Virus record (IMG/VR): IMGVR_UViG_3300012936_000009
Location: 1 to 64,000 of that record
Strand: one strand, 5' to 3'
DNA: 64,000 nucleotides
Source of the DNA: a virus
Positions 1 to 64,000 of the stretch are shown one piece after another (the first letter of the stretch is position 1; each line of letters begins with the position of its first letter). The translations under genes and the position numbers were made by a program. A model generated the notes under the pieces. That model was given only the letters and a program-made list of their open reading frames with translations, made no database searches and was not told where the DNA came from.

Positions 1-600
1 GTCTTTATATATTCCGCCCTTGTAATTTGAGAATCCCCAAGAGTTAAGAAAGAATCCAGAAGAAGTATCAGCATAGAGAATTATCGGCAGTGTATTCTTT
101 TGATACTGAGTGGTAAAACTTCTAGCAACTTTAAAATCGTTTGTCCAAGAACTAACTTGACCATACTTCCCTTTTGACTTGTAAGTAAAAGATGCGGGTA
201 CGGGTTCATTCCAATCGTATGCTGACCTATTACCGGTAACATCATCCGGCAGTTGCTCTAGTGCTTGGGGTGCGTTCCGCTTCAACCATTTATATGATAC
301 CCTCATGCCTCTCATGACCTGTGTACCTTCAACTCGCGCAAAAGTAGTCGGATAATCTCCAGATGCTATGATCTGCTTAATTGCAGCAACTGATTCTGCG
401 TCAAGTGGGGAATCTCCTTTTTTGATCATGTAGCTTGAAGCTGAGAAATGTCTGTGCAGTTGCTGATACAGTTTTTTCTCTATCTCAGTGTCAGGCTCGT
501 CAATTAGCTCTAAACCCTTTGCTGCCGTTGGCCAAGCGTACTTGCCGAGAATACCCTCTTCCTTCAGCAGCTCCCTTATGTACTCGCGCAGTAGTTTCAT
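1..600 (-). CDS. Alt-like mono-ADP-ribosyltransferase, N-terminal 200 aa (runs off the window)
   Basis: The frame is open from an ATG at 600 to the window edge, so the 3' end of the gene is missing. The protein begins with the LREYIRELLKEE helical tag. From about residue 35 (EPDTE) it aligns by eye with the C-terminal half of the gene at 4136-5371. Shared blocks are an Arg motif (VMRGMR, R97), an S-S-W-T motif (150-153, equivalent to the STS motif of R-S-E ADP-ribosyltransferases) and ILYADTS (174-180). The expected ExE catalytic motif would lie beyond base 1. T4 Alt, a packaged ART that modifies host RNA polymerase, is the obvious functional parallel. Its ATG overlaps the stop of the preceding gene (TAATG). 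The fold call is fairly sure; activity cannot be judged without the ExE. Confidence 0.75.
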   Translation of the reverse strand, partial: MKLLREYIRELLKEEGILGKYAWPTAAKGLELIDEPDTEIEKKLYQQLHRHFSASSYMIKKGDSPLDAESVAAIKQIIASGDYPTTFARVEGTQVMRGMRVSYKWLKRNAPQALEQLPDDVTGNRSAYDWNEPVPASFTYKSKGKYGQVSSWTNDFKVARSFTTQYQKNTLPIILYADTSSGFFLNSWGFSNYKGGIYKD

Positions 601-1106
601 TAGTTTGTCCTCACGAATATTAGCTGGCCTGAGCTAGCACCGAACTGTTGCCCTAAAGAACTCCACACACGTCCCGCATCGGCTGAGGTAGAACCTGCAG
701 AATCGCATGCGTCTGATCCAATAAACACACCACCGCTAGACCTTGCGTATTGAATTGCTTGATCAATGGCTGCCTGATATATCAATCTACCGAAACCTTT
801 CCCTCTGTCAGCTTCGTTGGGGATCCAGACGTTATTTGTTACGTACATCTTTGGCGACCAACTCCACTTGCTTGTCGCCTCGTGCTGTTCTTTGGCTGCA
901 AGGTACTCCGGAGATTGTTCAAGTTCCATAACATTTTCTTGACAGTTCGAGTACCTTCGAGTTGAGTTGACCTCTGCATACCCTACCATTCTACCGTCTA
1001 CACTGAGATTGACCCTAAAGTAATCATCGTTTGAACCCCTGTGCAGAGAAACAGAACTGGATTCCTCGGTCAGTAACTCTCTTATGTATTCGCGTAGTAG
1101 ATTCAT
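600..1106 (-). CDS. GNAT-like acetyltransferase with N-terminal LREYIRELL tag
   Basis: This 168-aa protein starts with the tag MNLLREYIRELLTEE. The rest contains a GNAT motif A (acetyl-CoA pyrophosphate loop R/Q-x-x-G-x-G/A) as RGKGFGRLIY at residues 101-110, preceded by a beta-strand-like VWIPNEAD. The tag has an L-T-E that fits the T4 prohead protease rule (I/L)-x-E. It lies between the partial ADP-ribosyltransferase and another GNAT-like protein that carries the same tag, which suggests a set of co-delivered modifying enzymes. The substrate cannot be inferred. The GNAT call rests on one motif and overall size. Confidence 0.6.
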   Translation of the reverse strand: MNLLREYIRELLTEESSSVSLHRGSNDDYFRVNLSVDGRMVGYAEVNSTRRYSNCQENVMELEQSPEYLAAKEQHEATSKWSWSPKMYVTNNVWIPNEADRGKGFGRLIYQAAIDQAIQYARSSGGVFIGSDACDSAGSTSADAGRVWSSLGQQFGASSGQLIFVRTN

Positions 1107-1672
1107 TTTATATCAATCATCCCCATCTCTTTGAGCTTGTCGATAACTGGTGTTCCGGCTTTTCTGTACATCCTACTCAAGGAAGAATCTTCATACCTGA
1201 GCGCGTCGTCGTCATCCATCACTGATTCACTCTCACAGTTGTCCTGCTCATCCGGGGTTAGCTTGTTGAACATGTCGTCCAATTGAGTCTTAAAAACATC
1301 TGGTCTCCTATTGTCATAGTACTGCCAGACGGCGCGAGCTTCCCTACTGACTGACAACCTGTCTGGAATTAGCCCACCAGAATATTCGATCGCGATATCA
1401 TAAAGTAGTGGACCGTATCCACCCTGCGCCTCTGTTTGAGTTATTATCATTCCTCCTAGGCATGGACCGTGCATTGTAGCATTCGGCTGTCTCCAAGACA
1501 CACTTCCATAGTGCATTTCATTGTTCCGGATATACACAACTCCGCCGTTACCGTGATCTTTCAGAGTGATCCACATGCCCTCGTTCTTGGCGATCTTTAT
1601 GTACTTCTCAATACTTTGGTGGATAGCAGATTCAGTCAGCATCTCTCTTATATACTCGCGTAACAACCTCAT
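1103..1672 (-). CDS. GNAT-like protein with N-terminal LREYIREML tag
   Basis: This 189-aa protein begins MRLLREYIREMLTES. The central block GGYGPLLYDIAIEY (84-97), followed by LIPDRLSVSREARAVWQYY, is a pattern I know from phage proteins usually placed in the GNAT fold; GYGPLLY stands at the acetyl-CoA loop. The C-terminal third is acidic (DDDDALRYED). The stop overlaps the next start by 4 bases (ATGA). No substrate is evident. The tag is almost identical to those of the two genes downstream, also at the DNA level. Confidence 0.55.
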   Translation of the reverse strand: MRLLREYIREMLTESAIHQSIEKYIKIAKNEGMWITLKDHGNGGVVYIRNNEMHYGSVSWRQPNATMHGPCLGGMIITQTEAQGGYGPLLYDIAIEYSGGLIPDRLSVSREARAVWQYYDNRRPDVFKTQLDDMFNKLTPDEQDNCESESVMDDDDALRYEDSSLSRMYRKAGTPVIDKLKEMGMIDIK

Positions 1673-1679
1673 GTAAACC

Positions 1680-1832
1680 TCAGTACGGACAGTGGCGGCA
1701 ACCGGAATTACAGCACCAGCCCCTCTCCCACAAATATTGCTCAGTCATGACTTGGTGCCCAGTATCCGGATCAATATAATAATGTTTCCCGTCTAGTACA
1801 GCTTGATCGTGCAATTCTTTAAAATTTCTCAT
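1680..1832 (-). CDS. Small Cys/His-rich protein, DUF5522-like
   Basis: This 50-aa frame runs from ATG 1832 to TGA 1680. It ends with ERGWCCNSGCRHCPY, which matches the conserved C-terminal pattern (RGyCCgsgCrHCPY) of the small bacterial family DUF5522, and it carries FDPDTG-like and VMTEQY segments typical of that family. Its ATG overlaps the stop of the upstream gene (TGATG) and its stop lies 8 bases before the next ATG, so it fills the gap exactly. The four Cys and one His suggest metal binding. Function is unknown. Confidence 0.7.
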   Translation of the reverse strand: MRNFKELHDQAVLDGKHYYIDPDTGHQVMTEQYLWERGWCCNSGCRHCPY

Positions 1833-2461
1833 CAGCTAGGATTTCCTAAAATAATCTTTGTCGAAGATTTGCCACCGAATTTCTTAGTGTACCAACCCCT
1901 CACACTTTTGAAAAGCGGAGGAGCGTTTGGATCAGGATGCTCTCCATGAAAAATATAGTCGTCACCCGAAAGAAGCTGAGCAACTTTTGATTCATCTTCT
2001 ACAGCAATAGCCCCTCTTTTCAGCATAGCGTAAGCCGGCTTTCCAGAAACTTCTCCCCACCAATTTCCAATTCCCGCTATAGAACCTCCAGCGCGTAGTT
2101 GAGCTGATTTGCTTTTGTACTCGGCAGAAGCGGCAGGAGAACCGTCATTTGCTGCGGCTCCCATCTTTACACCGGCGATGTCTGGTTTACCCATTATCGC
2201 GACATCTATATCTGGATCATCATCAATGTCTTTAACGACCCAATAGGTGTATCTTTCTAAACTGTCTGGAGAAGATATTTTGAAGTGACCGCCAATAGGT
2301 TCATAAGTCTGCTGAACAAGATCAAATAGATTTTGCTTTACTAATTCTCTTCTGGGATCTCCCGCGGCAAGCAGAGTCCATTGATTTTCTGGAACTACTC
2401 CGCCAGCTTCAATTAGCGATTCTCTAATAATTCTTCTAAGCTGTCTTTTCGTGATTTTCAC
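1832..2461 (-). CDS. Unknown protein with N-terminal KRQLRRIIRES tag
   Basis: I place the start at GTG 2461. It follows AAAGGA with good spacing, lies just after the upstream stop, and gives a protein beginning (M)KITKRQLRRIIRES in register with its neighbours. An upstream in-frame ATG (2503) would overlap the previous gene by 31 bases. After the tag the 209-aa protein has YTYWVVKDIDDDPDIDVAIMG, then a Gly/Ala-rich block and a C-terminal FHGEHPDPNAPPLFKSVRGW. I do not recognise the domain. As a probable payload of the tag system it may be an enzyme. Confidence 0.7.
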   Translation of the reverse strand: MKITKRQLRRIIRESLIEAGGVVPENQWTLLAAGDPRRELVKQNLFDLVQQTYEPIGGHFKISSPDSLERYTYWVVKDIDDDPDIDVAIMGKPDIAGVKMGAAANDGSPAASAEYKSKSAQLRAGGSIAGIGNWWGEVSGKPAYAMLKRGAIAVEDESKVAQLLSGDDYIFHGEHPDPNAPPLFKSVRGWYTKKFGGKSSTKIILGNPS

Positions 2462-2472
2462 TCGTTTTTCCT

Positions 2473-3081
2473 TTAACGCAAGTTTATCGCTGTCATCTGC
2501 CATGTATCACTTGGTCGACCGTACATATCAGATTTCTCTGCGAATTCTGCTTTATTGTTACGACCGCTTGGGAACAAATAAACATTACCTCCGCCTGTCT
2601 CAACTATCCATGACTGACCTGAAAATGGAGAATCTGTGCCGGTGTAAGGATTAACAGATTTAATCTCTTCAGGCTGAACTCCTGCCGTAATGTCTAGTAT
2701 GTCATGCATTCTTCTCGTGTTAAGTTTCGGTTGTGCCTTTGGTTTCCCACCGCCGATATACATTGTCTTATGGCTTTTCCAAGAACCACCGCCTGATCGT
2801 TTAAACCCATATTGTTTGAGAGTAACCTTAGAACCTGCTGGAAGTGAGCGAATCATATTTTCAAACGCAGGACCTTTTTTAGCATAATCAGCAGCTGCGT
2901 CCTGAGTAATATCAAGGCCCATCATTGGCTTAATACCGGCGTAAGCGACTTTTCCGTCAACATCAACTCGGTTGCCTGGAGTCTTGGCCCAATTGATTAT
3001 TTCATCAACTTGGTTACCAGGCTGCTCAAGTAAAATGCTCTCTCTGATTATTTTTCTAAGTTGTCGCTTAGTGATTTTCAT
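2473..3081 (-). CDS. Unknown protein with N-terminal KRQLRKIIRES tag
   Basis: This 202-aa protein starts MKITKRQLRKIIRESILLEQ, which contains I-R-E and L-L-E, both fitting an (I/L)-x-E cleavage rule. The body is soluble, glycine-rich and basic in the middle (KRSGGGSWKSHKTMYIGGG). It has LNTRRMHDILDITAGVQPEEIKSV and a beta-rich C-terminus (SWIVETGGGNVYLFPSGR). I do not recognise the family. It abuts the next gene upstream without a gap. Confidence 0.7.
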   Translation of the reverse strand: MKITKRQLRKIIRESILLEQPGNQVDEIINWAKTPGNRVDVDGKVAYAGIKPMMGLDITQDAAADYAKKGPAFENMIRSLPAGSKVTLKQYGFKRSGGGSWKSHKTMYIGGGKPKAQPKLNTRRMHDILDITAGVQPEEIKSVNPYTGTDSPFSGQSWIVETGGGNVYLFPSGRNNKAEFAEKSDMYGRPSDTWQMTAINLR

Positions 3082-3729
3082 TTATCTACTCCCGTAGTAT
3101 TTTCCAGCAAACGCGCCTTTAAGTTTTCTCGGATCGAGCTTCTTACCTCGACCGCTATCACTTGGTGCTTGCATTTTGGGCAAACCAGCATCCATCTGTG
3201 CCTCGTTGTATCCCATCATGTAATCTTCATCAGGAAACTGTGGACGTATTCCAGCTAATGAATCCTCTCTGCCCTGGTCATACATGGATACTTCTTCCAT
3301 GGCTTCTCGGATAATTCTTCTTAGTTGCCGTTTGGTGATTTTCATTTTGCTTTCCTTAATTCCGGCCGGCAGCCCCAAGGAATAATAACTTAAGTCTAAA
3401 AGACCACCATTAGCCATGCGGACATCCGGAACATCATCAAAAGTCTTACCTTCTTCAGCCGCCTTTATTTTTGCGGCGTCTACTGTATCGGCTAATCGAT
3501 TGACTTCGCCGTATTCGCCCCATATATCTTCCTCTTCATATAGACCAGTGTTAAGCCTGTTTTGAATGAAACTTGCTGTTTCGTATGCGTCGTTTCTTAG
3601 TTGGTTGAAGGTCATTTGTGCGGCCATTTGATCTCGTTCTTTCCGACGCCGATCATACTTTCCTTCTGATACTAGGGTGGCTTTCTCTTCTCGAATGATT
3701 CTTCTTAGTTGTGTTTTTGTGATTTTCAT
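3082..3729 (-). CDS. Two-tag ORF: tag, unknown domain, tag, short unknown domain
   Basis: This single 215-aa frame contains two copies of the tag: MKITKTQLRRIIREEK at residue 1 and MKITKRQLRRIIREAM at residue 129. The second copy starts with an in-frame ATG (3345) preceded by AAGGAAAGCAAA, a good ribosome-binding site. An 87-aa protein (3082-3345) could therefore be made on its own. A TAA overlapping that site lies one frame away, as if a small indel had fused two genes. The first domain is acidic and helical (YDRRRKERDQ, GLYEEEDIWGEYGEV). The second has DQGREDSLAGIRPQFPDEDY. Neither is recognised. Confidence 0.7.
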   Translation of the reverse strand: MKITKTQLRRIIREEKATLVSEGKYDRRRKERDQMAAQMTFNQLRNDAYETASFIQNRLNTGLYEEEDIWGEYGEVNRLADTVDAAKIKAAEEGKTFDDVPDVRMANGGLLDLSYYSLGLPAGIKESKMKITKRQLRRIIREAMEEVSMYDQGREDSLAGIRPQFPDEDYMMGYNEAQMDAGLPKMQAPSDSGRGKKLDPRKLKGAFAGKYYGSR

Positions 3730-4139
3730 CTTCTTGGTAACCTCGTGTTTTGTGGTGGTTCTCCCGGGCCGAGATAAACCACGTCTAGCTCGGGCATTTC
3801 GCCGGGTTCATCAGCCAGCGCTAACCTGTAGTCAAAGTACTTGCGAGTCGCTTTGCCCCGGTCTACATAATCAACCTCGCCGGTCATCGGGCTGACCCCT
3901 ATTACAACTACAGGCTTTCCGTTTAAAGATAAATTATCACCTGGCTGTAATTGTCTAAATTGTTCAGGCGTAGTAAGAGATTCAGAAGTCTTTAATTTAG
4001 TAGCCAACGCTCTTTTTGCAGCTAACTCTTTTTCCTTCCTAACTTGGAACGATGACTTACGCCCGCCAGTCAATTCAGGAACTTCTGTGGACAGGGCTTC
4101 TCTAATAACTCTTCTTAGTTGTCGCTTTGTGACTTTCAC
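3726..4139 (-). CDS. Unknown protein with N-terminal KRQLRRVIREA tag
   Basis: This 137-aa protein begins MKVTKRQLRRVIREALSTE. After a basic linker it has PGDNLSLNGKPVVVIGVSPMTGEVDYVDRG, which reads like a small beta-barrel (SH3/KOW-like), then a Pro-rich C-terminal tail (GPGEPPQNTRLPRR). Overlap with both neighbours is 4 bases. Function unknown. GC content of this gene is visibly higher than that of genes further along the operon. Confidence 0.65.
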   Translation of the reverse strand: MKVTKRQLRRVIREALSTEVPELTGGRKSSFQVRKEKELAAKRALATKLKTSESLTTPEQFRQLQPGDNLSLNGKPVVVIGVSPMTGEVDYVDRGKATRKYFDYRLALADEPGEMPELDVVYLGPGEPPQNTRLPRR

Positions 4140-5371
4140 TTTGGTCTCCTTAAATCTATTTCAGTTTGGACTTCAGCCCACTGTTCCTCCGTGACTTCTT
4201 TGTAAACCTTAACCGCCGTTACGGTCACAGAACCAAATGCTGCTACTTCTTTTTCGTGGCTGTGCTTACTTAGCTTTCCATATTTATATAGTTCGCTGAA
4301 ATCTAAGAAATCATTTTGACTAGCGTCAGCGTACAGGATCACACCAGCGTTACCACCCCAGAGGTCGGCATTCTTTTTCGCAAATCTAGTACACACCCTA
4401 TCGCTGTCTGTTGACCATGAAGACACTTTGTTGCCGGACTTAGGGGAATATTCAAATGGGGGAATGGAGACCTTCTGGGTCATTGCCTCGAACTTCTGAA
4501 ATGCATGTGTACGGCCTGTTGCACTCTCAAGTGGCAAGTCATCAAAGCCAGGTATGAGACTCCTGGCTTCTTCTAGGCTCATTCTGGTTCCTCTGCAAAC
4601 TTCACCTGCTGAATGCCTGATAAATACATCGTTATAGTCAGGGTCGTCCATGAATCGCAGTATATAAGGACCAAGTTCTCCCAGTTCTTTTGAGGATACA
4701 TCACCGACAAATAAGTGGTGTGTGATCGCACGTTTCAGGCTGGTCTCTAACTCAGTATCCGGTTCATCTCCAGCGTGGCGAGAACCTTCAGGGGCAGATT
4801 GAGAGAACACTTGTTTGCCGAGCTCACCCTTCTCTTTCAGCAACTCCCTTACGTACTCTTCCATAAGGCCCATACTTTTATACCAACTGTGAAGCTCTTC
4901 GTTCGCATCTTCGCCTGTCCATGTTTTGTCAATTCCATTCATATAACCACGAGACTTAGAAGTCCCGTCTTGGTGAGTATTTTTCTTGTTAGCTTTGATA
5001 CTGAACTCGAGCATCGACTTCACATAGTGACGAACTAGAGATTCATTCTTTTTAGCAGTTTTCTTCTTTAACTTTTCCAGGTGATCAGACCATATCTTAT
5101 ATGCCGCGTTTAAATTTTTCTTTTTCTCTGGATCTTTAGTTCTTTCTTTGGCGACTTTAGCGCGCTGCTTCATGACTAGGGTTGCCTGAACTTTGTGGGC
5201 GTGAGTTCTCTTTGCCTTATTGACCGTAGCTACTCCCTTTCTAGCGGTAGCAGCATCTTTAAAACCAAGACCCCTTATGGTTCCCTCTTCTCTCTCATTG
5301 GTGTAGAGATCGGAATGATTAGGGCTACCTGTGTGCTGGCCCTTTTTTCTTGGTTTTCTTTTTTCGGCCAC
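4136..5371 (-). CDS. Fusion of a basic HSDLYT-type domain, tag and R-S-ExE ADP-ribosyltransferase
   Basis: This 411-aa protein has a GTG start 7 bases after the upstream stop. Residues 1-110 are a basic domain (GSPNHSDLYTNE, GTIRGLGFKDAATA, THAHKVQA) of a type I have seen in marine phage proteins, without known function. A tag-like SLVRHYVKSMLEF follows, and at 167-186 a clear LREYIRELL-type tag (MGLMEEYVRELLKEKGELGK). Residues 200-411 form an ADP-ribosyltransferase: Arg motif CRGTRM (R260), SSWST (317-321, STS equivalent), ILYADAS, and ExE as E373-K-E375. The full R-S-E set suggests it is active. T4 Alt, a packaged, protease-processed ART, is the functional parallel. The target is unknown. 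Confidence 0.75.
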   Translation of the reverse strand: MAEKRKPRKKGQHTGSPNHSDLYTNEREEGTIRGLGFKDAATARKGVATVNKAKRTHAHKVQATLVMKQRAKVAKERTKDPEKKKNLNAAYKIWSDHLEKLKKKTAKKNESLVRHYVKSMLEFSIKANKKNTHQDGTSKSRGYMNGIDKTWTGEDANEELHSWYKSMGLMEEYVRELLKEKGELGKQVFSQSAPEGSRHAGDEPDTELETSLKRAITHHLFVGDVSSKELGELGPYILRFMDDPDYNDVFIRHSAGEVCRGTRMSLEEARSLIPGFDDLPLESATGRTHAFQKFEAMTQKVSIPPFEYSPKSGNKVSSWSTDSDRVCTRFAKKNADLWGGNAGVILYADASQNDFLDFSELYKYGKLSKHSHEKEVAAFGSVTVTAVKVYKEVTEEQWAEVQTEIDLRRPK

Positions 5372-5378
5372 TTTCTTC

Positions 5379-6029
5379 TCACATCATCGCTGCAGCCATA
5401 GCATTATTAGCTTTCTTCTTAGAAGCATAACAAGCTCTAGCTTTCATTTTAATCTTGCCTGACTTTGTTCTCTTAACACTGCCGGCTTTTTTTCCTTTAT
5501 ACAATTTAGGATTATTCTCTTTGTCTTTCTTCGTGACTTTGTCGTCAACGTAGGCACAATACTGGTTCCCGCGTTTTCTGACATCTTCCTCAATAACTTC
5601 GCGAATAATTTTTCTGAGCTCTGCTTCGGTTATCTTACCTTCGTTTGCTGGAAAAAGAGTTCTCATCATGGTTCCAAAAAAACCTGGAAACACCACTTTG
5701 CTTAGCGCAAAAAGAGCATCGCCATTGTTGACCATTAAAACTTCTTCCCAGTTAGAAGGAACATCTTTCTCATAACCGTCTTTTATTAACTTTTCAATCT
5801 TTTTCCTGAGTTTATCTGTAAGTTTAGCTCGTTCCGCTGTCGTTCCCTTAAAAGAGCCTTTTACAATATCAGCTCTAGTAATCGGATCACTTCTCCTTCG
5901 CCTTTCCCGAGGAGAAGCAGATGGCTCATCTCGAGAATCCATGCTGTCCCGAACTGATTTTTGTATCATATTACGCATGGCCATGTTTTCTCGGATAATT
6001 CTTCTAAGTCTTTTCTTGGTAATTTTCAT
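5379..6029 (-). CDS. Two-tag ORF: KKRLRRIIRE tag, unknown domain, ELRKIIRE tag, basic domain
   Basis: This 216-aa protein starts MKITKKRLRRIIREN. A second tag, GKITEAELRKIIREVIEED, is at 131-149 with no start codon of its own, so it is part of the same polypeptide. The first domain is Arg-rich (RERRRRSDP) and helical. The part after the second tag (150-216) is strongly basic with several Cys and Tyr (NQYCAYVDDK, RACYASKK), so it could bind DNA or RNA. The arrangement looks like two payloads separated by a processing site. Neither domain is recognised. Confidence 0.65.
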   Translation of the reverse strand: MKITKKRLRRIIRENMAMRNMIQKSVRDSMDSRDEPSASPRERRRRSDPITRADIVKGSFKGTTAERAKLTDKLRKKIEKLIKDGYEKDVPSNWEEVLMVNNGDALFALSKVVFPGFFGTMMRTLFPANEGKITEAELRKIIREVIEEDVRKRGNQYCAYVDDKVTKKDKENNPKLYKGKKAGSVKRTKSGKIKMKARACYASKKKANNAMAAAMM

Positions 6030-6979
6030 TTTTTCTTCTTTGCTTTAGACTTCTTAACGACGGCCCATGGTTTAGATGGTGTTGCTGCGTTGACTCGGGC
6101 ATGAGCCCATTGGTGCTGGCTCATGCCTTTCCTAGAACCTGACGTAGCCCAAGCAGCTAGTCCCTTCCGATACTCTGCGTAAACCGAACCCGGAGTCAAA
6201 CCACGTTTTTCAGCTTTCTTTTTTAAGGTAGCCTTTGTCGTGTCTGACAGTTTTCCGGAGGAAGACTTTTTCTTCGCTTTCTTTCTTTTCTTTTTCTCTT
6301 CAATTATTTCTTCGTGAAGCATTTCACGAATATAATCCCTGAGGACTGACTCTTTTTTAGTATCTTTACGAGGGGTGTTTTTGAAATTTGGATCATCGGC
6401 AGCTTGTTTTTCCATTCTTGCTCTCCTGTCATACGCTCTCTGAATGCGCTTAGGATCTCCGCTGGCTAAATCAGCTTTCGTAGCATCTAATTTTTTAGCC
6501 CTCTTGCTTCCTCGAGAAGCGCTATAATGAGGGTCGTGAGTCTTAGTAGACTCTCCAACAATCTCTTTTGCCTTTTCTTTAGACATTTTGACTGGATGCT
6601 CTTTGTCTCCAATTTTAACTTTATCTTTTCCATCTAAAGCAGCTTGAGCTACCTTGTAAGTAAAAGCATCTTCATCGACTTCGGCTTCAGACTTCAGAGC
6701 CTTTTCATCTTTTTGTTCGTAAATTTTAACTACCAGCTTCGTTTTTCCACGAAGCAAGCGGTGGTATTGTTCGGCCGGGATATGAAAACGATCACCCTCT
6801 CGTAAAAGAACGGGCAATCTATTATCTCTTTGGAACTTCCAACCAGAGCCGGAAATCACTTCAACGATTCTGTCGTTTTTATCTCTATGCCAAATAAGTT
6901 CATCTTGATGAGTGTCGCTACTGAACTCTCTAAGCAGAACGTTTTTCATAATTGTTTTTTGTTTAAAAGGATAATTCAT
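6026..6979 (-). CDS. Cupin-like N-domain, internal LRDYIREML tag, Lys-rich C-domain
   Basis: The ATG at 6979 follows the upstream stop by 2 bases with GGTGG in front; a TTG at 6991 is less likely. The N-terminus contains MKNVLLREF, a tag-like start. The next 60 or so residues read as a cupin-type beta barrel (ELIWHRDKNDRIVEVISGSG, LLREGDRFHIPAEQYHRL). After a basic linker comes the internal tag SVLRDYIREMLHEE, then a Lys-rich tail and a C-terminal module (YAEYRKGLAAWATSGSRKGM, QHQWAHARVN) resembling a phage family I recall as DUF5824-like. The product may be processed at the internal I-R-E / L-H-E sites. Enzymatic role unknown. Confidence 0.65.
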   Translation of the reverse strand: MNYPFKQKTIMKNVLLREFSSDTHQDELIWHRDKNDRIVEVISGSGWKFQRDNRLPVLLREGDRFHIPAEQYHRLLRGKTKLVVKIYEQKDEKALKSEAEVDEDAFTYKVAQAALDGKDKVKIGDKEHPVKMSKEKAKEIVGESTKTHDPHYSASRGSKRAKKLDATKADLASGDPKRIQRAYDRRARMEKQAADDPNFKNTPRKDTKKESVLRDYIREMLHEEIIEEKKKRKKAKKKSSSGKLSDTTKATLKKKAEKRGLTPGSVYAEYRKGLAAWATSGSRKGMSQHQWAHARVNAATPSKPWAVVKKSKAKKKK

Positions 6980-6981
6980 AT

Positions 6982-7545
6982 TTACCACCAACCCGGAATA
7001 TTTCTTCCGAACATCTTAGTTAAACGACACGACCAGTACCCTGGCGCTGTCTTGTCTGTTTTATCAGCGCAGTTGTGTCTATCGCCGAAATTCTTTCTTC
7101 TTTTTTTAGCTTCATCGCTATCACCCATCGCGGTCGACATATCTGAACCAAATGTTACTGGTTTGACTTTTCCAGTTTTTGGATCTCTTACATAGACTTT
7201 CGCTTTCCCTCCACCGGCACGCTGAGCTCCTTTAGCTCCTAAGGTCACTTCACGACCCTTATATTTTGCTTCAATGAGGACAGGAAAATCTAGAGGGACT
7301 AGTTGTCCTTCGTAGTATCCAAACTTTCCTAAATCGTGTTCGACTACAAAATTGTAATCTTGTTCGTTTAAATCTATCAAACCTTGTTCGTAGTAGAAGC
7401 GGGCTTCATTAAAAATAGAGAAGAACTTTTTAGAGCCTGGGCGGAAAACATTTTCTGATATTGGTATTTTATTCCTGTAGTGAAATATAAAATCTTCTGA
7501 GCAAGATTCTAGAACTAACCTTTTTTTAGATTCATTTATCTTCAT
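6982..7545 (-). CDS. Phage protein with RHNC...YWSC C-terminal motif
   Basis: This 187-aa protein begins MKINESKKRLVLES, a possible variant of the tag. The N-terminal half has FNEARFYYEQGLIDLNEQDY. The C-terminal half has IEAKYKGREVTLGAKGAQRAG, KVKPVTFGSD, FGDRHNC and GYWSCRLTKMFG. That combination recurs in marine phage genomes and is often found near head genes, but I know no assigned function. The conserved Cys pair could bind metal. The gene starts 17 bases after the next upstream gene. Confidence 0.7.
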   Translation of the reverse strand: MKINESKKRLVLESCSEDFIFHYRNKIPISENVFRPGSKKFFSIFNEARFYYEQGLIDLNEQDYNFVVEHDLGKFGYYEGQLVPLDFPVLIEAKYKGREVTLGAKGAQRAGGGKAKVYVRDPKTGKVKPVTFGSDMSTAMGDSDEAKKRRKNFGDRHNCADKTDKTAPGYWSCRLTKMFGRNIPGWW

Positions 7546-7562
7546 TAAGAAACTCTCCTAAA

Positions 7563-7802
7563 CTATCTTAATACAGGATCTTGCTTTGTAGACTTGAGTT
7601 TGGGAAGAAAATCTTTCTTTAGTTTAAGAAGCTTTTCAAACTTGACTTTTTGTCTAGCATCTGTGTACAAGACCTGCGGTTTTCTATACTCTCCATTAAT
7701 TAAAAGATCATCAAAATTATAAAATTTTGTCTTAGTTGGTTTAGGACCCGATCCCATTAATAATAGAGAAAAAATCAATAGTAAGAAAATCTCTTTTTGC
7801 AA
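7563..7802 (-). CDS. Small exported protein with signal peptide
   Basis: A TTG start at 7802 is needed to keep the hydrophobic N-terminus (EIFLLLIFSLLLMGSG); AGGATGG lies upstream. The 79-aa product then reads KPTKTKFYNFDDLLINGEY and ends with a basic helix (KLLKLKKDFLPKLKS). The same mature sequence type occurs in other phages, where it is sometimes labelled a lipoprotein, but no lipobox Cys is visible here. A periplasmic or envelope role is inferred from the signal only. Confidence 0.55.
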   Translation of the reverse strand: MQKEIFLLLIFSLLLMGSGPKPTKTKFYNFDDLLINGEYRKPQVLYTDARQKVKFEKLLKLKKDFLPKLKSTKQDPVLR

Positions 7803-7814
7803 ACTCGTACCATC

Positions 7815-8153
7815 CTACATCAATACTTGAATAAGTATTATGCAGAGTGACAAAATTATACACAGAATAGTCTTTAAGGTAAACATGGTCTCTCCGAGAA
7901 GTAACCAAGTCATAATCGGGAAAGCTAAATAAGATATGCCGTATCCGATAAGCCTCACTGACCAAGCGGAAGCAAAGTGAGCATATAGAAATTTAGCTCC
8001 ATAGTATCCACAAATTGATATCGGAATAGAAAGAATAATGCAGATAAGAAAAGTGTCGTAATTCTTGAAATATTCAGAAAACTGGCCATTGGCACTGACC
8101 CAAGCCATCACTTGCAGTATTAAGATTAGTAAAGCACCGTATAGTAAATTCAT
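7815..8153 (-). CDS. Small polytopic membrane protein
   Basis: This 112-aa protein has about four hydrophobic segments (LLYGALLILILQVMAWV, TFLICIILSIPISICGYY, LIGYGISYLAFPIMTWLLL, ILCIILSLCIILIQVLM). It resembles the short membrane proteins common in T4-like marine phages (compact SMR/DUF486-like appearance). Start ATG 8153 overlaps the stop of the upstream gene (TAATG). Function unknown; candidates include envelope remodelling or exclusion. Confidence 0.65.
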   Translation of the reverse strand: MNLLYGALLILILQVMAWVSANGQFSEYFKNYDTFLICIILSIPISICGYYGAKFLYAHFASAWSVRLIGYGISYLAFPIMTWLLLGETMFTLKTILCIILSLCIILIQVLM

Positions 8154-8308
8154 TAACCACTCTCAGATAGCTCTTCCTCAGGGACAGACTCTATTCTGCC
8201 ATCAAAAATGACGTTATAAAAAATTCCGGCAAACGTCTTTATTCCAGAGACTACCACTCCAATTCGACCTCGAAGATCAACTACGATGTCTTTTTCTTTG
8301 AACTTCAT
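8153..8308 (-). CDS. Small KOW/SH3-like protein
   Basis: This 51-aa frame (ATG 8308 to TAA 8153) is locked between its neighbours by ATGA and TAATG overlaps. The sequence KEKDIVVDLRGRIGVVVSG, then FYNVIFDGRIESVPEEEL, has the alternating beta pattern of small KOW/SH3 barrels. It may bind nucleic acid or protein. No family is assigned. Confidence 0.6.
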   Translation of the reverse strand: MKFKEKDIVVDLRGRIGVVVSGIKTFAGIFYNVIFDGRIESVPEEELSESG

Positions 8309-9306
8309 CTTAATATATGGGTCGAACTCTCTATTTGAGAAGAGTTTGATTGAATTATAAATTCAGATTTGTTTCTAAACTCTTTTAAATTTAAAGAACC
8401 TGAATATGAACAAGCACTAGAAAGTTGCTTCTTCATCAAAGATATAATATCAATAATACTGCCTTTGTAAGGAATAGTAGTAGAAACTCCCTCTACAGAG
8501 TTGTGACTTCCCTTCCAGTCTCTTTGAGCTTCAATAGAAGCCATTCCTCTGTATACCTTATATTTTTTACCATCAGATGAAGCAAAAACCTCGCCAGGAG
8601 ATTCATCGGTCCCAGCGAACATTGAACCGCACATAATTAAATCAGCGCCTCCAGCGATCGCCTTTGCCACATCTCCCGTTGTTCTCATACCACCATCTGC
8701 AATTATCAAAGAGTCCCTATCAGTCTTGGAGCAGTCAATTACACTTTGTAAGGTTGGAACTCCGTGACCAGTTTGAATCCTTGTAGAACAAATAGAACCA
8801 CCGCCGATACCCACTCTAATACTGTCAGCTCCCCAGTCTGATAAATCATTGAAACCTTCTAAGGTTGCAACGTTGCCAGCCATTATGTGAACAGATTTTC
8901 CAAACTTACTTCTCAGCTTTCCTAAAGCATCTTTCATTAGGATGTGGTGACCGTGAGCGACATCGACGCAAAAATATCTAATCCCTACTTCGTATAACGC
9001 CGAAGCGCGATCTATGAAATCTCCCGAAACTCCAATTGCGGTAGCCGGAAAAGCTCCTTTGGAGATAGAGTTTTTAGCTAATAGAACTTGCTCTTCTATC
9101 GTGTTGTATCGATGAATAACTCCCATGCCTCCGCAATTAAACATCTCTACAGCCATATCTACTTCCGTGACGGTGTCCATCGGGCTAGAGATAAATGGAC
9201 AACTCAATCCCAAAGAAGGAACGGAAAGATCAATCTCTTTCCTAGATTGGATTTCAGAATATTTCGGAACTAGCAAAACATCATCAAATGTTATTGTTTC
9301 TCTCAT
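8305..9306 (-). CDS. IMP dehydrogenase / GMP reductase family enzyme
   Basis: The 333-aa length fits the TIM barrel without CBS domains. Visible family motifs are [14 protein letters not shown] (6-19), SPMDTVTE (41-48), MAGNVAT (142-148), the catalytic loop [11 protein letters not shown] with Cys173, [20 protein letters not shown] and [14 protein letters not shown]. The flap and C-terminus ([29 protein letters not shown]) look more like GMP reductase (VEVPYKG, STCTYVGA) than IMPDH. Either reaction would rebalance purine nucleotides toward phage DNA synthesis. The choice between GuaC and GuaB activity is uncertain. Confidence 0.8.
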
Positions 9307-9563
9307 TTTTTAACTCTTTCGTACTCTGAAGCTACACAGTATTTGTACATTTTGTCTCCCGAAAGGACATCGACTACCATTTTAATTTCAGCATACTTAG
9401 CCGCTTTTTTCAACCATGGCTTTAAATCATATAAGATATCAGAGATATTTTTCTCGTATGGCCCTTTTGTAACTATCCCTACAGAACCGACTTCCATTTC
9501 ATTATAAAAAGTGCTAGAATCTTCTCTAACTCTTTTTACGATATCATTCTTTTTTATCAGCAT
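9303..9563 (-). CDS. Small unknown protein
   Basis: This 86-aa protein overlaps its downstream neighbour by 4 bases. The segment EVGSVGIVTKGPYEKN is compatible with a small SH3/KOW-like barrel, followed by a Lys/Tyr-rich C-terminus. It is not recognised. Confidence 0.5.
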   Translation of the reverse strand: MLIKKNDIVKRVREDSSTFYNEMEVGSVGIVTKGPYEKNISDILYDLKPWLKKAAKYAEIKMVVDVLSGDKMYKYCVASEYERVKK

Positions 9564-9838
9564 GAGTCTTTCATTAGAGAATATAATGTCTCTCTGGAAT
9601 TTGTAACGGCGGCGATGTTCTCTAAAACCTTCTCCAAGAGTTCCCTATCATCTGAAAAGATGCGATGAGCCCAATACCTATAAACAGAAACTTCATAGAT
9701 CTCATCGGGTTTCTTGAACCTCTGTATCTCTTTTATCCACTCTATGATGTCTTCCTTAGATTCACTCTTCAATATAGCAGGGCATTTTCCCGAAGGGACT
9801 AGAACTCTGCTTTTAGTAAATTCAAAAAAATTTTCCAT
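9557..9838 (-). CDS. Small unknown protein
   Basis: This 93-aa soluble protein is charged and probably helical (KEDIIEWIKEIQRF, RELLEKVLENIAAV). Its ATG overlaps the stop of the deformylase gene at 9838, so the two are probably co-translated. No family recognised. Confidence 0.5.
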   Translation of the reverse strand: MENFFEFTKSRVLVPSGKCPAILKSESKEDIIEWIKEIQRFKKPDEIYEVSVYRYWAHRIFSDDRELLEKVLENIAAVTNSRETLYSLMKDSC

Positions 9839-10443
9839 TACTTTTTCTTACCTTTTCTTAAAAGCCTCTTTCTCTTTCTAGTTTTCAAAGACTTTATTTT
9901 AGATTTTTCTTCTTTTTCTTTTTGGCTAGTTTGGTTTCTACTTAACTTAATTTTTGACACTTTTTTGATAATCCTATTCTTCCTAAGCTGAGATAGTTTA
10001 TCTATAGTCAAAACACCGTTCAAATGATCAATCTCGTGTTGGATACAAGCAGCGGTTAATCCAGAGAATTTTTTGTTATATTCTTCTCCGTCTAAATTTT
10101 TCCAAAAAACTTCAATCTCGGAAAACCTCTCCACTTCTACAGACAACCAAGGAAGGGAAAAACAAGACTCTGGAGATTTATTTTTACTAGACAGGAAATT
10201 AAAAGTAGGATTGATCATCAGTAAAGATTCTGAGCATCCTTCTTTTTCTGATAAGATCTTCTCATTTATCACGATTACATTAACATTGAATCCAATTTGA
10301 GGAGCTGAAAGGCCGTATCCACCAGATACGTTAAAAGTGTCTAACAAATCTTTAGCAATTTCTATGTCTGAATCGAAATTAAAATCTCGAGAAACGCAAT
10401 TGAGTTTTTTATCTGGCCACTCTAAAATTCTTCTATAAACCAT
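9838..10443 (-). CDS. def: Peptide deformylase
   Basis: All three deformylase motifs are visible in the 201-aa product: GYGLSAPQ (43-50), ESCFS with metal-ligand Cys94, and QHEIDH with His136, Glu137 and His140. The enzyme removes the formyl group from new polypeptides and is common in large phages. The start is ATG 10443, which follows AAAGG; a longer frame to 10494 would overlap a small upstream gene. Residues 165-201 form a Lys/Arg-rich tail not typical of host deformylases, perhaps for ribosome or nucleic acid contact. Confidence 0.88.
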   Translation of the reverse strand: MVYRRILEWPDKKLNCVSRDFNFDSDIEIAKDLLDTFNVSGGYGLSAPQIGFNVNVIVINEKILSEKEGCSESLLMINPTFNFLSSKNKSPESCFSLPWLSVEVERFSEIEVFWKNLDGEEYNKKFSGLTAACIQHEIDHLNGVLTIDKLSQLRKNRIIKKVSKIKLSRNQTSQKEKEEKSKIKSLKTRKRKRLLRKGKKK

Positions 10444-10444
10444 A

Positions 10445-10597
10445 TTAAACCTTTGAAACTCTCCACGAGAGATAGCAAACACACGCAGTAGCAAAATTTA
10501 AAAAAGCTAAGTCCTTACTGATGAAATAAAAGCTATAAACACAAAAAACTATATTTAAGACTGAGCAAGGCAACATAGTTTTGTTTAGAAAATTCAT
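10445..10597 (-). CDS. Small membrane protein (50 aa)
   Basis: The frame starts at ATG 10597, overlapping the previous stop (TGATG), and its TAA ends one base before the deformylase ATG. It therefore fits its slot precisely. The product has two hydrophobic stretches (LPCSVLNIVFCVYSFYFI and LAFLNFATACVCYLSW), so it is probably a two-helix membrane peptide. It is not recognised and may be overlooked in automated annotation because of its size. Confidence 0.5.
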   Translation of the reverse strand: MNFLNKTMLPCSVLNIVFCVYSFYFISKDLAFLNFATACVCYLSWRVSKV

Positions 10598-10926
10598 CAA
10601 GTTTCAGTCTTCTTCCTAGTTCTTCGCCTAGTAGTTTTAGGTTTAGTAACCGGTTTCTTCTCAGGTTTAACTTCCGCTTCAGACTCTGCTTCGGGCTCAA
10701 CTTTTTTAGTTTTTCTGGAAACCTTAGGTTTTTCCGGTTTCTTAATTTCTTCTACTTTTCTCTCTTCTGCAATAGGTTCATCGGGAAAATATTTTTCTTT
10801 AGGAACAGTGAGATTTTTACTGATGCAATACTCCCTTAATTCCTCGTCTGAAGTTACTCCAATTTCCTTGAAAAACTTTTCCAGTTTAATATTTCCTCTA
10901 GCAATAAACCTTTCGAATGAATACAT
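10597..10926 (-). CDS. Unknown protein with Lys/Pro-rich tail
   Basis: In this 109-aa protein, residues 1-55 look folded (FERFIARGNIKLEKFFKEIG, EELREYCISKNLTVPK). The rest is a low-complexity K/E/P tail ending RRRTRKKTET. The tail may bind DNA. It lies 9 bases after the helix-turn-helix gene. Not recognised. Confidence 0.55.
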   Translation of the reverse strand: MYSFERFIARGNIKLEKFFKEIGVTSDEELREYCISKNLTVPKEKYFPDEPIAEERKVEEIKKPEKPKVSRKTKKVEPEAESEAEVKPEKKPVTKPKTTRRRTRKKTET

Positions 10927-10935
10927 TTTTTCTCC

Positions 10936-11214
10936 TTAAATCATCGATTCTTCTTCTAAGTATGAAGCAACACACTCTTGGAATCTTGGATCTCGAGCGA
11001 CTTTCATGATGTCTGTATCATCCATGTCATACAGTTCACAAACTCCGACAGCCATTTTCTTCATAGCTTCTAGTAAAATATTTCTAGCCGCAGAATGTTT
11101 CATCTTAAAACCACGGCTAGTCATTTCTTCTGCAATGTCTTTATAACTCATGCCTCCTGTTTTAATAACAGTAGCATATCCGTTTTCCGACTTGTAACCT
11201 TTAGGCATACTCAT
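10936..11214 (-). CDS. Small HTH protein, possibly a detached sigma region 4-like partner
   Basis: The 92-aa protein contains MSYKDIAEEMTSRGFKMKH then SAARNILLEAMKKMA (about 22-55), the spacing of a sigma-70 region 4-type helix-turn-helix (compare LEEIA...VS...R.IL..AL.KL). It is common beside sigma factors in T4-like marine phages. Its start overlaps the stop of the sigma gene (ATGA) with AGGAGG inside the sigma C-terminal codons, so the two should be made together. Because that sigma lacks region 4.2, this protein may supply the missing contact, as gp33 assists gp55 in T4. That role is inference. Confidence 0.55.
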   Translation of the reverse strand: MSMPKGYKSENGYATVIKTGGMSYKDIAEEMTSRGFKMKHSAARNILLEAMKKMAVGVCELYDMDDTDIMKVARDPRFQECVASYLEEESMI

Positions 11215-11978
11215 TTAGCGTCCCTCCTAATTTCCTTTACTTCATCTTTAGATAAAGAAAAATCTTGTTTATCGTTTTCGTTAGACTCTCCAATACCAAA
11301 CCTCAAACGAATAATGTTTTCCTCTCGGCTTGTTAGAGTCTTTAAGGCAGTTCTCATGACTCCTTTTATTTTTACAGAATCCAAAACGTCTTCTACAGAA
11401 GTTGAACGCTCGTCGGGAATGATTTCAGCTATCTTTCTACCGGCACCACCTGACCTATCTCTTACGCTAGCGTCTAGCGACATTTGAGTTGAGCATTTTA
11501 TCATAGACATAAGAGTGCTGGTAGGAATTCCGAGGGCTTCCGAAACTTCATCGTAAGAAGGCTTCTGACCAAATTCATCTTCGAAGTCTCTTACCATCTC
11601 GTTCATCTTCCACAAAAGATTTCTAGTGTGAGCTGGCAACTTAATATCAGAAGCGTGGCTAGCTACGTGAGTTCTAACTGACTGTTTAATCCACCAGTAA
11701 GCGTATGTACTAAACTTGAAACCTTTTCTCCAGTCAAACCTGTCAACAGCTTTGATTAAACCCATGTTAGATTCTTGAATCAAGTCTTCTAAAGAACATC
11801 CTTTCTGCTGGTATTTTTTAGCAATAGAGATAGCCAATCTAAGATTAGATTGAATCATCTCATTTTTAGCTCTTGAATCTCCAGCTTCAATTCTTTTAGC
11901 TAAATCAATCTCTTGTTCTCTGGTGAGAAGGGGATATTTGCCAACTTTGACGAAGTATGTTTGTAACGCTTCTGACAT
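11211..11978 (-). CDS. RNA polymerase sigma factor lacking region 4.2
   Basis: The 255-aa protein has region 1.2 (YFVKVGKYPLLTREQEIDLA), region 2 (SNLRLAISIAKKYQQKGCSL, DLIQESNMGLIKAVDRFDW, FSTYAYWWIKQSVRTHV), region 3 (GQKPSYDEVSEALGI) and region 4.1 (LTSREENIIRLRFGIGE). It stops in the first helix of 4.2 (DFSLSKDEVKEIRRDAK), so the -35 recognition helix is absent. T4 gp55 also lacks region 4 and needs gp33 and the sliding clamp. It probably directs late transcription. A candidate promoter lies just upstream (12006-12034). Confidence 0.88.
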   Translation of the reverse strand: MSEALQTYFVKVGKYPLLTREQEIDLAKRIEAGDSRAKNEMIQSNLRLAISIAKKYQQKGCSLEDLIQESNMGLIKAVDRFDWRKGFKFSTYAYWWIKQSVRTHVASHASDIKLPAHTRNLLWKMNEMVRDFEDEFGQKPSYDEVSEALGIPTSTLMSMIKCSTQMSLDASVRDRSGGAGRKIAEIIPDERSTSVEDVLDSVKIKGVMRTALKTLTSREENIIRLRFGIGESNENDKQDFSLSKDEVKEIRRDAK

Positions 11979-12005
11979 CTTTTTTCCTTGCTCCTTTTTT
12001 ATTTT

Positions 12006-12034
12006 ATTATACCATATAGAAAATTAATTTGCAC
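12006..12034 (-). promoter_or_regulatory. Promoter before the sigma gene
   Basis: Read on the minus strand: GTGCAA, 17 bases, TATAAT, with an extended -10 (TGG before TATAAT). It lies in the 55-base gap before the sigma gene, whose ATG follows an AAAGGAG site. The -10 is perfect; the -35 is weak (3/6 to TTGACA). Confidence 0.5.
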
Positions 12035-12309
12035 TACTTTCTAAAAAAATTTTCGTGTGCTCTTTTTCTCCTTTGCCTTTGATCTACTTCTCTCTGGATG
12101 TAACAGATTTCTCGTTCTATAATCTTAGAAGACTTATCATCTTTTTTGGATCTAGATAACCTGAGATTTTTGTTTAGTCTATCGCTAAGAGATCTTATTT
12201 CATCATCACTCTTGTGAGCTAATTCCTCCCAATTGACGTTGATAATAACGATGGGATCGTTTCTCCGATCCTTCTTTTCTGGCTTTCTACTATTTCTGCT
12301 ATTTTTCAA
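12034..12309 (-). CDS. Small basic unknown protein
   Basis: The likely start is TTG 12309, preceded by CAGGAG and overlapping the groEL stop by 11 bases; a TTG at 12333 is also open. The product of about 91 aa is strongly basic at both ends (NSRNSRKPEKKDRRN; RQRRKRAHENFFRK) with a helical charged centre, so nucleic acid binding is possible. Not recognised. Confidence 0.5.
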   Translation of the reverse strand: MKNSRNSRKPEKKDRRNDPIVIINVNWEELAHKSDDEIRSLSDRLNKNLRLSRSKKDDKSSKIIEREICYIQREVDQRQRRKRAHENFFRK

Positions 12310-13882
12310 GATTCTTCTCCTGGTTTTTAACAACTGCCGCGCAACCGACAGAGAGCAAGTTTAAAGCTGCGCTTGTAGCATTTTCAAGCGCGCTGATAGA
12401 TACCTTAACTGGATCAATAATACCTTCTTTCATAATATTTGAAATTTTTCCAGTACTTGCATCGTATCCAAAATTGTTTTTTGAAGACTTTAATTTCTCT
12501 AAGATAACTTCTGGTACATCACCAGCGTTTTTAGAAATCTGATAAACTGGCATCTTAAGAGCTTGTGAAAGTATTTGATAACCTATGTCTTTCTTTTTGG
12601 AAATACTTTCGGAAATTCTAAACATAGCTGTTCCGCCTCCTGGGATTATTCCATCTTCTAGCGCAACTCGTGTTGCATTCACAGCGTCATCTACTCTGTC
12701 TCTCCTTTCGTTAACCTCACTTTCCGTCGAGCCCCCTACATAAATTACAGCAACTCCACTAGTCATTCTCTTTCTTCTACGATCTAAAACATTTCTTTCA
12801 TCTATAGAAACATTCGGTTCATCAGCCCTCAATGTGATAGAAGAAATTCTCTGACTAACTAGCTCTTCATTGGAATCGCAATCTACAAAAACGCTCTTAT
12901 CTTTGTATGCTTTGAAGTTCTTGCAACTTCCCAACCTATCGAACAAAGATCCTTTCGGCCAATCCTCAGTATTCTCGTGGATCAACTGAGCTCCTAAAAC
13001 AGCTGCTAGATCTTCCAACGCTTGTTCCCTGGCAATACCAAACTCCGGAGGCCTTAAAACGCAACATTTGAGATTTCCTTTAGATTTATTAAGAATCAAA
13101 CCTTGAAGCGCCTCTCCGGAAACGTCGTTTGCTATAATAACCAGAGGTCGGTCTTTTCTGACGACTTCTTCTAAGACAGGCATGATACTCTTCATGTTTG
13201 TGATATTTTGGTTAGTCAAAAGAATAAAAGGGTTTTTGAAATCTACAGACTGCTTAGATTGATTATTTACAAAATAAGGAGAAATATAACCTCTATCGAT
13301 TTGATATCCGTCAACTAGAACCAATTCAGTGTTGTATCCCTTAGAATTCTCTACGGAAACATAGCCATGAACACCGACTTTACTAACTGCTTCAGAGATG
13401 ATCTCTCCTAAAGATTCTTCTCCGTTCGCAGAAATAGTGGCCACGTTCTTTAAATCTTTCTCGTTCCTAATATCAACCGCTGATTCCTTGAGCAAATTTA
13501 TAGAAAAATCCTTAGCCTCTAAAAGAGACTCTCTTAGATCTCTTATGTTTCCACCGGTCGAAAGGTACTTTATTCCCTGTTCAAATATGGCTTGCGCCAA
13601 AACGGTTGACGTAGTCGTACCATCTCCCGCTATTTCGGCAGTTTGCCTCGCTGCTTCTTTCACAACTTGAGCGCCGAGGTTTTCAAATCTATCAACTAAA
13701 TTGATAGCTTCCGCTACAGTAACACCGTCTTTAGTTAATATAGGAGGAGCATCTTCAACTTCTATCAAAACGTTTTGACCGCGGGGTCCCATTGTTATCT
13801 TCACAGCGTTAGAGAGTTTTCCTACACCATCTAAAAGAGAAGATCTTAATTCATCTGAATATCTTAAAATTCTTTTTTGCAT
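12299..13882 (-). CDS. groEL: GroEL-type chaperonin
   Basis: This 527-aa protein is collinear with GroEL. Visible features are LSNAVKITMGPRGQNVLIE, the nucleotide-binding AGDGTTTSTVLA (about 85-96), apical-domain VDGYQIDRGYISPYFVN, RVDDAVNATRVALEDGIIPGGG and the final equatorial SALENATSAALNLLSV. It lacks the GGM-rich C-terminal tail. Phage GroELs are known in large phages and may fold capsid proteins without GroES. No convincing GroES/gp31 gene is visible in this window. Activity seems likely since the ATP motifs are intact. Confidence 0.92.
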   Translation of the reverse strand: MQKRILRYSDELRSSLLDGVGKLSNAVKITMGPRGQNVLIEVEDAPPILTKDGVTVAEAINLVDRFENLGAQVVKEAARQTAEIAGDGTTTSTVLAQAIFEQGIKYLSTGGNIRDLRESLLEAKDFSINLLKESAVDIRNEKDLKNVATISANGEESLGEIISEAVSKVGVHGYVSVENSKGYNTELVLVDGYQIDRGYISPYFVNNQSKQSVDFKNPFILLTNQNITNMKSIMPVLEEVVRKDRPLVIIANDVSGEALQGLILNKSKGNLKCCVLRPPEFGIAREQALEDLAAVLGAQLIHENTEDWPKGSLFDRLGSCKNFKAYKDKSVFVDCDSNEELVSQRISSITLRADEPNVSIDERNVLDRRRKRMTSGVAVIYVGGSTESEVNERRDRVDDAVNATRVALEDGIIPGGGTAMFRISESISKKKDIGYQILSQALKMPVYQISKNAGDVPEVILEKLKSSKNNFGYDASTGKISNIMKEGIIDPVKVSISALENATSAALNLLSVGCAAVVKNQEKNLEK

Positions 13883-13883
13883 T

Positions 13884-14078
13884 TTAACCTTTTAAAATTT
13901 TTGGCTTACTAGCACTTTCTATAATGTGGGCCGGAAGATTTTGAACCTGCCTCTTAGAACCCGTGATAGAGTTCTCAGCAATGAATAAATCTCCAAACTT
14001 ATAAACCACTTCTTGTTCGTTTATCACCTTGCTAGCCCTTAAAAAGGCTTGCGCTTCTTTACTTAAAACTACCTTCAT
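13884..14078 (-). CDS. Small unknown protein next to groEL
   Basis: I choose ATG 14078, which follows GAGGG; a TTG at 14093 is possible. The 64-aa product (KVVLSKEAQAFLRASKVINE, VVYKFGDLFIAENSITGS) lies 1 base before groEL, so it is co-translated with it. It is too short for GroES or gp31 and shows no mobile-loop signature, so I do not call it a co-chaperonin. Confidence 0.5.
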   Translation of the reverse strand: MKVVLSKEAQAFLRASKVINEQEVVYKFGDLFIAENSITGSKRQVQNLPAHIIESASKPKILKG

Positions 14079-14886
14079 TAGAAATTCCCTCAAAAGTCTT
14101 CACATATTTAAGCCATGATTTCTCGTTGACCATACTGTTGAAATTAAGTTCGGAAAACCTTTCTCTGACTGTTTCAAAATCTCGATTAGAATCTCCAATA
14201 ATAATACTTGAAACATCTTGGGGGTTTCTAAAACTTATTAAAAGTCTATTCCTTTCATACGTTTCCCTATTAGAGTCTCTCTTTTCAAGAAACTCTTTCA
14301 AAGCCGAATCATTGAGTGCTAGCTTTGCAGCAGTTTTATCACCAACCTTCGGTATCCCAGGAATATTGTCTGAGCTATCTCCTCTTAGAGATTTCCAAGT
14401 CAAGTAATCATATTCTGGAGCTTCTCTCATTTTCTTTGTAATGGGATTATATAACTCGCAATTTTCATGTTCTTGAAGCAGTTGTATGAAATCGGTATCA
14501 GAAGATACTACTACGCAGTTGTCTTTTAGGTGCTTTTCTAAAACCAAGTAAGCTATTAAATCATCTGCTTCCAAATTCAAATCTCTACACACAATAATCG
14601 GGAAAAAAGAGTCAACGATATTTTCTATGATCCTCTTTTGGGAAAAGAAATTATCATCATGTTCTCTTACTCTATTTTGCTTATAGCCTGGGAGAATTTC
14701 CATTCTATCGCCGGGAGCACCATCCCTAACGAAGTAGCAGATATCGGGATTAAATTTTTCTACCAAAGGCCTTAAACTCCTAAAGAAGGAATACACAATA
14801 GCAGCGTCTCCTTCTCTTGCATATTTTGCAGAGTATCTAGCCCTATAGATTAAATTATTAGCGTCTAAGAGAAGTACTTTCTTCAA
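14059..14886 (-). CDS. FEN-type 5'-3' exonuclease (first copy)
   Basis: The 275-aa protein has the acidic motifs of 5'-3' exonucleases (Pol I N-domain and T4 RNase H family): LLLDANNLIYRARY (5-18), LEADDLIAYLVL, VSSDTDFIQLLQ and GDSSDNIPGIPKVGDKTAAKL (the H3TH DNA-binding motif). It would remove RNA primers or flaps. It starts at TTG and overlaps both neighbours. A second, divergent family member lies at 45798-46757, so the phage encodes two. Confidence 0.85.
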   Translation of the reverse strand: MKKVLLLDANNLIYRARYSAKYAREGDAAIVYSFFRSLRPLVEKFNPDICYFVRDGAPGDRMEILPGYKQNRVREHDDNFFSQKRIIENIVDSFFPIIVCRDLNLEADDLIAYLVLEKHLKDNCVVVSSDTDFIQLLQEHENCELYNPITKKMREAPEYDYLTWKSLRGDSSDNIPGIPKVGDKTAAKLALNDSALKEFLEKRDSNRETYERNRLLISFRNPQDVSSIIIGDSNRDFETVRERFSELNFNSMVNEKSWLKYVKTFEGISNEGSFK

Positions 14887-15223
14887 GTGGGTTCACTTCC
14901 ATGTTGTTTTTGGCCATTTCAAATGTTTGTTTACAATCAAGCAGCATGGCATTTACGGCCTGAGTAACATGTTCATGAAGATTTTTTTCTAGTTCTTCCA
15001 TGCCGGAAAACATTTTACACTTTTCTTCATTATACTTCAACTTCTGAGATTTAATTTGATCAGCTTCTTGAGAATACACTTCTAGAATATATTCGGTCTT
15101 CTGACCTTCTGTAAGAGTTTCTTTCATAGTTTTTTCAAGAATCCTAGCCGAAAATATGCTTCCTGATTTTTCAAAAAACAGAAAGACATAATCTCCAACT
15201 TTTTTACCTTTATTTGCTTTCAA
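14858..15223 (-). CDS. Unknown helical protein
   Basis: TTG 15223 follows GGAGAAAATAG. The 121-aa product is soluble, with a beta-like N-terminus (GDYVFLFFEKSGSIFSARIL) and a long charged helical C-terminal half (GMEELEKNLHEHVTQAVNAM). It lies between a nuclease and the exonuclease with overlaps on both sides. Not recognised. Confidence 0.5.
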   Translation of the reverse strand: MKANKGKKVGDYVFLFFEKSGSIFSARILEKTMKETLTEGQKTEYILEVYSQEADQIKSQKLKYNEEKCKMFSGMEELEKNLHEHVTQAVNAMLLDCKQTFEMAKNNMEVNPLEESTSLRR

Positions 15224-15896
15224 CTATTTTCTCCAGTTTAAAAGAGTATTGTTTTTCTTTCCTACCCCAATTTATAATTCTTTCTATAGCTTTTTTCTTT
15301 TGATACGGCCTTTTTTTAGAATCAGAAACCACTTCTTTAGCTCTTTTGATAATTTCTTGATTTTTATCAATGACTTCCCCAAACAAAGGAGTACATTTAA
15401 GCATCGCGCTCGACTTCTTCATCCTAGACTTTCCTCTCGACCCAGAGGCTGGTGGATGGAAATCTTCTATGCACAATCCCTTAAAATACAAGACAGCTGC
15501 ATTCTCGAAATCTCTGTCTACCAACATATATAGAAAATCTAGATTTCCTTTCTTTTCAAGGGTTGCATAGTCACACTGAAGAGCCCACGTTTTATTGCTG
15601 TGGGGTGAAGTTAGTTTGCATTCTAATTCTCTGTTTATTTCTCCGATGACAATATCAGGTTGCCCAGATCTTCCATCGTTAACGACATTAGAATATACTT
15701 TTGAAAGCTCTTTAGAGAATTCTCTCTCTTGTATAGATGACATCAAGATGTTTCTTCTGCCAATGTCCGACTTTATATCTAGACCCTCAGATTCATAAAG
15801 AGCGGATAGTTTTTGATTAAAGTCGTGCATCTTGCTTAGAGCACGACCGGCCATTTCTTCTGTTATGTATAATCCATCCATACGTAAATTATACAC
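15210..15896 (-). CDS. PD-(D/E)XK nuclease
   Basis: The 228-aa protein carries the PD-(D/E)XK core as GQPDIVIGEINRELECKL: Pro80-Asp81, then Glu92-x-Lys94, followed by SNKTWALQCDYATLE as the next helix. Restriction endonucleases and phage recombination or DNA-degradation nucleases share this fold. The C-terminal third is basic (KKRPYQKKKAIERIINWGRK). The start is either GTG 15896 or ATG 15881. A TATAAT lies at 15888-15893. If the phage DNA is modified, this enzyme could degrade unmodified host DNA, but no specificity can be read from the sequence. Confidence 0.65.
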   Translation of the reverse strand: MYNLRMDGLYITEEMAGRALSKMHDFNQKLSALYESEGLDIKSDIGRRNILMSSIQEREFSKELSKVYSNVVNDGRSGQPDIVIGEINRELECKLTSPHSNKTWALQCDYATLEKKGNLDFLYMLVDRDFENAAVLYFKGLCIEDFHPPASGSRGKSRMKKSSAMLKCTPLFGEVIDKNQEIIKRAKEVVSDSKKRPYQKKKAIERIINWGRKEKQYSFKLEKIVESK

Positions 15897-15919
15897 TGAA
15901 AATTAACGAATTACATGAA

Positions 15920-16261
15920 TTAGTTCAAGTTTTCTCTTACTTTTTTGGAAATTTCCTGCCCCTTTCTGGTAGCTACTGCCAGGGGTTCTAACCCTAGAGC
16001 AATTCTTACTTTATCGAAAGTTTGAGGATCGAGGTTGTTTTTTAAGGTAGACATGTCAGCGTACTGATGTAAATCCATGTCGTAAATGGGAAGAGGATTG
16101 CCATCTTCCCCAGGTTCAAATTCCCCAGTTTCTTGACTTTTGAATATAAATAAAAATTTAGGCATTTCCCTACCAACGGGAACTTGTATAAAGGGAATGT
16201 GCGAACTTAGGCCGTCGGCATCTTCCTCATAACATATTTCAGGTACCCAGTTATTACTCAT
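15920..16261 (-). CDS. Conserved phage protein of unknown function
   Basis: ATG 16261 follows AAAGGATAG; I prefer it to the upstream alternative at 16282. The 113-aa product (NNWVPEICYEE, IPFIQVPVGREMPKFLFIFK, TGEFEPGEDGNPLPI, HQYADMSTLKNNLD, VRIALGLEPLAVATRKG) matches a family I recall from many marine phages. Function unknown; it is a useful marker of phage type. Confidence 0.65.
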   Translation of the reverse strand: MSNNWVPEICYEEDADGLSSHIPFIQVPVGREMPKFLFIFKSQETGEFEPGEDGNPLPIYDMDLHQYADMSTLKNNLDPQTFDKVRIALGLEPLAVATRKGQEISKKVRENLN

Positions 16262-16316
16262 GTCTATCCTTTGTTTTCTCATATTATAAACAAGAATGTC
16301 GTTCTGTAATTGTATT

Positions 16317-17558
16317 TTATCTAAATTGTAGAGTTTTTACTAGTTTCGAAACTTTTTCAACAATGGAGTCAGCTTCGCTGCTTAATCCTGAAAGTTCGTT
16401 TCTCATTTGTTCAATCGACTCGTAGGGAGAGAGAACTATGTCGATTACTTCACCGGTATCTTTCTGTATTTCTTGCATTATCTTAATAGCATCTTCCTGA
16501 AGGTTGGATTTCAAAGTATTAAAGAGATAATTTTCCATCTCTGTAATGTAGTCTTTCTCTGTAGCTTTATCTCCAAGCCTCTTAAGCTTCGGCAACTTTC
16601 TCATCTTTTTGAGAAGATCAGATTCTTTTTCACCTTTTTTCTCTTCTTCTTTTCCGTCTTTAAAAGCAACGGCGATTTCTTCTTTCCCTCTTTGCAGCTC
16701 ATTATCGAAATCACTGAGGTAGTTTCCTAAATCTATCCCAGCTGATTTTGCCTTATTGACAGCTGTTTCAAGGTTTTGATAGTTTTCGGCAGACATCATA
16801 GCTGCTAAAGATTCCAATCTATCTGGGATTCCTTCATCGGTGATCTCTTTTATGGCATCTTCTTTCATGCTTACGAATTCTTTAAAACCCTGCTGTATTT
16901 CGCTAGCACTAAAATCTATACCTTGCTTCTTTATCTCTTCCTCTATGTCCGCTGATATGTCTGGATTTTCTCCACCAGCTTCCATAAGGATGTTAATAAA
17001 GCCTTTCTTATAAGATTCTCCGAAGAATAGGTTTTTCAAATCAGCCAACGCACCGCGTATCGGGCCTCTTGGTTCTGCGGTCGGCCCAGTAGGTCCGCCG
17101 GATCCTGGTTCTTCAGCATCTTTCATAGCGTCTCTCTGTTCTTTGAAGACATCGTTGACGAATTTTCCTGCATCTATACCTTTTTTAACTGCGGCTGCTC
17201 CAAGAAAAAGGGTAGGATTCGCCATGAAAGAAATTACAGCAATTTCAGTTTTTATATCTTCAGTGACATTTTTCACGAAATCTGCATGTTCTTTATCAAA
17301 CTGTTCTCTCTTTTGTTTATAAGCTTCAAGGAGTCTCTTTTTCTTCGTGGTACTGAATGTAAACAATATTCTCATGTTATATAGAACTCCGGAACCTACA
17401 TCCTTCAGAGCTAGTTTGGCAGCTTTTAAAACGTCTGTGAATGGAGATACAAAGTACTGCATAAACTCATCGTTGGAAAGATATATTCCATACTGAGAAG
17501 ATTCGTTAAGAGATTCTTCAACGAAGACTTTGATGTACTTTTCTTTTAATTTACTCAT
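16317..17558 (-). CDS. Probable virion-associated helical protein with tag-like N-terminus
   Basis: The 413-aa, mostly helical protein begins KLKEKYIKVFVEESLNESS, a looser version of the amphipathic tag with V-E-E and L-N-E. It has a short hydrophobic stretch (IAVISFMANPTLFLGAAAVKKGIDAG), a Gly/Pro linker and long coiled-coil-like segments rich in K/E (DGKEEEKKGEKESDLLKKM). NPTLFLGAAAVKKGIDAGK recurs in marine phage proteins near virion genes. Function not assigned. Confidence 0.55.
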   Translation of the reverse strand: MSKLKEKYIKVFVEESLNESSQYGIYLSNDEFMQYFVSPFTDVLKAAKLALKDVGSGVLYNMRILFTFSTTKKKRLLEAYKQKREQFDKEHADFVKNVTEDIKTEIAVISFMANPTLFLGAAAVKKGIDAGKFVNDVFKEQRDAMKDAEEPGSGGPTGPTAEPRGPIRGALADLKNLFFGESYKKGFINILMEAGGENPDISADIEEEIKKQGIDFSASEIQQGFKEFVSMKEDAIKEITDEGIPDRLESLAAMMSAENYQNLETAVNKAKSAGIDLGNYLSDFDNELQRGKEEIAVAFKDGKEEEKKGEKESDLLKKMRKLPKLKRLGDKATEKDYITEMENYLFNTLKSNLQEDAIKIMQEIQKDTGEVIDIVLSPYESIEQMRNELSGLSSEADSIVEKVSKLVKTLQFR

Positions 17559-17787
17559 GATTATCCTCTAACCTTAATTCTATTCCTGTCTCCCTATAGT
17601 AAATATCAATCATCTCTCTTTCGAAACTGTTCAAGCTTTGTTTTTTAGTTTTAGGATCTCTAGTGCTAAAGTTTTTTCGCATTTTTGATGGTAGTGATTT
17701 CAACATTATTTTCTTAAAATCCATCCAATCGTGGTTTTCTTCTAAGATCATAAAAGCTACTTTCATATATTTTTTATATTCTTCCAC
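17551..17787 (-). CDS. Small unknown protein
   Basis: GTG 17787 directly follows the upstream stop with AGGAAGG near it. The 78-aa helical, charged product overlaps the next gene by 8 bases. Not recognised. Confidence 0.5.
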   Translation of the reverse strand: MEEYKKYMKVAFMILEENHDWMDFKKIMLKSLPSKMRKNFSTRDPKTKKQSLNSFEREMIDIYYRETGIELRLEDNHE

Positions 17788-18417
17788 TTAAACCTTCCTA
17801 AAGATTCTTAAATCCTTTACTTCATTCTGAATCACGTAAGATCTGCAATCATCTAGAATGATGTGATTTCTCTTAGATATTGTATTTTTTGTCAAACAAT
17901 TTTCTAGAAATTCAAAAAATTGCTTCTTTTTTTCTTTCTTCATTTCAGAAAGAAAAGAATCTAAACTCAGCAAATTTTCTTCTAAAAACAGAAAGTCTTG
18001 CTCTTTACTGTCCCAAGAAAAAGCAAAAGGGTTTTTAGTAATCAGAAATTGACCATATTCAAAATCTTCTATATTTTCAAAAAATTCTAAACAAAAACGA
18101 CGAGTCAGTAAAGAACTATAAGAGTCTATACCTATTATTTGGACGATTTTTTTGTTTTTGTTTAATTTGATCTTAGAGTAGACTGAGCTAGGATTTGAGG
18201 TTTTTATATCAAAAGAAAAAAACAAAGCCCTAACTACTTTTAAAAAATTTAAATCTGGGTTGCTAATCCTTTCTCTAAGGTTTCTATCGGAAAAAAAAGA
18301 TGATCCATATGAGTCATACCCAAAATAGACTGTATCACCTTTTATCTCGTGAAGAACATCTTCTTTAGAGAGAGAATCCAAAACCTGCGCAACGGATAAT
18401 TTATTCTTGTTTTCCAT
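17788..18417 (-). CDS. Unknown protein
   Basis: The 209-aa protein is rich in Lys, Phe and Ser with alternating beta and helix character (NKKIVQIIGIDSYSSLLTRR; LSEMKKEKKKQFFEFLENCL). There are no motifs I can name. It overlaps the upstream acidic protein gene by 17 bases. Confidence 0.5.
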   Translation of the reverse strand: MENKNKLSVAQVLDSLSKEDVLHEIKGDTVYFGYDSYGSSFFSDRNLRERISNPDLNFLKVVRALFFSFDIKTSNPSSVYSKIKLNKNKKIVQIIGIDSYSSLLTRRFCLEFFENIEDFEYGQFLITKNPFAFSWDSKEQDFLFLEENLLSLDSFLSEMKKEKKKQFFEFLENCLTKNTISKRNHIILDDCRSYVIQNEVKDLRIFRKV

Positions 18418-19216
18418 TTATTTTTTGAGCAGCTCTAAGCTGAACTCTCAAGTGTTTCAGTAGTCCATTATAACTAGATCTAACTTCCGATCCCTTGAAG
18501 CAAGAATCTCTAGAAGATTTAGCATCTTCTATTCTTTTTTCTATATCTGAAATAGAAATCTGAGAACCGAAAGAAACAACTTTCCCATTTAGACACCTGT
18601 GGTTGTTTTTGGAATTTTCCAGAAAAATCATTAATTCCTTGCTTTTTTCCGAAACTTCTCCTACGACAATTGGAGCGTTGCCAGGAGTTTTCATAGGTTG
18701 AAATTCCGTGTCTTCTTTCTCTTTCGGTTTTTGGACATCATCTGGAACTGGAGCGTCTTCGACGTCTCCGGCTTTGTTCATTATAGTTGCAAAACCAGCC
18801 ATCATAGAAAAAAGCTCCTGCTTTTCCTCTACGCTTAGATTATCAAAATATTTTAAAAGACCTTTTTTAACTTTATCGTCTTTTAAGCTAGCGCCAGATC
18901 TTAAAGCGTTCAACTGAGAAACTATATCTTTAAACTGAATGTTCTTAGGCATCTCTTCAGGTATTTCATAAGAAAACTTTTTATCTTCCTTCTTATCTTT
19001 TTTAACTAAGCCTAGTTTTTTATCATCTTCGCTTTCGTCATCTTCCTCGTCTACTTCGGATTTTGAAGATACTTTTTTTCTAACATCTTCGTCTTCTATT
19101 TCGTCAGATATTGAATCTTGTCTTTCCTTCTCTTCCTCAGCAGGATCTTTGACTTGATCCATGATAGATCCTAAAGCTTCATTGACTGCGTCTTTTATTG
19201 TTTTATCATCAATCAT
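18401..19216 (-). CDS. Acidic helical protein, possibly virion or scaffold-like
   Basis: The 271-aa protein has an acidic low-complexity region (SDEIEDEDVRKK; EVDEEDDESEDDKK), a folded middle (EEMPKNIQFKDIVSQLNALR; SVEEKQELFSMMAGFATIM) and a basic C-terminus. Highly charged helical proteins of this type are common in phage head cores, but no homology is evident. Confidence 0.5.
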   Translation of the reverse strand: MIDDKTIKDAVNEALGSIMDQVKDPAEEEKERQDSISDEIEDEDVRKKVSSKSEVDEEDDESEDDKKLGLVKKDKKEDKKFSYEIPEEMPKNIQFKDIVSQLNALRSGASLKDDKVKKGLLKYFDNLSVEEKQELFSMMAGFATIMNKAGDVEDAPVPDDVQKPKEKEDTEFQPMKTPGNAPIVVGEVSEKSKELMIFLENSKNNHRCLNGKVVSFGSQISISDIEKRIEDAKSSRDSCFKGSEVRSSYNGLLKHLRVQLRAAQKINGKQE

Positions 19217-19589
19217 CTAATAGTTCCTCTTCATTTAAAGACAATTCTAAAATATAAGTATCTGAGTTAAACTTAAAACAATCTATAGATTCAACTGTTT
19301 CGGAATTTATAGATATGCCTAAATCGCTGCTATTTATTTCAAATTTAGAATCGAAAAGAGATCTAAGAACATCTCTACTGATAGCTAAACTAAGCCTGGA
19401 GATCTTTCTAGAAACTGGAAACATCGAAAGAGATTCAAGACTGCACTCGTGTTGGACTTCTTCGAACCTTATAGAGAAATCCATCGAATTATTTGTAGTC
19501 TTGAGCCTATCTTTTAGAGAATCTGATATTATCTCGTTTTCTGGATTAGAAAGTATTCTTTGAAACTCTTGATTTGCGAAATTACTCAC
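19209..19589 (-). CDS. Unknown protein
   Basis: GTG 19589 lies inside the upstream stop region (GTGAGTAA overlap). The 126-aa product is beta-rich toward the C-terminus (FKFNSDTYILELSLNEEE) and Ser-rich. Not recognised. Confidence 0.5.
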   Translation of the reverse strand: MSNFANQEFQRILSNPENEIISDSLKDRLKTTNNSMDFSIRFEEVQHECSLESLSMFPVSRKISRLSLAISRDVLRSLFDSKFEINSSDLGISINSETVESIDCFKFNSDTYILELSLNEEELLDD

Positions 19590-19953
19590 TTTGAAAACTC
19601 GCAGTTACGTCAAAATAAATGTTGTCTATCTCTAGAAAAAATTTATTAAAGTAGTGGTTACCTAATCCAGAGTGAGGAATTTTTATTTCTACCTCATCTT
19701 TTTCGAAACTGTAACCTAGGGATATTCTCATGGCATGTTGTTGTTCTAAATCGAAAACATATTCGCAGAATGAGTGCATTGAAATCCTAGAAGAAAAAGA
19801 AAAACTCTTAGAAGCAAAGCCTCCAGAATCTAACCACCCTGAATTTCCATTAACGCTACATGGAGATTTACTTTGTAATTTTTCTCTAGGTAAGAAAGAT
19901 GGGTTGTTTGCTTCTCGGATAAAGCTTTCTTTCATTAAAGTTTTTAAGTTCAT
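19582..19953 (-). CDS. Unknown protein with tag-like N-terminus
   Basis: The 123-aa protein starts MNLKTLMKESFIREANNPSF, a short amphipathic helix with F-I-R-E reminiscent of the 5-kb cluster tags. The body is beta-rich (EVEIKIPHSGLGNHYFNKFF; EIDNIYFDVTASF). It overlaps both neighbours. Not recognised. Confidence 0.5.
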   Translation of the reverse strand: MNLKTLMKESFIREANNPSFLPREKLQSKSPCSVNGNSGWLDSGGFASKSFSFSSRISMHSFCEYVFDLEQQHAMRISLGYSFEKDEVEIKIPHSGLGNHYFNKFFLEIDNIYFDVTASFQSE

Positions 19954-21131
19954 CTTATCCCTGCTTTTTGGGCAGACTTTTGAAAATCTTCGGCGTCGTC
20001 AATAGCAGCGTAGGTTATATCCATTTTATCTTTAGTTGATTTTTTACTCCAAGCGTCTTTGACAGCTCCTAAGAAATCAACGTTTTTCATAAAATCCTTC
20101 TGATATTTTTCCGTATTAGATCTTATGTAAGAGATAGCTTTCTTAACAAGGTTGTCAGATTCTTCAAAATTCATGTCTGGTTCTATCTTGTTAAGTTTAA
20201 TCCTGATTTTTCTTTCGTTAGCTGGAGAGTTTCCAATCAACTGATTAAAAACTGTAGTCTCTAGTTGCACCGGAAATCCTAAGGTTGATATTTCTTTTTT
20301 AGCGTCTCTATCTCTTTGGTTTCTCAGAGGTTTCAAGGCAGGTTCTAAAAATCCCATGTTGAAAAAGCTAAGGAAAGCCGAATTAGTAAGAGTGTAATCA
20401 GACTTCTTTAGAGCTTCAGCTTCTTCAGGTGATATAGACTCAGTTGCCGCTAAAGCTCCAACCCAGATGTCCCTAGCGTACTTCTTAGCTTTATCTACTT
20501 CGCCCTTTGGCAACTGCTGAACTGCAGCCATTTTCTTACCAGCTCTTCCGAGATATTGCTTAACTCCTGATTCTCCAGAAACTCCTGGAATGAGGCCAGA
20601 CTTAGCTAAATCAGAGAGAGAAGCTTCTCCAGAAGATTTAGAAGATTTAAATTTTTGGTCATCTTCGCCAGAGTCTTCGGGTTCTTCTACAGAATATCCA
20701 GATCTAAATTCTTCAGGCATATCACTATCGTCAGGAAAATCTTCAAAATTACCAAAATCGTCTGAATAAGCTTCAGTAACCGTGTCTGGCTCTCCGCCAG
20801 ACTTCATGATGTCTTTGATTTGAGCGTATATATCCGCGACTTCTTGATTACCCATCAACTCTGACAAAGCTTTGACAGCGGCAGCTAAATCGGATGGCGT
20901 CTTTGGAACGTATTCATCATCTTCAACAGGGGGACGAGTCATTATAGAGTTTAAACCCATAGAGCTGTCGGGTTGAAGAGGTAACTCTTTCGGTAATTCA
21001 GGTTTAGGATCTTCTTTCTTGCTCTGATGATGAGCAAACTGGCCAGCCCTAAAACTCTCTTCAGATCTTATGTTGTAATGAGTTTCAAACAGTATATTGT
21101 TTATAATTTTTCTAACGTTGTTGTATTTCAT
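19950..21131 (-). CDS. Large unknown protein, tag-like N-terminus
   Basis: ATG 21131 follows GAGGTGG; GTG 21140 is less likely. The 393-aa product begins MKYNNVRKIINNILFETHYN, a tag-like helix. It has an acidic, Pro/Ser-rich middle (DDFGNFEDFPDDSDMPEEF; EEPEDSGEDD) and a helical C-terminal domain (GRAGKKMAAVQQLPKGEVDK; SAFLSFFNMGFLEPAL). It could be a packaged or structural protein. No homologue recognised. Confidence 0.55.
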   Translation of the reverse strand: MKYNNVRKIINNILFETHYNIRSEESFRAGQFAHHQSKKEDPKPELPKELPLQPDSSMGLNSIMTRPPVEDDEYVPKTPSDLAAAVKALSELMGNQEVADIYAQIKDIMKSGGEPDTVTEAYSDDFGNFEDFPDDSDMPEEFRSGYSVEEPEDSGEDDQKFKSSKSSGEASLSDLAKSGLIPGVSGESGVKQYLGRAGKKMAAVQQLPKGEVDKAKKYARDIWVGALAATESISPEEAEALKKSDYTLTNSAFLSFFNMGFLEPALKPLRNQRDRDAKKEISTLGFPVQLETTVFNQLIGNSPANERKIRIKLNKIEPDMNFEESDNLVKKAISYIRSNTEKYQKDFMKNVDFLGAVKDAWSKKSTKDKMDITYAAIDDAEDFQKSAQKAGIR

Positions 21132-21178
21132 GGTATCCACCTCAAGATTAATTATCGTGATTGATTAAAACAATTCCA

Positions 21179-21619
21179 CTAATTGGATATTTTATTTGCA
21201 ACGTAACCAGCGCCTAGACTGATTAGGGCGCCGACTACGAATCCTCCGACGAACCACCACTCGGTTGCTGCTTGTTTTCTTTCTAATTCCTTGGTAGATA
21301 AATCTATCTGACTTCGAAGGAATTCGTTCTGAGATTTATATACGGATATTTCAAAGTTGTTTGCAATCTTTAGTTTCTCTATAGACAGATCAAAATTAGC
21401 TTTTTGTAACTCCCTATCTTTTTTCAACTTCAACTCGCATTGTTCATTAGCTGACTTGATTTGAATAACAGTTTCGGCTACAGCTTCTTTATTCAATAAG
21501 GTTCCGGAAAATGGGGCAGGATCTCCCTTATTGATAGTTTTCATAACTGCTTCCTGAGCGAAGCAGGTATTAACTAAAAAAATTAGAGACAAAAATAAGC
21601 AAAATATTTTATTAATCAT
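21179..21619 (-). CDS. Exported coiled-coil protein with C-terminal TM (spanin-like)
   Basis: The 146-aa protein has a signal peptide (IFCLFLSLIFLVNTCFAQEA), GDPAPFSGTLL, a long coiled coil (QIKSANEQCELKLKKDRELQ onward) and a C-terminal membrane segment (WWFVGGFVVGALISLGAGYV). This layout recurs in marine phages and resembles an inner-membrane spanin-type lysis or envelope factor. It lies close to the holin-like gene, which supports a lysis role. Confidence 0.55.
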   Translation of the reverse strand: MINKIFCLFLSLIFLVNTCFAQEAVMKTINKGDPAPFSGTLLNKEAVAETVIQIKSANEQCELKLKKDRELQKANFDLSIEKLKIANNFEISVYKSQNEFLRSQIDLSTKELERKQAATEWWFVGGFVVGALISLGAGYVANKISN

Positions 21620-21659
21620 ATCTGAAATAATATTTCATTAATGAAAAAGTTTAGGATTA

Positions 21660-22025
21660 TTAGTCTATATTTTTTATTCCAGTAACGTCAGAAAGCAAAT
21701 TTGTAGCTTCTTCTGCATCTCCGGAGTCTAAGGCTTTTTCTATTTTTTTCTTAACTTCGTTTTTTATAGACTTCTCTTGTTTAGAAAATCTTTCTTTTAT
21801 TTCATCAAGCTTCGCTGCGTGTTCTTTTTCTGCTTCTAGAGTTTTATCTCTTGCTTCAAGGTTAGATTCACTTATGCTATCGATCGCTTCTAGGCCAGAA
21901 TCAGTAGACTTTTTTATTATTTCTCCAGTTCTTTCTCTTCTAGATATTAAAAAAACTCCTAAAATAGTGACAGCTATCCCTAGTAAGAATTTCCAAGTTT
22001 TCTTAAAAAAATCAATAACTTCCAT
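21660..22025 (-). CDS. Membrane-anchored coiled-coil protein
   Basis: The 121-aa protein has one N-terminal TM segment (WKFLLGIAVTILGVFLI) followed by a charged coiled coil (EARDKTLEAEKEHAAKLDEI). Together with its two neighbours it forms a small membrane-protein group, probably for lysis. No family assigned. Confidence 0.55.
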   Translation of the reverse strand: MEVIDFFKKTWKFLLGIAVTILGVFLISRRERTGEIIKKSTDSGLEAIDSISESNLEARDKTLEAEKEHAAKLDEIKERFSKQEKSIKNEVKKKIEKALDSGDAEEATNLLSDVTGIKNID

Positions 22026-22026
22026 T

Positions 22027-22239
22027 TTATCCCTTATTTGCTAACTTACCATGCTTCCACTGAACAGCTAAATCTACCAAAGCTTGAGATCCAATGTACG
22101 CTAAAGTAACTGCGACCCAGTCACCACTAGTGACAGTTCCTACGAAGCACAGACTAGTTGCTGTTATCCACGCTAAAAATTTTCTTGATATAAATCTTTC
22201 TAAATGCTTATCTGCGAAAGCTTTTGCAGCTTGACTCAT
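22027..22239 (-). CDS. Holin-like small membrane protein
   Basis: The 70-aa protein has two hydrophobic segments (FLAWITATSLCFVGTVTSG; WVAVTLAYIGSQALVDLAV), flanked by charged ends (ERFISRKF; QWKHGKLANKG). Size, topology and the pattern DWVAVTLAYIGSQALVDL resemble small phage holins. It sits upstream of the membrane coiled-coil and spanin-like genes in the same transcription unit. No endolysin is visible nearby. Confidence 0.6.
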   Translation of the reverse strand: MSQAAKAFADKHLERFISRKFLAWITATSLCFVGTVTSGDWVAVTLAYIGSQALVDLAVQWKHGKLANKG

Positions 22240-22290
22240 TATTACCTCCTTGCGGTTATTAGTAATTATGAATTAGCTGATTTTTTTGCT

Positions 22291-22557
22291 TTAATCTTGC
22301 TTTTTCCAGGGAGAGCCTGAAACTATTTCGTCAAAAATGTCGATAGACTCTATGTCTGTCAACCTTTTGAGCTCTTTATTCTTTTTCTGCTCTTTTAATT
22401 TTTGAACTAATTTTTCTAGGTAAGGGTCTTTATCGATTAAGCTAGTCACTAATCCTGAAATTATTTCCTGCATTGATAGCTTATTCTTGAAAGCAAGTAT
22501 TCTAAGTTCAGCATGAATACTTTCGTTAAGGTTGATATGTACAGATTTTCTATTCAA
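22291..22557 (-). CDS. Ribbon-helix-helix DNA-binding protein
   Basis: The 88-aa protein has the RHH pattern: a strand (SVHINLNESIH), then helices AELRILAFKNKLSMQEIISG and LVTSLIDKDPYLEKLVQKL. It may be a transcriptional regulator. The start appears to be TTG 22557, overlapping the upstream stop (TTGA). Confidence 0.65.
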   Translation of the reverse strand: MNRKSVHINLNESIHAELRILAFKNKLSMQEIISGLVTSLIDKDPYLEKLVQKLKEQKKNKELKRLTDIESIDIFDEIVSGSPWKKQD

Positions 22558-23138
22558 CCTCCGGCATCTCCACCGCCGGCCCCGACAGCAATAGGGGTTG
22601 GAATCTCTTTTCTGTCTTGTTCTTTTTCGAAATCATTTCGAGTATCGACGTTAAACCTCGTTTTCATGATGTCTAGAAAATTAGATTCTGTATCTTCGTC
22701 GTATTTACTAAGAAGGTAATCTCTTGCTTTAGACATGATAATCTCTTCTATATCTAAAAGAACGTCTGCATTTTTTATGATTCTTGCAGTTTCGGAAGCA
22801 AACTTTTCAATATCGATTTGAGGATCTGATTCTTCTAAGAGAACGGACTTGAGGGAATAAGATTCCTTCTGGACCGCGGCTGATTTTAAGGCGTCAGTTT
22901 CAATGTCAACGAATAAAGCATTTAGAGAATCATCTAAACTTTTGTTTAACTCTATTTCTTCATCTTTATCTACTTTGACTTCCTTTGAATCATCTTCAGA
23001 TTCTTCAGATTCTTCTTCAGACTCTTCTCCCGTATCTTCGGTTTCTTCTTCATCATCTTCAGCCTCAGCTAGCATTCGGCTCGATTTCTTTAAACCAGCA
23101 GCTAATTCTAAAAATTCCTTAATATCATCTCTCTTCAT
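22554..23138 (-). CDS. Acidic unknown protein
   Basis: The 194-aa protein starts with a helix (RDDIKEFLELAAGLKKSSRM), then a long E/D/S run (residues 27-62). A helical domain (IEKFASETARIIKNADVLLD; DYLLSKYDEDTESNFLDI) and a C-terminal Gly tail (AVGAGGGDAGG) follow. An acidic N-terminal segment after a short helix is also seen in other phage head-core proteins, but this is not evidence of function. Confidence 0.5.
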   Translation of the reverse strand: MKRDDIKEFLELAAGLKKSSRMLAEAEDDEEETEDTGEESEEESEESEDDSKEVKVDKDEEIELNKSLDDSLNALFVDIETDALKSAAVQKESYSLKSVLLEESDPQIDIEKFASETARIIKNADVLLDIEEIIMSKARDYLLSKYDEDTESNFLDIMKTRFNVDTRNDFEKEQDRKEIPTPIAVGAGGGDAGG

Positions 23139-23824
23139 TGTGATTTTCCTTGCTTAGCTTTGGACATAGATTCAACTTTCTTAATTCTCTCTTCTATACG
23201 AGACCATCGAAGTTCTTTCATCATCGCAAAAGTGTAAGACTTTTTGTCGCCTAAATAATCCCTAAAATACGCATGTTCCCAGCAATCTAAAACTATAACG
23301 GGATAACTAGCGAAAGGAACATGTTCGCTGTGTAAATCTACTACAACATTCATGTAACGGTTTAGGAAAAAGTTATAAACAGTTACCGCCCACCCATTTC
23401 TAGAGCTTAAAGCGCAAGCGATGAAATCTTTCTGCCAAGCGTCAAAAGAGCCAAAGTCTCTCTCTAATCTCATGAAAGCTATAGAGTCCATATTGATTAC
23501 GGAATTTTGATCTCCGATATTTTCAAAATAATAAGCGTGTAAGAAAGACGCATTCAAATTATAAACTTCGTCTTCCTTAAGAGATCTAAGCTTCGAATTA
23601 TTGATGTCGGCTAACTCTCTCTCAGCCGTGTCAAGAAAAGCTGAAACTTCATTAAGTTTCTTAACATGATCTTCTAAGATTTGTTGGTGACTATCCCTAG
23701 TTTTTTGACTTAGAAGTTCTGTAGAAACTTCGTACTTTTTGCTTTGAGTAACATAAGCCTCGTCTATATTATTTTTAAGAGACTTTTCTATTTCTGCTAA
23801 AACTTTTTTACTTAAATCTTTCAT
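23135..23824 (-). CDS. Fe/Mn superoxide dismutase-like protein
   Basis: The 229-aa protein aligns with the SOD fold: SHQQILEDHVKKLN (His46), NASFLHAYYFENIG (His96), FGSFDAWQKDFIACALS, NGWAVTVYNFFLNRY and LDCWEHAYFRDYLGDKKSY (Asp180, His184). All four metal ligands appear present. An N-terminal extension of about 35 residues has no equivalent in host enzymes. SOD-like proteins are seen in some marine myophages and may be virion-associated. Activity is likely but unproven. Confidence 0.75.
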   Translation of the reverse strand: MKDLSKKVLAEIEKSLKNNIDEAYVTQSKKYEVSTELLSQKTRDSHQQILEDHVKKLNEVSAFLDTAERELADINNSKLRSLKEDEVYNLNASFLHAYYFENIGDQNSVINMDSIAFMRLERDFGSFDAWQKDFIACALSSRNGWAVTVYNFFLNRYMNVVVDLHSEHVPFASYPVIVLDCWEHAYFRDYLGDKKSYTFAMMKELRWSRIEERIKKVESMSKAKQGKSQ

Positions 23825-24189
23825 CAGTCAACCTCATAATTTTTTTCAAAATCTTCTTTATCTATAGAAAATTCAGAGTCATTCATATCCGGCATCTCAG
23901 CCATTTCTTCTTCTCTTCCAGTTATCACTTTTTTAGAAGAAGGAGCTGACTTAATCCTAGGAGAATCAGGAGTCCTTAAAACAATCGACAATTTACCATC
24001 TCCATCGACAACCTTTTTAATGGTATACTCAAAACCGGAGTCTTTATGCCTCACTTTAAGGTCAGGCTCTAAAACTACTCTTCCCTTCTTATCTAAGGCA
24101 GCTGTTTCGCTTAAGATAGAGATTGCTTTCAACCTATCCTCGTATTCTTTCAACAAAAGAGCTTTTAAAAAAGTTTCTGGTCTATTCAT
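23824..24189 (-). CDS. Unknown protein
   Basis: The 121-aa protein has a helical N-terminus (ETFLKALLLKEYEDRLKAI), a small beta module (VRHKDSGFEYTIKKVVDGDG, KLSIVLRTPDSP) and an acidic C-terminus. It overlaps the SOD-like gene's start by 1 base (TGATG). Not recognised. Confidence 0.5.
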   Translation of the reverse strand: MNRPETFLKALLLKEYEDRLKAISILSETAALDKKGRVVLEPDLKVRHKDSGFEYTIKKVVDGDGKLSIVLRTPDSPRIKSAPSSKKVITGREEEMAEMPDMNDSEFSIDKEDFEKNYEVD

Positions 24190-24623
24190 TTTAAGTCCTC
24201 ATCGTTATCTAAGTATTTTCTAAAACTTATTCCTGCTTTTTCTAAAATAGATAATCCCGTTCTGTCTCTGTAATCTTCTAGATACACCAACTCCGAAATC
24301 CCTGCATTTACTATTGCTTTTGCGCACATTCTACAGGGACTTAAAGTTAGGTACATAACTTTCTTCTTGGGGTTATTATAGTCCATTTTTAGTAAACAGT
24401 TTATCTCTGCGTGAATAAAACCCGAGTGACCTGGAGTTTCTGACTCTACTTCGTTAGGCCCGCCAGCATAATTGCCGTTATATCCAACCGAAAGAACTTG
24501 AGTATTGTCAGACGTTACAACAAGCGCTCCGACTTGGTATCTGGGATCATAAGATCTTTTAGAGATAGATTTAGCAACTTCCGCCCAAACTTTGTCCCAG
24601 GAGGGACGGTGGTCATTATTCAT
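24186..24623 (-). CDS. dCMP/cytidine deaminase family enzyme
   Basis: The 145-aa protein has the zinc deaminase motifs GFIHAEINCLL (HAE) and LSPCRMCAKAIVNAGI (PCxxC), plus YQVGALVV and GYNGNYAGGPNEVE typical of dCMP deaminase. The reaction is dCMP to dUMP, supplying dTMP synthesis. T4 encodes the same enzyme even though it uses hydroxymethyl-dCMP. It fits with the thymidine kinase, dUTPase and ribonucleotide reductase genes nearby. Confidence 0.85.
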   Translation of the reverse strand: MNNDHRPSWDKVWAEVAKSISKRSYDPRYQVGALVVTSDNTQVLSVGYNGNYAGGPNEVESETPGHSGFIHAEINCLLKMDYNNPKKKVMYLTLSPCRMCAKAIVNAGISELVYLEDYRDRTGLSILEKAGISFRKYLDNDEDLK

Positions 24624-24624
24624 T

Positions 24625-25524
24625 TTAATCTTTTAGCAATCCTGCATTTTTTTGCCAAGTTTCAAACAAATTGTTTGAAGGAGAAAACTTTTCATTTAAT
24701 CTTTTGTAGACAAACCTTCTAATTTCAGATTTAGTTATCTTTCTTTGCTTGCTCTCTTTGGTTTGCGCTAAAACTTGAGCCGCTAAGTCGGGAATCATTT
24801 TTTGAAGTGAATCAAAGTTCTTTTTAGCAAACCTCTTAGATTTAATCAAAGTATCTTCATGCGCTCCTCGCCAGTCTTTTACGGCTTTAGCAACTGCTCT
24901 CTGAACTGCCGCTTTTCCTTTATCGATACCGGTAAAAATTCCATCCTTAAGCTCTTGACTTCTGTTTTTTCTCCTTAGGGTATCTTGGCTAGATTTAGAA
25001 AGAGAAGATTCCCAATCTGAAAGAGCTTTAGAAACAGCATCTTTCGGAGACATCGGCTTAGACTTTACAGCTGCTGCGGCAGCCTTAATTTCTTTAGCGG
25101 GATCAGATTCTGTCTCAGGATTTTCCGGTGGAGCCTCAACTCCCTTTTCTTCTCCCTTTTCTTCTCCCTTTTCTTCCGATTCACCTTCGCCTTTCTTCTC
25201 ATCACCCTTAGCATCGTCTCCTCCCTTCGAAGCTTCTACAGCATCAGATTGAATCGACTTGATAGCATCGGTAGGAACTTGAGCTTTTTCAGCGGTAGCA
25301 GCGGTTTTTTGTGAAGCATCTCGAAGTTGTTTAAGCTGTCCATAAGTTAAGGCCATGAAATCATCAGCTAGTTTATCAGCTGGAAAATCTTCAACAGCTT
25401 CAGCTCCCGGGATTTCTGCAATTTTAGATTTACCCAATAAGCTACCTAATTTAGCCATGAACCCCTTAGGTTTAGAACCTTTGAAAGCTTTGGAAACTCC
25501 AGATTTTAAGTCGTCGGCAGTCAA
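24625..25524 (-). CDS. Charged helical protein with internal tag-like motif; start uncertain
   Basis: The 299-aa frame opens at TTG 25524, but the coding pattern continues upstream in frame for 20 codons or so (DDVSLDSLDKDKHGLTADDL) with no ATG, GTG or TTG. An ATT at 25570-25572 after GGAAAAG may be the real start. The centre is a low-complexity E/K/G repeat (GEEKGEEKG). Near the C-terminus is RKITKSEIRRFVYKRLNE, similar to the KRQLRRIIRE tag. It could be a head-core or packaged protein. Not recognised. Confidence 0.5.
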   Translation of the reverse strand: MTADDLKSGVSKAFKGSKPKGFMAKLGSLLGKSKIAEIPGAEAVEDFPADKLADDFMALTYGQLKQLRDASQKTAATAEKAQVPTDAIKSIQSDAVEASKGGDDAKGDEKKGEGESEEKGEEKGEEKGVEAPPENPETESDPAKEIKAAAAAVKSKPMSPKDAVSKALSDWESSLSKSSQDTLRRKNRSQELKDGIFTGIDKGKAAVQRAVAKAVKDWRGAHEDTLIKSKRFAKKNFDSLQKMIPDLAAQVLAQTKESKQRKITKSEIRRFVYKRLNEKFSPSNNLFETWQKNAGLLKD

Positions 25525-25583
25525 TCCATGCTTATCTTTATCTAAAGAATCCAGGGAAACATCATCACCAATATCTTTTCCGT

Positions 25584-26027
25584 CTAGTTTTTAAGAATCA
25601 ACTCTAATGCATTTTTAAGAGTGGAGGATGCTGTGTTAGACTTATTTTGAAGATCTATAACAGACTGAAGAGCTCTTGCAGTGTCTATCTTTTTACCAAA
25701 AAAGCTTTGAACTTGCTTAAGCATACCATCCGGATCTTCTAAGTCTAGTTTTGAAACAAGCTGATCGGCTTTCTTCAAGACACCTTTTAAATTGGTAAAA
25801 TAGTCAGTCAAGGAAGATAACTTCAAGTTGCCAGCAACTTTTAAATTTTGATCAACGGCAGAAGTAGCTGACTGAACAGCTGTTCGAAGTTTCTCTATGT
25901 CCGCATCTTCTAAATCTTCCATCAATAAACCGTAAACCGAGCGGTTCTTCATGGAATACTCTAAAAGATTTTTGTCGCTAGATATCTTTAGCGCAATTTC
26001 GTATAAATTTTCGGAATTTTTTTTCAT
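25584..26027 (-). CDS. Unknown helical protein
   Basis: ATG 26027 follows a strong GGAGGATAG site, so I prefer it to the upstream start at 26045. The 147-aa product is helical (EDLEDADIEKLRTAVQSATS; LDLEDPDGMLKQVQSFFG) and soluble. Not recognised. Confidence 0.5.
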   Translation of the reverse strand: MKKNSENLYEIALKISSDKNLLEYSMKNRSVYGLLMEDLEDADIEKLRTAVQSATSAVDQNLKVAGNLKLSSLTDYFTNLKGVLKKADQLVSKLDLEDPDGMLKQVQSFFGKKIDTARALQSVIDLQNKSNTASSTLKNALELILKN

Positions 26028-26048
26028 GCTATCCTCCGCATACATTAA

Positions 26049-26915
26049 TTATGAAGTTTCTTCTTGTTTTTCTGGTTCTAAGGTAAATAAATCATCGATG
26101 TGTTGATCTTTCTTTAGGGTGAAACCAGCAGCTTTTCTATGACCACCTCCGCCAAACTTCTTAGCAAATTCACTCACATCAACATTATCGTGAAAAGAAC
26201 GCAGACTAACTTTAGTGAGACCGGCGTCATGATCAAAATACCAGATAACAGCAAAATCGCAATCAGGGGACAATCTAGAACCTATTTCAGACATCCAATG
26301 AGATGCGTTTACTATCATAACCTTTTTATCTTCAAAGTAACGGACAACTGCTTTTTCGCAAACTTTCTTAATAACAGTTTTAGAATAAGCTAAGATGTAA
26401 CTACCTCTCTTGACAGCGTCGTCAAATACTGAATCATCTTCAAATTTCTCAAACTCTTCGAATTCAAAAGGTACCATGTCAAAAGCAGCGCTGAACTCTT
26501 TTGAGTAATCGAGTTCCCACGTCCACAAATCTCTATCCATTATATACCTGATGAATTTTGGTGGTTCTTTTCCGGGGTGAAAAAATTCCCAAGCTAACAT
26601 AGCGCCTGATTTCGTCATATCAAAATGTGTATTAGATATGTCGTGCAATTCTACCATAGCTGACTTATGATGATCAATGACTATCAAATCTTCAGCTTCT
26701 TCAATCATTTGCTTAGTAGTTGCATTGTTAAAAGAAAAATCTAATATAGCTACAACTTTGCCGTCTACATCCGGAGGAGTTTGACCATGCTTACATGCAT
26801 AATACTCAGCTCTATTTCCAAGTAATTTCCAAGCAGAATATGCTGCACCAAAACCATCCGTGCAATCTGCATGATAAATTACGCAATTTACTTGACTAGG
26901 TTCTACCATTTTCAT
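26049..26915 (-). CDS. DHH/DHHA1 phosphoesterase
   Basis: The 288-aa protein has the DHH signatures: YHADCTDGFGAAYSAWK (13-29), LDFSFNN, VIDHHKSAMVEL and the C-terminal DHHA1 motif GGGGHRKAAGFTL. Homologues of the NrnA type degrade nano-RNA or short oligonucleotides or hydrolyse cyclic dinucleotides. In a phage it could recycle DNA breakdown products or remove cyclic-nucleotide defence signals. Which substrate is used cannot be told from the sequence. Confidence 0.8.
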   Translation of the reverse strand: MKMVEPSQVNCVIYHADCTDGFGAAYSAWKLLGNRAEYYACKHGQTPPDVDGKVVAILDFSFNNATTKQMIEEAEDLIVIDHHKSAMVELHDISNTHFDMTKSGAMLAWEFFHPGKEPPKFIRYIMDRDLWTWELDYSKEFSAAFDMVPFEFEEFEKFEDDSVFDDAVKRGSYILAYSKTVIKKVCEKAVVRYFEDKKVMIVNASHWMSEIGSRLSPDCDFAVIWYFDHDAGLTKVSLRSFHDNVDVSEFAKKFGGGGHRKAAGFTLKKDQHIDDLFTLEPEKQEETS

Positions 26916-26978
26916 ACTCTTTCAAAATTATCAAATAAACAATTTATATTATAAAAAGCGAATTATAAATATTCATTT

Positions 26979-27563
26979 TTATTCGTTTATGAAATGGGCA
27001 AAGCACCTGGGTTGATAAAGTTCCGAACCACCTACCTCTATTCGATCGTGATCTTTGCCTGAAATTTTCTGTGTAAAGAAAGCATCTTCACCGCATACCG
27101 AACATACTGCTGGGCATATTTGTATATTTGTTGCCCATGGTAGCAGCTTATTCATCTCTTGATAAGGTTCTCCGCTAGAGGAAAGCTGAAGGCTTGAGAC
27201 TAGGACTGTCTTTCCCGACTTATAGATTTTGATCAAAACGTCAGAAACGTTTTCTATCATGAAAGCTTCATCTAGAGCCACTACGTCAACTTCATATTGT
27301 TCACTATAAGATTTGAAATACCTGTACAGCTCTAAACTCGAGTTGACTCTGATAATCTTGCTAAAGTTCTCTTTTCCGCTTTTCCACTTAAGGCCAGAGT
27401 GAGTCACTACTGAATCTTTGGAATACCTGGTATCTATCGCTGGCTTGAACAAAAGAATATTCTTGTTTTGGTACGCGTACCTCTCTAATGAAGATAAAAG
27501 TCTTGTGGTCTTTCCACCAAACATCGGACCAGTAAATATTTCAAATCTAGGATTAATTTGCAT
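26979..27563 (-). CDS. tdk: Thymidine kinase
   Basis: The 194-aa protein has the P-loop GPMFGGKT (12-19), VVALDEAFMIE, LQLSSSGEPYQEM, a zinc site (CPAVCSVCG, and a later Cys) and the lasso SGKDHDRIEVGGSELY. It phosphorylates thymidine (and perhaps 5-modified deoxyuridine) to the monophosphate. It overlaps the epimerase gene by 11 bases. Confidence 0.92.
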   Translation of the reverse strand: MQINPRFEIFTGPMFGGKTTRLLSSLERYAYQNKNILLFKPAIDTRYSKDSVVTHSGLKWKSGKENFSKIIRVNSSLELYRYFKSYSEQYEVDVVALDEAFMIENVSDVLIKIYKSGKTVLVSSLQLSSSGEPYQEMNKLLPWATNIQICPAVCSVCGEDAFFTQKISGKDHDRIEVGGSELYQPRCFAHFINE

Positions 27564-28542
27564 TTAAGTTCCACCACTTGATAGTATTATCAAGTCCTTC
27601 TTCTAAAGAAACCTTAGAACTAAAACCTAAAACCGCAGTTGATTTTTCTGTATCTGCTTTAGTATCGCGGACATCTCCTTTGCGAGCTGGAGCTTGATTG
27701 ACATCAAAACTAAATCTTTCTCTAAGGATTTCTAAAATTTGATTGTTACTATAACTCTCTCCGGTGCCGATATTAAAAACGTCTCCTGAAAACTTCTCTT
27801 TGCTTAAAGCTGACAAGATGTTAGCTTCTACAACATCATCAATATAAACCATGTCTCGAGTTTGTTCTCCATCTCCGTCGCTCCTCAGTGGAAGAGACTT
27901 AGAAAGTTTGTCCATCCAAGCGGATATTGCTGTTGAATATGGGCTATCCCCTAACTGACCTGGGCCGTAAACATTAAAATATCTCAAACAAACGCTATCT
28001 AAGCTGTAGAGTTTAGAATAAAGAGAACAGTAATCTTCAACAACTTTTTTCTGTAATGCGTAAGGAGAGGAAGGAGATATATCTCCTGATTCTACAGAAG
28101 GAAAATTGCCGACTGGATCTCCGTATATAGCTGAAGAGCTGCTAAAAATAAACCTTTGAACGCTATCTATACAAGAAGTCATAAGGATTATAGTTTTAGT
28201 AACGTTCTGTTCTGTAGTTTTAATAGGGTTATTTACCGAATATTCTACGCGAGGCCAAGCAGCAAGATGAAAAACTAAATCATATTTCTTTTCAGCAATT
28301 CTAGATAAAACTTGCGGAGATGCAAAGTCTCCCGTTATGACTAAAGTCTTTTCACTATCTTGCAAAGAATCGTAATTAGGAAGTAATTCAGAGGTTACTA
28401 CCCTCATATCGATACCGGACAAATTACCAATATCCCCGTTAGATAAATCGTCTACAACCTCTACTTCCCAGCCTAAACTGACCAATCTCCTTGTTAAGTT
28501 CGAACCGATAAAGCCGCATCCTCCTGTAACTAAAGCTCTCAC
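27553..28542 (-). CDS. NDP-sugar epimerase/dehydratase (extended SDR)
   Basis: The 329-aa protein has the Rossmann motif TGGCGFIGSN (6-15), FHLAAWPRVEYS, the catalytic SSSSAIYGDP and SPYALQKK (YxxxK), then RYFNVYGPGQ and YIDDVVEANI, all typical of UDP-glucose 4-epimerase-like enzymes. It is directly followed on the minus strand by thymidine kinase and preceded by the C5-methyltransferase and T4-Agt-like genes. A role in preparing the sugar donor for DNA glycosylation is therefore likely. Host surface-glycan modification is the alternative. Confidence 0.82.
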   Translation of the reverse strand: MRALVTGGCGFIGSNLTRRLVSLGWEVEVVDDLSNGDIGNLSGIDMRVVTSELLPNYDSLQDSEKTLVITGDFASPQVLSRIAEKKYDLVFHLAAWPRVEYSVNNPIKTTEQNVTKTIILMTSCIDSVQRFIFSSSSAIYGDPVGNFPSVESGDISPSSPYALQKKVVEDYCSLYSKLYSLDSVCLRYFNVYGPGQLGDSPYSTAISAWMDKLSKSLPLRSDGDGEQTRDMVYIDDVVEANILSALSKEKFSGDVFNIGTGESYSNNQILEILRERFSFDVNQAPARKGDVRDTKADTEKSTAVLGFSSKVSLEEGLDNTIKWWNLNAN

Positions 28543-29696
28543 AATTCCTCCGAAACTTGTTTTATGTTATCTTGCTTAAAATTGGTAAAACCAGAATCAT
28601 CAAGTTCTCCGTTTAAATACTTTATTACCTCTAAAGTCATATCCCTCGCTGTACAAGTCGGGACGTTTTGAGCTACGTCATTTAATCTTTTTGTCTGCAG
28701 ATCGAAATCAGATGGTAGCCCCATAAGGTGCATAATTTCCCGGTGGCTCATACCTCTCGGTTGAGTTGGGTGCATAATCATCTGTAGAGTTCTACCCACT
28801 ATCGCGTTAGTACACTCTTTATAGAAAGCTGGAGAATGATCGAGAAAACTTTTCCCTATAGAAAGCTTGTTTTTTATGTGTTCAAACTTTCTGACTTCTT
28901 TGTGATCTGGGTTTTTTTCTTTAAGCCAATGCAAACAATCATCAATTAGTTCATTTCTAACGATAAATTGATGAACTGAATGAGCAGGACCATTTCCGAA
29001 TCTATCGATAAATCCAGCGTGATCTGTCTGGTATTTTTCTAGCAAAAAATTGTAAGAAGGAAACTTAGAAGATATAGATTCTAAGTTATAGACGTCTTGC
29101 TGATTAGATTCGTTCGGAATCTGATCTAAATACTCGAGTAAGTTCTTTCTCTCTCTGTCATAGAAGTTCATTACCGGGGCTGTTTCTGAATCCCAGAAAA
29201 AATAAAAAGTCCTCAAACGCTTTTGTGGAATTCCATGTTTGAAGGTTGAAGTCTTGTATATAGAAAAAGAATAACCGTTTTTAGCTGCTATTTCTGAGAG
29301 TTGTTCTCTAACATATTGCCCAGACTTCGTGTACAAGGCTGGAGCGTTTTCTCCCCAATAAACTCTTGGTCTTATGTTTTCTAAAACAATCTTAGAAGTT
29401 TTCATCATCCAAGCGTTTTTGCTGTTCCTAGTTTCCTGATCTTGGCTTGTGTTTAACTGGCTTAGCCCAGCGCAAGGACATACAGAATTTACGAAATCTA
29501 GATTTTCTTCAGGAAGAATACTTTCATCTAAATCTATCCTCTCAACATCAGGCCAATAGTTGGTAAGGTGATTTTCGTTCTGTTCAAAAGCCTTAAAGCT
29601 TAAGTGGAATTTTGGTTTATTTTTAGTCGCCTGGCTGCAACCTATCGCAGATCCTCCTATCAAAGGAATCATCGTTGCCCAAGAAATGTCACTCAT
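28539..29696 (-). CDS. C5-cytosine DNA methyltransferase
   Basis: The 385-aa protein has the C5-MTase motifs: I as MIPLIGGSAIGCSQA, IV as SVCPCAGLSQ (catalytic Cys75), VI as GENAPAL (ENV variant), VIII as IPQKRLRTFYFF, and IX/X as HREIMHLMGLPSDF and NDVAQNVPTCTARD. The presumed target-recognition part is about 180-300. It forms 5-methylcytosine in DNA, or acts on a related C5 chemistry. It overlaps both the glycosyltransferase and epimerase genes by 4 bases, so it may belong to the DNA modification pathway rather than being an orphan. Confidence 0.85.
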   Translation of the reverse strand: MSDISWATMIPLIGGSAIGCSQATKNKPKFHLSFKAFEQNENHLTNYWPDVERIDLDESILPEENLDFVNSVCPCAGLSQLNTSQDQETRNSKNAWMMKTSKIVLENIRPRVYWGENAPALYTKSGQYVREQLSEIAAKNGYSFSIYKTSTFKHGIPQKRLRTFYFFWDSETAPVMNFYDRERKNLLEYLDQIPNESNQQDVYNLESISSKFPSYNFLLEKYQTDHAGFIDRFGNGPAHSVHQFIVRNELIDDCLHWLKEKNPDHKEVRKFEHIKNKLSIGKSFLDHSPAFYKECTNAIVGRTLQMIMHPTQPRGMSHREIMHLMGLPSDFDLQTKRLNDVAQNVPTCTARDMTLEVIKYLNGELDDSGFTNFKQDNIKQVSEEL

Positions 29697-31090
29697 TTTT
29701 TTCTCCTAGTCTTTTTAACTTTGTAACAAGAAAATTCGCGGCGGGCTTTCTTCTCGAAAAAACATAAAGACTGATTAGTAACCTGCTTTATTCCAACAGC
29801 CGGAATTTTACCTTGCTCTCTAATTTCCAGATAATCTCCAAAAGCTTTATCGCTCTGAAATAAATGAGACATTAAATCTTTATCGTTAGAAAACTTATTA
29901 CAATCTTTACCAGTAGCCATGATGTAGTTAAACATTTCTGGCAAAACGTTGTCTGCGTTAAATTCTCTATCTATAAAATTAAAACTAGAATCCCTGTAGA
30001 GTTTTTGTTCTGAAGGGCTGTTAGCTATTTCTATGAGTTTATCAGCAGTTTCCCCTAAATCTTCCCTTGAAGACCAAACAGCGAGGTAGTCATTATCAAT
30101 ATATCTGTTTCCATTAGAGTCAAAATTATGTTCTCCATAATGCTTGTCAAAGACGGGAATAGTTCCGCAACCAATTATTTCAATCTGCGTATACTCCATT
30201 CTGTCTCCGTAGTTATGGGGTTCTTTTGGAAGTCTGTAAAAAGAACAAGCAAACAAAGATTTAGATATCAACTCCATACCTTCTGCATAGTTGTAAGGTC
30301 CAAAAGTCGGAACTCCATCTACGTTCCAGTCGTATCCATTAAAATTTAAGTCATACACAGAATTAGGGTGATCTATAATGTCGTACTTAGCACCAATAGA
30401 TCTTTCAATCCCGTGAAGAGCAAGCTTAAAAGCTGGGTCTTTCTCTTTCATAGTCGGGTACAGATCTAGAACTCGACGAGGATCTTTCATTGAAGTCCAT
30501 CGACCAACATACATTAACTTCCGTTCTTTATCGCTTAAACTATATACATCTCTGTAATTTTTCTTAAGCTCAGTTAGATCAATCCACATCTTAAAACGCT
30601 TAGTTCTCTCTCCCAAAACCTTGGATGGAAAATAAGAAGAAAACTCACTAGAGAAGAATGTCTTTTCCGAGAAGTTGTATACAATATCACAATAATTTAA
30701 AATTGGCAAAATCATTGGAATAGCATCAATATTAGCCTTCTTAATTTCATGCATCATTCCAACTAAAACAGGTTTGTCTATTTTTTTAACCAAATTTTCA
30801 TAAAAAGCAATAATAGCAGCCGGATCGTGCTTTGAAGAAGGGTAAGAATTAAGGATTACAATGTCATAGTTGCTATTGAGTTTCTCAACTAGAGAAGGGA
30901 TCTCTGTGTGCTTGAACTCAATTGGATCTATCGGCATAGAGTGTCCTTTTGCTCGAGCGAAACTTCTTCCTTTCATAGAATAAACATGAAACTGAACGTT
31001 GTTCCTTTGAGCCCATGTAGCTATCTCTACTGCCCCTCTCTGAACTCCGCAGCCATCTAGTCCCTTACCAAAAATCATCGCAATCTTCAT
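29693..31090 (-). CDS. T4 alpha-glucosyltransferase-like DNA glycosyltransferase
   Basis: The 465-aa protein resembles T4 Agt along its length: KIAMIFGKGLDGCGVQR (2-18; T4 has ARGLEGCGV), YSMKGRSFARAKGH (37-50), LMYVGRWTSMKDP (192-204; T4 NRWIGRTTTWKG), HGIERS (226-231; T4 EGLERS) and EYTQIEIIGCGTIPVF (299-314; T4 EYTHLELGACGTIPVF). T4 Agt adds glucose to 5-hydroxymethylcytosine in DNA. It is about 65 residues longer than T4 Agt, with a basic C-terminal tail (KKTRRKK). Comparison is from memory of the T4 sequence. Sugar identity is unknown. Confidence 0.8.
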   Translation of the reverse strand: MKIAMIFGKGLDGCGVQRGAVEIATWAQRNNVQFHVYSMKGRSFARAKGHSMPIDPIEFKHTEIPSLVEKLNSNYDIVILNSYPSSKHDPAAIIAFYENLVKKIDKPVLVGMMHEIKKANIDAIPMILPILNYCDIVYNFSEKTFFSSEFSSYFPSKVLGERTKRFKMWIDLTELKKNYRDVYSLSDKERKLMYVGRWTSMKDPRRVLDLYPTMKEKDPAFKLALHGIERSIGAKYDIIDHPNSVYDLNFNGYDWNVDGVPTFGPYNYAEGMELISKSLFACSFYRLPKEPHNYGDRMEYTQIEIIGCGTIPVFDKHYGEHNFDSNGNRYIDNDYLAVWSSREDLGETADKLIEIANSPSEQKLYRDSSFNFIDREFNADNVLPEMFNYIMATGKDCNKFSNDKDLMSHLFQSDKAFGDYLEIREQGKIPAVGIKQVTNQSLCFFEKKARREFSCYKVKKTRRKK

Positions 31091-31542
31091 TTATTTTTTC
31101 CTCCTGCTTCCAGCACTCTTTCCCTTAGTTGCGTAGTAGAAAAAGAATGTCTTCTCTTATTGTAATGAATAGGACATAGTCCTACGCCTGTGTGGTCAGT
31201 ACCCTTGTACTCTTCGCCAACAATGCGGATATCTGGATTTATAGTTAAAATCAAATCAACCAAGTCTTGCTCAGATCCGAATGGAATAATTTCATCAACA
31301 TATTTGCAAGCTGCTAACTGAAGATATCTTTCCATGACGCTCTGGACTGGTTTATTCTTAGTATCTGGGCGATCTATAGTTGGATCAGTTAAGAGTCCAA
31401 CCACCAGATAATCGCAAAGAGATTTGCTCTCCTGTAACATTACCACATGTCCAGCGTGGAAAAGATCGAAAGTAGAACAAGTAAAACCCACTACTGGATC
31501 TTTACCGATTTCGTTGGCCAACTTCTTCTTATCTAAAAACAA
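31087..31542 (-). CDS. Cytidylyltransferase (TagD/HldE-C-like)
   Basis: The 151-aa protein has the HxGH nucleotidyltransferase motif FDLFHAGHV (25-33), LVVGLLTDP and the C-terminal RRHSFSTTQLRERV (the RxSTTxLR signature). Such enzymes make CDP- or ADP-activated alcohols and sugars from the phosphate, for example CDP-glycerol. It overlaps the HAD-kinase fusion gene, which could supply its phosphorylated substrate. I infer a donor-synthesis role in the adjacent glycosylation pathway. Confidence 0.8.
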   Translation of the reverse strand: MFLDKKKLANEIGKDPVVGFTCSTFDLFHAGHVVMLQESKSLCDYLVVGLLTDPTIDRPDTKNKPVQSVMERYLQLAACKYVDEIIPFGSEQDLVDLILTINPDIRIVGEEYKGTDHTGVGLCPIHYNKRRHSFSTTQLRERVLEAGGKNK

Positions 31543-32617
31543 CTCTTACTTCCCTAAAAATGTCTTGTATTCTTTTTCTCACGATAGGCTTTTGATCTTC
31601 ATTCTTATACTTTAACATTCTGATATAGTGGATCATTTCACAAAGCAAAAAATATCTTGAAAAATTGCCTCTAAACTTAGTTTCTAGATACGCGAAAAGC
31701 CTTTCCTTATCAACCTTACTTTCAAATCCCGAAAAGTTTTCTTCGTAAGAATAGTGAAGAGACTGATAAATTTTTCCAATGTCCATGACCCAAGAGCTGT
31801 AAATATTATCCGGACAGTTAGGGTCAATTAGATATACCTTGTCGTCTCTAACAATGCAGTTTTCAAAAGTAAGATCACCGTGAGAAAAGCTAGCTTGACT
31901 TTCCATAAAATCTCTAACTTGTTTGCTTTCTAGGAGGCTTATAATCTCTCTTTCATTTTTTACGGCATTAAGAGACATGTGATCTTTAACTCTGTCGACC
32001 ATTGTTTGCCAGTTACTATTCGGAACTCTGATGTCACTAAAGCGAGCTAACAAATCGACTAGATAATCTATATGTTCCTCATTACAAACTTCGTTCAAAC
32101 TTTTGCCGTTTAAATACTCCATGTCTAAGGTGTCACCGTAGTAAGTATTGATTTCTGGTACGTGGCAAAGGCTCGCTGCTGAGCTATACCATCTAAATTG
32201 CTCGCGAGCATTTTTAGCTTTCTTTATAATTCTGTTTCCTACTTTTTCTACAGAACCCCCAGAACCTCCCTTAAGGACTTCATAATCCAAACTCATAAAT
32301 TCTTCTGGGCGCATTGCTTTGTCGTCTATATAATAGACTCCAATAGGTTTTCCAAAAATGAGTTCGTGATACTTAACGCCATGTTTATCCATCCAAGATT
32401 CTAATACAGGGCGCCTAAGTTGATTAATCAACTCTAAGTCTCCGTTACAAGACACTTGACCGCGCGCGGTGAAATATATGATCTTCCACCCAGATTCGTA
32501 CATTTTATTAAGCTTGCTAATGATCTTAGTATGGGGAATAGCGTTTTCGTAATCACGGTTGATGTGAGTTGATATCGTATCATCAACATCTACGACTAAA
32601 GTCCTAGTTTCTACCAT
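31529..32617 (-). CDS. HAD phosphatase fused to an APH/choline-kinase-like kinase
   Basis: The 362-aa protein has an N-terminal HAD domain (LVVDVDDTI with Asp10 and Asp12; IIYFTARG; YYIDDKAM) of the capsule-biosynthesis phosphatase type. The C-terminal domain has the kinase motifs SFSHGDLTFENCIV and VYLIDPN seen in aminoglycoside/choline kinases. The two activities probably act on the same small alcohol or sugar phosphate. With the cytidylyltransferase next door this forms a three-step route to a nucleotide-activated group. Confidence 0.75.
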   Translation of the reverse strand: MVETRTLVVDVDDTISTHINRDYENAIPHTKIISKLNKMYESGWKIIYFTARGQVSCNGDLELINQLRRPVLESWMDKHGVKYHELIFGKPIGVYYIDDKAMRPEEFMSLDYEVLKGGSGGSVEKVGNRIIKKAKNAREQFRWYSSAASLCHVPEINTYYGDTLDMEYLNGKSLNEVCNEEHIDYLVDLLARFSDIRVPNSNWQTMVDRVKDHMSLNAVKNEREIISLLESKQVRDFMESQASFSHGDLTFENCIVRDDKVYLIDPNCPDNIYSSWVMDIGKIYQSLHYSYEENFSGFESKVDKERLFAYLETKFRGNFSRYFLLCEMIHYIRMLKYKNEDQKPIVRKRIQDIFREVRVVFR

Positions 32618-33051
32618 TACTTAGTACCCGTACTTCCAAAACCGCCAGAACCTCTTTCAGTGGTTTCCTCAAAGAGGGTACCCTCTTCAACAACGTCTAT
32701 AGTCTCGTAAGCGACTGGAACTAAAACGAACTGAATTATCTTTTCTCCAGGTTCTAAGTGAACAGTTTCATTGCCTACATTTGTTAAGTTGATGTGAATC
32801 TCTCCCTGATAATCTTCATCTACTACGCAAGCCCCAACATGCAAACTCTTCTTTACAGCCACTCCACTTTTGTTAAAAGCCACCAGCGCATGATTTTCCG
32901 GTACATTCGCTTTAATGCCGCTAGGAATTAAACAAGACTTTCCCGGACCAAGAGTCTCGTGAATTCCGCTAGGAATAAAAAAATCAATCCCAGCACTCAA
33001 GGGAGTTCCCCTAGTTGGAGTTTTTACTTCTCTTACTTTACTAATTTTCAT
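32617..33051 (-). CDS. dut: dUTP diphosphatase
   Basis: The 144-aa protein has the trimeric dUTPase motifs: 1 AGIDFFIP, 2 NKSGVAVKK, 3 GACVVDEDYQGEIHINL, 4 GEKIIQFVLVPV and 5 RGSGGFGSTG at the C-terminus. It hydrolyses dUTP to dUMP, keeping uracil out of phage DNA and feeding dTMP synthesis. Stop and start overlap (TAATG type) with the HAD-kinase gene. Confidence 0.93.
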   Translation of the reverse strand: MKISKVREVKTPTRGTPLSAGIDFFIPSGIHETLGPGKSCLIPSGIKANVPENHALVAFNKSGVAVKKSLHVGACVVDEDYQGEIHINLTNVGNETVHLEPGEKIIQFVLVPVAYETIDVVEEGTLFEETTERGSGGFGSTGTK

Positions 33052-33328
33052 CTTTAACCTCTTCTATAAAATTTTGCCAAGCACCTAAATAAGCAACTGC
33101 GTCAAGCAGGTTGTCCTCTTTAAAGTTATAAGACTGGCGACTTAACTTAAGAGCAACCAAAGCGATATACATATCATGAGCATTAACGTCTTTTCCCGAC
33201 ATTCCTGAGGCTATTTTTGCTGCTCTCTTCATTCCTTCGCTGAAGGGGCCGTATTCACGCTCTTTTTCTTCAGACCTTTTATTGACAATCTCATTAGCTC
33301 TTTCTAAAATGCTATCGTTTTTCAACAT
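33041..33328 (-). CDS. MazG-like / nucleotide-modification-associated small protein
   Basis: The 95-aa helical protein (RANEIVNKRSEEKEREYGPF; GMKRAAKIASGM; HDMYIALVALKLSRQSY; EDNLLDAVAYLGAWQNF) matches a phage family with an all-alpha NTP pyrophosphohydrolase-like look. I recall relatives grouped as nucleotide modification associated (Nmad1/DUF1599-type) domains, but cannot verify this. It overlaps the dCMP-hydroxymethylase-like and dUTPase genes, which fits a role in the dNTP pool. Confidence 0.6.
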   Translation of the reverse strand: MLKNDSILERANEIVNKRSEEKEREYGPFSEGMKRAAKIASGMSGKDVNAHDMYIALVALKLSRQSYNFKEDNLLDAVAYLGAWQNFIEEVKDEN

Positions 33329-34148
33329 CTAAAATCTCCTCAGTACAGTTATCAACGTAACCGTAAATTTCTTCCTTTTCTAATTCATAAGAAGGAAAAG
33401 AAAATTTTCTATCAATTAAATTCCAATCTACATCCTTACTCAAAATACAAGTTTCTTCAGAAATGTCAATAGGAAAATCAGAATTACTGATTTTTTCTAT
33501 CATTGGAAAATGCTTTTCATATACATGCAAACTTCCGGCATGGTGAAAGTAACTACCAAGCTCAAGATCTAACCCTATGCTATTTAGTTCATTAAGCATG
33601 AGTTGCTGAAATAGAGAAAAAGTAAAAACATCATTACACAGACCGTAAACTAGATCATTAGACCTCATGTTTACTCCTAGGTGAAGTTTATTGTCTCTTA
33701 CGAAAAACTGTATGTAGTGAGTACATGGATAATCACTTGAGTTCTTGAACTTGTGGTGAGGCTGGTTGATTACAAAAGTTGCTCTTCTTGTATCTCTGTC
33801 TTTAATAATCTCGTTCTTAACCCAGTTCCATTGTGGCTTTAGGTAAACTCCATAGTTAGATTCTACTTCACAAAACTCATCTGAAATCATTCTCCAAATT
33901 TGAGCTAATTTTCCGATATTGAGAGCAAGAGGGTTGGCAGACAAATACCAGAGCCATTCAGCCAAAGCATACTTTTTGTTAAATTTCCTGCTGGGTATTG
34001 TAATGTTTACTCGAGTTGGATCAGAAAGTTCAAAGCTTTCAAAAATAATCTCTTTCTGCTTTGAGTTTCGAGCTTGGACCTCAGGAGCATCCAAAAGTAA
34101 GCAACTGTAATGTTGCAATAATTTATTCATTGATTCAAATTTACGCAT
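33312..34148 (-). CDS. Thymidylate-synthase family enzyme, predicted dCMP hydroxymethylase
   Basis: The 278-aa protein aligns with T4 gp42: IWRMISDEFCEVESNYG, RRATFVINQP, PCTHYIQFFVRD (catalytic Cys142), VNMRSNDLVYGLCND and GSLHVYEKHF. The residue that selects the pyrimidine (Asn177 in E. coli thymidylate synthase, Asp179 in T4 dCMP hydroxymethylase, each 31 after the catalytic Cys) is Asp173 here, also 31 after Cys142. Asp favours dCMP. It should therefore make 5-hydroxymethyl-dCMP, the precursor for the Agt-like enzyme. A plain methylase for dCMP is the alternative. Confidence 0.78.
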   Translation of the reverse strand: MRKFESMNKLLQHYSCLLLDAPEVQARNSKQKEIIFESFELSDPTRVNITIPSRKFNKKYALAEWLWYLSANPLALNIGKLAQIWRMISDEFCEVESNYGVYLKPQWNWVKNEIIKDRDTRRATFVINQPHHKFKNSSDYPCTHYIQFFVRDNKLHLGVNMRSNDLVYGLCNDVFTFSLFQQLMLNELNSIGLDLELGSYFHHAGSLHVYEKHFPMIEKISNSDFPIDISEETCILSKDVDWNLIDRKFSFPSYELEKEEIYGYVDNCTEEILDVEKR

Positions 34149-34154
34149 ATTATA

Positions 34155-37100
34155 TTATACCTCAAAAACTTTGATTTTTCTAAATTGAGTTGAAAAACCG
34201 AAATCAGACTTATCTAGCTCGGCAACGCAAAGAGAGTATGGGTTAAGAACTGAATCCTCTCTTGTTCCCCAACAGAATATTCTATTCTTTTCTCCGTTAG
34301 AGCCAATTGCCTCAAGCAAAAAGTAGGGTTTTCCATTTTTAGTTTTCTTTTTCATAACCTTTACAACAACTAGCCAGTAAAGATTTTTAGCACTCCACTC
34401 CTCCATCGGAAGAATAGAAAGTTCTTCAAACCTATCTGATAACTTGCTTGGAATTACATTAGCAACGTTTATAGTTCCGAGCAAAGATTCTTCAAACTCC
34501 ATGTTATCTTTAATGTTCCAATCATCATTAGGATAACTGAGTGTTAGTTCACTTAGGTTATCTCGACCTTGAAAAGGGTTTTTCTTAGTACTCTTTCTAA
34601 GCATGCTCCAATTTTCACTTACACAATCATAAAATTGCTTGTAAGATTCGAAATAGCTTTGCCAGTCTAGAGAATCAAGAGCTCTAATTTTCAAAAGAGA
34701 TTCAAGAGTTTTCTTATTTAACTTCGAATGTTTCCACTTTCCGTCTTCGTTCCAAAAAAGATCATCGATACTTTGATAAGGGCGATTGGCCAAGATTTCC
34801 TCTATAGCCGCCTCGCCGATACCTTTGCAAGAGAAGAAAGACGGCATCAAAACCTTTTCGCTTACTGGAGTCCAGTTCTTACCAGCCTTGTTGATGTCAA
34901 TCTTAGTAGTCGTATATCCCATCTTTTTAACTTCACTTAAAGCTTTCGAAAGTTTATTAGGATTAGATGAAACAGCTTCAAGATATGCAGTTACCCACTC
35001 AGTCTCGTAGTAAGTCATAAGCCAAGCGCAGTAATAAGAATTGATAGCGTAAGAAACCGCATGTGACTTATTGAAACCATAACCAGCAAAATAAAGAATC
35101 TTTTCGTAAAGATCTTCAGCAATATGCTTTTGTACTCCGTTAGCAATAGAGCCAGAAATAAACTTTTCTTGCAAAGCCTTTGCTTTTTCAATATTTTCGT
35201 TTCCAGAACCAACTGGCTTCATCATCTTTCGCATCGCGTTGCATTCATCTTTAGGAATACCAGCAACTACGTGACACAAGTTCATTACTTGCTCTTGAAA
35301 GATAATGCAACCGTAAGTCTCTTTCAAACATTCTTCAATCAAAGGGTGGCCATACACAACGCTTTCAGGATTCTTTTTAGCGCCAATATAAAGCTTGTCA
35401 ACTTTTGCGCTTAGAGGGCCAGGACGATATATAGAAGTCAAAGTTGCAATATCAACTATTGATTCTGGTTTTGCACGCTTAAACAAGGCCTGAGCACCTC
35501 TCTGTGTACATTGAAATATAGCGGCCCATTTACCAGCATGATAAACGTTTTTATAAACTTTTTGATCATCGAAGTCAATAGTGTTAGTAGACATGTTAGA
35601 ATCAAACCAATCTTTAACTTGACTAAATTCTGGATTTTCAACTCCTTGGCCCTGAAGAATTAACCTAATAGTTTGTTCAATAATTCTTAAAGTTTCTAGA
35701 CCTAGCAAATCAAACTTGATCCAACCAAAACTCTCTAGATGCTTGTAGTTCATACCTTCAACCCAGGGAGTTTGAGCTTCTCCACGAGCTAAAATTAGTG
35801 GCATACGTTCAGCAATTTTTTCAGAAACTATTACACCGCCTGCATGACGACCGAGAGCCTTGTTTTGTTTAAATAGAACCTTTAGAGGATCAAGTATTTC
35901 TGGGTATTTTTCTAAATAGTTACGTAAGGATTCCGAATATTTTAGAGCTTCGTCAATATGAATGTCAAAAGAATCTTCAGACTCAGCATCGTTCTTGCGG
36001 CCGCGTTTTACATCGACTTCTAGAGGAGCTAGCGCCTTGTTAGCTTCTTCGAAAGGAACTCTGTAAAATCTCGAAACGTCCTTAACTAAAGACTTCAGTT
36101 TAAAAGTATTGTAATTAGAAATAGGAATAACATTCAAGTCGCCAAAATTTTCTCGAAGCAAAGATATTAACTCATCTCTATCTCCAACATCAGAATCAAT
36201 ATCTGGCATCTCATTGCGCTCCGGAGAAAGAAACCTTTCGAAAAGCAAACCATTAGAAACTGGATCAACGTCAGTAATACCTAAAACGTAGTTGACTAAA
36301 CTACCAGCACCTGAGCCGCGGCCTGGTCCGATAAGCATCTTCTCTCTCGCAATATCAAGAATAGCTTTCATGGTGATAAAGTATTCCGAGAAATTTTTAC
36401 TCTTTATAACTTTAAATTCTGTGCGAAGCCTATCAATATAAACAGGATCTTCGTGAAGACCACGTTCAACTAAGCCTTTCTTGCAAAAATCTAAAAGAGC
36501 CTGGTTAGCTGTCTTGCCTTTAGGAATTACGTAAGAAGGAAGCTTCATAGAGCGATCCGGGTGGATTTCCCCAATCTCTTCATGAACTACAGAGTGAGTT
36601 CTTTCAATAGCATCAAAAACTTTTTGATCATCGTAAAAAGACATGCCTTTAGTTGTCTCTTTATAAGAATTCCATACTTGCTCTGCGTTCTTTGGGTAAA
36701 GCTCACAAGATAAATCTTCCCTAGATTTAGGCAAAGAATCAGGATCGAAATCTTTGAAATTTAGCCAACCTAATTTTTTGTATATCTCTCTTTCTCTCCA
36801 ATGTTCGGGATGAGCGTAATGAGAATCGCAAGTTACAACTAGCTGATCGGTCAAGTTATGCTCATTAGCAAACTCAATAATAGCCCTGTTGACTAGATGC
36901 TGAGCTGGCAACTTGTTAAATTGCAACTCTAGCATGAGGTTTTTGATCCCTACAGCGTCAGAGAGAGCATCATAAGAATTAGATATACCATTTTGAACCT
37001 TTCTCATAAGAGAAGGATCGTCTAAAAGATTCTGATTTAAATCATTAAATTCAACTTCTTGTAAATGCTTAAAAACTTCATAACTAAGAGGACCTCCTAA

Positions 37101-37736
37101 GCAAGCAGTCGAAATCATAATATGATCACCCTCAGCTGCTTCCTTCAGCATTTTGTAATCAACACGAGGAAAACGGTAAAAACCTTCAAGGTAGCCGCGA
37201 GAAACTAGATTAAAAAGTCGCTGTAGACCAGTCGAAGTTTTCGGAAGAACAACTAAATGATGACGCCTCTTTACTGGGTCATAAAATTTTGCAGACTTTG
37301 ACTCTTCTTCATTTTCGATAGTCAAACTGCCTTCGTCTGTTGAAATGTCAACTGTTTCGTCATCGCCATCAACTTTGGCGAAAAGAGGAGTTCTAATCTT
37401 TTCTCGTTGTTCTTTAAGCTTGAAGATAGCTTCTTTGTCACCTTTCTTTGCAGCTTTAGCTAGTTCATAATCTAAGTTCCAGATATCCAAATCCGGATGA
37501 ACGTACATTTCGCAGCCTGGGACAAATTTGAAGTTTCCTCCTCGTTTGCGAATCTTTTCAGCATGTAGAAACGCATGAGCAAAACTGTTCATATGCCCGT
37601 GATTTGTCAAACACCAGCTATCCATTCCATTCTGCAACACGAAATCGATATGTTCTTGCGGGTATCCTAAACCATCAAAAGTTGAGAATCCATCATGAGC
37701 ATGGAGAGAGGTAAAATTCTTTGGAATTTTATTCAT
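34155..37736 (-). CDS. dnaE: DNA polymerase III alpha subunit (DnaE type)
   Basis: The 1193-aa protein has an N-terminal PHP domain (SLHAHDGFSTFDGL; CLTNHGHMN; VPGCEMYV; RHHLVVLPK; ISTACLGG; VTCDSHYAHPEH) whose metal ligands all seem present. The polymerase core follows: GPGRGSGAGSLVNYVLG, catalytic PDIDSD and KFDLLGLETL, a helix-hairpin-helix region (CKGIGEAAIEEIL) and an OB-like C-terminus. It is likely the replicative polymerase, in place of the T4 family B enzyme. The complete PHP set suggests it may proofread itself. A promoter lies just upstream. Confidence 0.95.
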   Translation of the reverse strand: MNKIPKNFTSLHAHDGFSTFDGLGYPQEHIDFVLQNGMDSWCLTNHGHMNSFAHAFLHAEKIRKRGGNFKFVPGCEMYVHPDLDIWNLDYELAKAAKKGDKEAIFKLKEQREKIRTPLFAKVDGDDETVDISTDEGSLTIENEEESKSAKFYDPVKRRHHLVVLPKTSTGLQRLFNLVSRGYLEGFYRFPRVDYKMLKEAAEGDHIMISTACLGGPLSYEVFKHLQEVEFNDLNQNLLDDPSLMRKVQNGISNSYDALSDAVGIKNLMLELQFNKLPAQHLVNRAIIEFANEHNLTDQLVVTCDSHYAHPEHWREREIYKKLGWLNFKDFDPDSLPKSREDLSCELYPKNAEQVWNSYKETTKGMSFYDDQKVFDAIERTHSVVHEEIGEIHPDRSMKLPSYVIPKGKTANQALLDFCKKGLVERGLHEDPVYIDRLRTEFKVIKSKNFSEYFITMKAILDIAREKMLIGPGRGSGAGSLVNYVLGITDVDPVSNGLLFERFLSPERNEMPDIDSDVGDRDELISLLRENFGDLNVIPISNYNTFKLKSLVKDVSRFYRVPFEEANKALAPLEVDVKRGRKNDAESEDSFDIHIDEALKYSESLRNYLEKYPEILDPLKVLFKQNKALGRHAGGVIVSEKIAERMPLILARGEAQTPWVEGMNYKHLESFGWIKFDLLGLETLRIIEQTIRLILQGQGVENPEFSQVKDWFDSNMSTNTIDFDDQKVYKNVYHAGKWAAIFQCTQRGAQALFKRAKPESIVDIATLTSIYRPGPLSAKVDKLYIGAKKNPESVVYGHPLIEECLKETYGCIIFQEQVMNLCHVVAGIPKDECNAMRKMMKPVGSGNENIEKAKALQEKFISGSIANGVQKHIAEDLYEKILYFAGYGFNKSHAVSYAINSYYCAWLMTYYETEWVTAYLEAVSSNPNKLSKALSEVKKMGYTTTKIDINKAGKNWTPVSEKVLMPSFFSCKGIGEAAIEEILANRPYQSIDDLFWNEDGKWKHSKLNKKTLESLLKIRALDSLDWQSYFESYKQFYDCVSENWSMLRKSTKKNPFQGRDNLSELTLSYPNDDWNIKDNMEFEESLLGTINVANVIPSKLSDRFEELSILPMEEWSAKNLYWLVVVKVMKKKTKNGKPYFLLEAIGSNGEKNRIFCWGTREDSVLNPYSLCVAELDKSDFGFSTQFRKIKVFEV

Positions 37737-37779
37737 TTATTTTCCTGTTGTGGTTGAACTTAATATAAGGTACAGTTCT

Positions 37780-37808
37780 ATTATAAAAGCAAAGGTAGGA
37801 TTATTCAG
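37780..37808 (-). promoter_or_regulatory. Promoter before dnaE
   Basis: Minus strand: CTGAAT, 17 bases, TATAAT, in the 64-base gap upstream of dnaE; the -35 overlaps the stop of the previous gene. It belongs to the same class as the sites at 39997, 48805 and 51574. Confidence 0.5.
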
Positions 37809-38493
37809 CTTTTATTTTAAGTAAAATATCGTCTAGAATGTCTTGGTTTTGTACGCTTATTCCATAATGAGGAAGTACAGAAGCTAAAACTTTTTTCCTC
37901 AAAGATAAGTCTTCGTAAGCTTCGCACCATATCCACGGGAGGGATTCTGTGATCTTTTTTAAATCATCCCGGATGCTATCTTGCCGCTTAACATTGTATT
38001 TGAGTTCTGTTTCCGGATCTATATCGTTTTCTATTCCTAAAGTATTACAAATCTCTATGAGCAAATCGTAATTTTCTTCAGAGATAGCCGAATTAGCTTT
38101 GGAGTAAAGTTCTTCCATCTCTTCAGCATTTTCGTGATCTTGCAATTTATCCGGATGAGTTTTTAAAGCAATTTTCCTAAAAGCTTTTTTTACCCATTTT
38201 GGAGCATTAGATTTTATATTTGGCTCTTCCCTCTCTTCTTGAGTCTCTTGACGAAAGTTACTATTTTGAAAATTATTAGAAGTGTTAACTTCCGAAATAG
38301 ATACATCGTCTTCTTTTTTCTCTCCAGACAGTTCAGAGATTATAAAGTTGATATCTCTATTCCATTCTAGAGAATACTCTTTTAGAGCTTCCTCGCATTC
38401 AAAAAGATATGACGTCAACATAGAGAGTTCAGCTTTAGCTTTTCTAAGCTCTCTTAAGTTTTTTCTTTGGCTAATTTTTTCTTTATTTTTCAC
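37801..38493 (-). CDS. J-domain protein
   Basis: The 230-aa protein starts at GTG. A central J-domain-like segment (WVKKAFRKIALKTHPDKL with the HPD motif; EEMEELYSKANSAISEENYD) is preceded by a helical coiled region and a variable linker. The C-terminal part is not recognised. It may recruit host DnaK for replication or assembly. Confidence 0.75.
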   Translation of the reverse strand: MKNKEKISQRKNLRELRKAKAELSMLTSYLFECEEALKEYSLEWNRDINFIISELSGEKKEDDVSISEVNTSNNFQNSNFRQETQEEREEPNIKSNAPKWVKKAFRKIALKTHPDKLQDHENAEEMEELYSKANSAISEENYDLLIEICNTLGIENDIDPETELKYNVKRQDSIRDDLKKITESLPWIWCEAYEDLSLRKKVLASVLPHYGISVQNQDILDDILLKIKAE

Positions 38494-38516
38494 AAAGATA
38501 ATTATCGGAAGGTTTG

Positions 38517-38744
38517 TTAGTTTTCTGAAGTTTTGATTTGATTAATCTCTTCTAGCATTTTGCCAATGTTGGTGTCGAATTCTTTCTCGTAGTTTTCATG
38601 AATCGCTAGGATTCCATCTTCAGATTCCTTAAGTTTCATCATCCTCAAGTTGTCGACTATATCGGTACCGGTGAGTATGGCTACTTGAAGAACTTTTGCA
38701 ACGCTAGCTATTACTTCATCATTAAATCTTAATTCTTTACTCAT
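38517..38744 (-). CDS. Conserved small phage protein
   Basis: The 75-aa protein LRFNDEVIASVAKVLQVAIL, TGTDIVDNLRMMKL, with an acidic C-terminus, is a pattern I recall from many marine phages. It lies between the J-domain and glycosylase genes. Function unknown. Confidence 0.6.
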   Translation of the reverse strand: MSKELRFNDEVIASVAKVLQVAILTGTDIVDNLRMMKLKESEDGILAIHENYEKEFDTNIGKMLEEINQIKTSEN

Positions 38745-38747
38745 AAT

Positions 38748-39554
38748 TTACCTCTGAATTTCTGGTACCCAATGTGTTGTTCTACCATCGGGAGTTTTTT
38801 CTTTTATGACTTCATTTCCATCAGGATCGATTTTCTGATTATATACTAAAAATCGAGAACTGAAACTTCCTGATTCTCCGTAAAAATCTTTATAAGATTT
38901 TATGGTTGCTCCTCCAGTCTTGAAAGACTCTCTCATAACTGACTTTATTGTTTTATTAAGAATTTGTAAATTTGAATCAGATATGTCTGAAACTTTTTTA
39001 AATGGGCTTATCCTAGCCAAGTAAAGAGATTCAGCCTTTATATAATTTCCAACCCCGGCAATAACTGATTGATCCATCAAGACTTTCGTAATGTTTTGAT
39101 CATCTTTTTTTCTTATAGACTTTAAAAAATTTTCGCTAGTGACATCTTCAGCTAGCATATCGGGTCCAAAAGAGGATAATTTACTAGCTAGTTGTTTAGG
39201 ATCTTGAGACAGTTTTATTGTTCCAAAATTTCTCATGTCATTGAAATAGACTGATTTGCCGTTTTCGAAAGAAAATTTTAACCTAGTATGCTTTGTTTCA
39301 ATATTTTGCCAAGCTCCAGACATTCCCAAAGTTGACCACATACTACTCTTATCTTCAAAAATAGTGTATATGAACTTACCGTGAACTCCAACTCCCTTAA
39401 TTTCTAAAGGAAGCTTTTCGTTAAATTCTTTCAATCCCGGGAGTTCCTTTTTTGTGTACCTACCCGAAACTACTTCTACCTTTGTCAGTTTTTCTCCCCC
39501 GGTATAATCTCCGAGAAATAAGGCATACCTTCTGCATTCTGGACCTTCAGGCAT
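38748..39554 (-). CDS. Fpg/Nei family DNA glycosylase with zinc-less finger
   Basis: I choose ATG 39554 so the protein starts MPEGPECRR, giving the catalytic Pro2-Glu3 of the Fpg/Nei family. The 268-aa product has LGMSGAW, YFNDMRNFGTI and the H2TH-type MDQSVIAGVGNYIKAE. The usual C-terminal Cys4 zinc finger is replaced by FLVYNQKIDPDGNE and DGRTTHWVPEIQR, keeping the Arg of the finger loop but no Cys. This is a zinc-less finger, as in NEIL1. It excises oxidised or otherwise damaged bases and lies 8 bases into the MBD4-like glycosylase gene. Confidence 0.85.
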   Translation of the reverse strand: MPEGPECRRYALFLGDYTGGEKLTKVEVVSGRYTKKELPGLKEFNEKLPLEIKGVGVHGKFIYTIFEDKSSMWSTLGMSGAWQNIETKHTRLKFSFENGKSVYFNDMRNFGTIKLSQDPKQLASKLSSFGPDMLAEDVTSENFLKSIRKKDDQNITKVLMDQSVIAGVGNYIKAESLYLARISPFKKVSDISDSNLQILNKTIKSVMRESFKTGGATIKSYKDFYGESGSFSSRFLVYNQKIDPDGNEVIKEKTPDGRTTHWVPEIQR

Positions 39555-39990
39555 ATTCTTGAATCCTATCAAAATTTTCGTTTAAATAATCATGGTAAAA
39601 AACTAAAGCGTGATCATTAGGGACAACTTCTTTCCATTTTCCTTTTATAAAGATTTCATGAGCATCATTCGCATATTTTCCGCAGCCATATAAATCCTTA
39701 GCGTTTTCCCAATCTAAGTTAATATAATCAGAGGAAAACTTTTTGAGAGTTTTTACTCTTCTGTTAGCTAACCCAAGAGGCTTTAAGATTGAAAAGAGAT
39801 CTTCTTCTTTAGAATCTAAAATAGATTTTGGATCAGGATATTTCGAAAAGAAATCGTGTATCATCGGTTCGACTTGCTTTCTAGAAGTTTGATTAAGCAT
39901 CAAACAAACAACTAGTATCTTCCACTCATTTGGCCAGAATCTTTCTTGCAACAAATCGTACGGAGATTTAGGAGGTATCCATTTATTCAT
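39547..39990 (-). CDS. MBD4-like HhH-GPD DNA glycosylase
   Basis: The 147-aa protein has ILVVCLMLNQTSRKQVEPMI, a helix-hairpin-helix-like DLYGCGKYANDAHEIF (99-114) and the catalytic loop VVPNDHALVFYHDYL with Asp126. This matches the MBD4 glycosylase domain (GIGKYGNDSYRIF, HPEDHKLNKYHDWL). MBD4 removes T, U or 5-hydroxymethyluracil opposite G, that is, deaminated (modified) cytosines. In a phage predicted to carry modified cytosine, this repair role is fitting. A promoter lies immediately upstream. Confidence 0.82.
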   Translation of the reverse strand: MNKWIPPKSPYDLLQERFWPNEWKILVVCLMLNQTSRKQVEPMIHDFFSKYPDPKSILDSKEEDLFSILKPLGLANRRVKTLKKFSSDYINLDWENAKDLYGCGKYANDAHEIFIKGKWKEVVPNDHALVFYHDYLNENFDRIQEYA

Positions 39991-39996
39991 AAATGA

Positions 39997-40024
39997 ATTA
40001 TAACTTAGGAGAGTAATTTTTCAG
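39997..40024 (-). promoter_or_regulatory. Promoter before the glycosylase genes
   Basis: Minus strand: CTGAAA, 16 bases, TATAAT, in a 37-base gap. The spacer contains CTCCTAA, also found in the spacer of the site at 48805. Confidence 0.5.
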
Positions 40025-40027
40025 GTA

Positions 40028-40348
40028 TTATTTGATGAATTTCATTGCAAACATGACAGCAGCCATAGCGAATTGAACTACTGCAAATATCGTGACTGCT
40101 TTAGTTTTAAAAGTTTTAAGAACTTCAACTTCTTCCGTCAAAGTCTTTAATTGGGTTGGGGAGGCAACTTCATCAATTTTTTCTTTCCATTGCCTTAGTT
40201 CTGTGACTCTATCTTCTCTATCACGAAGAAGAGCAATGTCTTGTTTTAGGTCTTGCATCTCGTCTTTCAGAGAATCAATGCCAGTTGCTAACGTCTCAAG
40301 TTCCTTTAATACCAGTTTTGAATATTCCGCCCATCCATTTTCAGACAT
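40028..40348 (-). CDS. Coiled-coil protein with C-terminal membrane anchor
   Basis: ATG 40348 gives 106 aa starting SENGWAEYSKLVLKELETLA, followed by a coiled coil and a C-terminal TM segment (AVTIFAVVQFAMAAVMFAM). It overlaps the upstream gene by 8 bases (ATGTCTGA). The type is common in marine phages; function unknown. Confidence 0.6.
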   Translation of the reverse strand: MSENGWAEYSKLVLKELETLATGIDSLKDEMQDLKQDIALLRDREDRVTELRQWKEKIDEVASPTQLKTLTEEVEVLKTFKTKAVTIFAVVQFAMAAVMFAMKFIK

Positions 40349-40565
40349 TGTCTTCAGCTCCACCACTTATTGTTTCTTTTATTGAAGCCTGAATTTCTCT
40401 CAACTCTCGAATGATATCGTCATTCTCTTTACAACTAGGCTTATATTTGTCTAAACATTCATCAAACTGTAACCAGAGAGAAACTAAAGCAGAGCTGACC
40501 TTCTTGCCTCTAGCACGAGAAGCCAACTTCTGCCTTAATTCTTCTAAATGGTCGTATTTTCCCAT
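40341..40565 (-). CDS. Small helical protein
   Basis: The 74-aa charged helical protein (DHLEELRQKLASRARGKKVS; DDIIRELREIQASIKETI) is translationally coupled to the coiled-coil gene. Not recognised. Confidence 0.5.
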   Translation of the reverse strand: MGKYDHLEELRQKLASRARGKKVSSALVSLWLQFDECLDKYKPSCKENDDIIRELREIQASIKETISGGAEDNV

Positions 40566-40573
40566 AAACTTAA

Positions 40574-41305
40574 TTATGGAGAAAGATTACATACTACACT
40601 CATGACTTCGTGAAAAGCTTGAGAATTAGAAAATAAATCTCTTAATTCAATGCTGTTGTCTACGATGGAAGAATTTTCTATTTTAGAAATTTTCTTTTTT
40701 TCAGCTGCTTTTATTTTTCTGTTTAATTGGAGAGATAGTTCTAAAAGTTTTGAACTTTTCCTAGATATAGTAGAAAAAGTAACATCTTGGTTAGTAAAAA
40801 AATTAAGGCAAAAGTATCTAACAAATTCAATATCGGAAATCAAATCTGCTACTGAACTACTGCTAATCTCTAAAGAAACTTCTTTATCAGAGATTTGTCT
40901 TATTTTGTTGACAAAAATTCCGGAATTTATTAAACTTTCCGCAAAGGATTTTAAGGATTGATTCACGTTAGGGTTGATGCTAGCATACCCCATGTTAGAG
41001 TATGATTCTTTTCTTATCTCACTAGAAATTATTTCTAGCGGAATCTTAGCAGTAGCTGAAGAAATTATAATAGAAAGGTTTTCAGCTAAATCTTTTATCT
41101 CTTTAGATTCTTTAGAACAGTAGCATATGAAGCCGTGCTCAGCGTTTCTATACATTTTTAATATAGCAGATTCTTCTTTTTCAAAAACAGCCCCACCGAT
41201 TATGTAAGTCAATTCTCCATTTACCTCAGTTTGTCTCAAAAACTCAGAGTAAGAACGAAAAAAAGATTCATCCTGGGGCATATTTTCAAAATAGGTAACC
41301 CACAT
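40574..41305 (-). CDS. Unknown protein
   Basis: The 243-aa protein has an N-terminal beta-rich part (TYIIGGAVFEKEESAILKMY; HGFICYCSKESKEIKDLA) and a helical C-terminal part (LSLQLNRKIKAAEKKKISK). It overlaps the ClpP-like gene stop by 1 base. Not recognised. Confidence 0.5.
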   Translation of the reverse strand: MWVTYFENMPQDESFFRSYSEFLRQTEVNGELTYIIGGAVFEKEESAILKMYRNAEHGFICYCSKESKEIKDLAENLSIIISSATAKIPLEIISSEIRKESYSNMGYASINPNVNQSLKSFAESLINSGIFVNKIRQISDKEVSLEISSSSVADLISDIEFVRYFCLNFFTNQDVTFSTISRKSSKLLELSLQLNRKIKAAEKKKISKIENSSIVDNSIELRDLFSNSQAFHEVMSVVCNLSP

Positions 41306-41907
41306 TATTCAAGCTCAATATCAACGCTGACGTCTACAGTTACCTTTGGTACTCTTAACTGGTTAGCCAGTTTGTGCTTTTTGGCTTCTTGTGCATCTAG
41401 AAACCAGTCAGCATGCTTCTTTTTGTCTACTATCTTCATAAAATAGTCATCTTTTTGTCCGCAGTTTCTAGCCATCATCGTATAAATCTTTGTGTTTAAT
41501 CGATCAGCTTCTTTCGCACCTGCTTTTAGCTCTTCTACCTTGCCGAAGTCCATCGAAGAAACATCGTGGATCATGACTGTGGCATCCGGATCCATAAACC
41601 TCAACCCTTCTTCACCGAAAGAGAAAAGAATAGCACCGCAGCTCATAGCTTTTCCTTCTACGATCGTAGCAACCGGCAATTCAGCATGTTTGATTGCTGA
41701 AATCATAGACATCAAACTATAAACTTGCCCTCCATAAGAATCAATAACGACAGGAATAACTTTCTGCCCCGTATTATGTGCTCGAGCAACTTCTTGATCA
41801 AATTTTCTAGCCGAATCTTCGTCAAACTTATTTACTCTTACGATAACTGGATTGTATCTCATCTCTACCTCTTTTATGAGAGGCGATATTTTAGTAGTCC
41901 ACTTCAT
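41305..41907 (-). CDS. ClpP-like serine protease
   Basis: The 200-aa protein has the ClpP fold signatures: VVIDSYGGQVYSLMSMISAI, VEGKAMSCGAILFSFG with nucleophile Ser89, and DATVMIHDVSS with His114. It lacks the long N-terminal axial region of host ClpP. It could pair with a host Clp ATPase. A ClpP-fold head protease is an alternative role, though its place among replication genes argues against it. Confidence 0.8.
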   Translation of the reverse strand: MKWTTKISPLIKEVEMRYNPVIVRVNKFDEDSARKFDQEVARAHNTGQKVIPVVIDSYGGQVYSLMSMISAIKHAELPVATIVEGKAMSCGAILFSFGEEGLRFMDPDATVMIHDVSSMDFGKVEELKAGAKEADRLNTKIYTMMARNCGQKDDYFMKIVDKKKHADWFLDAQEAKKHKLANQLRVPKVTVDVSVDIELE

Positions 41908-41917
41908 TATTTTCTCC

Positions 41918-44386
41918 TTATGAACATTTCGAGTAACCGCACGACGTACATGTTACACAACCTTCTTGATAAATTAAGGAATCCTCTGCAGAGCATTCCG
42001 GGCATGTTTTGCTTCCACCAGGAACAGTGCCGTCATCGATATATTTTTTCAAAACTCTAGCAACTACCCTAGCGAAAGAGAATAGGTGAGCATCTCTATC
42101 CTTTTGAAGCTGCTCAACGATATATTGTATTGGAGCTCCGTGCCTCAAAGCTAAAGAAATCACTCGAGTAAAACCAGCATAGTCTGGATTATCGAATACC
42201 TTGACGATGTCTTTAACAACAACTTCGCTTCCATTTTCACCAAAATGTAAATCATACTTTGATGGCATTGTTTTTCTAGATCTTTTAGTAATTTTTCCAG
42301 AATCGTAAGAAGAGGGGATTTCTATAAACTCCGATTTTCCTCCTAAAACTTCGTAAGGCTTTCCGTCCATCATCCCTACCAGGATAGTCCAAGCCTCTCC
42401 CTTAACCTGAGCCCTGTGTATTTCACACTGCAAATTTTCAGGACGTTTTGGAGCGTTTACTGTATCAAAAGAAGAATCAGAATTTTTGCTATCTGTACTC
42501 ACCAGTACTCCGGAGCGTGAACCGTCTCTATATACAGTCACACCTTTCAAACCTTGCTTCCAACCTCTCCAGTAAACTTTCTTTACGTCATCTACTGAAA
42601 CATCGTTTGGAAGGTTGATTGTTTTACTTATCGCATGGCAAACCCAACGCTGAGCCGCGGCCTGGACATCTACTGCTGATTCCCAATCGATTTCATTAGC
42701 GGTAGCTAAATGATAAGGGCTATCTGATATTTCCTCTTTTCCGCTAGTATCCATCCACCCTTTAAAGCCATGATGATAGACGGTGAATTCCTGCCACTTA
42801 TCTCCCAAATCATCAACAAAATCGACTGTAGCACTTGGGTCGCTTGGGTTAACCTTTTTTCTTCTTTTATATTTCAACATAAAAGCCGGCTCAATACCTG
42901 AAGTTGTCTGAGTTAACATGGAAACACTTCCACATGGAGCAGTAGTTGTCAAAGCTATGTTTCTTCTGCCATGTTTAGAGTGCAATTCTCTAACCTCTGG
43001 ACTTGCTTCAAATATCCTCTGAATGAAAGGATGCTCTTTTTCTTTTTCAAAATCGTAAACAGGAAAAGAACCTCTCTCTTTTGCTAAGATGCATGAAGAC
43101 TTATAAGAAGACAAACAAAGAGTTTTATAAATTTTTTCGGTCTCTGTAACGCTGTTATTACTTCCGTAAGTCAAACCAAGCATAGCTAGAGTATCGCCTA
43201 ACCCTGTTACTCCCAACCCAGTTCTTCTACCGTTTTGGGCTGCTTCCTTGATTTTCCTCCACAGCTCTAACTCGTTAGCTTTTACTGAGTCAGGCTCTGG
43301 ATCAGATTTCACTTTCGAAACAATCTTATCAACACATTCCATCTCGAGATCGATAAGATCATCCATCAACCTTTGAGCTTTCTGAGTGTAAGAGTTGAAC
43401 AGATCATAATCAAAACTACTGTTCTCCGTAAATGGTTCTTTAACAAAGGAAGTCAAATTAAGAAGCAAGAGTCGGCAACTATCATAAGCAGAAAGAGTTA
43501 TTTCGCTACAAGGGTTTGTGCTGACGGTATGGAAACCATCTTCACTATAAGCTTGAGCTGGCGTATAATTTAAAACATTGTCCCAAAACAAAAGTCCAGG
43601 CTCAGCAGACGCATGAGCTGATTCGATTATTTGCTCCCAAAGAACAGAGGCGTCTACTTTTTTAGAAACTAATTTATCACCCTCTCCATCTACAGGATAT
43701 CTTAGTTCAAAATCTTCGTTATTCTCAACAGCACTCATAAACTCATCGGAAAGTCTAATAGAGATATTTGCGCCAGTCACTTTAGTGAGGTCTCTTTTGA
43801 TGTTGACAAACGTTTCAATGTCTGGATGATGAACACTGATAGTTAGCATCAAAGCTCCTCGTCGGCCACCTTGAGCCACCTCACGGCAACTATTAGAAAA
43901 CCTCTCCATGAAAACCCCGATGCCATCAGTAGTTTTAGCAGCATTAGAAGTGCTTAGACCTTGAGGGCGAATCGAAGAAATGTCAAACCCAACTCCGCCG
44001 CGGCGTTTCATGATTTGAACTTGCTCTTGATCAGTTTTCAAAATCCCCCCATAAGAATCGTGAGGAGACTCTACTACAAAGCAATTAGATAAAGATTGAA
44101 TCTGCCCGGTATTACCGATGCCAGACATAGGAGAACCTTGGGGGACTACAAATTTAAAATCCTTGAGTAAGGAATATATTTCCTCTTCGCCCATGGGATT
44201 ATCATACTTAGATTCAATTCTAGCAAACTCTGCAGCGATTCTTTTGTGCATGTCGTCTGGAGTTTGCTCTAAATAACTTCCGTTTTTCGAAACCAAAGCA
44301 TACTTGGTCGCAAAGACGCTAGCTGCTAATTCGTCTCCACCAAAATACTTGGTGCTTGCTTTCATAACTTGATCAAAAGTATACAT
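41918..44386 (-). CDS. nrdJ: Class II (adenosylcobalamin-dependent) ribonucleotide reductase
   Basis: The 822-aa protein has SLSNCFVV, GGVGFDISSIRP, VAQGGRRGALMLTISVHHPD, the active-site STNPCSEITL, GRRTGLGVTGLGDTLAMLGL and APCGSVSMLTQTTSGIEPAF. It ends with a zinc-ribbon (CPECSAEDS, CTSCGYSKC) as in B12-dependent enzymes. It reduces ribonucleotides without oxygen and needs no NrdB or NrdG; none is seen nearby. It would supply all dNTPs, and its product dCDP/dCMP pool feeds the hydroxymethylase. Confidence 0.9.
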   Translation of the reverse strand: MYTFDQVMKASTKYFGGDELAASVFATKYALVSKNGSYLEQTPDDMHKRIAAEFARIESKYDNPMGEEEIYSLLKDFKFVVPQGSPMSGIGNTGQIQSLSNCFVVESPHDSYGGILKTDQEQVQIMKRRGGVGFDISSIRPQGLSTSNAAKTTDGIGVFMERFSNSCREVAQGGRRGALMLTISVHHPDIETFVNIKRDLTKVTGANISIRLSDEFMSAVENNEDFELRYPVDGEGDKLVSKKVDASVLWEQIIESAHASAEPGLLFWDNVLNYTPAQAYSEDGFHTVSTNPCSEITLSAYDSCRLLLLNLTSFVKEPFTENSSFDYDLFNSYTQKAQRLMDDLIDLEMECVDKIVSKVKSDPEPDSVKANELELWRKIKEAAQNGRRTGLGVTGLGDTLAMLGLTYGSNNSVTETEKIYKTLCLSSYKSSCILAKERGSFPVYDFEKEKEHPFIQRIFEASPEVRELHSKHGRRNIALTTTAPCGSVSMLTQTTSGIEPAFMLKYKRRKKVNPSDPSATVDFVDDLGDKWQEFTVYHHGFKGWMDTSGKEEISDSPYHLATANEIDWESAVDVQAAAQRWVCHAISKTINLPNDVSVDDVKKVYWRGWKQGLKGVTVYRDGSRSGVLVSTDSKNSDSSFDTVNAPKRPENLQCEIHRAQVKGEAWTILVGMMDGKPYEVLGGKSEFIEIPSSYDSGKITKRSRKTMPSKYDLHFGENGSEVVVKDIVKVFDNPDYAGFTRVISLALRHGAPIQYIVEQLQKDRDAHLFSFARVVARVLKKYIDDGTVPGGSKTCPECSAEDSLIYQEGCVTCTSCGYSKCS

Positions 44387-44388
44387 TT

Positions 44389-45795
44389 TTACCTCTTTAG
44401 TTCATCCCACTTTTTCTTTAAGTTTTCCTTCATAGCTTTTTCGTCGCTTTGTACTGCCTCTGATAACGTCTGAATGTCTTCATTTAAAATTTCAAATTTA
44501 GACATGCTAGTGTCAATGTGAATCGGAAAAAGAATCCCATCTTTACCAGCCCTGTTTTTAGCAACAAAAAGTCTAGCGTGTCCAGTAGATTTTTCTATAG
44601 GTTTTCTAGATAAGGAAACTACAAAATCTGCTACCATCGCTTTTCCGTAAGCTTCGGACATGTTTTCAAGACCGACGATATCAGAATTCGCAGAATCGCG
44701 GTTGGCTTGAGAAGCTGTCCAGATTGGTATACTCATTTCCATTGCTAAATTTCTTAACTCTTCGTATATTAGTTTTAGTTCATGCCGCAAAGAATCATAT
44801 TGTCGCGTCGACCTCATGATATCCGCGTAGTCAATCACGATCACGCTTGGTTTAAAACCTCGCAAAGTCAGTTTATCAATGTGATTCCTAATTGTAATAA
44901 CCGAAGCCGAATTTGTAGGATACTCCTTGATTATCAAGCGACCTAAATCTTCGTTGCTTTCATAAAAATTAATCACTTTTTCTTTCTGGTTAATGACGTC
45001 AGAAGAATTAATTCCACAAAGATTAGAATCATACCTTAAACCAACGGCTTGTTCGGTAAGTTCGAAAGTGTAATGAAGAACATTTTTTCCAGCCCTCATA
45101 GCATTAGCGCCCATGGCTACAAGCCAATGAGATTTACCGACACCGGTGTTGGCCGTGACAATTCCAATTTCTCCGCGACCGAGTCCTCCGTTAAGGATGT
45201 CAGCTGCATCAAGTTTACTTAGCCCTGTTGGGCAAACTTGACGATTAATTTTTACAAATCTTGCTTCTATATCTTCAAAAAAGTCATGACCGGCGGAATT
45301 TGGTAGCCCGATTGAAACAGCATTCTTCATGAGAGATAAAACATTTTCAAACTTATCTTCCGAAATAAGCTCTACAGATTTTTCCAAAGCTTCCTTGAAT
45401 GCCTGTCTTTTGCAAAAATCTAGTATCTTCTCTTTGACATAAGCAACATCTCCAGGATGCGGATTCTTCTTCATACGATGCAAAAAATCAATAACTTGTG
45501 TCTTCAAAAGATCGTCGTTTTCTTCTTGAAAAGACTCTTTAATTATAGAGACAAGCAACTGGTTAGTTGGGAAACACCTGTACCTAAAGTAGTAGTTAAA
45601 ATACTTCTCACAAAGAAATTTTAGATAGACTAATTCAAAAAAGTCATACCTCATGACTTCCACCATTTGAGCTGCCCACCCGTGGTCAGTCAAGAGACCT
45701 TGCAAGATCTTTTCCTGAAATTGTTTGTTATATTTTGAAAACTGACCTGAAGGTACGTTATCTAGAATGCTTGCTTCGTATTCGTTATTTTCCAT
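44389..45795 (-). CDS. DnaB-family replicative helicase
   Basis: The protein is about 468 aa, starting at ATG 45795 (a GTG codon precedes it). The helical N-domain is followed by a RecA-fold motor: Walker A VTANTGVGKSHWL, Walker B PSVIVIDYADIM, VGLENMSEAYGKAMVADFVV and FVAKNRAGKDG. It resembles T4 gp41 and bacterial DnaB and unwinds DNA at the fork. Neighbours are the FEN exonuclease and RecA. No separate loader or primase was recognised in the window. Confidence 0.9.
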   Translation of the reverse strand: MENNEYEASILDNVPSGQFSKYNKQFQEKILQGLLTDHGWAAQMVEVMRYDFFELVYLKFLCEKYFNYYFRYRCFPTNQLLVSIIKESFQEENDDLLKTQVIDFLHRMKKNPHPGDVAYVKEKILDFCKRQAFKEALEKSVELISEDKFENVLSLMKNAVSIGLPNSAGHDFFEDIEARFVKINRQVCPTGLSKLDAADILNGGLGRGEIGIVTANTGVGKSHWLVAMGANAMRAGKNVLHYTFELTEQAVGLRYDSNLCGINSSDVINQKEKVINFYESNEDLGRLIIKEYPTNSASVITIRNHIDKLTLRGFKPSVIVIDYADIMRSTRQYDSLRHELKLIYEELRNLAMEMSIPIWTASQANRDSANSDIVGLENMSEAYGKAMVADFVVSLSRKPIEKSTGHARLFVAKNRAGKDGILFPIHIDTSMSKFEILNEDIQTLSEAVQSDEKAMKENLKKKWDELKR

Positions 45796-45797
45796 CA

Positions 45798-46757
45798 CTA
45801 GCCTAAATTCCTAACTGCTAAAAAAAATCTTTCTACATCAAAATTCTTAACGCCTATTGCGTTTTGTTCACGAATAAAACCAAGTTTATCCCTTTTTTTA
45901 TCTTTGCAATTTTCAATATAATTTTCCACTTTATGAATTTGAGAAGCTGACAAGTTTCTAATACCTAAATTCATAAGTCTCCAATTTTTTTTCGGTACCT
46001 CTGGATTGCTAGCAATTTCGGAATAAATCTTTAATTTACTGTTAAGATTTTTTTGCTCAGCTAGTCTAATTAGATCGTCTATTAGCAAGCTACTCTCATT
46101 AATTTCCGGGAATCTCTTCACCATACTTTTGAAACCAGCTCCTTTTATACCTTGCAAGTTGTCAGATGGATCTCCAACAAAAGATCTTACTAAACAAAAA
46201 TTTTCTGGATAAACTGAAAATTTCTGCTTCACAGCTTCTTTGTCTACTATCTTCTTCTGGCCAGGCGACCATTGAAGAGTTTTTTCATCTATAAGCTGAT
46301 ATAAATCTTTATCTGAAGATACTACAATTTTGTTTTTATCCCTAAATGAATTCTTGCACATATATCCTATGACATCATCTGCTTCACAGTCAGATATATA
46401 CAATTGGTTTATTCCAGACTTGTTTAAAAGCTTTATCAAGTTAGCAATCTGCCAATTTCTGTTTTCATAAGTATCTGGTATTTCATCTTCTGAGTAAAAC
46501 CTGTTTAGTTTTTGCGGTCGTTTCGTGTGTTTATAAGAAGATTGCAGAGCCCTTCTCCTGGGAGATCCTCCACCTTCCCATACAACATATATTGAAGATG
46601 GAGAAAATCTCTCAGAAAGAAGCTGAATTGCTTTTAAAAACCCAACCATCCCTCCAATGTGTTCACCATTATTAGAAATGGTTGGGTTTGCTATAAAATG
46701 CCTGGTAAACAGGTTTAGAGAGTCTATTATAAGAAGAGGTCTGAAGAATGATTTCAC
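45798..46757 (-). CDS. FEN-type 5'-3' exonuclease (second copy, T4 RNase H-like)
   Basis: The 319-aa protein starts at GTG. Motifs are LLIIDSLNLFTRHF, CEADDVIGYMC, VSSDKDLYQLID and GDPSDNLQGIKGAGFKSMVKRF. A Lys-rich arch-like region (SPRRRALQSSYKHTKRPQKL) is present. Its position next to helicase and RecA favours a role in primer removal at the fork. It shares the family but little sequence with the copy at 14059-14886. Confidence 0.88.
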   Translation of the reverse strand: MKSFFRPLLIIDSLNLFTRHFIANPTISNNGEHIGGMVGFLKAIQLLSERFSPSSIYVVWEGGGSPRRRALQSSYKHTKRPQKLNRFYSEDEIPDTYENRNWQIANLIKLLNKSGINQLYISDCEADDVIGYMCKNSFRDKNKIVVSSDKDLYQLIDEKTLQWSPGQKKIVDKEAVKQKFSVYPENFCLVRSFVGDPSDNLQGIKGAGFKSMVKRFPEINESSLLIDDLIRLAEQKNLNSKLKIYSEIASNPEVPKKNWRLMNLGIRNLSASQIHKVENYIENCKDKKRDKLGFIREQNAIGVKNFDVERFFLAVRNLG

Positions 46758-47944
46758 GTATCCAATTCCATAAAAGCTTCGTTATCCAATGAAATAGCTC
46801 TTACCTCTTCATACGACTCTGGATCAATATCTACCTCTTCGGGGTTAGACATTTTTCTGACCATAGTTGCTTCTAGCAAGTCGTCAACGTAACTGGTAAA
46901 CTCGGGATTGCTCCACACTTCACCAAAATCAGACTTGTAGAATTTCTTTTCAGCTAGAACTTCTCCAGTTTTTTGATTGTGAACCATTAGAGTCTTCCAC
47001 GCACCGGTACCAGCAAGCTCAATCTTATTATCCCCAACTGTAGCAGCGCCAGCTTTTCTAAGTTCGTCAAAAACTTGTTCATGCTCCATAATTCCTTTTC
47101 CAAAATGAATTTCGAAATTAACAGTCCTAAATGGCGGAGCAACTTTGTTTTTAATAGTCTTTGCAGACACATTGATTCCAATTACTTCTTTCTTCTTGTT
47201 TTCAATCTTTTGGCCAGCGCCAAGTTTGATCCTGACAGAAGAATGAAATGGAATCGCTTTGCCTCCAGGGGTGGTCGTTGGATCACCATACATCACACCA
47301 ATGTTAGTCCTAATCTGATTTAAACAAATCATCAAGGTATTAGTTTGACCAATAACTCCCGTAATTTTCCTCATCCCCTTAGATATAGCTCGAGCTTGTA
47401 AACCTATTGAGTTTTGATCGTAGTCACCAACAAGTTCTGCCTTAGGCGAAGAAGCTGCCACTGAATCCCATATAATAGTAATAGGAACATCTTTATCCAT
47501 CGCTTTGGCCTTTATAATAGTTGCTTCGGCAATAGACAAAACTTCTTCAGTACAATGAGTATCAACATAGACAAATCTCTTAGTTATGTCTACGCCAAGA
47601 AGGGCTAGATTTTCAACGCTTGTAGCATTTTCTGTATCAATATAGACAACAATACCACCCATCTGTTGAGTTGACCTAGCGATCTGAATTGCTATGTGAG
47701 ACTTACCAATTGAGGGAGGACCAAAAATTTCTATGATCCTTCCCTCTGGAAGCCCACCTTCTCTCTTGTTAGAAATAATATAATCAAGCTGTTTAGAACC
47801 AGTGCTAATCCACCTCTTTACATGAGTTGGCGAAGAATCGGTGTGAAGGTTATAAGCAACCTTCGAGCCGTGCTCTTTGTTCAAAGACGAAATTAGATCA
47901 CTTGTAAAATCATCAGTTTGATTTTTGGACTTTCTTTTTGCCAT
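46754..47944 (-). CDS. recA: RecA-type recombinase
   Basis: The 396-aa protein has Walker A IFGPPSIGKSHIA, VVYIDTENATSVE, ITIIWDSVAASSPKAELVGD and the RecA signature NQIRTNIGVMYGDPTTTPGG. It is closer to bacterial RecA than to T4 UvsX in these motifs. It promotes strand exchange for recombination-dependent replication together with the SSB gene just upstream. Confidence 0.93.
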   Translation of the reverse strand: MAKRKSKNQTDDFTSDLISSLNKEHGSKVAYNLHTDSSPTHVKRWISTGSKQLDYIISNKREGGLPEGRIIEIFGPPSIGKSHIAIQIARSTQQMGGIVVYIDTENATSVENLALLGVDITKRFVYVDTHCTEEVLSIAEATIIKAKAMDKDVPITIIWDSVAASSPKAELVGDYDQNSIGLQARAISKGMRKITGVIGQTNTLMICLNQIRTNIGVMYGDPTTTPGGKAIPFHSSVRIKLGAGQKIENKKKEVIGINVSAKTIKNKVAPPFRTVNFEIHFGKGIMEHEQVFDELRKAGAATVGDNKIELAGTGAWKTLMVHNQKTGEVLAEKKFYKSDFGEVWSNPEFTSYVDDLLEATMVRKMSNPEEVDIDPESYEEVRAISLDNEAFMELDT

Positions 47945-47956
47945 CTATAGTCTTCC

Positions 47957-48757
47957 TTAAAAATCGCCTTCTAAATCTGCAAATGCATCATCTAAACTAC
48001 TGAATTTTTTCTGTGCAGTGTCAGTAGTAGTATCGTTATTCTCGGTAAGATTTGCGTTTCTCGTAGTTCCAGTGCTTTGGAATCCAGAATCAGAATCTTC
48101 TAGATCACCATTAAGCCAATCATTAATGATTTTCTCAAGTTCTTCGCTAGACTTAAGAGAGTACATATCATCCAAGTCAGGAATATTAGAAGTCCAGTTC
48201 TTAATCTGATCTGTACTTTCCGACAACCTGCTTTGCTTTCCTCGAGGACGAACTTCAGTTGTAGCCCACATTCTACCAGGAGCCTTTGTACAAATTACCT
48301 TGACGTCTCTTCCCTCGGCAACGTCTGTAATGTCACCGTAGTCTTCATCAAGCATAATATTAAGAAGAGACTGATAGACTGTCTTTCCAAAAGACCAAAC
48401 TCTAACTCCCTTATCCTCTTCACCCCTAACTACAACCGGGGCGTAGTAACGAGGCTTTGGGTAAAGCTTCTTAGCTAGCTCGTAAGACTCCTTAGTTCCT
48501 TCATCGCGAAGCTTGTTGATCAAATCCTGAATCGGATCTGGCTTACTGAACTGGTACGGCGCTAAAAGTCCCGGATTGTTTCCAATGTTGTAGTAGAACC
48601 ACCTCTCTGTAAAAGGGAGACCATCATCATTCTTAAATGATAAAATTCTAACTGTAACTTCCTCTCCTTCTTGAGGACGCCACATTACGTTTCTCTTATT
48701 ACCTTGACCACTTAACTGGTTTAACTTGCGACGAATCGCTTCAAAATCAACTGCCAT
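47957..48757 (-). CDS. gp32-like single-stranded DNA-binding protein
   Basis: The 266-aa protein starts with FEAIRRKLNQLSGQG, then VMWRPQEGEEVTVRILSFKN and KLYPKPRYYAPVVVRGEED, an OB-fold core as in T4 gp32-type proteins of marine phages, but without the T4 zinc site. The C-terminus is acidic and ends SSLDDAFADLEGDF, a typical protein-docking tail. A strong GGAGGTGA site and a promoter precede it. Confidence 0.82.
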   Translation of the reverse strand: MAVDFEAIRRKLNQLSGQGNKRNVMWRPQEGEEVTVRILSFKNDDGLPFTERWFYYNIGNNPGLLAPYQFSKPDPIQDLINKLRDEGTKESYELAKKLYPKPRYYAPVVVRGEEDKGVRVWSFGKTVYQSLLNIMLDEDYGDITDVAEGRDVKVICTKAPGRMWATTEVRPRGKQSRLSESTDQIKNWTSNIPDLDDMYSLKSSEELEKIINDWLNGDLEDSDSGFQSTGTTRNANLTENNDTTTDTAQKKFSSLDDAFADLEGDF

Positions 48758-48804
48758 ATTTCACCTCCGTTTTTTAAATTGGCAACTTATCAACTTGTAA
48801 TTTG

Positions 48805-48833
48805 ATTATAAGTTTAGGAGGATGAATTTTCAG
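48805..48833 (-). promoter_or_regulatory. Promoter before the SSB gene
   Basis: Minus strand: CTGAAA, 17 bases, TATAAT, with CTCCTAA in the spacer. It lies in the 88-base gap upstream of the gp32-like gene and is the best match of the class. Confidence 0.55.
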
Positions 48834-48845
48834 TATGATTTAATT

Positions 48846-49085
48846 TTATTTTTTCTTTTTCTTTTTAGTTCGTTTGACAACTTTGGCAGGGTAAGTAGGG
48901 CCAGTTCCAAGTGGGGTAGAAACTCCTGGCATGCCGGCGGCAACTGAGGCTTCGTCGCGCTTTTTAGATTTTTTCTTTCTTTCTTTTTCTCTTGTTTCTT
49001 GGTTAGTTAAATCAGGTTCGCCTAAAACGTTATCCCTTCTCTCGAGAAAAAGCCTTATATATTGTCTTAATAATTTTCCGTTCAT
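48846..49085 (-). CDS. Small basic protein with LRQYIRLFL tag
   Basis: The 79-aa protein begins MNGKLLRQYIRLFLERRDN, clearly related to the LREYIRELL tags of the 0-5 kb cluster. The rest is basic (EKERKKKSKKRDE; VKRTKKKKKK) with a Gly/Pro segment (AGMPGVSTPLGTGPTYP). A tagged protein within the replication module suggests that the tag is a general address. Function unknown. Confidence 0.6.
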   Translation of the reverse strand: MNGKLLRQYIRLFLERRDNVLGEPDLTNQETREKERKKKSKKRDEASVAAGMPGVSTPLGTGPTYPAKVVKRTKKKKKK

Positions 49086-49093
49086 AAATCTAA

Positions 49094-49915
49094 TTATTTA
49101 GAAAATCTGAATTTTGGATCAATTTCGAAAATTTGTGGCTCCACTCCTGGTAAATTTTCTAAAAGCCAGGCTTCTTCGACTTTCCCCTGTTCTCTATCTT
49201 TAATAGAAAGCCACCAAGATCCAACATCTGGATTCCAACGATACCTCCTGTCTTTCAAGAGCTGGTTCGAACCTCTCGGGGAATTAGCTGCGAATATCTG
49301 CAAATCTGGCTTGCCGGAATTTTCTAGCATCTCCTTAGACTTTGAGTTTAAACTTAAAACGTGCGAAAGAGCTTCTAGAGCAACCGCTGAGTCATTGAAG
49401 TCATAGAAAAAGCCAGTAAATACAGAAAGGGTTGGTAAGTTTCTCGCAGGGAAACCAGATAAGTTCCAGTCAACGTGCTCTACAGTGCAACCCCATATTG
49501 TTTTTAAATTTCCGGTATATTTTTCTATCCATGGTTTCACGAAAGAAGAATTATGAGAAACAACTAAATCGGCTCCGGAAAATAAACTGGTAATTAAATC
49601 CCAATCAATCTTAGAATTTTTCTTTTCCTTAATATCAAAATCTAGAAATTTTGACTCTTCTTCGTTTAGCTCTCTTTCAGGATCGTTAAAGAAAGAAACG
49701 GTTTTTCTAGACTTTGAAAAACCACCTTCGTTATCTAAATAGCAAAGCTTTAAATTTACCCTAAGTAAGTCTCCAGAAGATGGGTTCATGGAAGTAGTTA
49801 CAATACTACAGAATATAACCTTAGTATCTTCTGATGAGGCCTTACTTAAAGGTATAGGTTCTATCTCTGAAATGTTTTTTATTTCAATCTTGTTTTTATT
49901 AGCATCAATTATCAT
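49094..49915 (-). CDS. DnaQ-like exonuclease fold with degenerate active site
   Basis: ATG 49915 lies one base after the upstream stop; a GTG at 49942 is open. The 273-aa protein follows the DnaQ layout, but motif Exo I (D-x-E-T-T-G) reads IFCSIVTTSMNP, with both acids lost. Exo II reads VVSHNSSFVKPW, with Val in place of Asp. The C-terminal module (LLKDRRYRWNPDVGSWWLSI) is the one usually attached to phage DnaQ-like enzymes. It is probably catalytically dead and may be a structural partner of a polymerase. Confidence 0.65.
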   Translation of the reverse strand: MIIDANKNKIEIKNISEIEPIPLSKASSEDTKVIFCSIVTTSMNPSSGDLLRVNLKLCYLDNEGGFSKSRKTVSFFNDPERELNEEESKFLDFDIKEKKNSKIDWDLITSLFSGADLVVSHNSSFVKPWIEKYTGNLKTIWGCTVEHVDWNLSGFPARNLPTLSVFTGFFYDFNDSAVALEALSHVLSLNSKSKEMLENSGKPDLQIFAANSPRGSNQLLKDRRYRWNPDVGSWWLSIKDREQGKVEEAWLLENLPGVEPQIFEIDPKFRFSK

Positions 49916-49916
49916 A

Positions 49917-50417
49917 TTACGAATCCCAGGTTCTCTTTTCACCTGAGTATATTATAATCGATCCTGAATTATTTTCAATTTGAATCAAAGAATCTAATTC
50001 TAGAATACCTGCATTTTCAGCACCCACTAGCGTGTGATAAAGATATTTTATACCATCTCTTGCTTTTATAGCTGAAATTTTAACTCTCAGCCCCCGCTTG
50101 TTACCCATGGTTACGATAGACAATCCCGTGTACACATTTTTCATAGCGTCTGCCCCGGTGAAAGCTTGGCGTAACATATTTTTTATTTTCTCAATGTCAT
50201 CAGAACCCATAGCGCTGCTGATATTTAAGTTCTGCATCAACTGCTTAGGATTCTCGGAAGCTAAGGCGCCAGCTTCTTTGACGCCGGCCGAAAATCTACC
50301 CGACCCTGTAGAAGCTTCAACTCCAGCCTTAGAAGACTTTTCTGGTTTCTTTTTCTCTTTTTTCTCTTCATCTTCTAATAAAATATCAGAGACGACTTCC
50401 TTAATGTTAAACTTCAT
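49917..50417 (-). CDS. Unknown protein with tag-like N-terminus
   Basis: ATG 50417 overlaps the polymerase stop (TGATG). The 166-aa product starts MKFNIKEVVSDILLEDEE, a short helix with L-L-E. It then has a basic linker (KEKKKPEKSSK) and a conserved-looking domain (LMQNLNISSAMGSDDIEKIK; NVYTGLSIVTMGNKRGLRVK; YLYHTLVGAENAG). I have seen the last type in marine phages. Function unknown. Confidence 0.55.
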   Translation of the reverse strand: MKFNIKEVVSDILLEDEEKKEKKKPEKSSKAGVEASTGSGRFSAGVKEAGALASENPKQLMQNLNISSAMGSDDIEKIKNMLRQAFTGADAMKNVYTGLSIVTMGNKRGLRVKISAIKARDGIKYLYHTLVGAENAGILELDSLIQIENNSGSIIIYSGEKRTWDS

Positions 50418-51568
50418 CAACTACACTCCAAATAAAAATGTCCTAAATCAGATATCTCTATCCCTTCTTTAACTATCTCTTTAACAGAAGCTAATTCATC
50501 TTTGTGTACATCTAAAACTAAAGCGTCATGAATAACAGCCAAAGATTTAACAGAATCAGGAAATTTTTTCATTAGGTTAGAAAAACCAACCAGGGAAACA
50601 TCAACTCCAGAACTTTGAATAAAATTATTAATGGCTACATTAGATGTCTTTTTCTTTAGGTTTATCGGTCTGCCAAAGTGGTTGTATATCTTTCCAGATT
50701 TGAAATCTCCTGCAGATTCTAAAATAGACTTTAAATCAAAGTAGTCTTCTATAGATTTCTTGATCAAAAAAGCATCTTTCCCAACTATTTCTGTCAGTTT
50801 TGAAATACCCGCTCCAAAAAGAGTAGATAAAACTGCAGCTTTGATTGTTTTTCTATCGTGAGAAAGATCATATTCTTTAATGATATCGCTGTAAATATCG
50901 ACTTTTGTAGTCTTCGAATTCAAGAGTTTGGCCAGTCTAGGTTCTAGGGAAACATAATCCACCCAAACAATAGAGCCATCTTTATACCTACTTTTAAATA
51001 TATTTTTTGATTCCCTAGGAAGCAGCAAAACTTGTGGACCGGATTTAACTACTAACCTTCCAGTAACTGTTTTTAAACGATCATAAGTTAAGCGAGAAGT
51101 AAATCCGTCTTCCTTAGGAGAAAAAGAACTTAATATTTTTCTAACAGTTGGATTTTCTACTTTCGTTCCTAAAACAGATTCATCAACCTTAAAAGTACTT
51201 AAATTATGAAGTACTTCGTTTCCAGAAGAGAAAACTTTTGAATATCTTTTATTAGATAGAGACTTTGCTTCATCTAAGAAGATCTGCAGTTTATTCATTT
51301 TTTCAGAATAAACCCTGTAAGGAAGAACTTCTTTCCATGGAGGGTTAGAAGAACTAACTACCTGCATCATATCTAGATATTTTTTCTCCAGGAACTCCAG
51401 CCTGTCCAAACCATGAATTTCAAAATAATCGTTTAAACTATTTGATTTTCCGACATCTAGAAACAAATCCACAGATTCTTGTTTTTTACTACACCAAGAA
51501 AATTCTGAGTTTTGTATAACCAGGTATTTTTGATTATTGAAAAAACTTTTGTCAATCATAATTTTCAT
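50417..51568 (-). CDS. Short family A DNA polymerase
   Basis: The 383-aa protein retains the polymerase motifs: A VWVDYVSLEPRLAKL (DYSxxExR type), B DRKTIKAAVLSTLFGAG (R-x3-K-x7-FG, O-helix) and C LAVIHDALVLDV (the usual HDE is HDA). There is no 3'-5' or 5'-3' exonuclease domain and the thumb is short. It may act in repair or translesion synthesis, since DnaE is the likely replicase. A promoter lies immediately upstream. Confidence 0.75.
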   Translation of the reverse strand: MKIMIDKSFFNNQKYLVIQNSEFSWCSKKQESVDLFLDVGKSNSLNDYFEIHGLDRLEFLEKKYLDMMQVVSSSNPPWKEVLPYRVYSEKMNKLQIFLDEAKSLSNKRYSKVFSSGNEVLHNLSTFKVDESVLGTKVENPTVRKILSSFSPKEDGFTSRLTYDRLKTVTGRLVVKSGPQVLLLPRESKNIFKSRYKDGSIVWVDYVSLEPRLAKLLNSKTTKVDIYSDIIKEYDLSHDRKTIKAAVLSTLFGAGISKLTEIVGKDAFLIKKSIEDYFDLKSILESAGDFKSGKIYNHFGRPINLKKKTSNVAINNFIQSSGVDVSLVGFSNLMKKFPDSVKSLAVIHDALVLDVHKDELASVKEIVKEGIEISDLGHFYLECS

Positions 51569-51573
51569 GATTA

Positions 51574-51602
51574 ATTCTAAATGAATAAATCCGAATTTTC
51601 AA
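51574..51602 (-). promoter_or_regulatory. Promoter before the family A polymerase
   Basis: Minus strand: TTGAAA, 17 bases, TAGAAT, in the 35-base gap between the tail module and the replication module. It would start expression of the replication genes separately. Confidence 0.45.
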
Positions 51603-51603
51603 A

Positions 51604-54543
51604 TTAATCTGATTCAATTTCCGCTATAGCTTGATTGACAGAGTTTCCGATATTGGTATATGTTCCATAAGCGTTCAGTGGTTGAAAAGTCCAGCTTGTC
51701 TCAAATTTTCCAGCTGATATCTCATGGGAAACTTTAGAACAACAATATATGTTATCCGCACTAGTACCAGTACCGAAATCAATAAAGAAAGTTTGTCCTA
51801 TGGAAGCTATCGGGAATCCAAAAGAAGTCATAGACAGAGAAGTTGGAGCTATTTGAAGTGGCAAACCTGTATCTCTAAGCCCTAGAGCAGTCGTGCCAGT
51901 TCCCATTCCAGATCTTCTCATATTGATATTAGCCAGAGCGGGATTGTTCATAGACGCAAGGTTGGCGCTGGTTATATTGGTAGCGCTACTTCCATAAACC
52001 AAACTAGGCATCGTAGAAGATAAGAAAGATTTTATTTTTTGAAAATCCGTTTTTACCCTAAACCTAGTTCCTCCACCCTTGATATCAGCCATTGTTAAGT
52101 TAGTAGTGTTGGGTATGGCCTCTATTATACCGTCAGACATTGCAGATTTTAAGTGTGCCAACATCGCTTCTTTGTTGCCAGATTTATCTTTTCCTTTTTT
52201 CATAGCTGTTTTAGAGACATCCGCTAGAAAAGGAGCTAATGCTTCCTGTTGAGCTGACTGTAATATTTGTGACAATGTGGAGTAAGAAGTACAATTTTGA
52301 TCAAAAATGTGTATCCTATATATAGATTTTCCATCCTCATCGGCAGTTAAACACTCGGCCTGCATTTGAATTCTAGGAACTTTGAAACCAAAATCTTTTT
52401 CTTTGTCTTCTATTCCGTAGGCATCCATCAATCTGATATCTTTCTGCTGCCTAAGGAGATCTTTTCCAAACTTTTGGTCTTCAAAAACTTTCTTCAATTT
52501 AAGCTTACCAGTTTCTTTATCATTTTCATACAATTCAGTCAACCCATAAGCTTCTGCTGTTTGGCTAGAAACGAAGTTTTTAGTTAAAAATTTTATGAAT
52601 GCCCCTATAGGCATGTTAGTGCTAGTTTTGCAAGCTTCCTTAAATTTCTCAGTAAAATTCTGAAAGTTTATTGGAAAGCTAGAAATTGGAGCATTCTTCA
52701 TATAAGAGGCTTTATCATTAAAAGAATAAAACACGAATTGCACTTCGTCAAATTGCCCGGTGCCGCATAGAGGAGCACCCGCAAACGCTAAAACTAGACT
52801 TCCAAAAGTTGTATAACCCGGATCGTCTTCCCTGATATTGACGAACTTTTTAGTCTTTCCAGAGAAACTTTGTGCAAATGGATCTTTTTGAGGGTGCTTA
52901 TCTTTTTTAGCAGTAAACCGCCTCTTAACTTTGTGACCTTTTAGTTTAGCATCTACTATGCTAGCCATTTTTTTACGTGCAGCAGGAACGGTAGTTTTCA
53001 TCTTTTGAAGCAGCGGGAGTATCTTTTTTAAATCCCCAGGAGAACCCGCTTTTCTAACATTCACGATGTATTCATTAATCTCTTTTTTCAAATCTCCATC
53101 AAAACCTAGAGCAGATCTAGTATCTGACATTGAAGAAAGAATCTTACTTCCTGTGATACTCTTAGATCCCTTTTTATTACCTTTCCCTTTTCTACGAATA
53201 GACTTTATAGCTTCAGTTAGATCGTTAATGTCTTTTAAAGCATCGGCTACTGCAGTTCCCTCTGTTATTCTCGAAAGTTCTACTTGGGCTGAACCTTTTA
53301 GAGATAGTTTTAGATTAATAGACACTTGGCCAACCTGATCAAATGAAAAGCTAGAGTTTATAATTCCGTACTTCTCTGTACATTTGAGGCTATCTAGAAA
53401 TCTACCATATACATTCCCAGGCAAGTTTCCGTCGGGATGAGACCATCCGTACGTAATAAGCATTTGAGTTTTTCCATATAGGTCAGGCTTCACGAATTCG
53501 GCAACCTCTGACAATCTTGATCGATCATGAAGAATCAAAGACATCGTAGCTGTTTTGAAAGTTAAGAGTCCTGCAGAAGGTGCTAAGTCAACTTTAAAAT
53601 TTTGCAAACTCATTAGGGGTCTAAATTTGTCTATTATAGCTGATCCCCTAGTTGCGGAAATGCTTCCATCTCCGTAAGAGTCGTCTCCGTCTACTAGGGT
53701 TTGCGGAGAGGTAAATATTTCCATACCAGCAGAAGTTGTTGAAGGATCGTTTCTTTTCTTGCTTTCATCGAAAACTTTAGGCGGAGGAGTGTTCAAGATG
53801 TTCTTTCTGACTCTTAGATCTACTCCTTTCGCAATCGACTCATCAGCAGATCCAGGGGCAGGTTCAAAATTTCCTCTTAAAAATTGCAGCATCGAAATAG
53901 TTTGTACTCTACCATTATCAGAAAGAGCTGGAGAAGATGGAACCAAAGTTACATCTAGGAAAGGAACGCACCTCGACATTTCAATAGTGGGAATCGCGTT
54001 AAGAAATATCTCAGCAGAGGGAGTTGCTCTCTTAGACGGGTTCAAAGAATTAGGACCTACGACAAAAGCAGACAAGGCAGGTTTTGACTTACTAGGATTC
54101 TGCGGATCCATATTCACCGAAAGTAAGGGCTTATCTTGAGGACCGGCCTTGAAAGGTTCAGTGAGATCTTTTAAGCTAGTTTTGCAACCGATCTTGTCCC
54201 CGCCCGAAGTAATCGCAGACTCTGAATCCTCATACACAACAAACAAGGTTTTCTCTAGCTCTTTAGCAGCATCCGAAGATTTTGTAGAGAACTCGTTTAT
54301 TTTCGCTATTATTTCATGAGCAAAATAAGCAGTATCTTGAGATTGCAGTAAAGATATAATACTAGCAATTCCAGATTCTGGAAGCGGTTTTCCTTCTATG
54401 ATATCAAAATACAGCTTTTTGACATCTTTAGCTGAAGATGCACCCATCAAAATACTAAACATATCGTCTTGTGATAGAACACCGAAATAAGATTTTAAAT
54501 CTTCAACGGACTGCTGTAGACGTGTTTTTGATCCCCTAGGCAT
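51604..54543 (-). CDS. Large baseplate/tail structural protein
   Basis: In the 979-aa protein, a central segment (GLLTFKTATMSLILHDRSRL; KTQMLITYGWSHPDGN; FSFDQVGQVSINLKLSLKG) has the look of late-control/hub-type tail proteins. The C-terminus is small-residue-rich (FGTGTSADNIYCCSKVSHEI). It lies at the downstream end of the tail module, after the LysM protein. The exact baseplate role is not assigned. Confidence 0.65.
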   Translation of the reverse strand: MPRGSKTRLQQSVEDLKSYFGVLSQDDMFSILMGASSAKDVKKLYFDIIEGKPLPESGIASIISLLQSQDTAYFAHEIIAKINEFSTKSSDAAKELEKTLFVVYEDSESAITSGGDKIGCKTSLKDLTEPFKAGPQDKPLLSVNMDPQNPSKSKPALSAFVVGPNSLNPSKRATPSAEIFLNAIPTIEMSRCVPFLDVTLVPSSPALSDNGRVQTISMLQFLRGNFEPAPGSADESIAKGVDLRVRKNILNTPPPKVFDESKKRNDPSTTSAGMEIFTSPQTLVDGDDSYGDGSISATRGSAIIDKFRPLMSLQNFKVDLAPSAGLLTFKTATMSLILHDRSRLSEVAEFVKPDLYGKTQMLITYGWSHPDGNLPGNVYGRFLDSLKCTEKYGIINSSFSFDQVGQVSINLKLSLKGSAQVELSRITEGTAVADALKDINDLTEAIKSIRRKGKGNKKGSKSITGSKILSSMSDTRSALGFDGDLKKEINEYIVNVRKAGSPGDLKKILPLLQKMKTTVPAARKKMASIVDAKLKGHKVKRRFTAKKDKHPQKDPFAQSFSGKTKKFVNIREDDPGYTTFGSLVLAFAGAPLCGTGQFDEVQFVFYSFNDKASYMKNAPISSFPINFQNFTEKFKEACKTSTNMPIGAFIKFLTKNFVSSQTAEAYGLTELYENDKETGKLKLKKVFEDQKFGKDLLRQQKDIRLMDAYGIEDKEKDFGFKVPRIQMQAECLTADEDGKSIYRIHIFDQNCTSYSTLSQILQSAQQEALAPFLADVSKTAMKKGKDKSGNKEAMLAHLKSAMSDGIIEAIPNTTNLTMADIKGGGTRFRVKTDFQKIKSFLSSTMPSLVYGSSATNITSANLASMNNPALANINMRRSGMGTGTTALGLRDTGLPLQIAPTSLSMTSFGFPIASIGQTFFIDFGTGTSADNIYCCSKVSHEISAGKFETSWTFQPLNAYGTYTNIGNSVNQAIAEIESD

Positions 54544-54552
54544 AAAAATTCC

Positions 54553-54840
54553 TTAAACCAAAGCCGCTACCTGAACTAAATCGGTTGGAACTAGTAAGTA
54601 AGTTCCTGGAGGGACCTGAAGATTCCAGCCTATACCACTAGCCCCAGCTATGACCCACCAAAGTCGAGAGTCTCCGTATTCTGCTCCTGCTATAACGTCT
54701 AACCTCTCACCTTCACGCAGATAATCCTTCCTGACGGAAATTAAACCACGGGTGGCCGCATCTCTTAAGATTTTACTCGGAACGTAGGTTCCATAAAAAG
54801 TCCCCCCTCCGAGTACTGGTGATGGTAAATATCTCCTCAA
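54553..54840 (-). CDS. LysM-type baseplate protein (gp53-like)
   Basis: The 95-aa protein starts at TTG 54840 after GAGG. It contains EGERLDVIAGAEYGDSRLWW, VIAGASGIGWNLQVPPGTYL and LVP, the LysM-like module of small phage baseplate wedge proteins (T4 gp53 type). It lies between the two large tail proteins. Confidence 0.72.
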   Translation of the reverse strand: MRRYLPSPVLGGGTFYGTYVPSKILRDAATRGLISVRKDYLREGERLDVIAGAEYGDSRLWWVIAGASGIGWNLQVPPGTYLLVPTDLVQVAALV

Positions 54841-54851
54841 AGTTTCCTCAC

Positions 54852-57800
54852 TTAATCATCTTGTTTTCTTCCAAGGGAAGATTGGTTTTTAACAAAATTA
54901 ACCTGTGCCTCGGATTCGTTAGTGCCGTAATCATAAACATTGGCTAATTCATCTCCCGCAAGGTGAGAAGATATATCACCAACAGGATAGAGGGGAGCTC
55001 TAATTCCGCCCTGACTGTCCATCCCAGGAGCGATGTCGTGGATAGGAGCAAACGATATACTAACTTTTACCATCTTAGGAGCTCTTTTTGTCAGTTTACC
55101 TGTTTCGTAAGTAGCTTCATTATAATCAAAATCTAGACTGGTTATAAAACCAGCTAAACCACGACCCCTAGTTGATTCGTAAGCTTTCATAATAGAATTC
55201 TTCTCGGGATCAAAAAATGTTGAAGCGTCTCCCTCTAACTCTCCTAAAGTATTCTCAACCGGTTCTGCCTCAGTGGTTATCAACTTCAAGTCAGAAGCCA
55301 ACACTATCATTTCAGCTTTTAGATTAGTATAAGGATTAGCTGGGTCCTTAGGGTTTCTAAATTCTACCCGGTATTGATACGGCTTCTTGATAACAAACTC
55401 TTCTCCTAAGCTGTCATCAACTTTTGGTCCACCTGGTCGATTTTCAGATTTTATTATCTTTACTACAGCATCAGATCTAGTCCAGGTATGAACCGGCGTT
55501 TTTGGTGGACCGAGAAACCCTCCACCAGAACCCTTCTCCAAAGTAATATAAGGGTGTGAAGTTGATCTCTTCAAAATTGCAAATCCGCCTGCGGTAAAAA
55601 CTTCGGTTGCGCTAGCTTCATCTCCAGCGTTAGTAAATTGTCCCCGGTGTTCTTCTACCTTTTTGTTTGCATTCTCAGCAGTAATACCCGGGTGAGTTCC
55701 GAAAGTAAACTTAGGTTCTTCTCCAGCGCCTTCTTGAAGTCCAAAAAGTTTCATTAAATTAAACTTGGAGCCATTTGATCTGACGTAATCTCCAACTCTT
55801 AACCTAATCATAGGACTAGCAGTCGGAATCTGAGAAAATGGCATAATAAAACTTTTTCCGCTAGAAGCTAATTGACGACCAGCTGACCATTGAGGGTATA
55901 CCATATTAGTTAGTTTATTTATGCTCAACCACATAGAATCAAAGTCATCTTCTGATGTAGAAATCAACCAGAAACCTAAGCTGATACTTCTTGCTGTCTT
56001 TTGGTAAATTTTAACAGCATCAACTCGACCGTAAGCATCGGTATCAGCATAAGAGACAGAAAAAGAGTCTTTCATATCGGTTATAAAAGCGTGAAAGCTT
56101 ATTATTTCGTTTGTCCTAAGATCATGAAAATAGAAGGGCATATATTCTGATTCTAGCTCGTCTTCAAATTTTTGAACTTCAGCGCTATCTATTCTTCCGT
56201 TAGAAACAAAGTCTATTCTCCGGCGATTGTTTTCAGTTCCTTCAAAGTCCCCAACCTTAGCAGCTACTGCTTGCATTATGTCTGGAGCGTTATTAACCAT
56301 TCCTTTCGCATTGAGAAGTTCAACGGGAAGAATCATCTTAGCCGGTGCTGAGCGGTGTCTCCAAACTAAAGCATTTGTTACTTTATTAGTTCTGCTCTTG
56401 GTAACCCTTGTAACGCCATTATCGTCCAACCTGTCTATAAGTTGGCCACTTAAACCAGAAAAGTCAAGAATCTCTCCCATCTTGCACCTCTCTCCGACTA
56501 CAGCACAAGCCATGAAAAACTTGAAAGATGCAAGGCCACTAAACAAGGAAAGAAGTTTGACTAAAACAGCTTTTACAGAACCTCCTAGAAGTGCAGCTTC
56601 ACCTACGGCACCAAGTACCATAAGGGGATCGGAGAAAATATCGATAATTGTATCGTTATCCCTCATGATGTTTCTGATTATGTTTACGTAAAACCCTTTA
56701 GACTCGTTAATTCTATCGATAAAGTCTAAAATATTGATAGCCTCTCCAGCAAACCAGATCCCTAAGGAAACAAAATTACCAAGATCGTCTGGTCTAGCTT
56801 TTGGCCACTTCATCCTAAAGAAAGCCGCTAATCCATAAGCTATGCATGTGAAAACTGGAAATCTAAGATGAGGAACCCCTATGTTCACCAGCTCAGCAGC
56901 GGGAGCGTCGGTCGATTGGCCCATAGGTAAAGAACCTGGATCTTTCCCTTGCGCTCTTTCATCAGTAAATTCCTTGAAAAGAAACTCTAAAAAAATACCA
57001 ATGACAAAACTTAGACCAAAAAGAGTTACTAAACCCTGTAGAATGAAAGTTGTGGCTGCTAATGGGTTACCAGTAAAAGTTTCTAGATAGGAGTTTGTGG
57101 CACCATACGATTTCCCATCGTTGATTGACACGAATTCTCCCGATCCGTCAAAAGGGTTTTGTCCATCTGCCCAGCTTTCCTCGGCATCGTCAGCAACTCC
57201 AATATCAACCTTAGGGCGATTTCTTCTATTGGAACCTTTGTGGGCATTAGCTGCGTATGTATCGCCTATAGAAACTCGGGTGTCTATAAAAGAGCCTGGA
57301 ACGACAGTAAAAAAATTCTCGTCGTCTGGATCGCTATTACCGCCGGCGTGGCCAGTCTGTTTTAGCATTAGAGAAGTAGCAATCTTTCTTAAATCTTTGA
57401 TAGCTAAATCTCCCAGGGGAGAATTTTTTGTATAAACACCAAGCTCTGGCTGAATTGATCCGTAAGCAGAATCAGGATTGGTGAAAGCTGAGTCTCTAAT
57501 ATACGGAGATTCCGCGGAGGGAGAAAATCTGTTAGTAGTCAATATAGACGAAATCCTCTTTTGAACGACCGGCGCGTCTTCAGGGACTTCATAAAGCTCT
57601 TTTTTATCTCGACCAGTCGTGTCAACCCGGGTAGATTTTATATCTCTTAAAAGGTTGTGTCCTTGCCCTCTAGCATTTTTGTCAAAAAAAGTCTTAAGAG
57701 TTGCAGTTTTGTCTTCTAGATCGGTAAACTTTCCAGAGTCTGAATTAGACCTTAAGCCACGCGCTGATTCTGAATCCCCTGCCAAGGATACAAATTGGCT

Positions 57801-58091
57801 GTCATTAGTGTCTGTTCTTATCTCTGCGATTCTTTCTTCGGAATTAGCGTGGATTCCTATTTCTTCATCTAAACTCGTCTTCTCTTTGGTTCTAGGGTCC
57901 TCTATTGAAGTATGAGATATCGGGAAAGCATTCTTTTTTTCGTGGGTCAATCGGCTTAAGTAATCCTTAAGCGTTGCTTTAGTATGTTCCTTGATATCAT
58001 CCTTATCGATCTCTACCTTTCCAGGTCTTCCGTTATCCGGAGCGCCAAAATCGCCAGAACCTTCAGGATATATCTTTTTTTCATCAGACAT
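54852..58091 (-). CDS. Large tail-associated structural protein with membrane-like segments
   Basis: The 1079-aa protein begins acidic and disordered (DEKKIYPEGSGDFGAPDNG). The middle has hydrophobic segments (TTFILQGLVTLFGLSFVIGI; VFTCIAYGLAAFFRM; LVKLLSLFSGLASFKFFMAC). A beta-rich C-terminal half includes SFSVSYADTDAYGRVDAV and YQYRVEFRNPKDPANPY. It follows the tape measure and a small gene, so it is probably a baseplate or tail-tip component. The hydrophobic part could act during DNA entry. Not matched to a known family. Confidence 0.6.
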   Translation of the reverse strand: MSDEKKIYPEGSGDFGAPDNGRPGKVEIDKDDIKEHTKATLKDYLSRLTHEKKNAFPISHTSIEDPRTKEKTSLDEEIGIHANSEERIAEIRTDTNDSQFVSLAGDSESARGLRSNSDSGKFTDLEDKTATLKTFFDKNARGQGHNLLRDIKSTRVDTTGRDKKELYEVPEDAPVVQKRISSILTTNRFSPSAESPYIRDSAFTNPDSAYGSIQPELGVYTKNSPLGDLAIKDLRKIATSLMLKQTGHAGGNSDPDDENFFTVVPGSFIDTRVSIGDTYAANAHKGSNRRNRPKVDIGVADDAEESWADGQNPFDGSGEFVSINDGKSYGATNSYLETFTGNPLAATTFILQGLVTLFGLSFVIGIFLEFLFKEFTDERAQGKDPGSLPMGQSTDAPAAELVNIGVPHLRFPVFTCIAYGLAAFFRMKWPKARPDDLGNFVSLGIWFAGEAINILDFIDRINESKGFYVNIIRNIMRDNDTIIDIFSDPLMVLGAVGEAALLGGSVKAVLVKLLSLFSGLASFKFFMACAVVGERCKMGEILDFSGLSGQLIDRLDDNGVTRVTKSRTNKVTNALVWRHRSAPAKMILPVELLNAKGMVNNAPDIMQAVAAKVGDFEGTENNRRRIDFVSNGRIDSAEVQKFEDELESEYMPFYFHDLRTNEIISFHAFITDMKDSFSVSYADTDAYGRVDAVKIYQKTARSISLGFWLISTSEDDFDSMWLSINKLTNMVYPQWSAGRQLASSGKSFIMPFSQIPTASPMIRLRVGDYVRSNGSKFNLMKLFGLQEGAGEEPKFTFGTHPGITAENANKKVEEHRGQFTNAGDEASATEVFTAGGFAILKRSTSHPYITLEKGSGGGFLGPPKTPVHTWTRSDAVVKIIKSENRPGGPKVDDSLGEEFVIKKPYQYRVEFRNPKDPANPYTNLKAEMIVLASDLKLITTEAEPVENTLGELEGDASTFFDPEKNSIMKAYESTRGRGLAGFITSLDFDYNEATYETGKLTKRAPKMVKVSISFAPIHDIAPGMDSQGGIRAPLYPVGDISSHLAGDELANVYDYGTNESEAQVNFVKNQSSLGRKQDD

Positions 58092-58263
58092 TGTTTTTAT
58101 CGACTAACTCTTCTTTAACGTATTTTAGCAACCCCTTCCTAGCAGATGGGTGATCAAATAGCTTTCTTATATTATCTATGATATCATCATACTTATCGAA
58201 AGGAAAATTTTCCAAAATTGATTCATAAGATTTTTTTATTTTCTCTCTCTCTTCTTCAGTCAT
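58084..58263 (-). CDS. Small helical protein between tape measure and tail protein
   Basis: The 59-aa frame (ATG 58263 after GGATGGAG; TGA 58084) overlaps the next gene by 8 bases (ATGTCTGA). The product (TEEEREKIKKSYESILENF; YDDIIDNIRKLFDHPSARKG) is helical and charged. The position suggests a tail assembly factor. Not recognised. Confidence 0.6.
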   Translation of the reverse strand: MTEEEREKIKKSYESILENFPFDKYDDIIDNIRKLFDHPSARKGLLKYVKEELVDKNNV

Positions 58264-58278
58264 TTCTCCATCCTAAAA

Positions 58279-61200
58279 TCAAGATCCAGCTGCTAACTGA
58301 ACAGTTCTCTTACCCATCGTCTTCTTGTCAGACAGCTGGTCAACCATCTTTTCAGCGTCTAGGTCAACCTTTATATTGACCGTGAAGTTTAGTTGCTCAT
58401 TCTTTATCTTGAAAGTTTCCCTGCTCACGCCCATAGCGTCGGCAAAGTCTGCCATTCTCATTTTTAGATCTATTGGTTCGGCTGTTAAATTATGTAGAGC
58501 TTCGTAGGTTGTATTATAAGACTCAATTATCCCAGTCGTTGCTTTAACGATAATTCCCTCTGGGCCGAAATAACTAGCGTTATAATTTTTAAAAGTATTA
58601 GATATTCTATTGAGAACTCTAGCTAAGGCTTTCAAAGGTTTGAAATCAACTTTTATGTTAGGTAAGTTGCTGACTAGGCTTACTGATCCTAAAACCTGCC
58701 TAATCGATTCAACCATGGCCACGACTCCAGCCTTTAGCGAATCCCAACTAACCGCGTTTGTGGCTTTCATAGCCTCATTAGCAAATGTATGTACTTTACG
58801 CATGACTCCAACAACCATATCTAACTTAGCTAGTTGAGCTTCATCTGGCTTAAAATACTTAAGATAGTAGAAAATATCAGATATGTCGTAATACCCTTCT
58901 GTAGGCCCTATTGACTCGATCACATCCTTAGCTATAGCTGAAATCCAAAAATGCATCGATTTATTACCTTTACGTGCATATGGCTTGAGCCTGCTCATAA
59001 ACTGGCTGAATTTAACTATTGCATCCATAGCGCTGTTAATGACATCGATTTTTTTAGAAACGAACTCTGGAGAACCGCCTATAGGCATTGATGTTATTGA
59101 AGAAATTAGAGGTGCTAAGTGATCTTTAATTTGGCTTACGATTGATTTCGTCGCAACCATCATCCTTGCCGTTCGAGTCTTCATAGAGTCTGAAAATATT
59201 TTACCTGTATCTGGTGGAATATTCTCCATTGCTGCTCCCAGACCTTCAGAAAAGGTACCGATCGAGCCAATCGCCTTTGCAACAACTTCCATTTTAGGAC
59301 CTTGAGTTTTAGGATCTCCAACCTTTTTAGAGAGATCGAGAACTTCTGTAACGAGAGGTGGGAGGTTATCTTTGATCGCAAGAATTATCTCTTTAACGCC
59401 ATCCACGACTTCTTTCATTGTTTCTTTTACACTTGGGCCAAAAATGGATCCGCCGAGTTTTTCAACTGTCTGTAAAGGTCTCATCATTCCGGACGCTAAT
59501 TGAGCTACAGCCCCTATTATTTGAGCAACTATCTTTGCTTTTTCGTTATTTTGCTTTCCACCTGGAAGAGAACTAGCTAACTTAGTTATTTCTCTAATGA
59601 CTATACCTAAGGAGACACCAATCGAAAGAATAAATTTACTCATAGTATTTACTATTTTAGTCATCGAACCGCCACCTAACAGTTTAGAGACCAGGGCTAA
59701 CTTTGTAGCTTTGATACCCATATTAGCAAACTGTTGCATAGCGGAAACTGCTGCAGCGACTATTTCTATCTGGAGCTTAACAGATTTTTTATTCCGGACT
59801 TTGATTTTCGATATAGCCTTGATCATTTTAATAAGGGTTGGGGTAGTCTTAACGAAGAAATCACCTGCAGATTTGATTCCTTTTCGAAAACGTCCTCCAA
59901 ATATAGCGCTCATAATGCCAAAACTCTTGGCTACTTTTTTCAACTTAGTAATAGAAACAAGTATCTTATCTAAAGCTTCTAAACCGAAAGAAACAGCTTT
60001 CTTATTCTTATACATTATATTGAAAGCTGGAACTGAATCTTTAATAGCATTTGCGAATATCGTTATCGCCCCTTCGAAAAAGATAGCCCCGGCTTTTAAC
60101 CCAACCGCAGCAACGACGAAACCTAAACTACCTAATGCCATTATTGCACCTGCCGCAAATAGACCGGCGGTAGCAGCGACTGCTACTGCGACCCCTCCGA
60201 GAGTAGACGCGAATTTCTTCCACTTGATATCACCGGCTTTTTCTTGAACAGTTTGTATACCCTTAGAATAAGCTAAAACACCCACTGTAAAGAAAGTTGC
60301 TGCGGCTACCAAGCCAGCCGCGGCGACTACGAAACCAAAACCGGCAAAGGCCGCTATTGCCCCAGCTACGAACAAGGCGGCTGTAGCGCCTATTGCAATT
60401 CCTACTCCAGCAAGTTGTTCAGCAAACTTAACCCAATCAATTTTATTCGTATATTTAGTAACAATATCAATAGCTTTACTATAAGCCAGAACTCCTACCG
60501 CGAAAAAGACTGCTGCTCCTACTAATCCTAAACCGGCACCGACCATAAACGGAAGCAACTTAGCTAAACCTATACCGATGCCAATAAGTTTCGTCGTTGC
60601 CATTATCGCTACGCCAACCACCACGAAAGTTTTGACTATAGCGCCCCAAGAAACTTTTTCAAGCATCCTGGCCGACAAAGCAACCGCTCCCGAGAAAGCA
60701 ATTACAGCCACCGCAAAAAGGCCGGTTAAAGCGAGTAGAACAACAACAGCTTTTCCAATAACTGGCCACGGTATAGCAGCAAATGCGCTCACGAAAGCGC
60801 CGAAACCTCCTGCAGCCGGAGCGGCTGCTCCGGCCGCGGCACCAGCCGCGGCGGTAGACTTGGCCGCTAAGACTATCCCAAGCATCTTGGCTGCTAATAT
60901 CTTAACCAAGGCTCCACCAGCGGCAAAAGCAATACCTTTTATCATCGCCAAAACAAACATTGGAGCAATAACATATTTCGCAATAAACATTGCAATTGGC
61001 TTCCAGTTTTGTGAAAGATAATCAGCAACAAAATTAAATGCAGTCATCAAGTAAGGTTTAGCTTTTTTCCATATAAATTGACCGACAACTTTAAGGGTAA
61101 CTAAGAGAAACTCTCCTAACCTGAGGAATGCGTTACCGATTTGACCCATCGCCTTACCCTTGCCGCCTATAAAGCCTGATATTTTATCGACGAATTCTTG

Positions 61201-62895
61201 TAGTATATCTTCAGGGTTTCCCTTTCCGGTAATTAAGAAATCAGCAAATTTTTCTACCGTTTTGATTATATCTTTGAAGAAAATTCTGAATTTAGCCGGA
61301 TCGAATAGATCCATCAATCCCTTAAACATTCCGGTAGATTTCATGATCTTCATGAAAACTTCGCCTATCCCTTTACCGAAATTAAAAACTTCTCTCAAGA
61401 ATTTCCTGATGGTACGCATTAACGCTCTCATGTCTTTATCTTTTGACATGGCCCGCATGAAACCTTTTCCAAAAGCGTCTCCAATACCGGAAAAGCTTTG
61501 GCCTGCTTCGGCAATCTTCTCGATAGCTTTGGCCAGTTTAAGCATCACTTCTTCTTGAGAAAGTTGATTCTCCTCGGCGTCTCCTGCGGCATCAGCAAAA
61601 TCTTCATAAGCAATACCCTGATTCTCGGCAGCAAACGCGTTCTTTAACGCCGACTCTGAAAGTCCTGTTTGAGCCATCAAGAGTTTCTTCTCTTGACGCG
61701 TCATGTTTTCGATTGATTTACCTGCTGCGTGGAAAGCATTGCGCATCATGTCAATTCTCTCAGCAGGATTTTCGGCGTTCATCATCTTCATGGTATCGAG
61801 CTGAATACCGAAAGCTTGATTCAATTGAGAAACGCTGTCAGCTGCGCCTTCGAAGTCGTCAAACTTATCAACAACCCCTTTAAGATCTTTCATGTCCATG
61901 CCGAGTTTTCTAGCGTAAGCTGAAGCAGCACCCATTTGAGCAGTACTCATATTGCCGAAGCTGACAAAGTCGCCTTTCATGTCAGCAATATCTTTACCGA
62001 TATCTTTAGAACTTAATCCAAACTTTTTAGCCATCTGGAGAGACATGCTTCCGACTTCGGTCATCATATCTGATTGAGATTGACCTGAAAGCTTGGCGTC
62101 TTTCATCAGTTTACCCATCTGTTCGCCGGATAAACCTAAACCCTTAGAGAACATAACCGCTTTTTCTGCGTTCTTTCCAAACTCATCTCCTAATAAGTTT
62201 AGAGCAGGGCCTAGGCCTTTAGCGATGTCGGCAACGGCGCCCATCATCTTGGCCATTCCGTCTGGTCCGTAGCCGAAAACTCTAGAAACTGATAGCCCTG
62301 TGCCGCCTAAATCGCCGGCTGAGCTACGCATGTCCTTAAAGCCAGCAATCACATTTTTGCCAGGCCCTTCAGCAAAAGAACCAAACTCTTTACGCACATC
62401 TTCGAAAGCTTGTCTTAACGCAGTACCCGCACCGGCAGCGCTGTTCGCCATTCCAATAAGGCCGGTAAACATTTTAAACGGAATTGCAATGATCGCAGCA
62501 CCAACACTGAAAATACTCTTAGTAAAACTCTTAAGTAAGTTTCCTGCACCGCTGAGCGATATTCCCATATCTTTGAAGCCAGAAACAAGTCCCATGATGC
62601 CACCAACACCCGCTGCAGTTCCTGTAGACATACTGCTAAAGAAACCATCAGCTGATTTAGATTGTTTATCTTGAGATTTTCTGGCTTTATCTTGGGCTTG
62701 AGCTAATTTTTCAGTTTCAGCGACGTTTTTTTGCTGCGCTGCTCCGGCGTCTTCAGCGGCTTTTTTCATTCCCTCGCCTTGTGAGCATTGTTTACCGCAT
62801 GCGTCATTTAGCTGGTTTTGAAGTTTGATTCTATCTTGGAGTAGTTTGTTAAGTTGACTTTGGAGTTCAACTTGTTTTCCTAAATCTTCAGACAC
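58279..62895 (-). CDS. Tail tape-measure protein
   Basis: The 1538-aa protein starts at GTG 62895 after TTGGAGG. The N-terminus is coiled (QVELQSQLNKLLQDRIKLQN). Several long hydrophobic and Ala/Gly-rich regions follow, including three or more tandem repeats of about 70 residues (VGVLAYSKAIDIV; VGVLAYSKGIQTV) at about 705-960. The C-terminal part is helical (VDLDAEKMVDQLSDKKTMGK). Length and composition are those of a tape measure, which sets tail length; at about 0.15 nm per residue this implies a tail near 230 nm. Confidence 0.85.
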   Translation of the reverse strand: MSEDLGKQVELQSQLNKLLQDRIKLQNQLNDACGKQCSQGEGMKKAAEDAGAAQQKNVAETEKLAQAQDKARKSQDKQSKSADGFFSSMSTGTAAGVGGIMGLVSGFKDMGISLSGAGNLLKSFTKSIFSVGAAIIAIPFKMFTGLIGMANSAAGAGTALRQAFEDVRKEFGSFAEGPGKNVIAGFKDMRSSAGDLGGTGLSVSRVFGYGPDGMAKMMGAVADIAKGLGPALNLLGDEFGKNAEKAVMFSKGLGLSGEQMGKLMKDAKLSGQSQSDMMTEVGSMSLQMAKKFGLSSKDIGKDIADMKGDFVSFGNMSTAQMGAASAYARKLGMDMKDLKGVVDKFDDFEGAADSVSQLNQAFGIQLDTMKMMNAENPAERIDMMRNAFHAAGKSIENMTRQEKKLLMAQTGLSESALKNAFAAENQGIAYEDFADAAGDAEENQLSQEEVMLKLAKAIEKIAEAGQSFSGIGDAFGKGFMRAMSKDKDMRALMRTIRKFLREVFNFGKGIGEVFMKIMKSTGMFKGLMDLFDPAKFRIFFKDIIKTVEKFADFLITGKGNPEDILQEFVDKISGFIGGKGKAMGQIGNAFLRLGEFLLVTLKVVGQFIWKKAKPYLMTAFNFVADYLSQNWKPIAMFIAKYVIAPMFVLAMIKGIAFAAGGALVKILAAKMLGIVLAAKSTAAAGAAAGAAAPAAGGFGAFVSAFAAIPWPVIGKAVVVLLALTGLFAVAVIAFSGAVALSARMLEKVSWGAIVKTFVVVGVAIMATTKLIGIGIGLAKLLPFMVGAGLGLVGAAVFFAVGVLAYSKAIDIVTKYTNKIDWVKFAEQLAGVGIAIGATAALFVAGAIAAFAGFGFVVAAAGLVAAATFFTVGVLAYSKGIQTVQEKAGDIKWKKFASTLGGVAVAVAATAGLFAAGAIMALGSLGFVVAAVGLKAGAIFFEGAITIFANAIKDSVPAFNIMYKNKKAVSFGLEALDKILVSITKLKKVAKSFGIMSAIFGGRFRKGIKSAGDFFVKTTPTLIKMIKAISKIKVRNKKSVKLQIEIVAAAVSAMQQFANMGIKATKLALVSKLLGGGSMTKIVNTMSKFILSIGVSLGIVIREITKLASSLPGGKQNNEKAKIVAQIIGAVAQLASGMMRPLQTVEKLGGSIFGPSVKETMKEVVDGVKEIILAIKDNLPPLVTEVLDLSKKVGDPKTQGPKMEVVAKAIGSIGTFSEGLGAAMENIPPDTGKIFSDSMKTRTARMMVATKSIVSQIKDHLAPLISSITSMPIGGSPEFVSKKIDVINSAMDAIVKFSQFMSRLKPYARKGNKSMHFWISAIAKDVIESIGPTEGYYDISDIFYYLKYFKPDEAQLAKLDMVVGVMRKVHTFANEAMKATNAVSWDSLKAGVVAMVESIRQVLGSVSLVSNLPNIKVDFKPLKALARVLNRISNTFKNYNASYFGPEGIIVKATTGIIESYNTTYEALHNLTAEPIDLKMRMADFADAMGVSRETFKIKNEQLNFTVNIKVDLDAEKMVDQLSDKKTMGKRTVQLAAGS

Positions 62896-62961
62896 GCTGC
62901 CTCCAAAAAAAATTAACTTCTAGAATTAATTATTATGTACTGGAAAATGCTGTGAAATAGA

Positions 62962-63219
62962 TTAAAAAGGCCAAACTAAACCAGTTGCATTGAAGAATTT
63001 TTTAGAAGCTAATTTCTTTTCCATCAGTATAGACTTAATCTCTTCCAAGGAAGAGTTTTCGGAGCTTAGAGCTTCGTATAATTTCTTAGAAGAGGATAAA
63101 GCATTAGCCGTAACTAAAGCTAATTGCTTATTTCCGTTAATTTTAAAGTCTAGATTCTCTCCCATGACATACTGCGCGCAGTCAGAGAAAAAATAATTCC
63201 ATTGTATTTCTTTCAGCAT
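62962..63219 (-). CDS. Small unknown tail-region protein
   Basis: The 85-aa protein (NYFFSDCAQYVMGENLDFKI; LALVTANALSSSKKLYEAL; KKFFNATGLVWPF) lies between the putative frameshift pair and the tape measure, so it may be a tail assembly factor. Not recognised. Confidence 0.5.
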   Translation of the reverse strand: MLKEIQWNYFFSDCAQYVMGENLDFKINGNKQLALVTANALSSSKKLYEALSSENSSLEEIKSILMEKKLASKKFFNATGLVWPF

Positions 63220-63227
63220 ATTATTAA

Positions 63228-63449
63228 CTATGTAAATCTTCTCAATTTTGCTGGTACTTGTGCACGATGCCTACCTAATAATGCTCGTGTTTGAGGATCA
63301 TTTTGATGAGCAGCTCTCGTTTGGGCACCTTCGCCACCATTTCTCTTGTTTGTCTCAGTAATTTCTCTGTTTATTCTGTCTAAAAACCAAGTTCTTTGCC
63401 AAACAGGAAGTAAATAGGATTCCCAGTAAGAGAATCCCATATAGTACAT
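63228..63449 (-). CDS. Tail chaperone/baseplate second frame, probably reached by frameshifting
   Basis: ATG 63449 has no ribosome-binding site, but the frame stays open upstream and encodes sensible protein (GLTPDYKEVFLNQIFLLMYY) back to about 63500, overlapping the end of the gp26-like gene. The downstream part (GFSYWESYLLPVWQRTWFLD, PAKLRRFT) matches a common tail protein pattern in marine phages. I therefore think this is the C-terminal extension of the upstream gene, made by a +1 or -2 shift at the T7 run, rather than a separately started protein. Confidence 0.6.
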   Translation of the reverse strand: MYYMGFSYWESYLLPVWQRTWFLDRINREITETNKRNGGEGAQTRAAHQNDPQTRALLGRHRAQVPAKLRRFT

Positions 63450-63486
63450 CAATAAAAATATTTGATTTAAAAAAACTTCCTTGTAA

Positions 63487-64000
63487 TCAGGCGTCAGGCC
63501 AAAAAAACGAGGCTCCCAGAGGGAGCTTTACCTCCGAAGTTTCTGTGCAATGAATACACTCTAACCAACCGGTCAAATCAATACCAGGTTCGTTTTTATC
63601 TAAGTAACGCCTTAACGCAAGGGAGTCTCTAGCCGGCATGTTTTTGACAAACATACTAATTTTAGTCTTGTCAGTAATTCCATTTACAGAGATAATAGAA
63701 TACTCTAATCGCTGAGTTACCATATTGTCTCCGGAGATTCCTTTTTTCTTACGACGCTCAGCGATGGTCATAATTTCTCTTTCGTCTTCCCCAGTTAGAA
63801 ACTTAAATTTTACCGGAAGTCCAGTAGAAGGTAGCTTAAATTCAAAAGCGTTAGCACCCAACGAAATAGGTTGAACTTCTAAATTGTTGATAGGCATATC
63901 AGTAAGATCAAAAGCTTGCTTATTTCTCTCTCCGCAAGCTGGACAATCTACTTCTACAGTATATTCAGGTCCATAACCTGTAACTCTTAATGCTGTCATA
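63487..64000 (-). CDS. gp26-like baseplate/tail assembly protein (5' end probably outside)
   Basis: At least 170 aa: LRVTGYGPEYTVEVDCPACG (zinc-knuckle CxxC), EFKLPSTGLPVKFKFLTGED, SVNGITDKTKISMFVKNMPA, GIDLTGWLECIHC and the C-terminal SFFWPDA. This is the pattern of T4 gp26-like baseplate hub proteins in marine phages. An ATG lies at 63999, but homologues usually extend further upstream, so the true start may be beyond the window. Its last codons contain the T7 run that may drive frameshifting. Confidence 0.7.
   Translation of the reverse strand, partial: MTALRVTGYGPEYTVEVDCPACGERNKQAFDLTDMPINNLEVQPISLGANAFEFKLPSTGLPVKFKFLTGEDEREIMTIAERRKKKGISGDNMVTQRLEYSIISVNGITDKTKISMFVKNMPARDSLALRRYLDKNEPGIDLTGWLECIHCTETSEVKLPLGASFFWPDA
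63501..63507 (-). promoter_or_regulatory. Candidate frameshift slippery site (T7)
   Basis: On the coding strand the zero frame reads TCG TTT TTT TGG CCT and stops 12 bases later. A +1 or -2 slip on the seven T's enters GGC CTG ACG CCT, which is open to the next gene's stop. The position, just upstream of the tape measure, is that of the classic tail assembly chaperone frameshift. Confidence 0.6.

Follow-up and report, generated by a model that had tools for sequence, protein, structure and literature searches.

Internally tagged open reading frames in a marine jumbo phage fragment: putative cargo polyproteins of the phage head

Tagged genes at the left end of the window

The window analysed here is a stretch of 64,000 nucleotides, almost the entire 64,126-base IMG/VR record IMGVR_UViG_3300012936_000009. 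At its left end (1-7545, minus strand), short genes follow one another in tight succession and most of them start with a recurrent peptide (the tag), two forms of which, MKITKRQLRRIIREA and MNLLREYIRELLTEE, open most genes of this island. An initial annotation, made from the sequence alone, had singled out four ORFs with a tag in their middle, and all four (o1 to o4) appear in the ORF list on the minus strand at 3082-3729, 4136-5371, 5379-6029, and 6026-6979. They had been described as consecutive, which is not strictly the case, as a singly tagged gene separates the first two. The island genes beside o1 to o4 carry the tag at the N-terminus. The features of the island are listed below, with relatives given by their record numbers and internal tags with their profile scores.

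1-600, minus strand: tagged neighbour gene, truncated where the window ends and paralogous to the o2 C module (ORF list, tag, similarity)
600-1106, minus strand: neighbour gene with the MNLLREYIRELLTEE tag form; weak GNAT acetyltransferase match (ORF list, tag, domain match)
1103-1672, minus strand: neighbour gene with the MRLLREYIREMLTES tag form (ORF list, tag)
1832-2503, minus strand: singly tagged neighbour; its homologue is the final module of a 619-aa fusion in L004 (ORF list, tag, comparison)
2473-3081, minus strand: singly tagged neighbour (ORF list, tag)
3082-3729, minus strand: o1, 215 aa, with an N-terminal tag (3676-3729) and an internal tag (ORF list, tag profile)
3085-3291, minus strand: o1 C module; a separate tagged 87-aa gene, 91% identical, in L156 (comparison)
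3292-3345, minus strand: o1 internal tag MKITKRQLRRIIREAMEE, residues 129-146, score 27.4; possible internal start
3726-4139, minus strand: singly tagged neighbour (MKVTKRQLRRVIREALSTE) between o1 and o2 (ORF list, tag)
4136-5371, minus strand: o2, 411 aa, three modules and two internal tags (ORF list, homology)
4139-4828, minus strand: o2 C module; L090 (86%) and L006/L091 have it as tagged genes of their own (comparison)
4829-4864, minus strand: second internal tag of o2, MEEYVRELLKEK, residues 170-181, score 10.7; aligns with an N-terminal MKLLREYIRELLREK of L090
4865-5005, minus strand: o2 middle module; a separate tagged 63-aa gene in L090 (comparison)
5006-5044, minus strand: first internal tag of o2, ESLVRHYVKSMLE, residues 110-122, score 2.6, no start codon nearby; its L090 homologue is the N-terminal tag VNLLREYISALLE
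5042-5371, minus strand: o2 N module, basic (comparison)
5379-6029, minus strand: o3, 216 aa, with an N-terminal tag (5976-6029) and an internal tag (ORF list, tag profile)
5382-5582, minus strand: o3 C module, lysine-rich; L006, L034 (same as in G003), and L039 have it as a gene of its own, 89-92 aa long (comparison)
5583-5636, minus strand: o3 internal tag KITEAELRKIIREVIEED, residues 132-149, score 25.0; no start codon nearby
6026-6979, minus strand: o4, 317 aa from the ATG at 6979, consisting of cupin, module B, module C, tag, and DUF5824 module (ORF list, Pfam, model)
6029-6304, minus strand: o4 C module (DUF5824; Pfam PF19141, E 1.9e-7); stands alone as a tagged gene of 108-126 aa in L013, L018, L023, L025, L027, L028, and L029
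6305-6349, minus strand: o4 internal tag SVLRDYIREMLHEEI, residues 211-225, score 23.4; no start codon nearby
6356-6532, minus strand: o4 module C; a separate tagged 85-98 aa gene in the same seven records (comparison)
6542-6673, minus strand: o4 module B; a separate tagged 67-aa gene in L016, the full tag missing in front here (comparison)
6710-6979, minus strand: o4 cupin; a separate gene of ~94 aa in many relatives (domain match, Foldseek, comparison)

The G+C content is 43-45% across window positions 1-6000, compared with ~36-38% in most of the remaining window, as if the modules were of outside origin. The window is collinear with the longer record G003, whose head operon begins ~10 kb beyond the point corresponding to the window's end. 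By sequence, the ORFs at 12299-13882, 34155-37736, 41918-44386, and 46754-47944 resemble a phage-encoded GroEL, a bacterial-type DNA polymerase III alpha subunit, a large ribonucleotide reductase, and RecA, respectively; checks of these candidates covered collinearity with G001 and G003 and, for RecA, matches to phage RecA/UvsX.

Internal tags and shuffled modules

A 13-column profile of the tag, trained on N-terminal copies only, from the 724 ORFs of the window, G001 (284 kb) and G003 (281 kb), converged on LRRIIREELAEEQ. At a score of at least 13, N-terminal matches numbered 90 and internal matches 22, with 0.8 and 1.1, respectively, expected after shuffling of the ORFs. The internal tags are thus not due to chance, and the initial annotation was right to place one inside each of the four ORFs. 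It had overlooked another tag inside o2 (residues 110-122), the weaker of the two in that ORF; both o2 tags are supported by their homology to N-terminally tagged free genes and not by their profile scores. The tag is short and amphipathic, with a core of LRRIIREALxE or LLREYIRELLxE, and is common to unrelated proteins: 76 distinct N-terminal tags score at least 16 in the three records. A 280-kb genome encodes some 30 or more tagged proteins, nearly all of them unannotated. A tblastn search of phage records with the bare 23-aa tag gave no useful match.

Tagged genes are clustered at 184-189 kb, 218-230 kb, and 270-284 kb in G001 and at 11-14 kb, 196-207 kb, and 238-243 kb in G003. In both records, the KITK-form and LREY-form tags are mostly found in different clusters, and could represent two targeting classes or two origins. 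Distant from the island, the window ORF at 24625-25524 has a tag-like stretch, RKITKSEIRRFVYKRLNEKF, near its C-terminus (residue 261); G001 and G003 encode longer homologues of this ORF.

Distinct modules meet at the internal tags, and relatives encode these modules as individually tagged genes. Separate genes were found for modules of all four ORFs, in a comparison that the initial annotation had itself suggested as a check. The proposal that each ORF releases two effectors is supported in part but is too simple in number, because o2 consists of three modules and o4 of three or four. 'Effector' is also a guess for most modules, several of which are small and lysine-rich and could be DNA-binding internal proteins. 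The three-module structure of o2 follows from L090, where the parts after both tags are free genes starting with MKLLREYIRELLREK and VNLLREYISALLE. Its N module is a free gene with a T4-like capsid targeting sequence (CTS) in L094, L096, and L099, and is joined to other C-terminal partners in L004 and L039. The cupin, module C, and DUF5824 module of o4 are three separate genes in L013, L018, L023, L025, L027, L028, and L029.

The closely related records L004 and L092 are 85-99% identical to the window across o3 and o4, and at the position of o2 they carry a 619-aa protein (L004 11624-13483, equivalent to L092 8001-9860). This fusion comprises four modules separated by tag-like sequences, namely the o2 N module, an SH3-like piece (named by eye), an HD domain (Pfam HD_4) in third place, and a homologue of the window gene at 1832-2503. 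In the window, the four are either apart or joined in other ways. The SH3-like piece opens another protein in G003, where it follows LRKLVSLLLE. The HD domain is possibly a nucleotide-signal hydrolase used as payload. The modules have been shuffled, the tag usually moving with the module downstream of it.

Useful Pfam and PHROGs matches within o1 to o4 were limited to the cupin, DUF5824, and phrog_28338, and a tblastn search of phage records with the DUF5824 module yielded nothing of use. The cupin matched solved cupins in Foldseek with an E-value of 5e-6. In the AlphaFold2 model of o4 (pLDDT 81, pTM 0.35), the protein falls into separate units and the tag lies within a single long helix; a TTG at 6991, upstream of the ATG, is a possible alternative start. 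Neither the cupin nor module B has a tag of its own upstream. The cupin, free or fused, is always N-terminal and never preceded by a tag (L013 8812-9132, L018 9998-10282 and similar; window 6710-6979), and would either not be packaged or depend on a tagged partner.

The o2 C module has ADP-ribosyltransferase-like residues (R..SSWS..EKE), recognised by eye only. Its AlphaFold2 model is poor (mean pLDDT 45), and neither a Pfam nor a PDB profile match was obtained, so that an Alt-like ADP-ribosyltransferase was not adopted beyond the level of the motif. A candidate equivalence between the N-terminal part of o3 and the 122-aa gene adjoining the o3 C module in G003 was rejected, as the similarity was not above that of shuffled sequences.

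The main rival to cleavage at the internal tags is internal translation. According to this alternative, which we regard as unlikely, loss of a stop codon fused neighbouring genes in frame, the downstream part is still translated from its own start codon, and the tags serve as N-terminal addresses only, with no need for a cut at the junction. Among the 17 strong internal tags of the three records, nine, including that of o1, have a start codon and a Shine-Dalgarno (SD)-like stretch at or just upstream of the tag, and a further four have a start codon but no SD-like stretch. The o1 tag is ambiguous because it opens with an ATG, at its first residue, behind AAGGA; the C half may therefore be translated separately, and o1 is only possibly a polyprotein. 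The other four strong tags, those of o3 and o4 among them, lack a start codon, and none is present at the first o2 tag or at the strong internal tags of L004 either. Against internal starts also stands the x-Glu motif described below, which is kept at junctions regardless of the tag. Internal translation starts and cleavage at tags may both operate.

The hydrophobic-x-Glu site and a route into the head

The motif [ILVMF]xE is present in all 93 distinct strong tags, a count that is partly built in because x-Glu is part of the tag motif. In each of the 16 tags without the usual IRE glutamate, [ILVMF]xE follows a few residues further on. At directly joined internal junctions of the o4 type, x-Glu immediately precedes the DUF5824 module in 13 of 13 cases although the tag sequences differ (ISE/E, LQE/K, INE/E, VVE/A, VRE/A, LNE/A, LLE/K, IRE/E, and LSE/E). 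When all nonredundant homologues were counted, including those in T4-like contigs without the basic tag, x-Glu coincided with the module boundary in 29 of 42 homologues of the o4 C module and 29 of 48 homologues of the o2 N module, against 14% and 9%, respectively, in control windows taken from these proteins; the homologues do not amount to independent samples.

The same motif is found in the capsid protein of the relatives. T4 gp23 is cut at FLTE/A, and the major capsid protein of the relatives, a member of the gp23 family, has QVLRE/S, QVLRE/A, QVLRE/V, QVLKE/A or QALRE/S aligned with this site. A gp23-type capsid protein is encoded in all five long records tested, and a gp21-type protease (Peptidase S77) in eight longer relative records, some of which are near-identical. 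No Peptidase S77 was found in the window record, which is a fragment. In the head operon of the relatives, two small tagged proteins are encoded close to the protease gene. The tag carries, and module starts preserve, the motif that a T4-type prohead protease would be expected to cut.

Two alternatives in which the junctions are not cut fit the conserved x-Glu less well. In the first, which we consider improbable, the tags are docking helices that bind the scaffold core or another part of the head, internal copies add binding strength, and the fusions remain whole in the virion. The predicted location of the o4 tag within one long helix agrees with this, as does the fact that the T4 CTS also acts through docking to the core (PMC9026906); yet x-Glu is retained at module boundaries even in T4-like contigs that lack the basic tag, and tags that have lost one x-Glu have another. 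In the second, which has very little probability in our view, the internal tags are fusion scars without function at the junction, or the tag acts somewhere other than the head. Gene fusion is clearly common here and an old start codon survives at some junctions, but the junction tags diverge in sequence while keeping their hydrophobic pattern and x-Glu, unlike what neutral decay would produce, and tags also occur on the small head-operon proteins near the protease.

A link to virions comes from cultured Kyanoviridae, in which modules related to those of the window occur. SSM2_109 of phage S-SM2 begins with the o2 N module (41% identical), and Melnitz QZI94972 combines a nucleotidyltransferase with an o4 C-like module and a module like the window gene at 6982-7545. 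In S-CREM2, gp154 is 37% identical to the Melnitz nucleotidyltransferase and has the N-terminus MKNFSSFLTEADEK, while gp160 has three modules in common with SSM2_109. Both proteins were identified in purified virions of S-CREM2, although the authors caution that such proteins may also be carry-over from purification (PMC10665884), and a putative cytidylyltransferase was detected in S-SM1 virions (PMC3037559). These detections are indirect support for a location in the head.

We consider it fairly probable that the island encodes interchangeable cargo for the T4-type head of a jumbo phage, of whose genome the window is a fragment, that its tags act as address and cleavage site, and that the fused ORFs are polyproteins cut by the prohead protease. 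The tag on most cargo modules would combine a head-targeting address with a hydrophobic-x-Glu site for a protease of the T4 gp21 type (Peptidase S77). A given module is a single N-terminally tagged gene in some phages and is fused to other modules elsewhere, and because modules shuffle freely with the tag kept at the junction, o2, o3, o4, and possibly o1 would be multi-cargo polyproteins. These would enter the prohead and be cleaved inside it behind the x-Glu sites, yielding separate payload proteins, which may then be delivered into the host cell. Since the tags resemble head-packaging addresses with a cutting site, a single gene probably supplies the head with several proteins.

In T4-like marine contigs, single ORFs of 1255-1616 aa contain many small modules including that of the o2 N-terminus (L148 750-5600, L149 1137-5111, L150 3142-7551, and L143 613-4380). 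In most of them, hydrophobic-x-Glu-Ala directly precedes the o2 N module, and they could be very long payload polyproteins. A broader proposal, which we find conceivable but lean slightly against, is a general cassette system in marine jumbo and T4-like phages, in which payloads are strung together freely (up to 1616 aa in Kyanoviridae-type contigs) behind interchangeable address-plus-cut tags, and the prohead protease turns them into separate injected proteins in equal numbers.

Comparison with known systems

CTS peptides and polyvalent proteins are already known. Our searches of the open-access literature returned no account of cargo polyproteins whose parts are set off by repeated targeting or cleavage tags, which is weak evidence of absence because only open-access work was searched. 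If cargo polyproteins of this kind are real, the tag would be a sequence handle with which to list, from metagenomes, the proteins likely to be carried in the heads of uncultured marine phages. The prohead protease, whose established role is the trimming of head proteins, would also process multi-cargo polyproteins, and the system would offer a natural model for the packaging of several cargo proteins in a fixed ratio.

In T4, a 10-residue CTS targets proteins to the core and is removed by gp21 (PMC9026906). Like the tag, the CTS of IPI-III and Alt, which is cut by gp21, is a short N-terminal peptide found on many unrelated proteins and ends in hydrophobic-x-Glu, and a gp21-type protease and a gp23-type capsid protein occur within the same phage group as the tagged relatives. 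Unlike the CTS, the tag is longer, basic, different in sequence, present on ~30 or more proteins per genome, and also found inside ORFs between modules. When the tag profile was applied to the N-termini of T4 IPI, IPII, IPIII, Alt, and gp22, the scores were at background; direct membership of the tag in the T4 CTS family was therefore rejected and the CTS is kept as an analogy.

The multi-module ORFs of Kyanoviridae (SSM2_109 and QZI94972) and S-CREM2 gp154 and gp160 share with the window the o2 N, o4 C, and 6982-7545 modules or their neighbours, as well as hydrophobic-x-Glu at module starts. They differ in that their N-terminal peptides are T4 CTS-like (MKxFxxFLxEA) or missing, and in that no basic tag lies between their modules.

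Polyvalent proteins of phages and plasmids contain several unrelated domains per polypeptide that are probably delivered together, and their release has been attributed to peptidase domains within the chain (Iyer et al., 2017; PMC5512222). The combination of unrelated domains in one polypeptide is similar here, with a cupin and DUF5824 in o4 and four modules including an HD domain in the L004 fusion. Here, however, the modules are separated by repeated tags with a prohead-protease-like site, and profile searches found no match to a peptidase family in o1 to o4 or in the L004 fusion.

In phages phiKZ, 201phi2-1, and SPN3US, a prohead protease cleaves many inner-head and ejected proteins on the C-terminal side of Glu (PMC5694885). 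Unlike the tag described here, their propeptides mostly have at least 100 residues, the site is [AS]xE, and each gene encodes one cargo.
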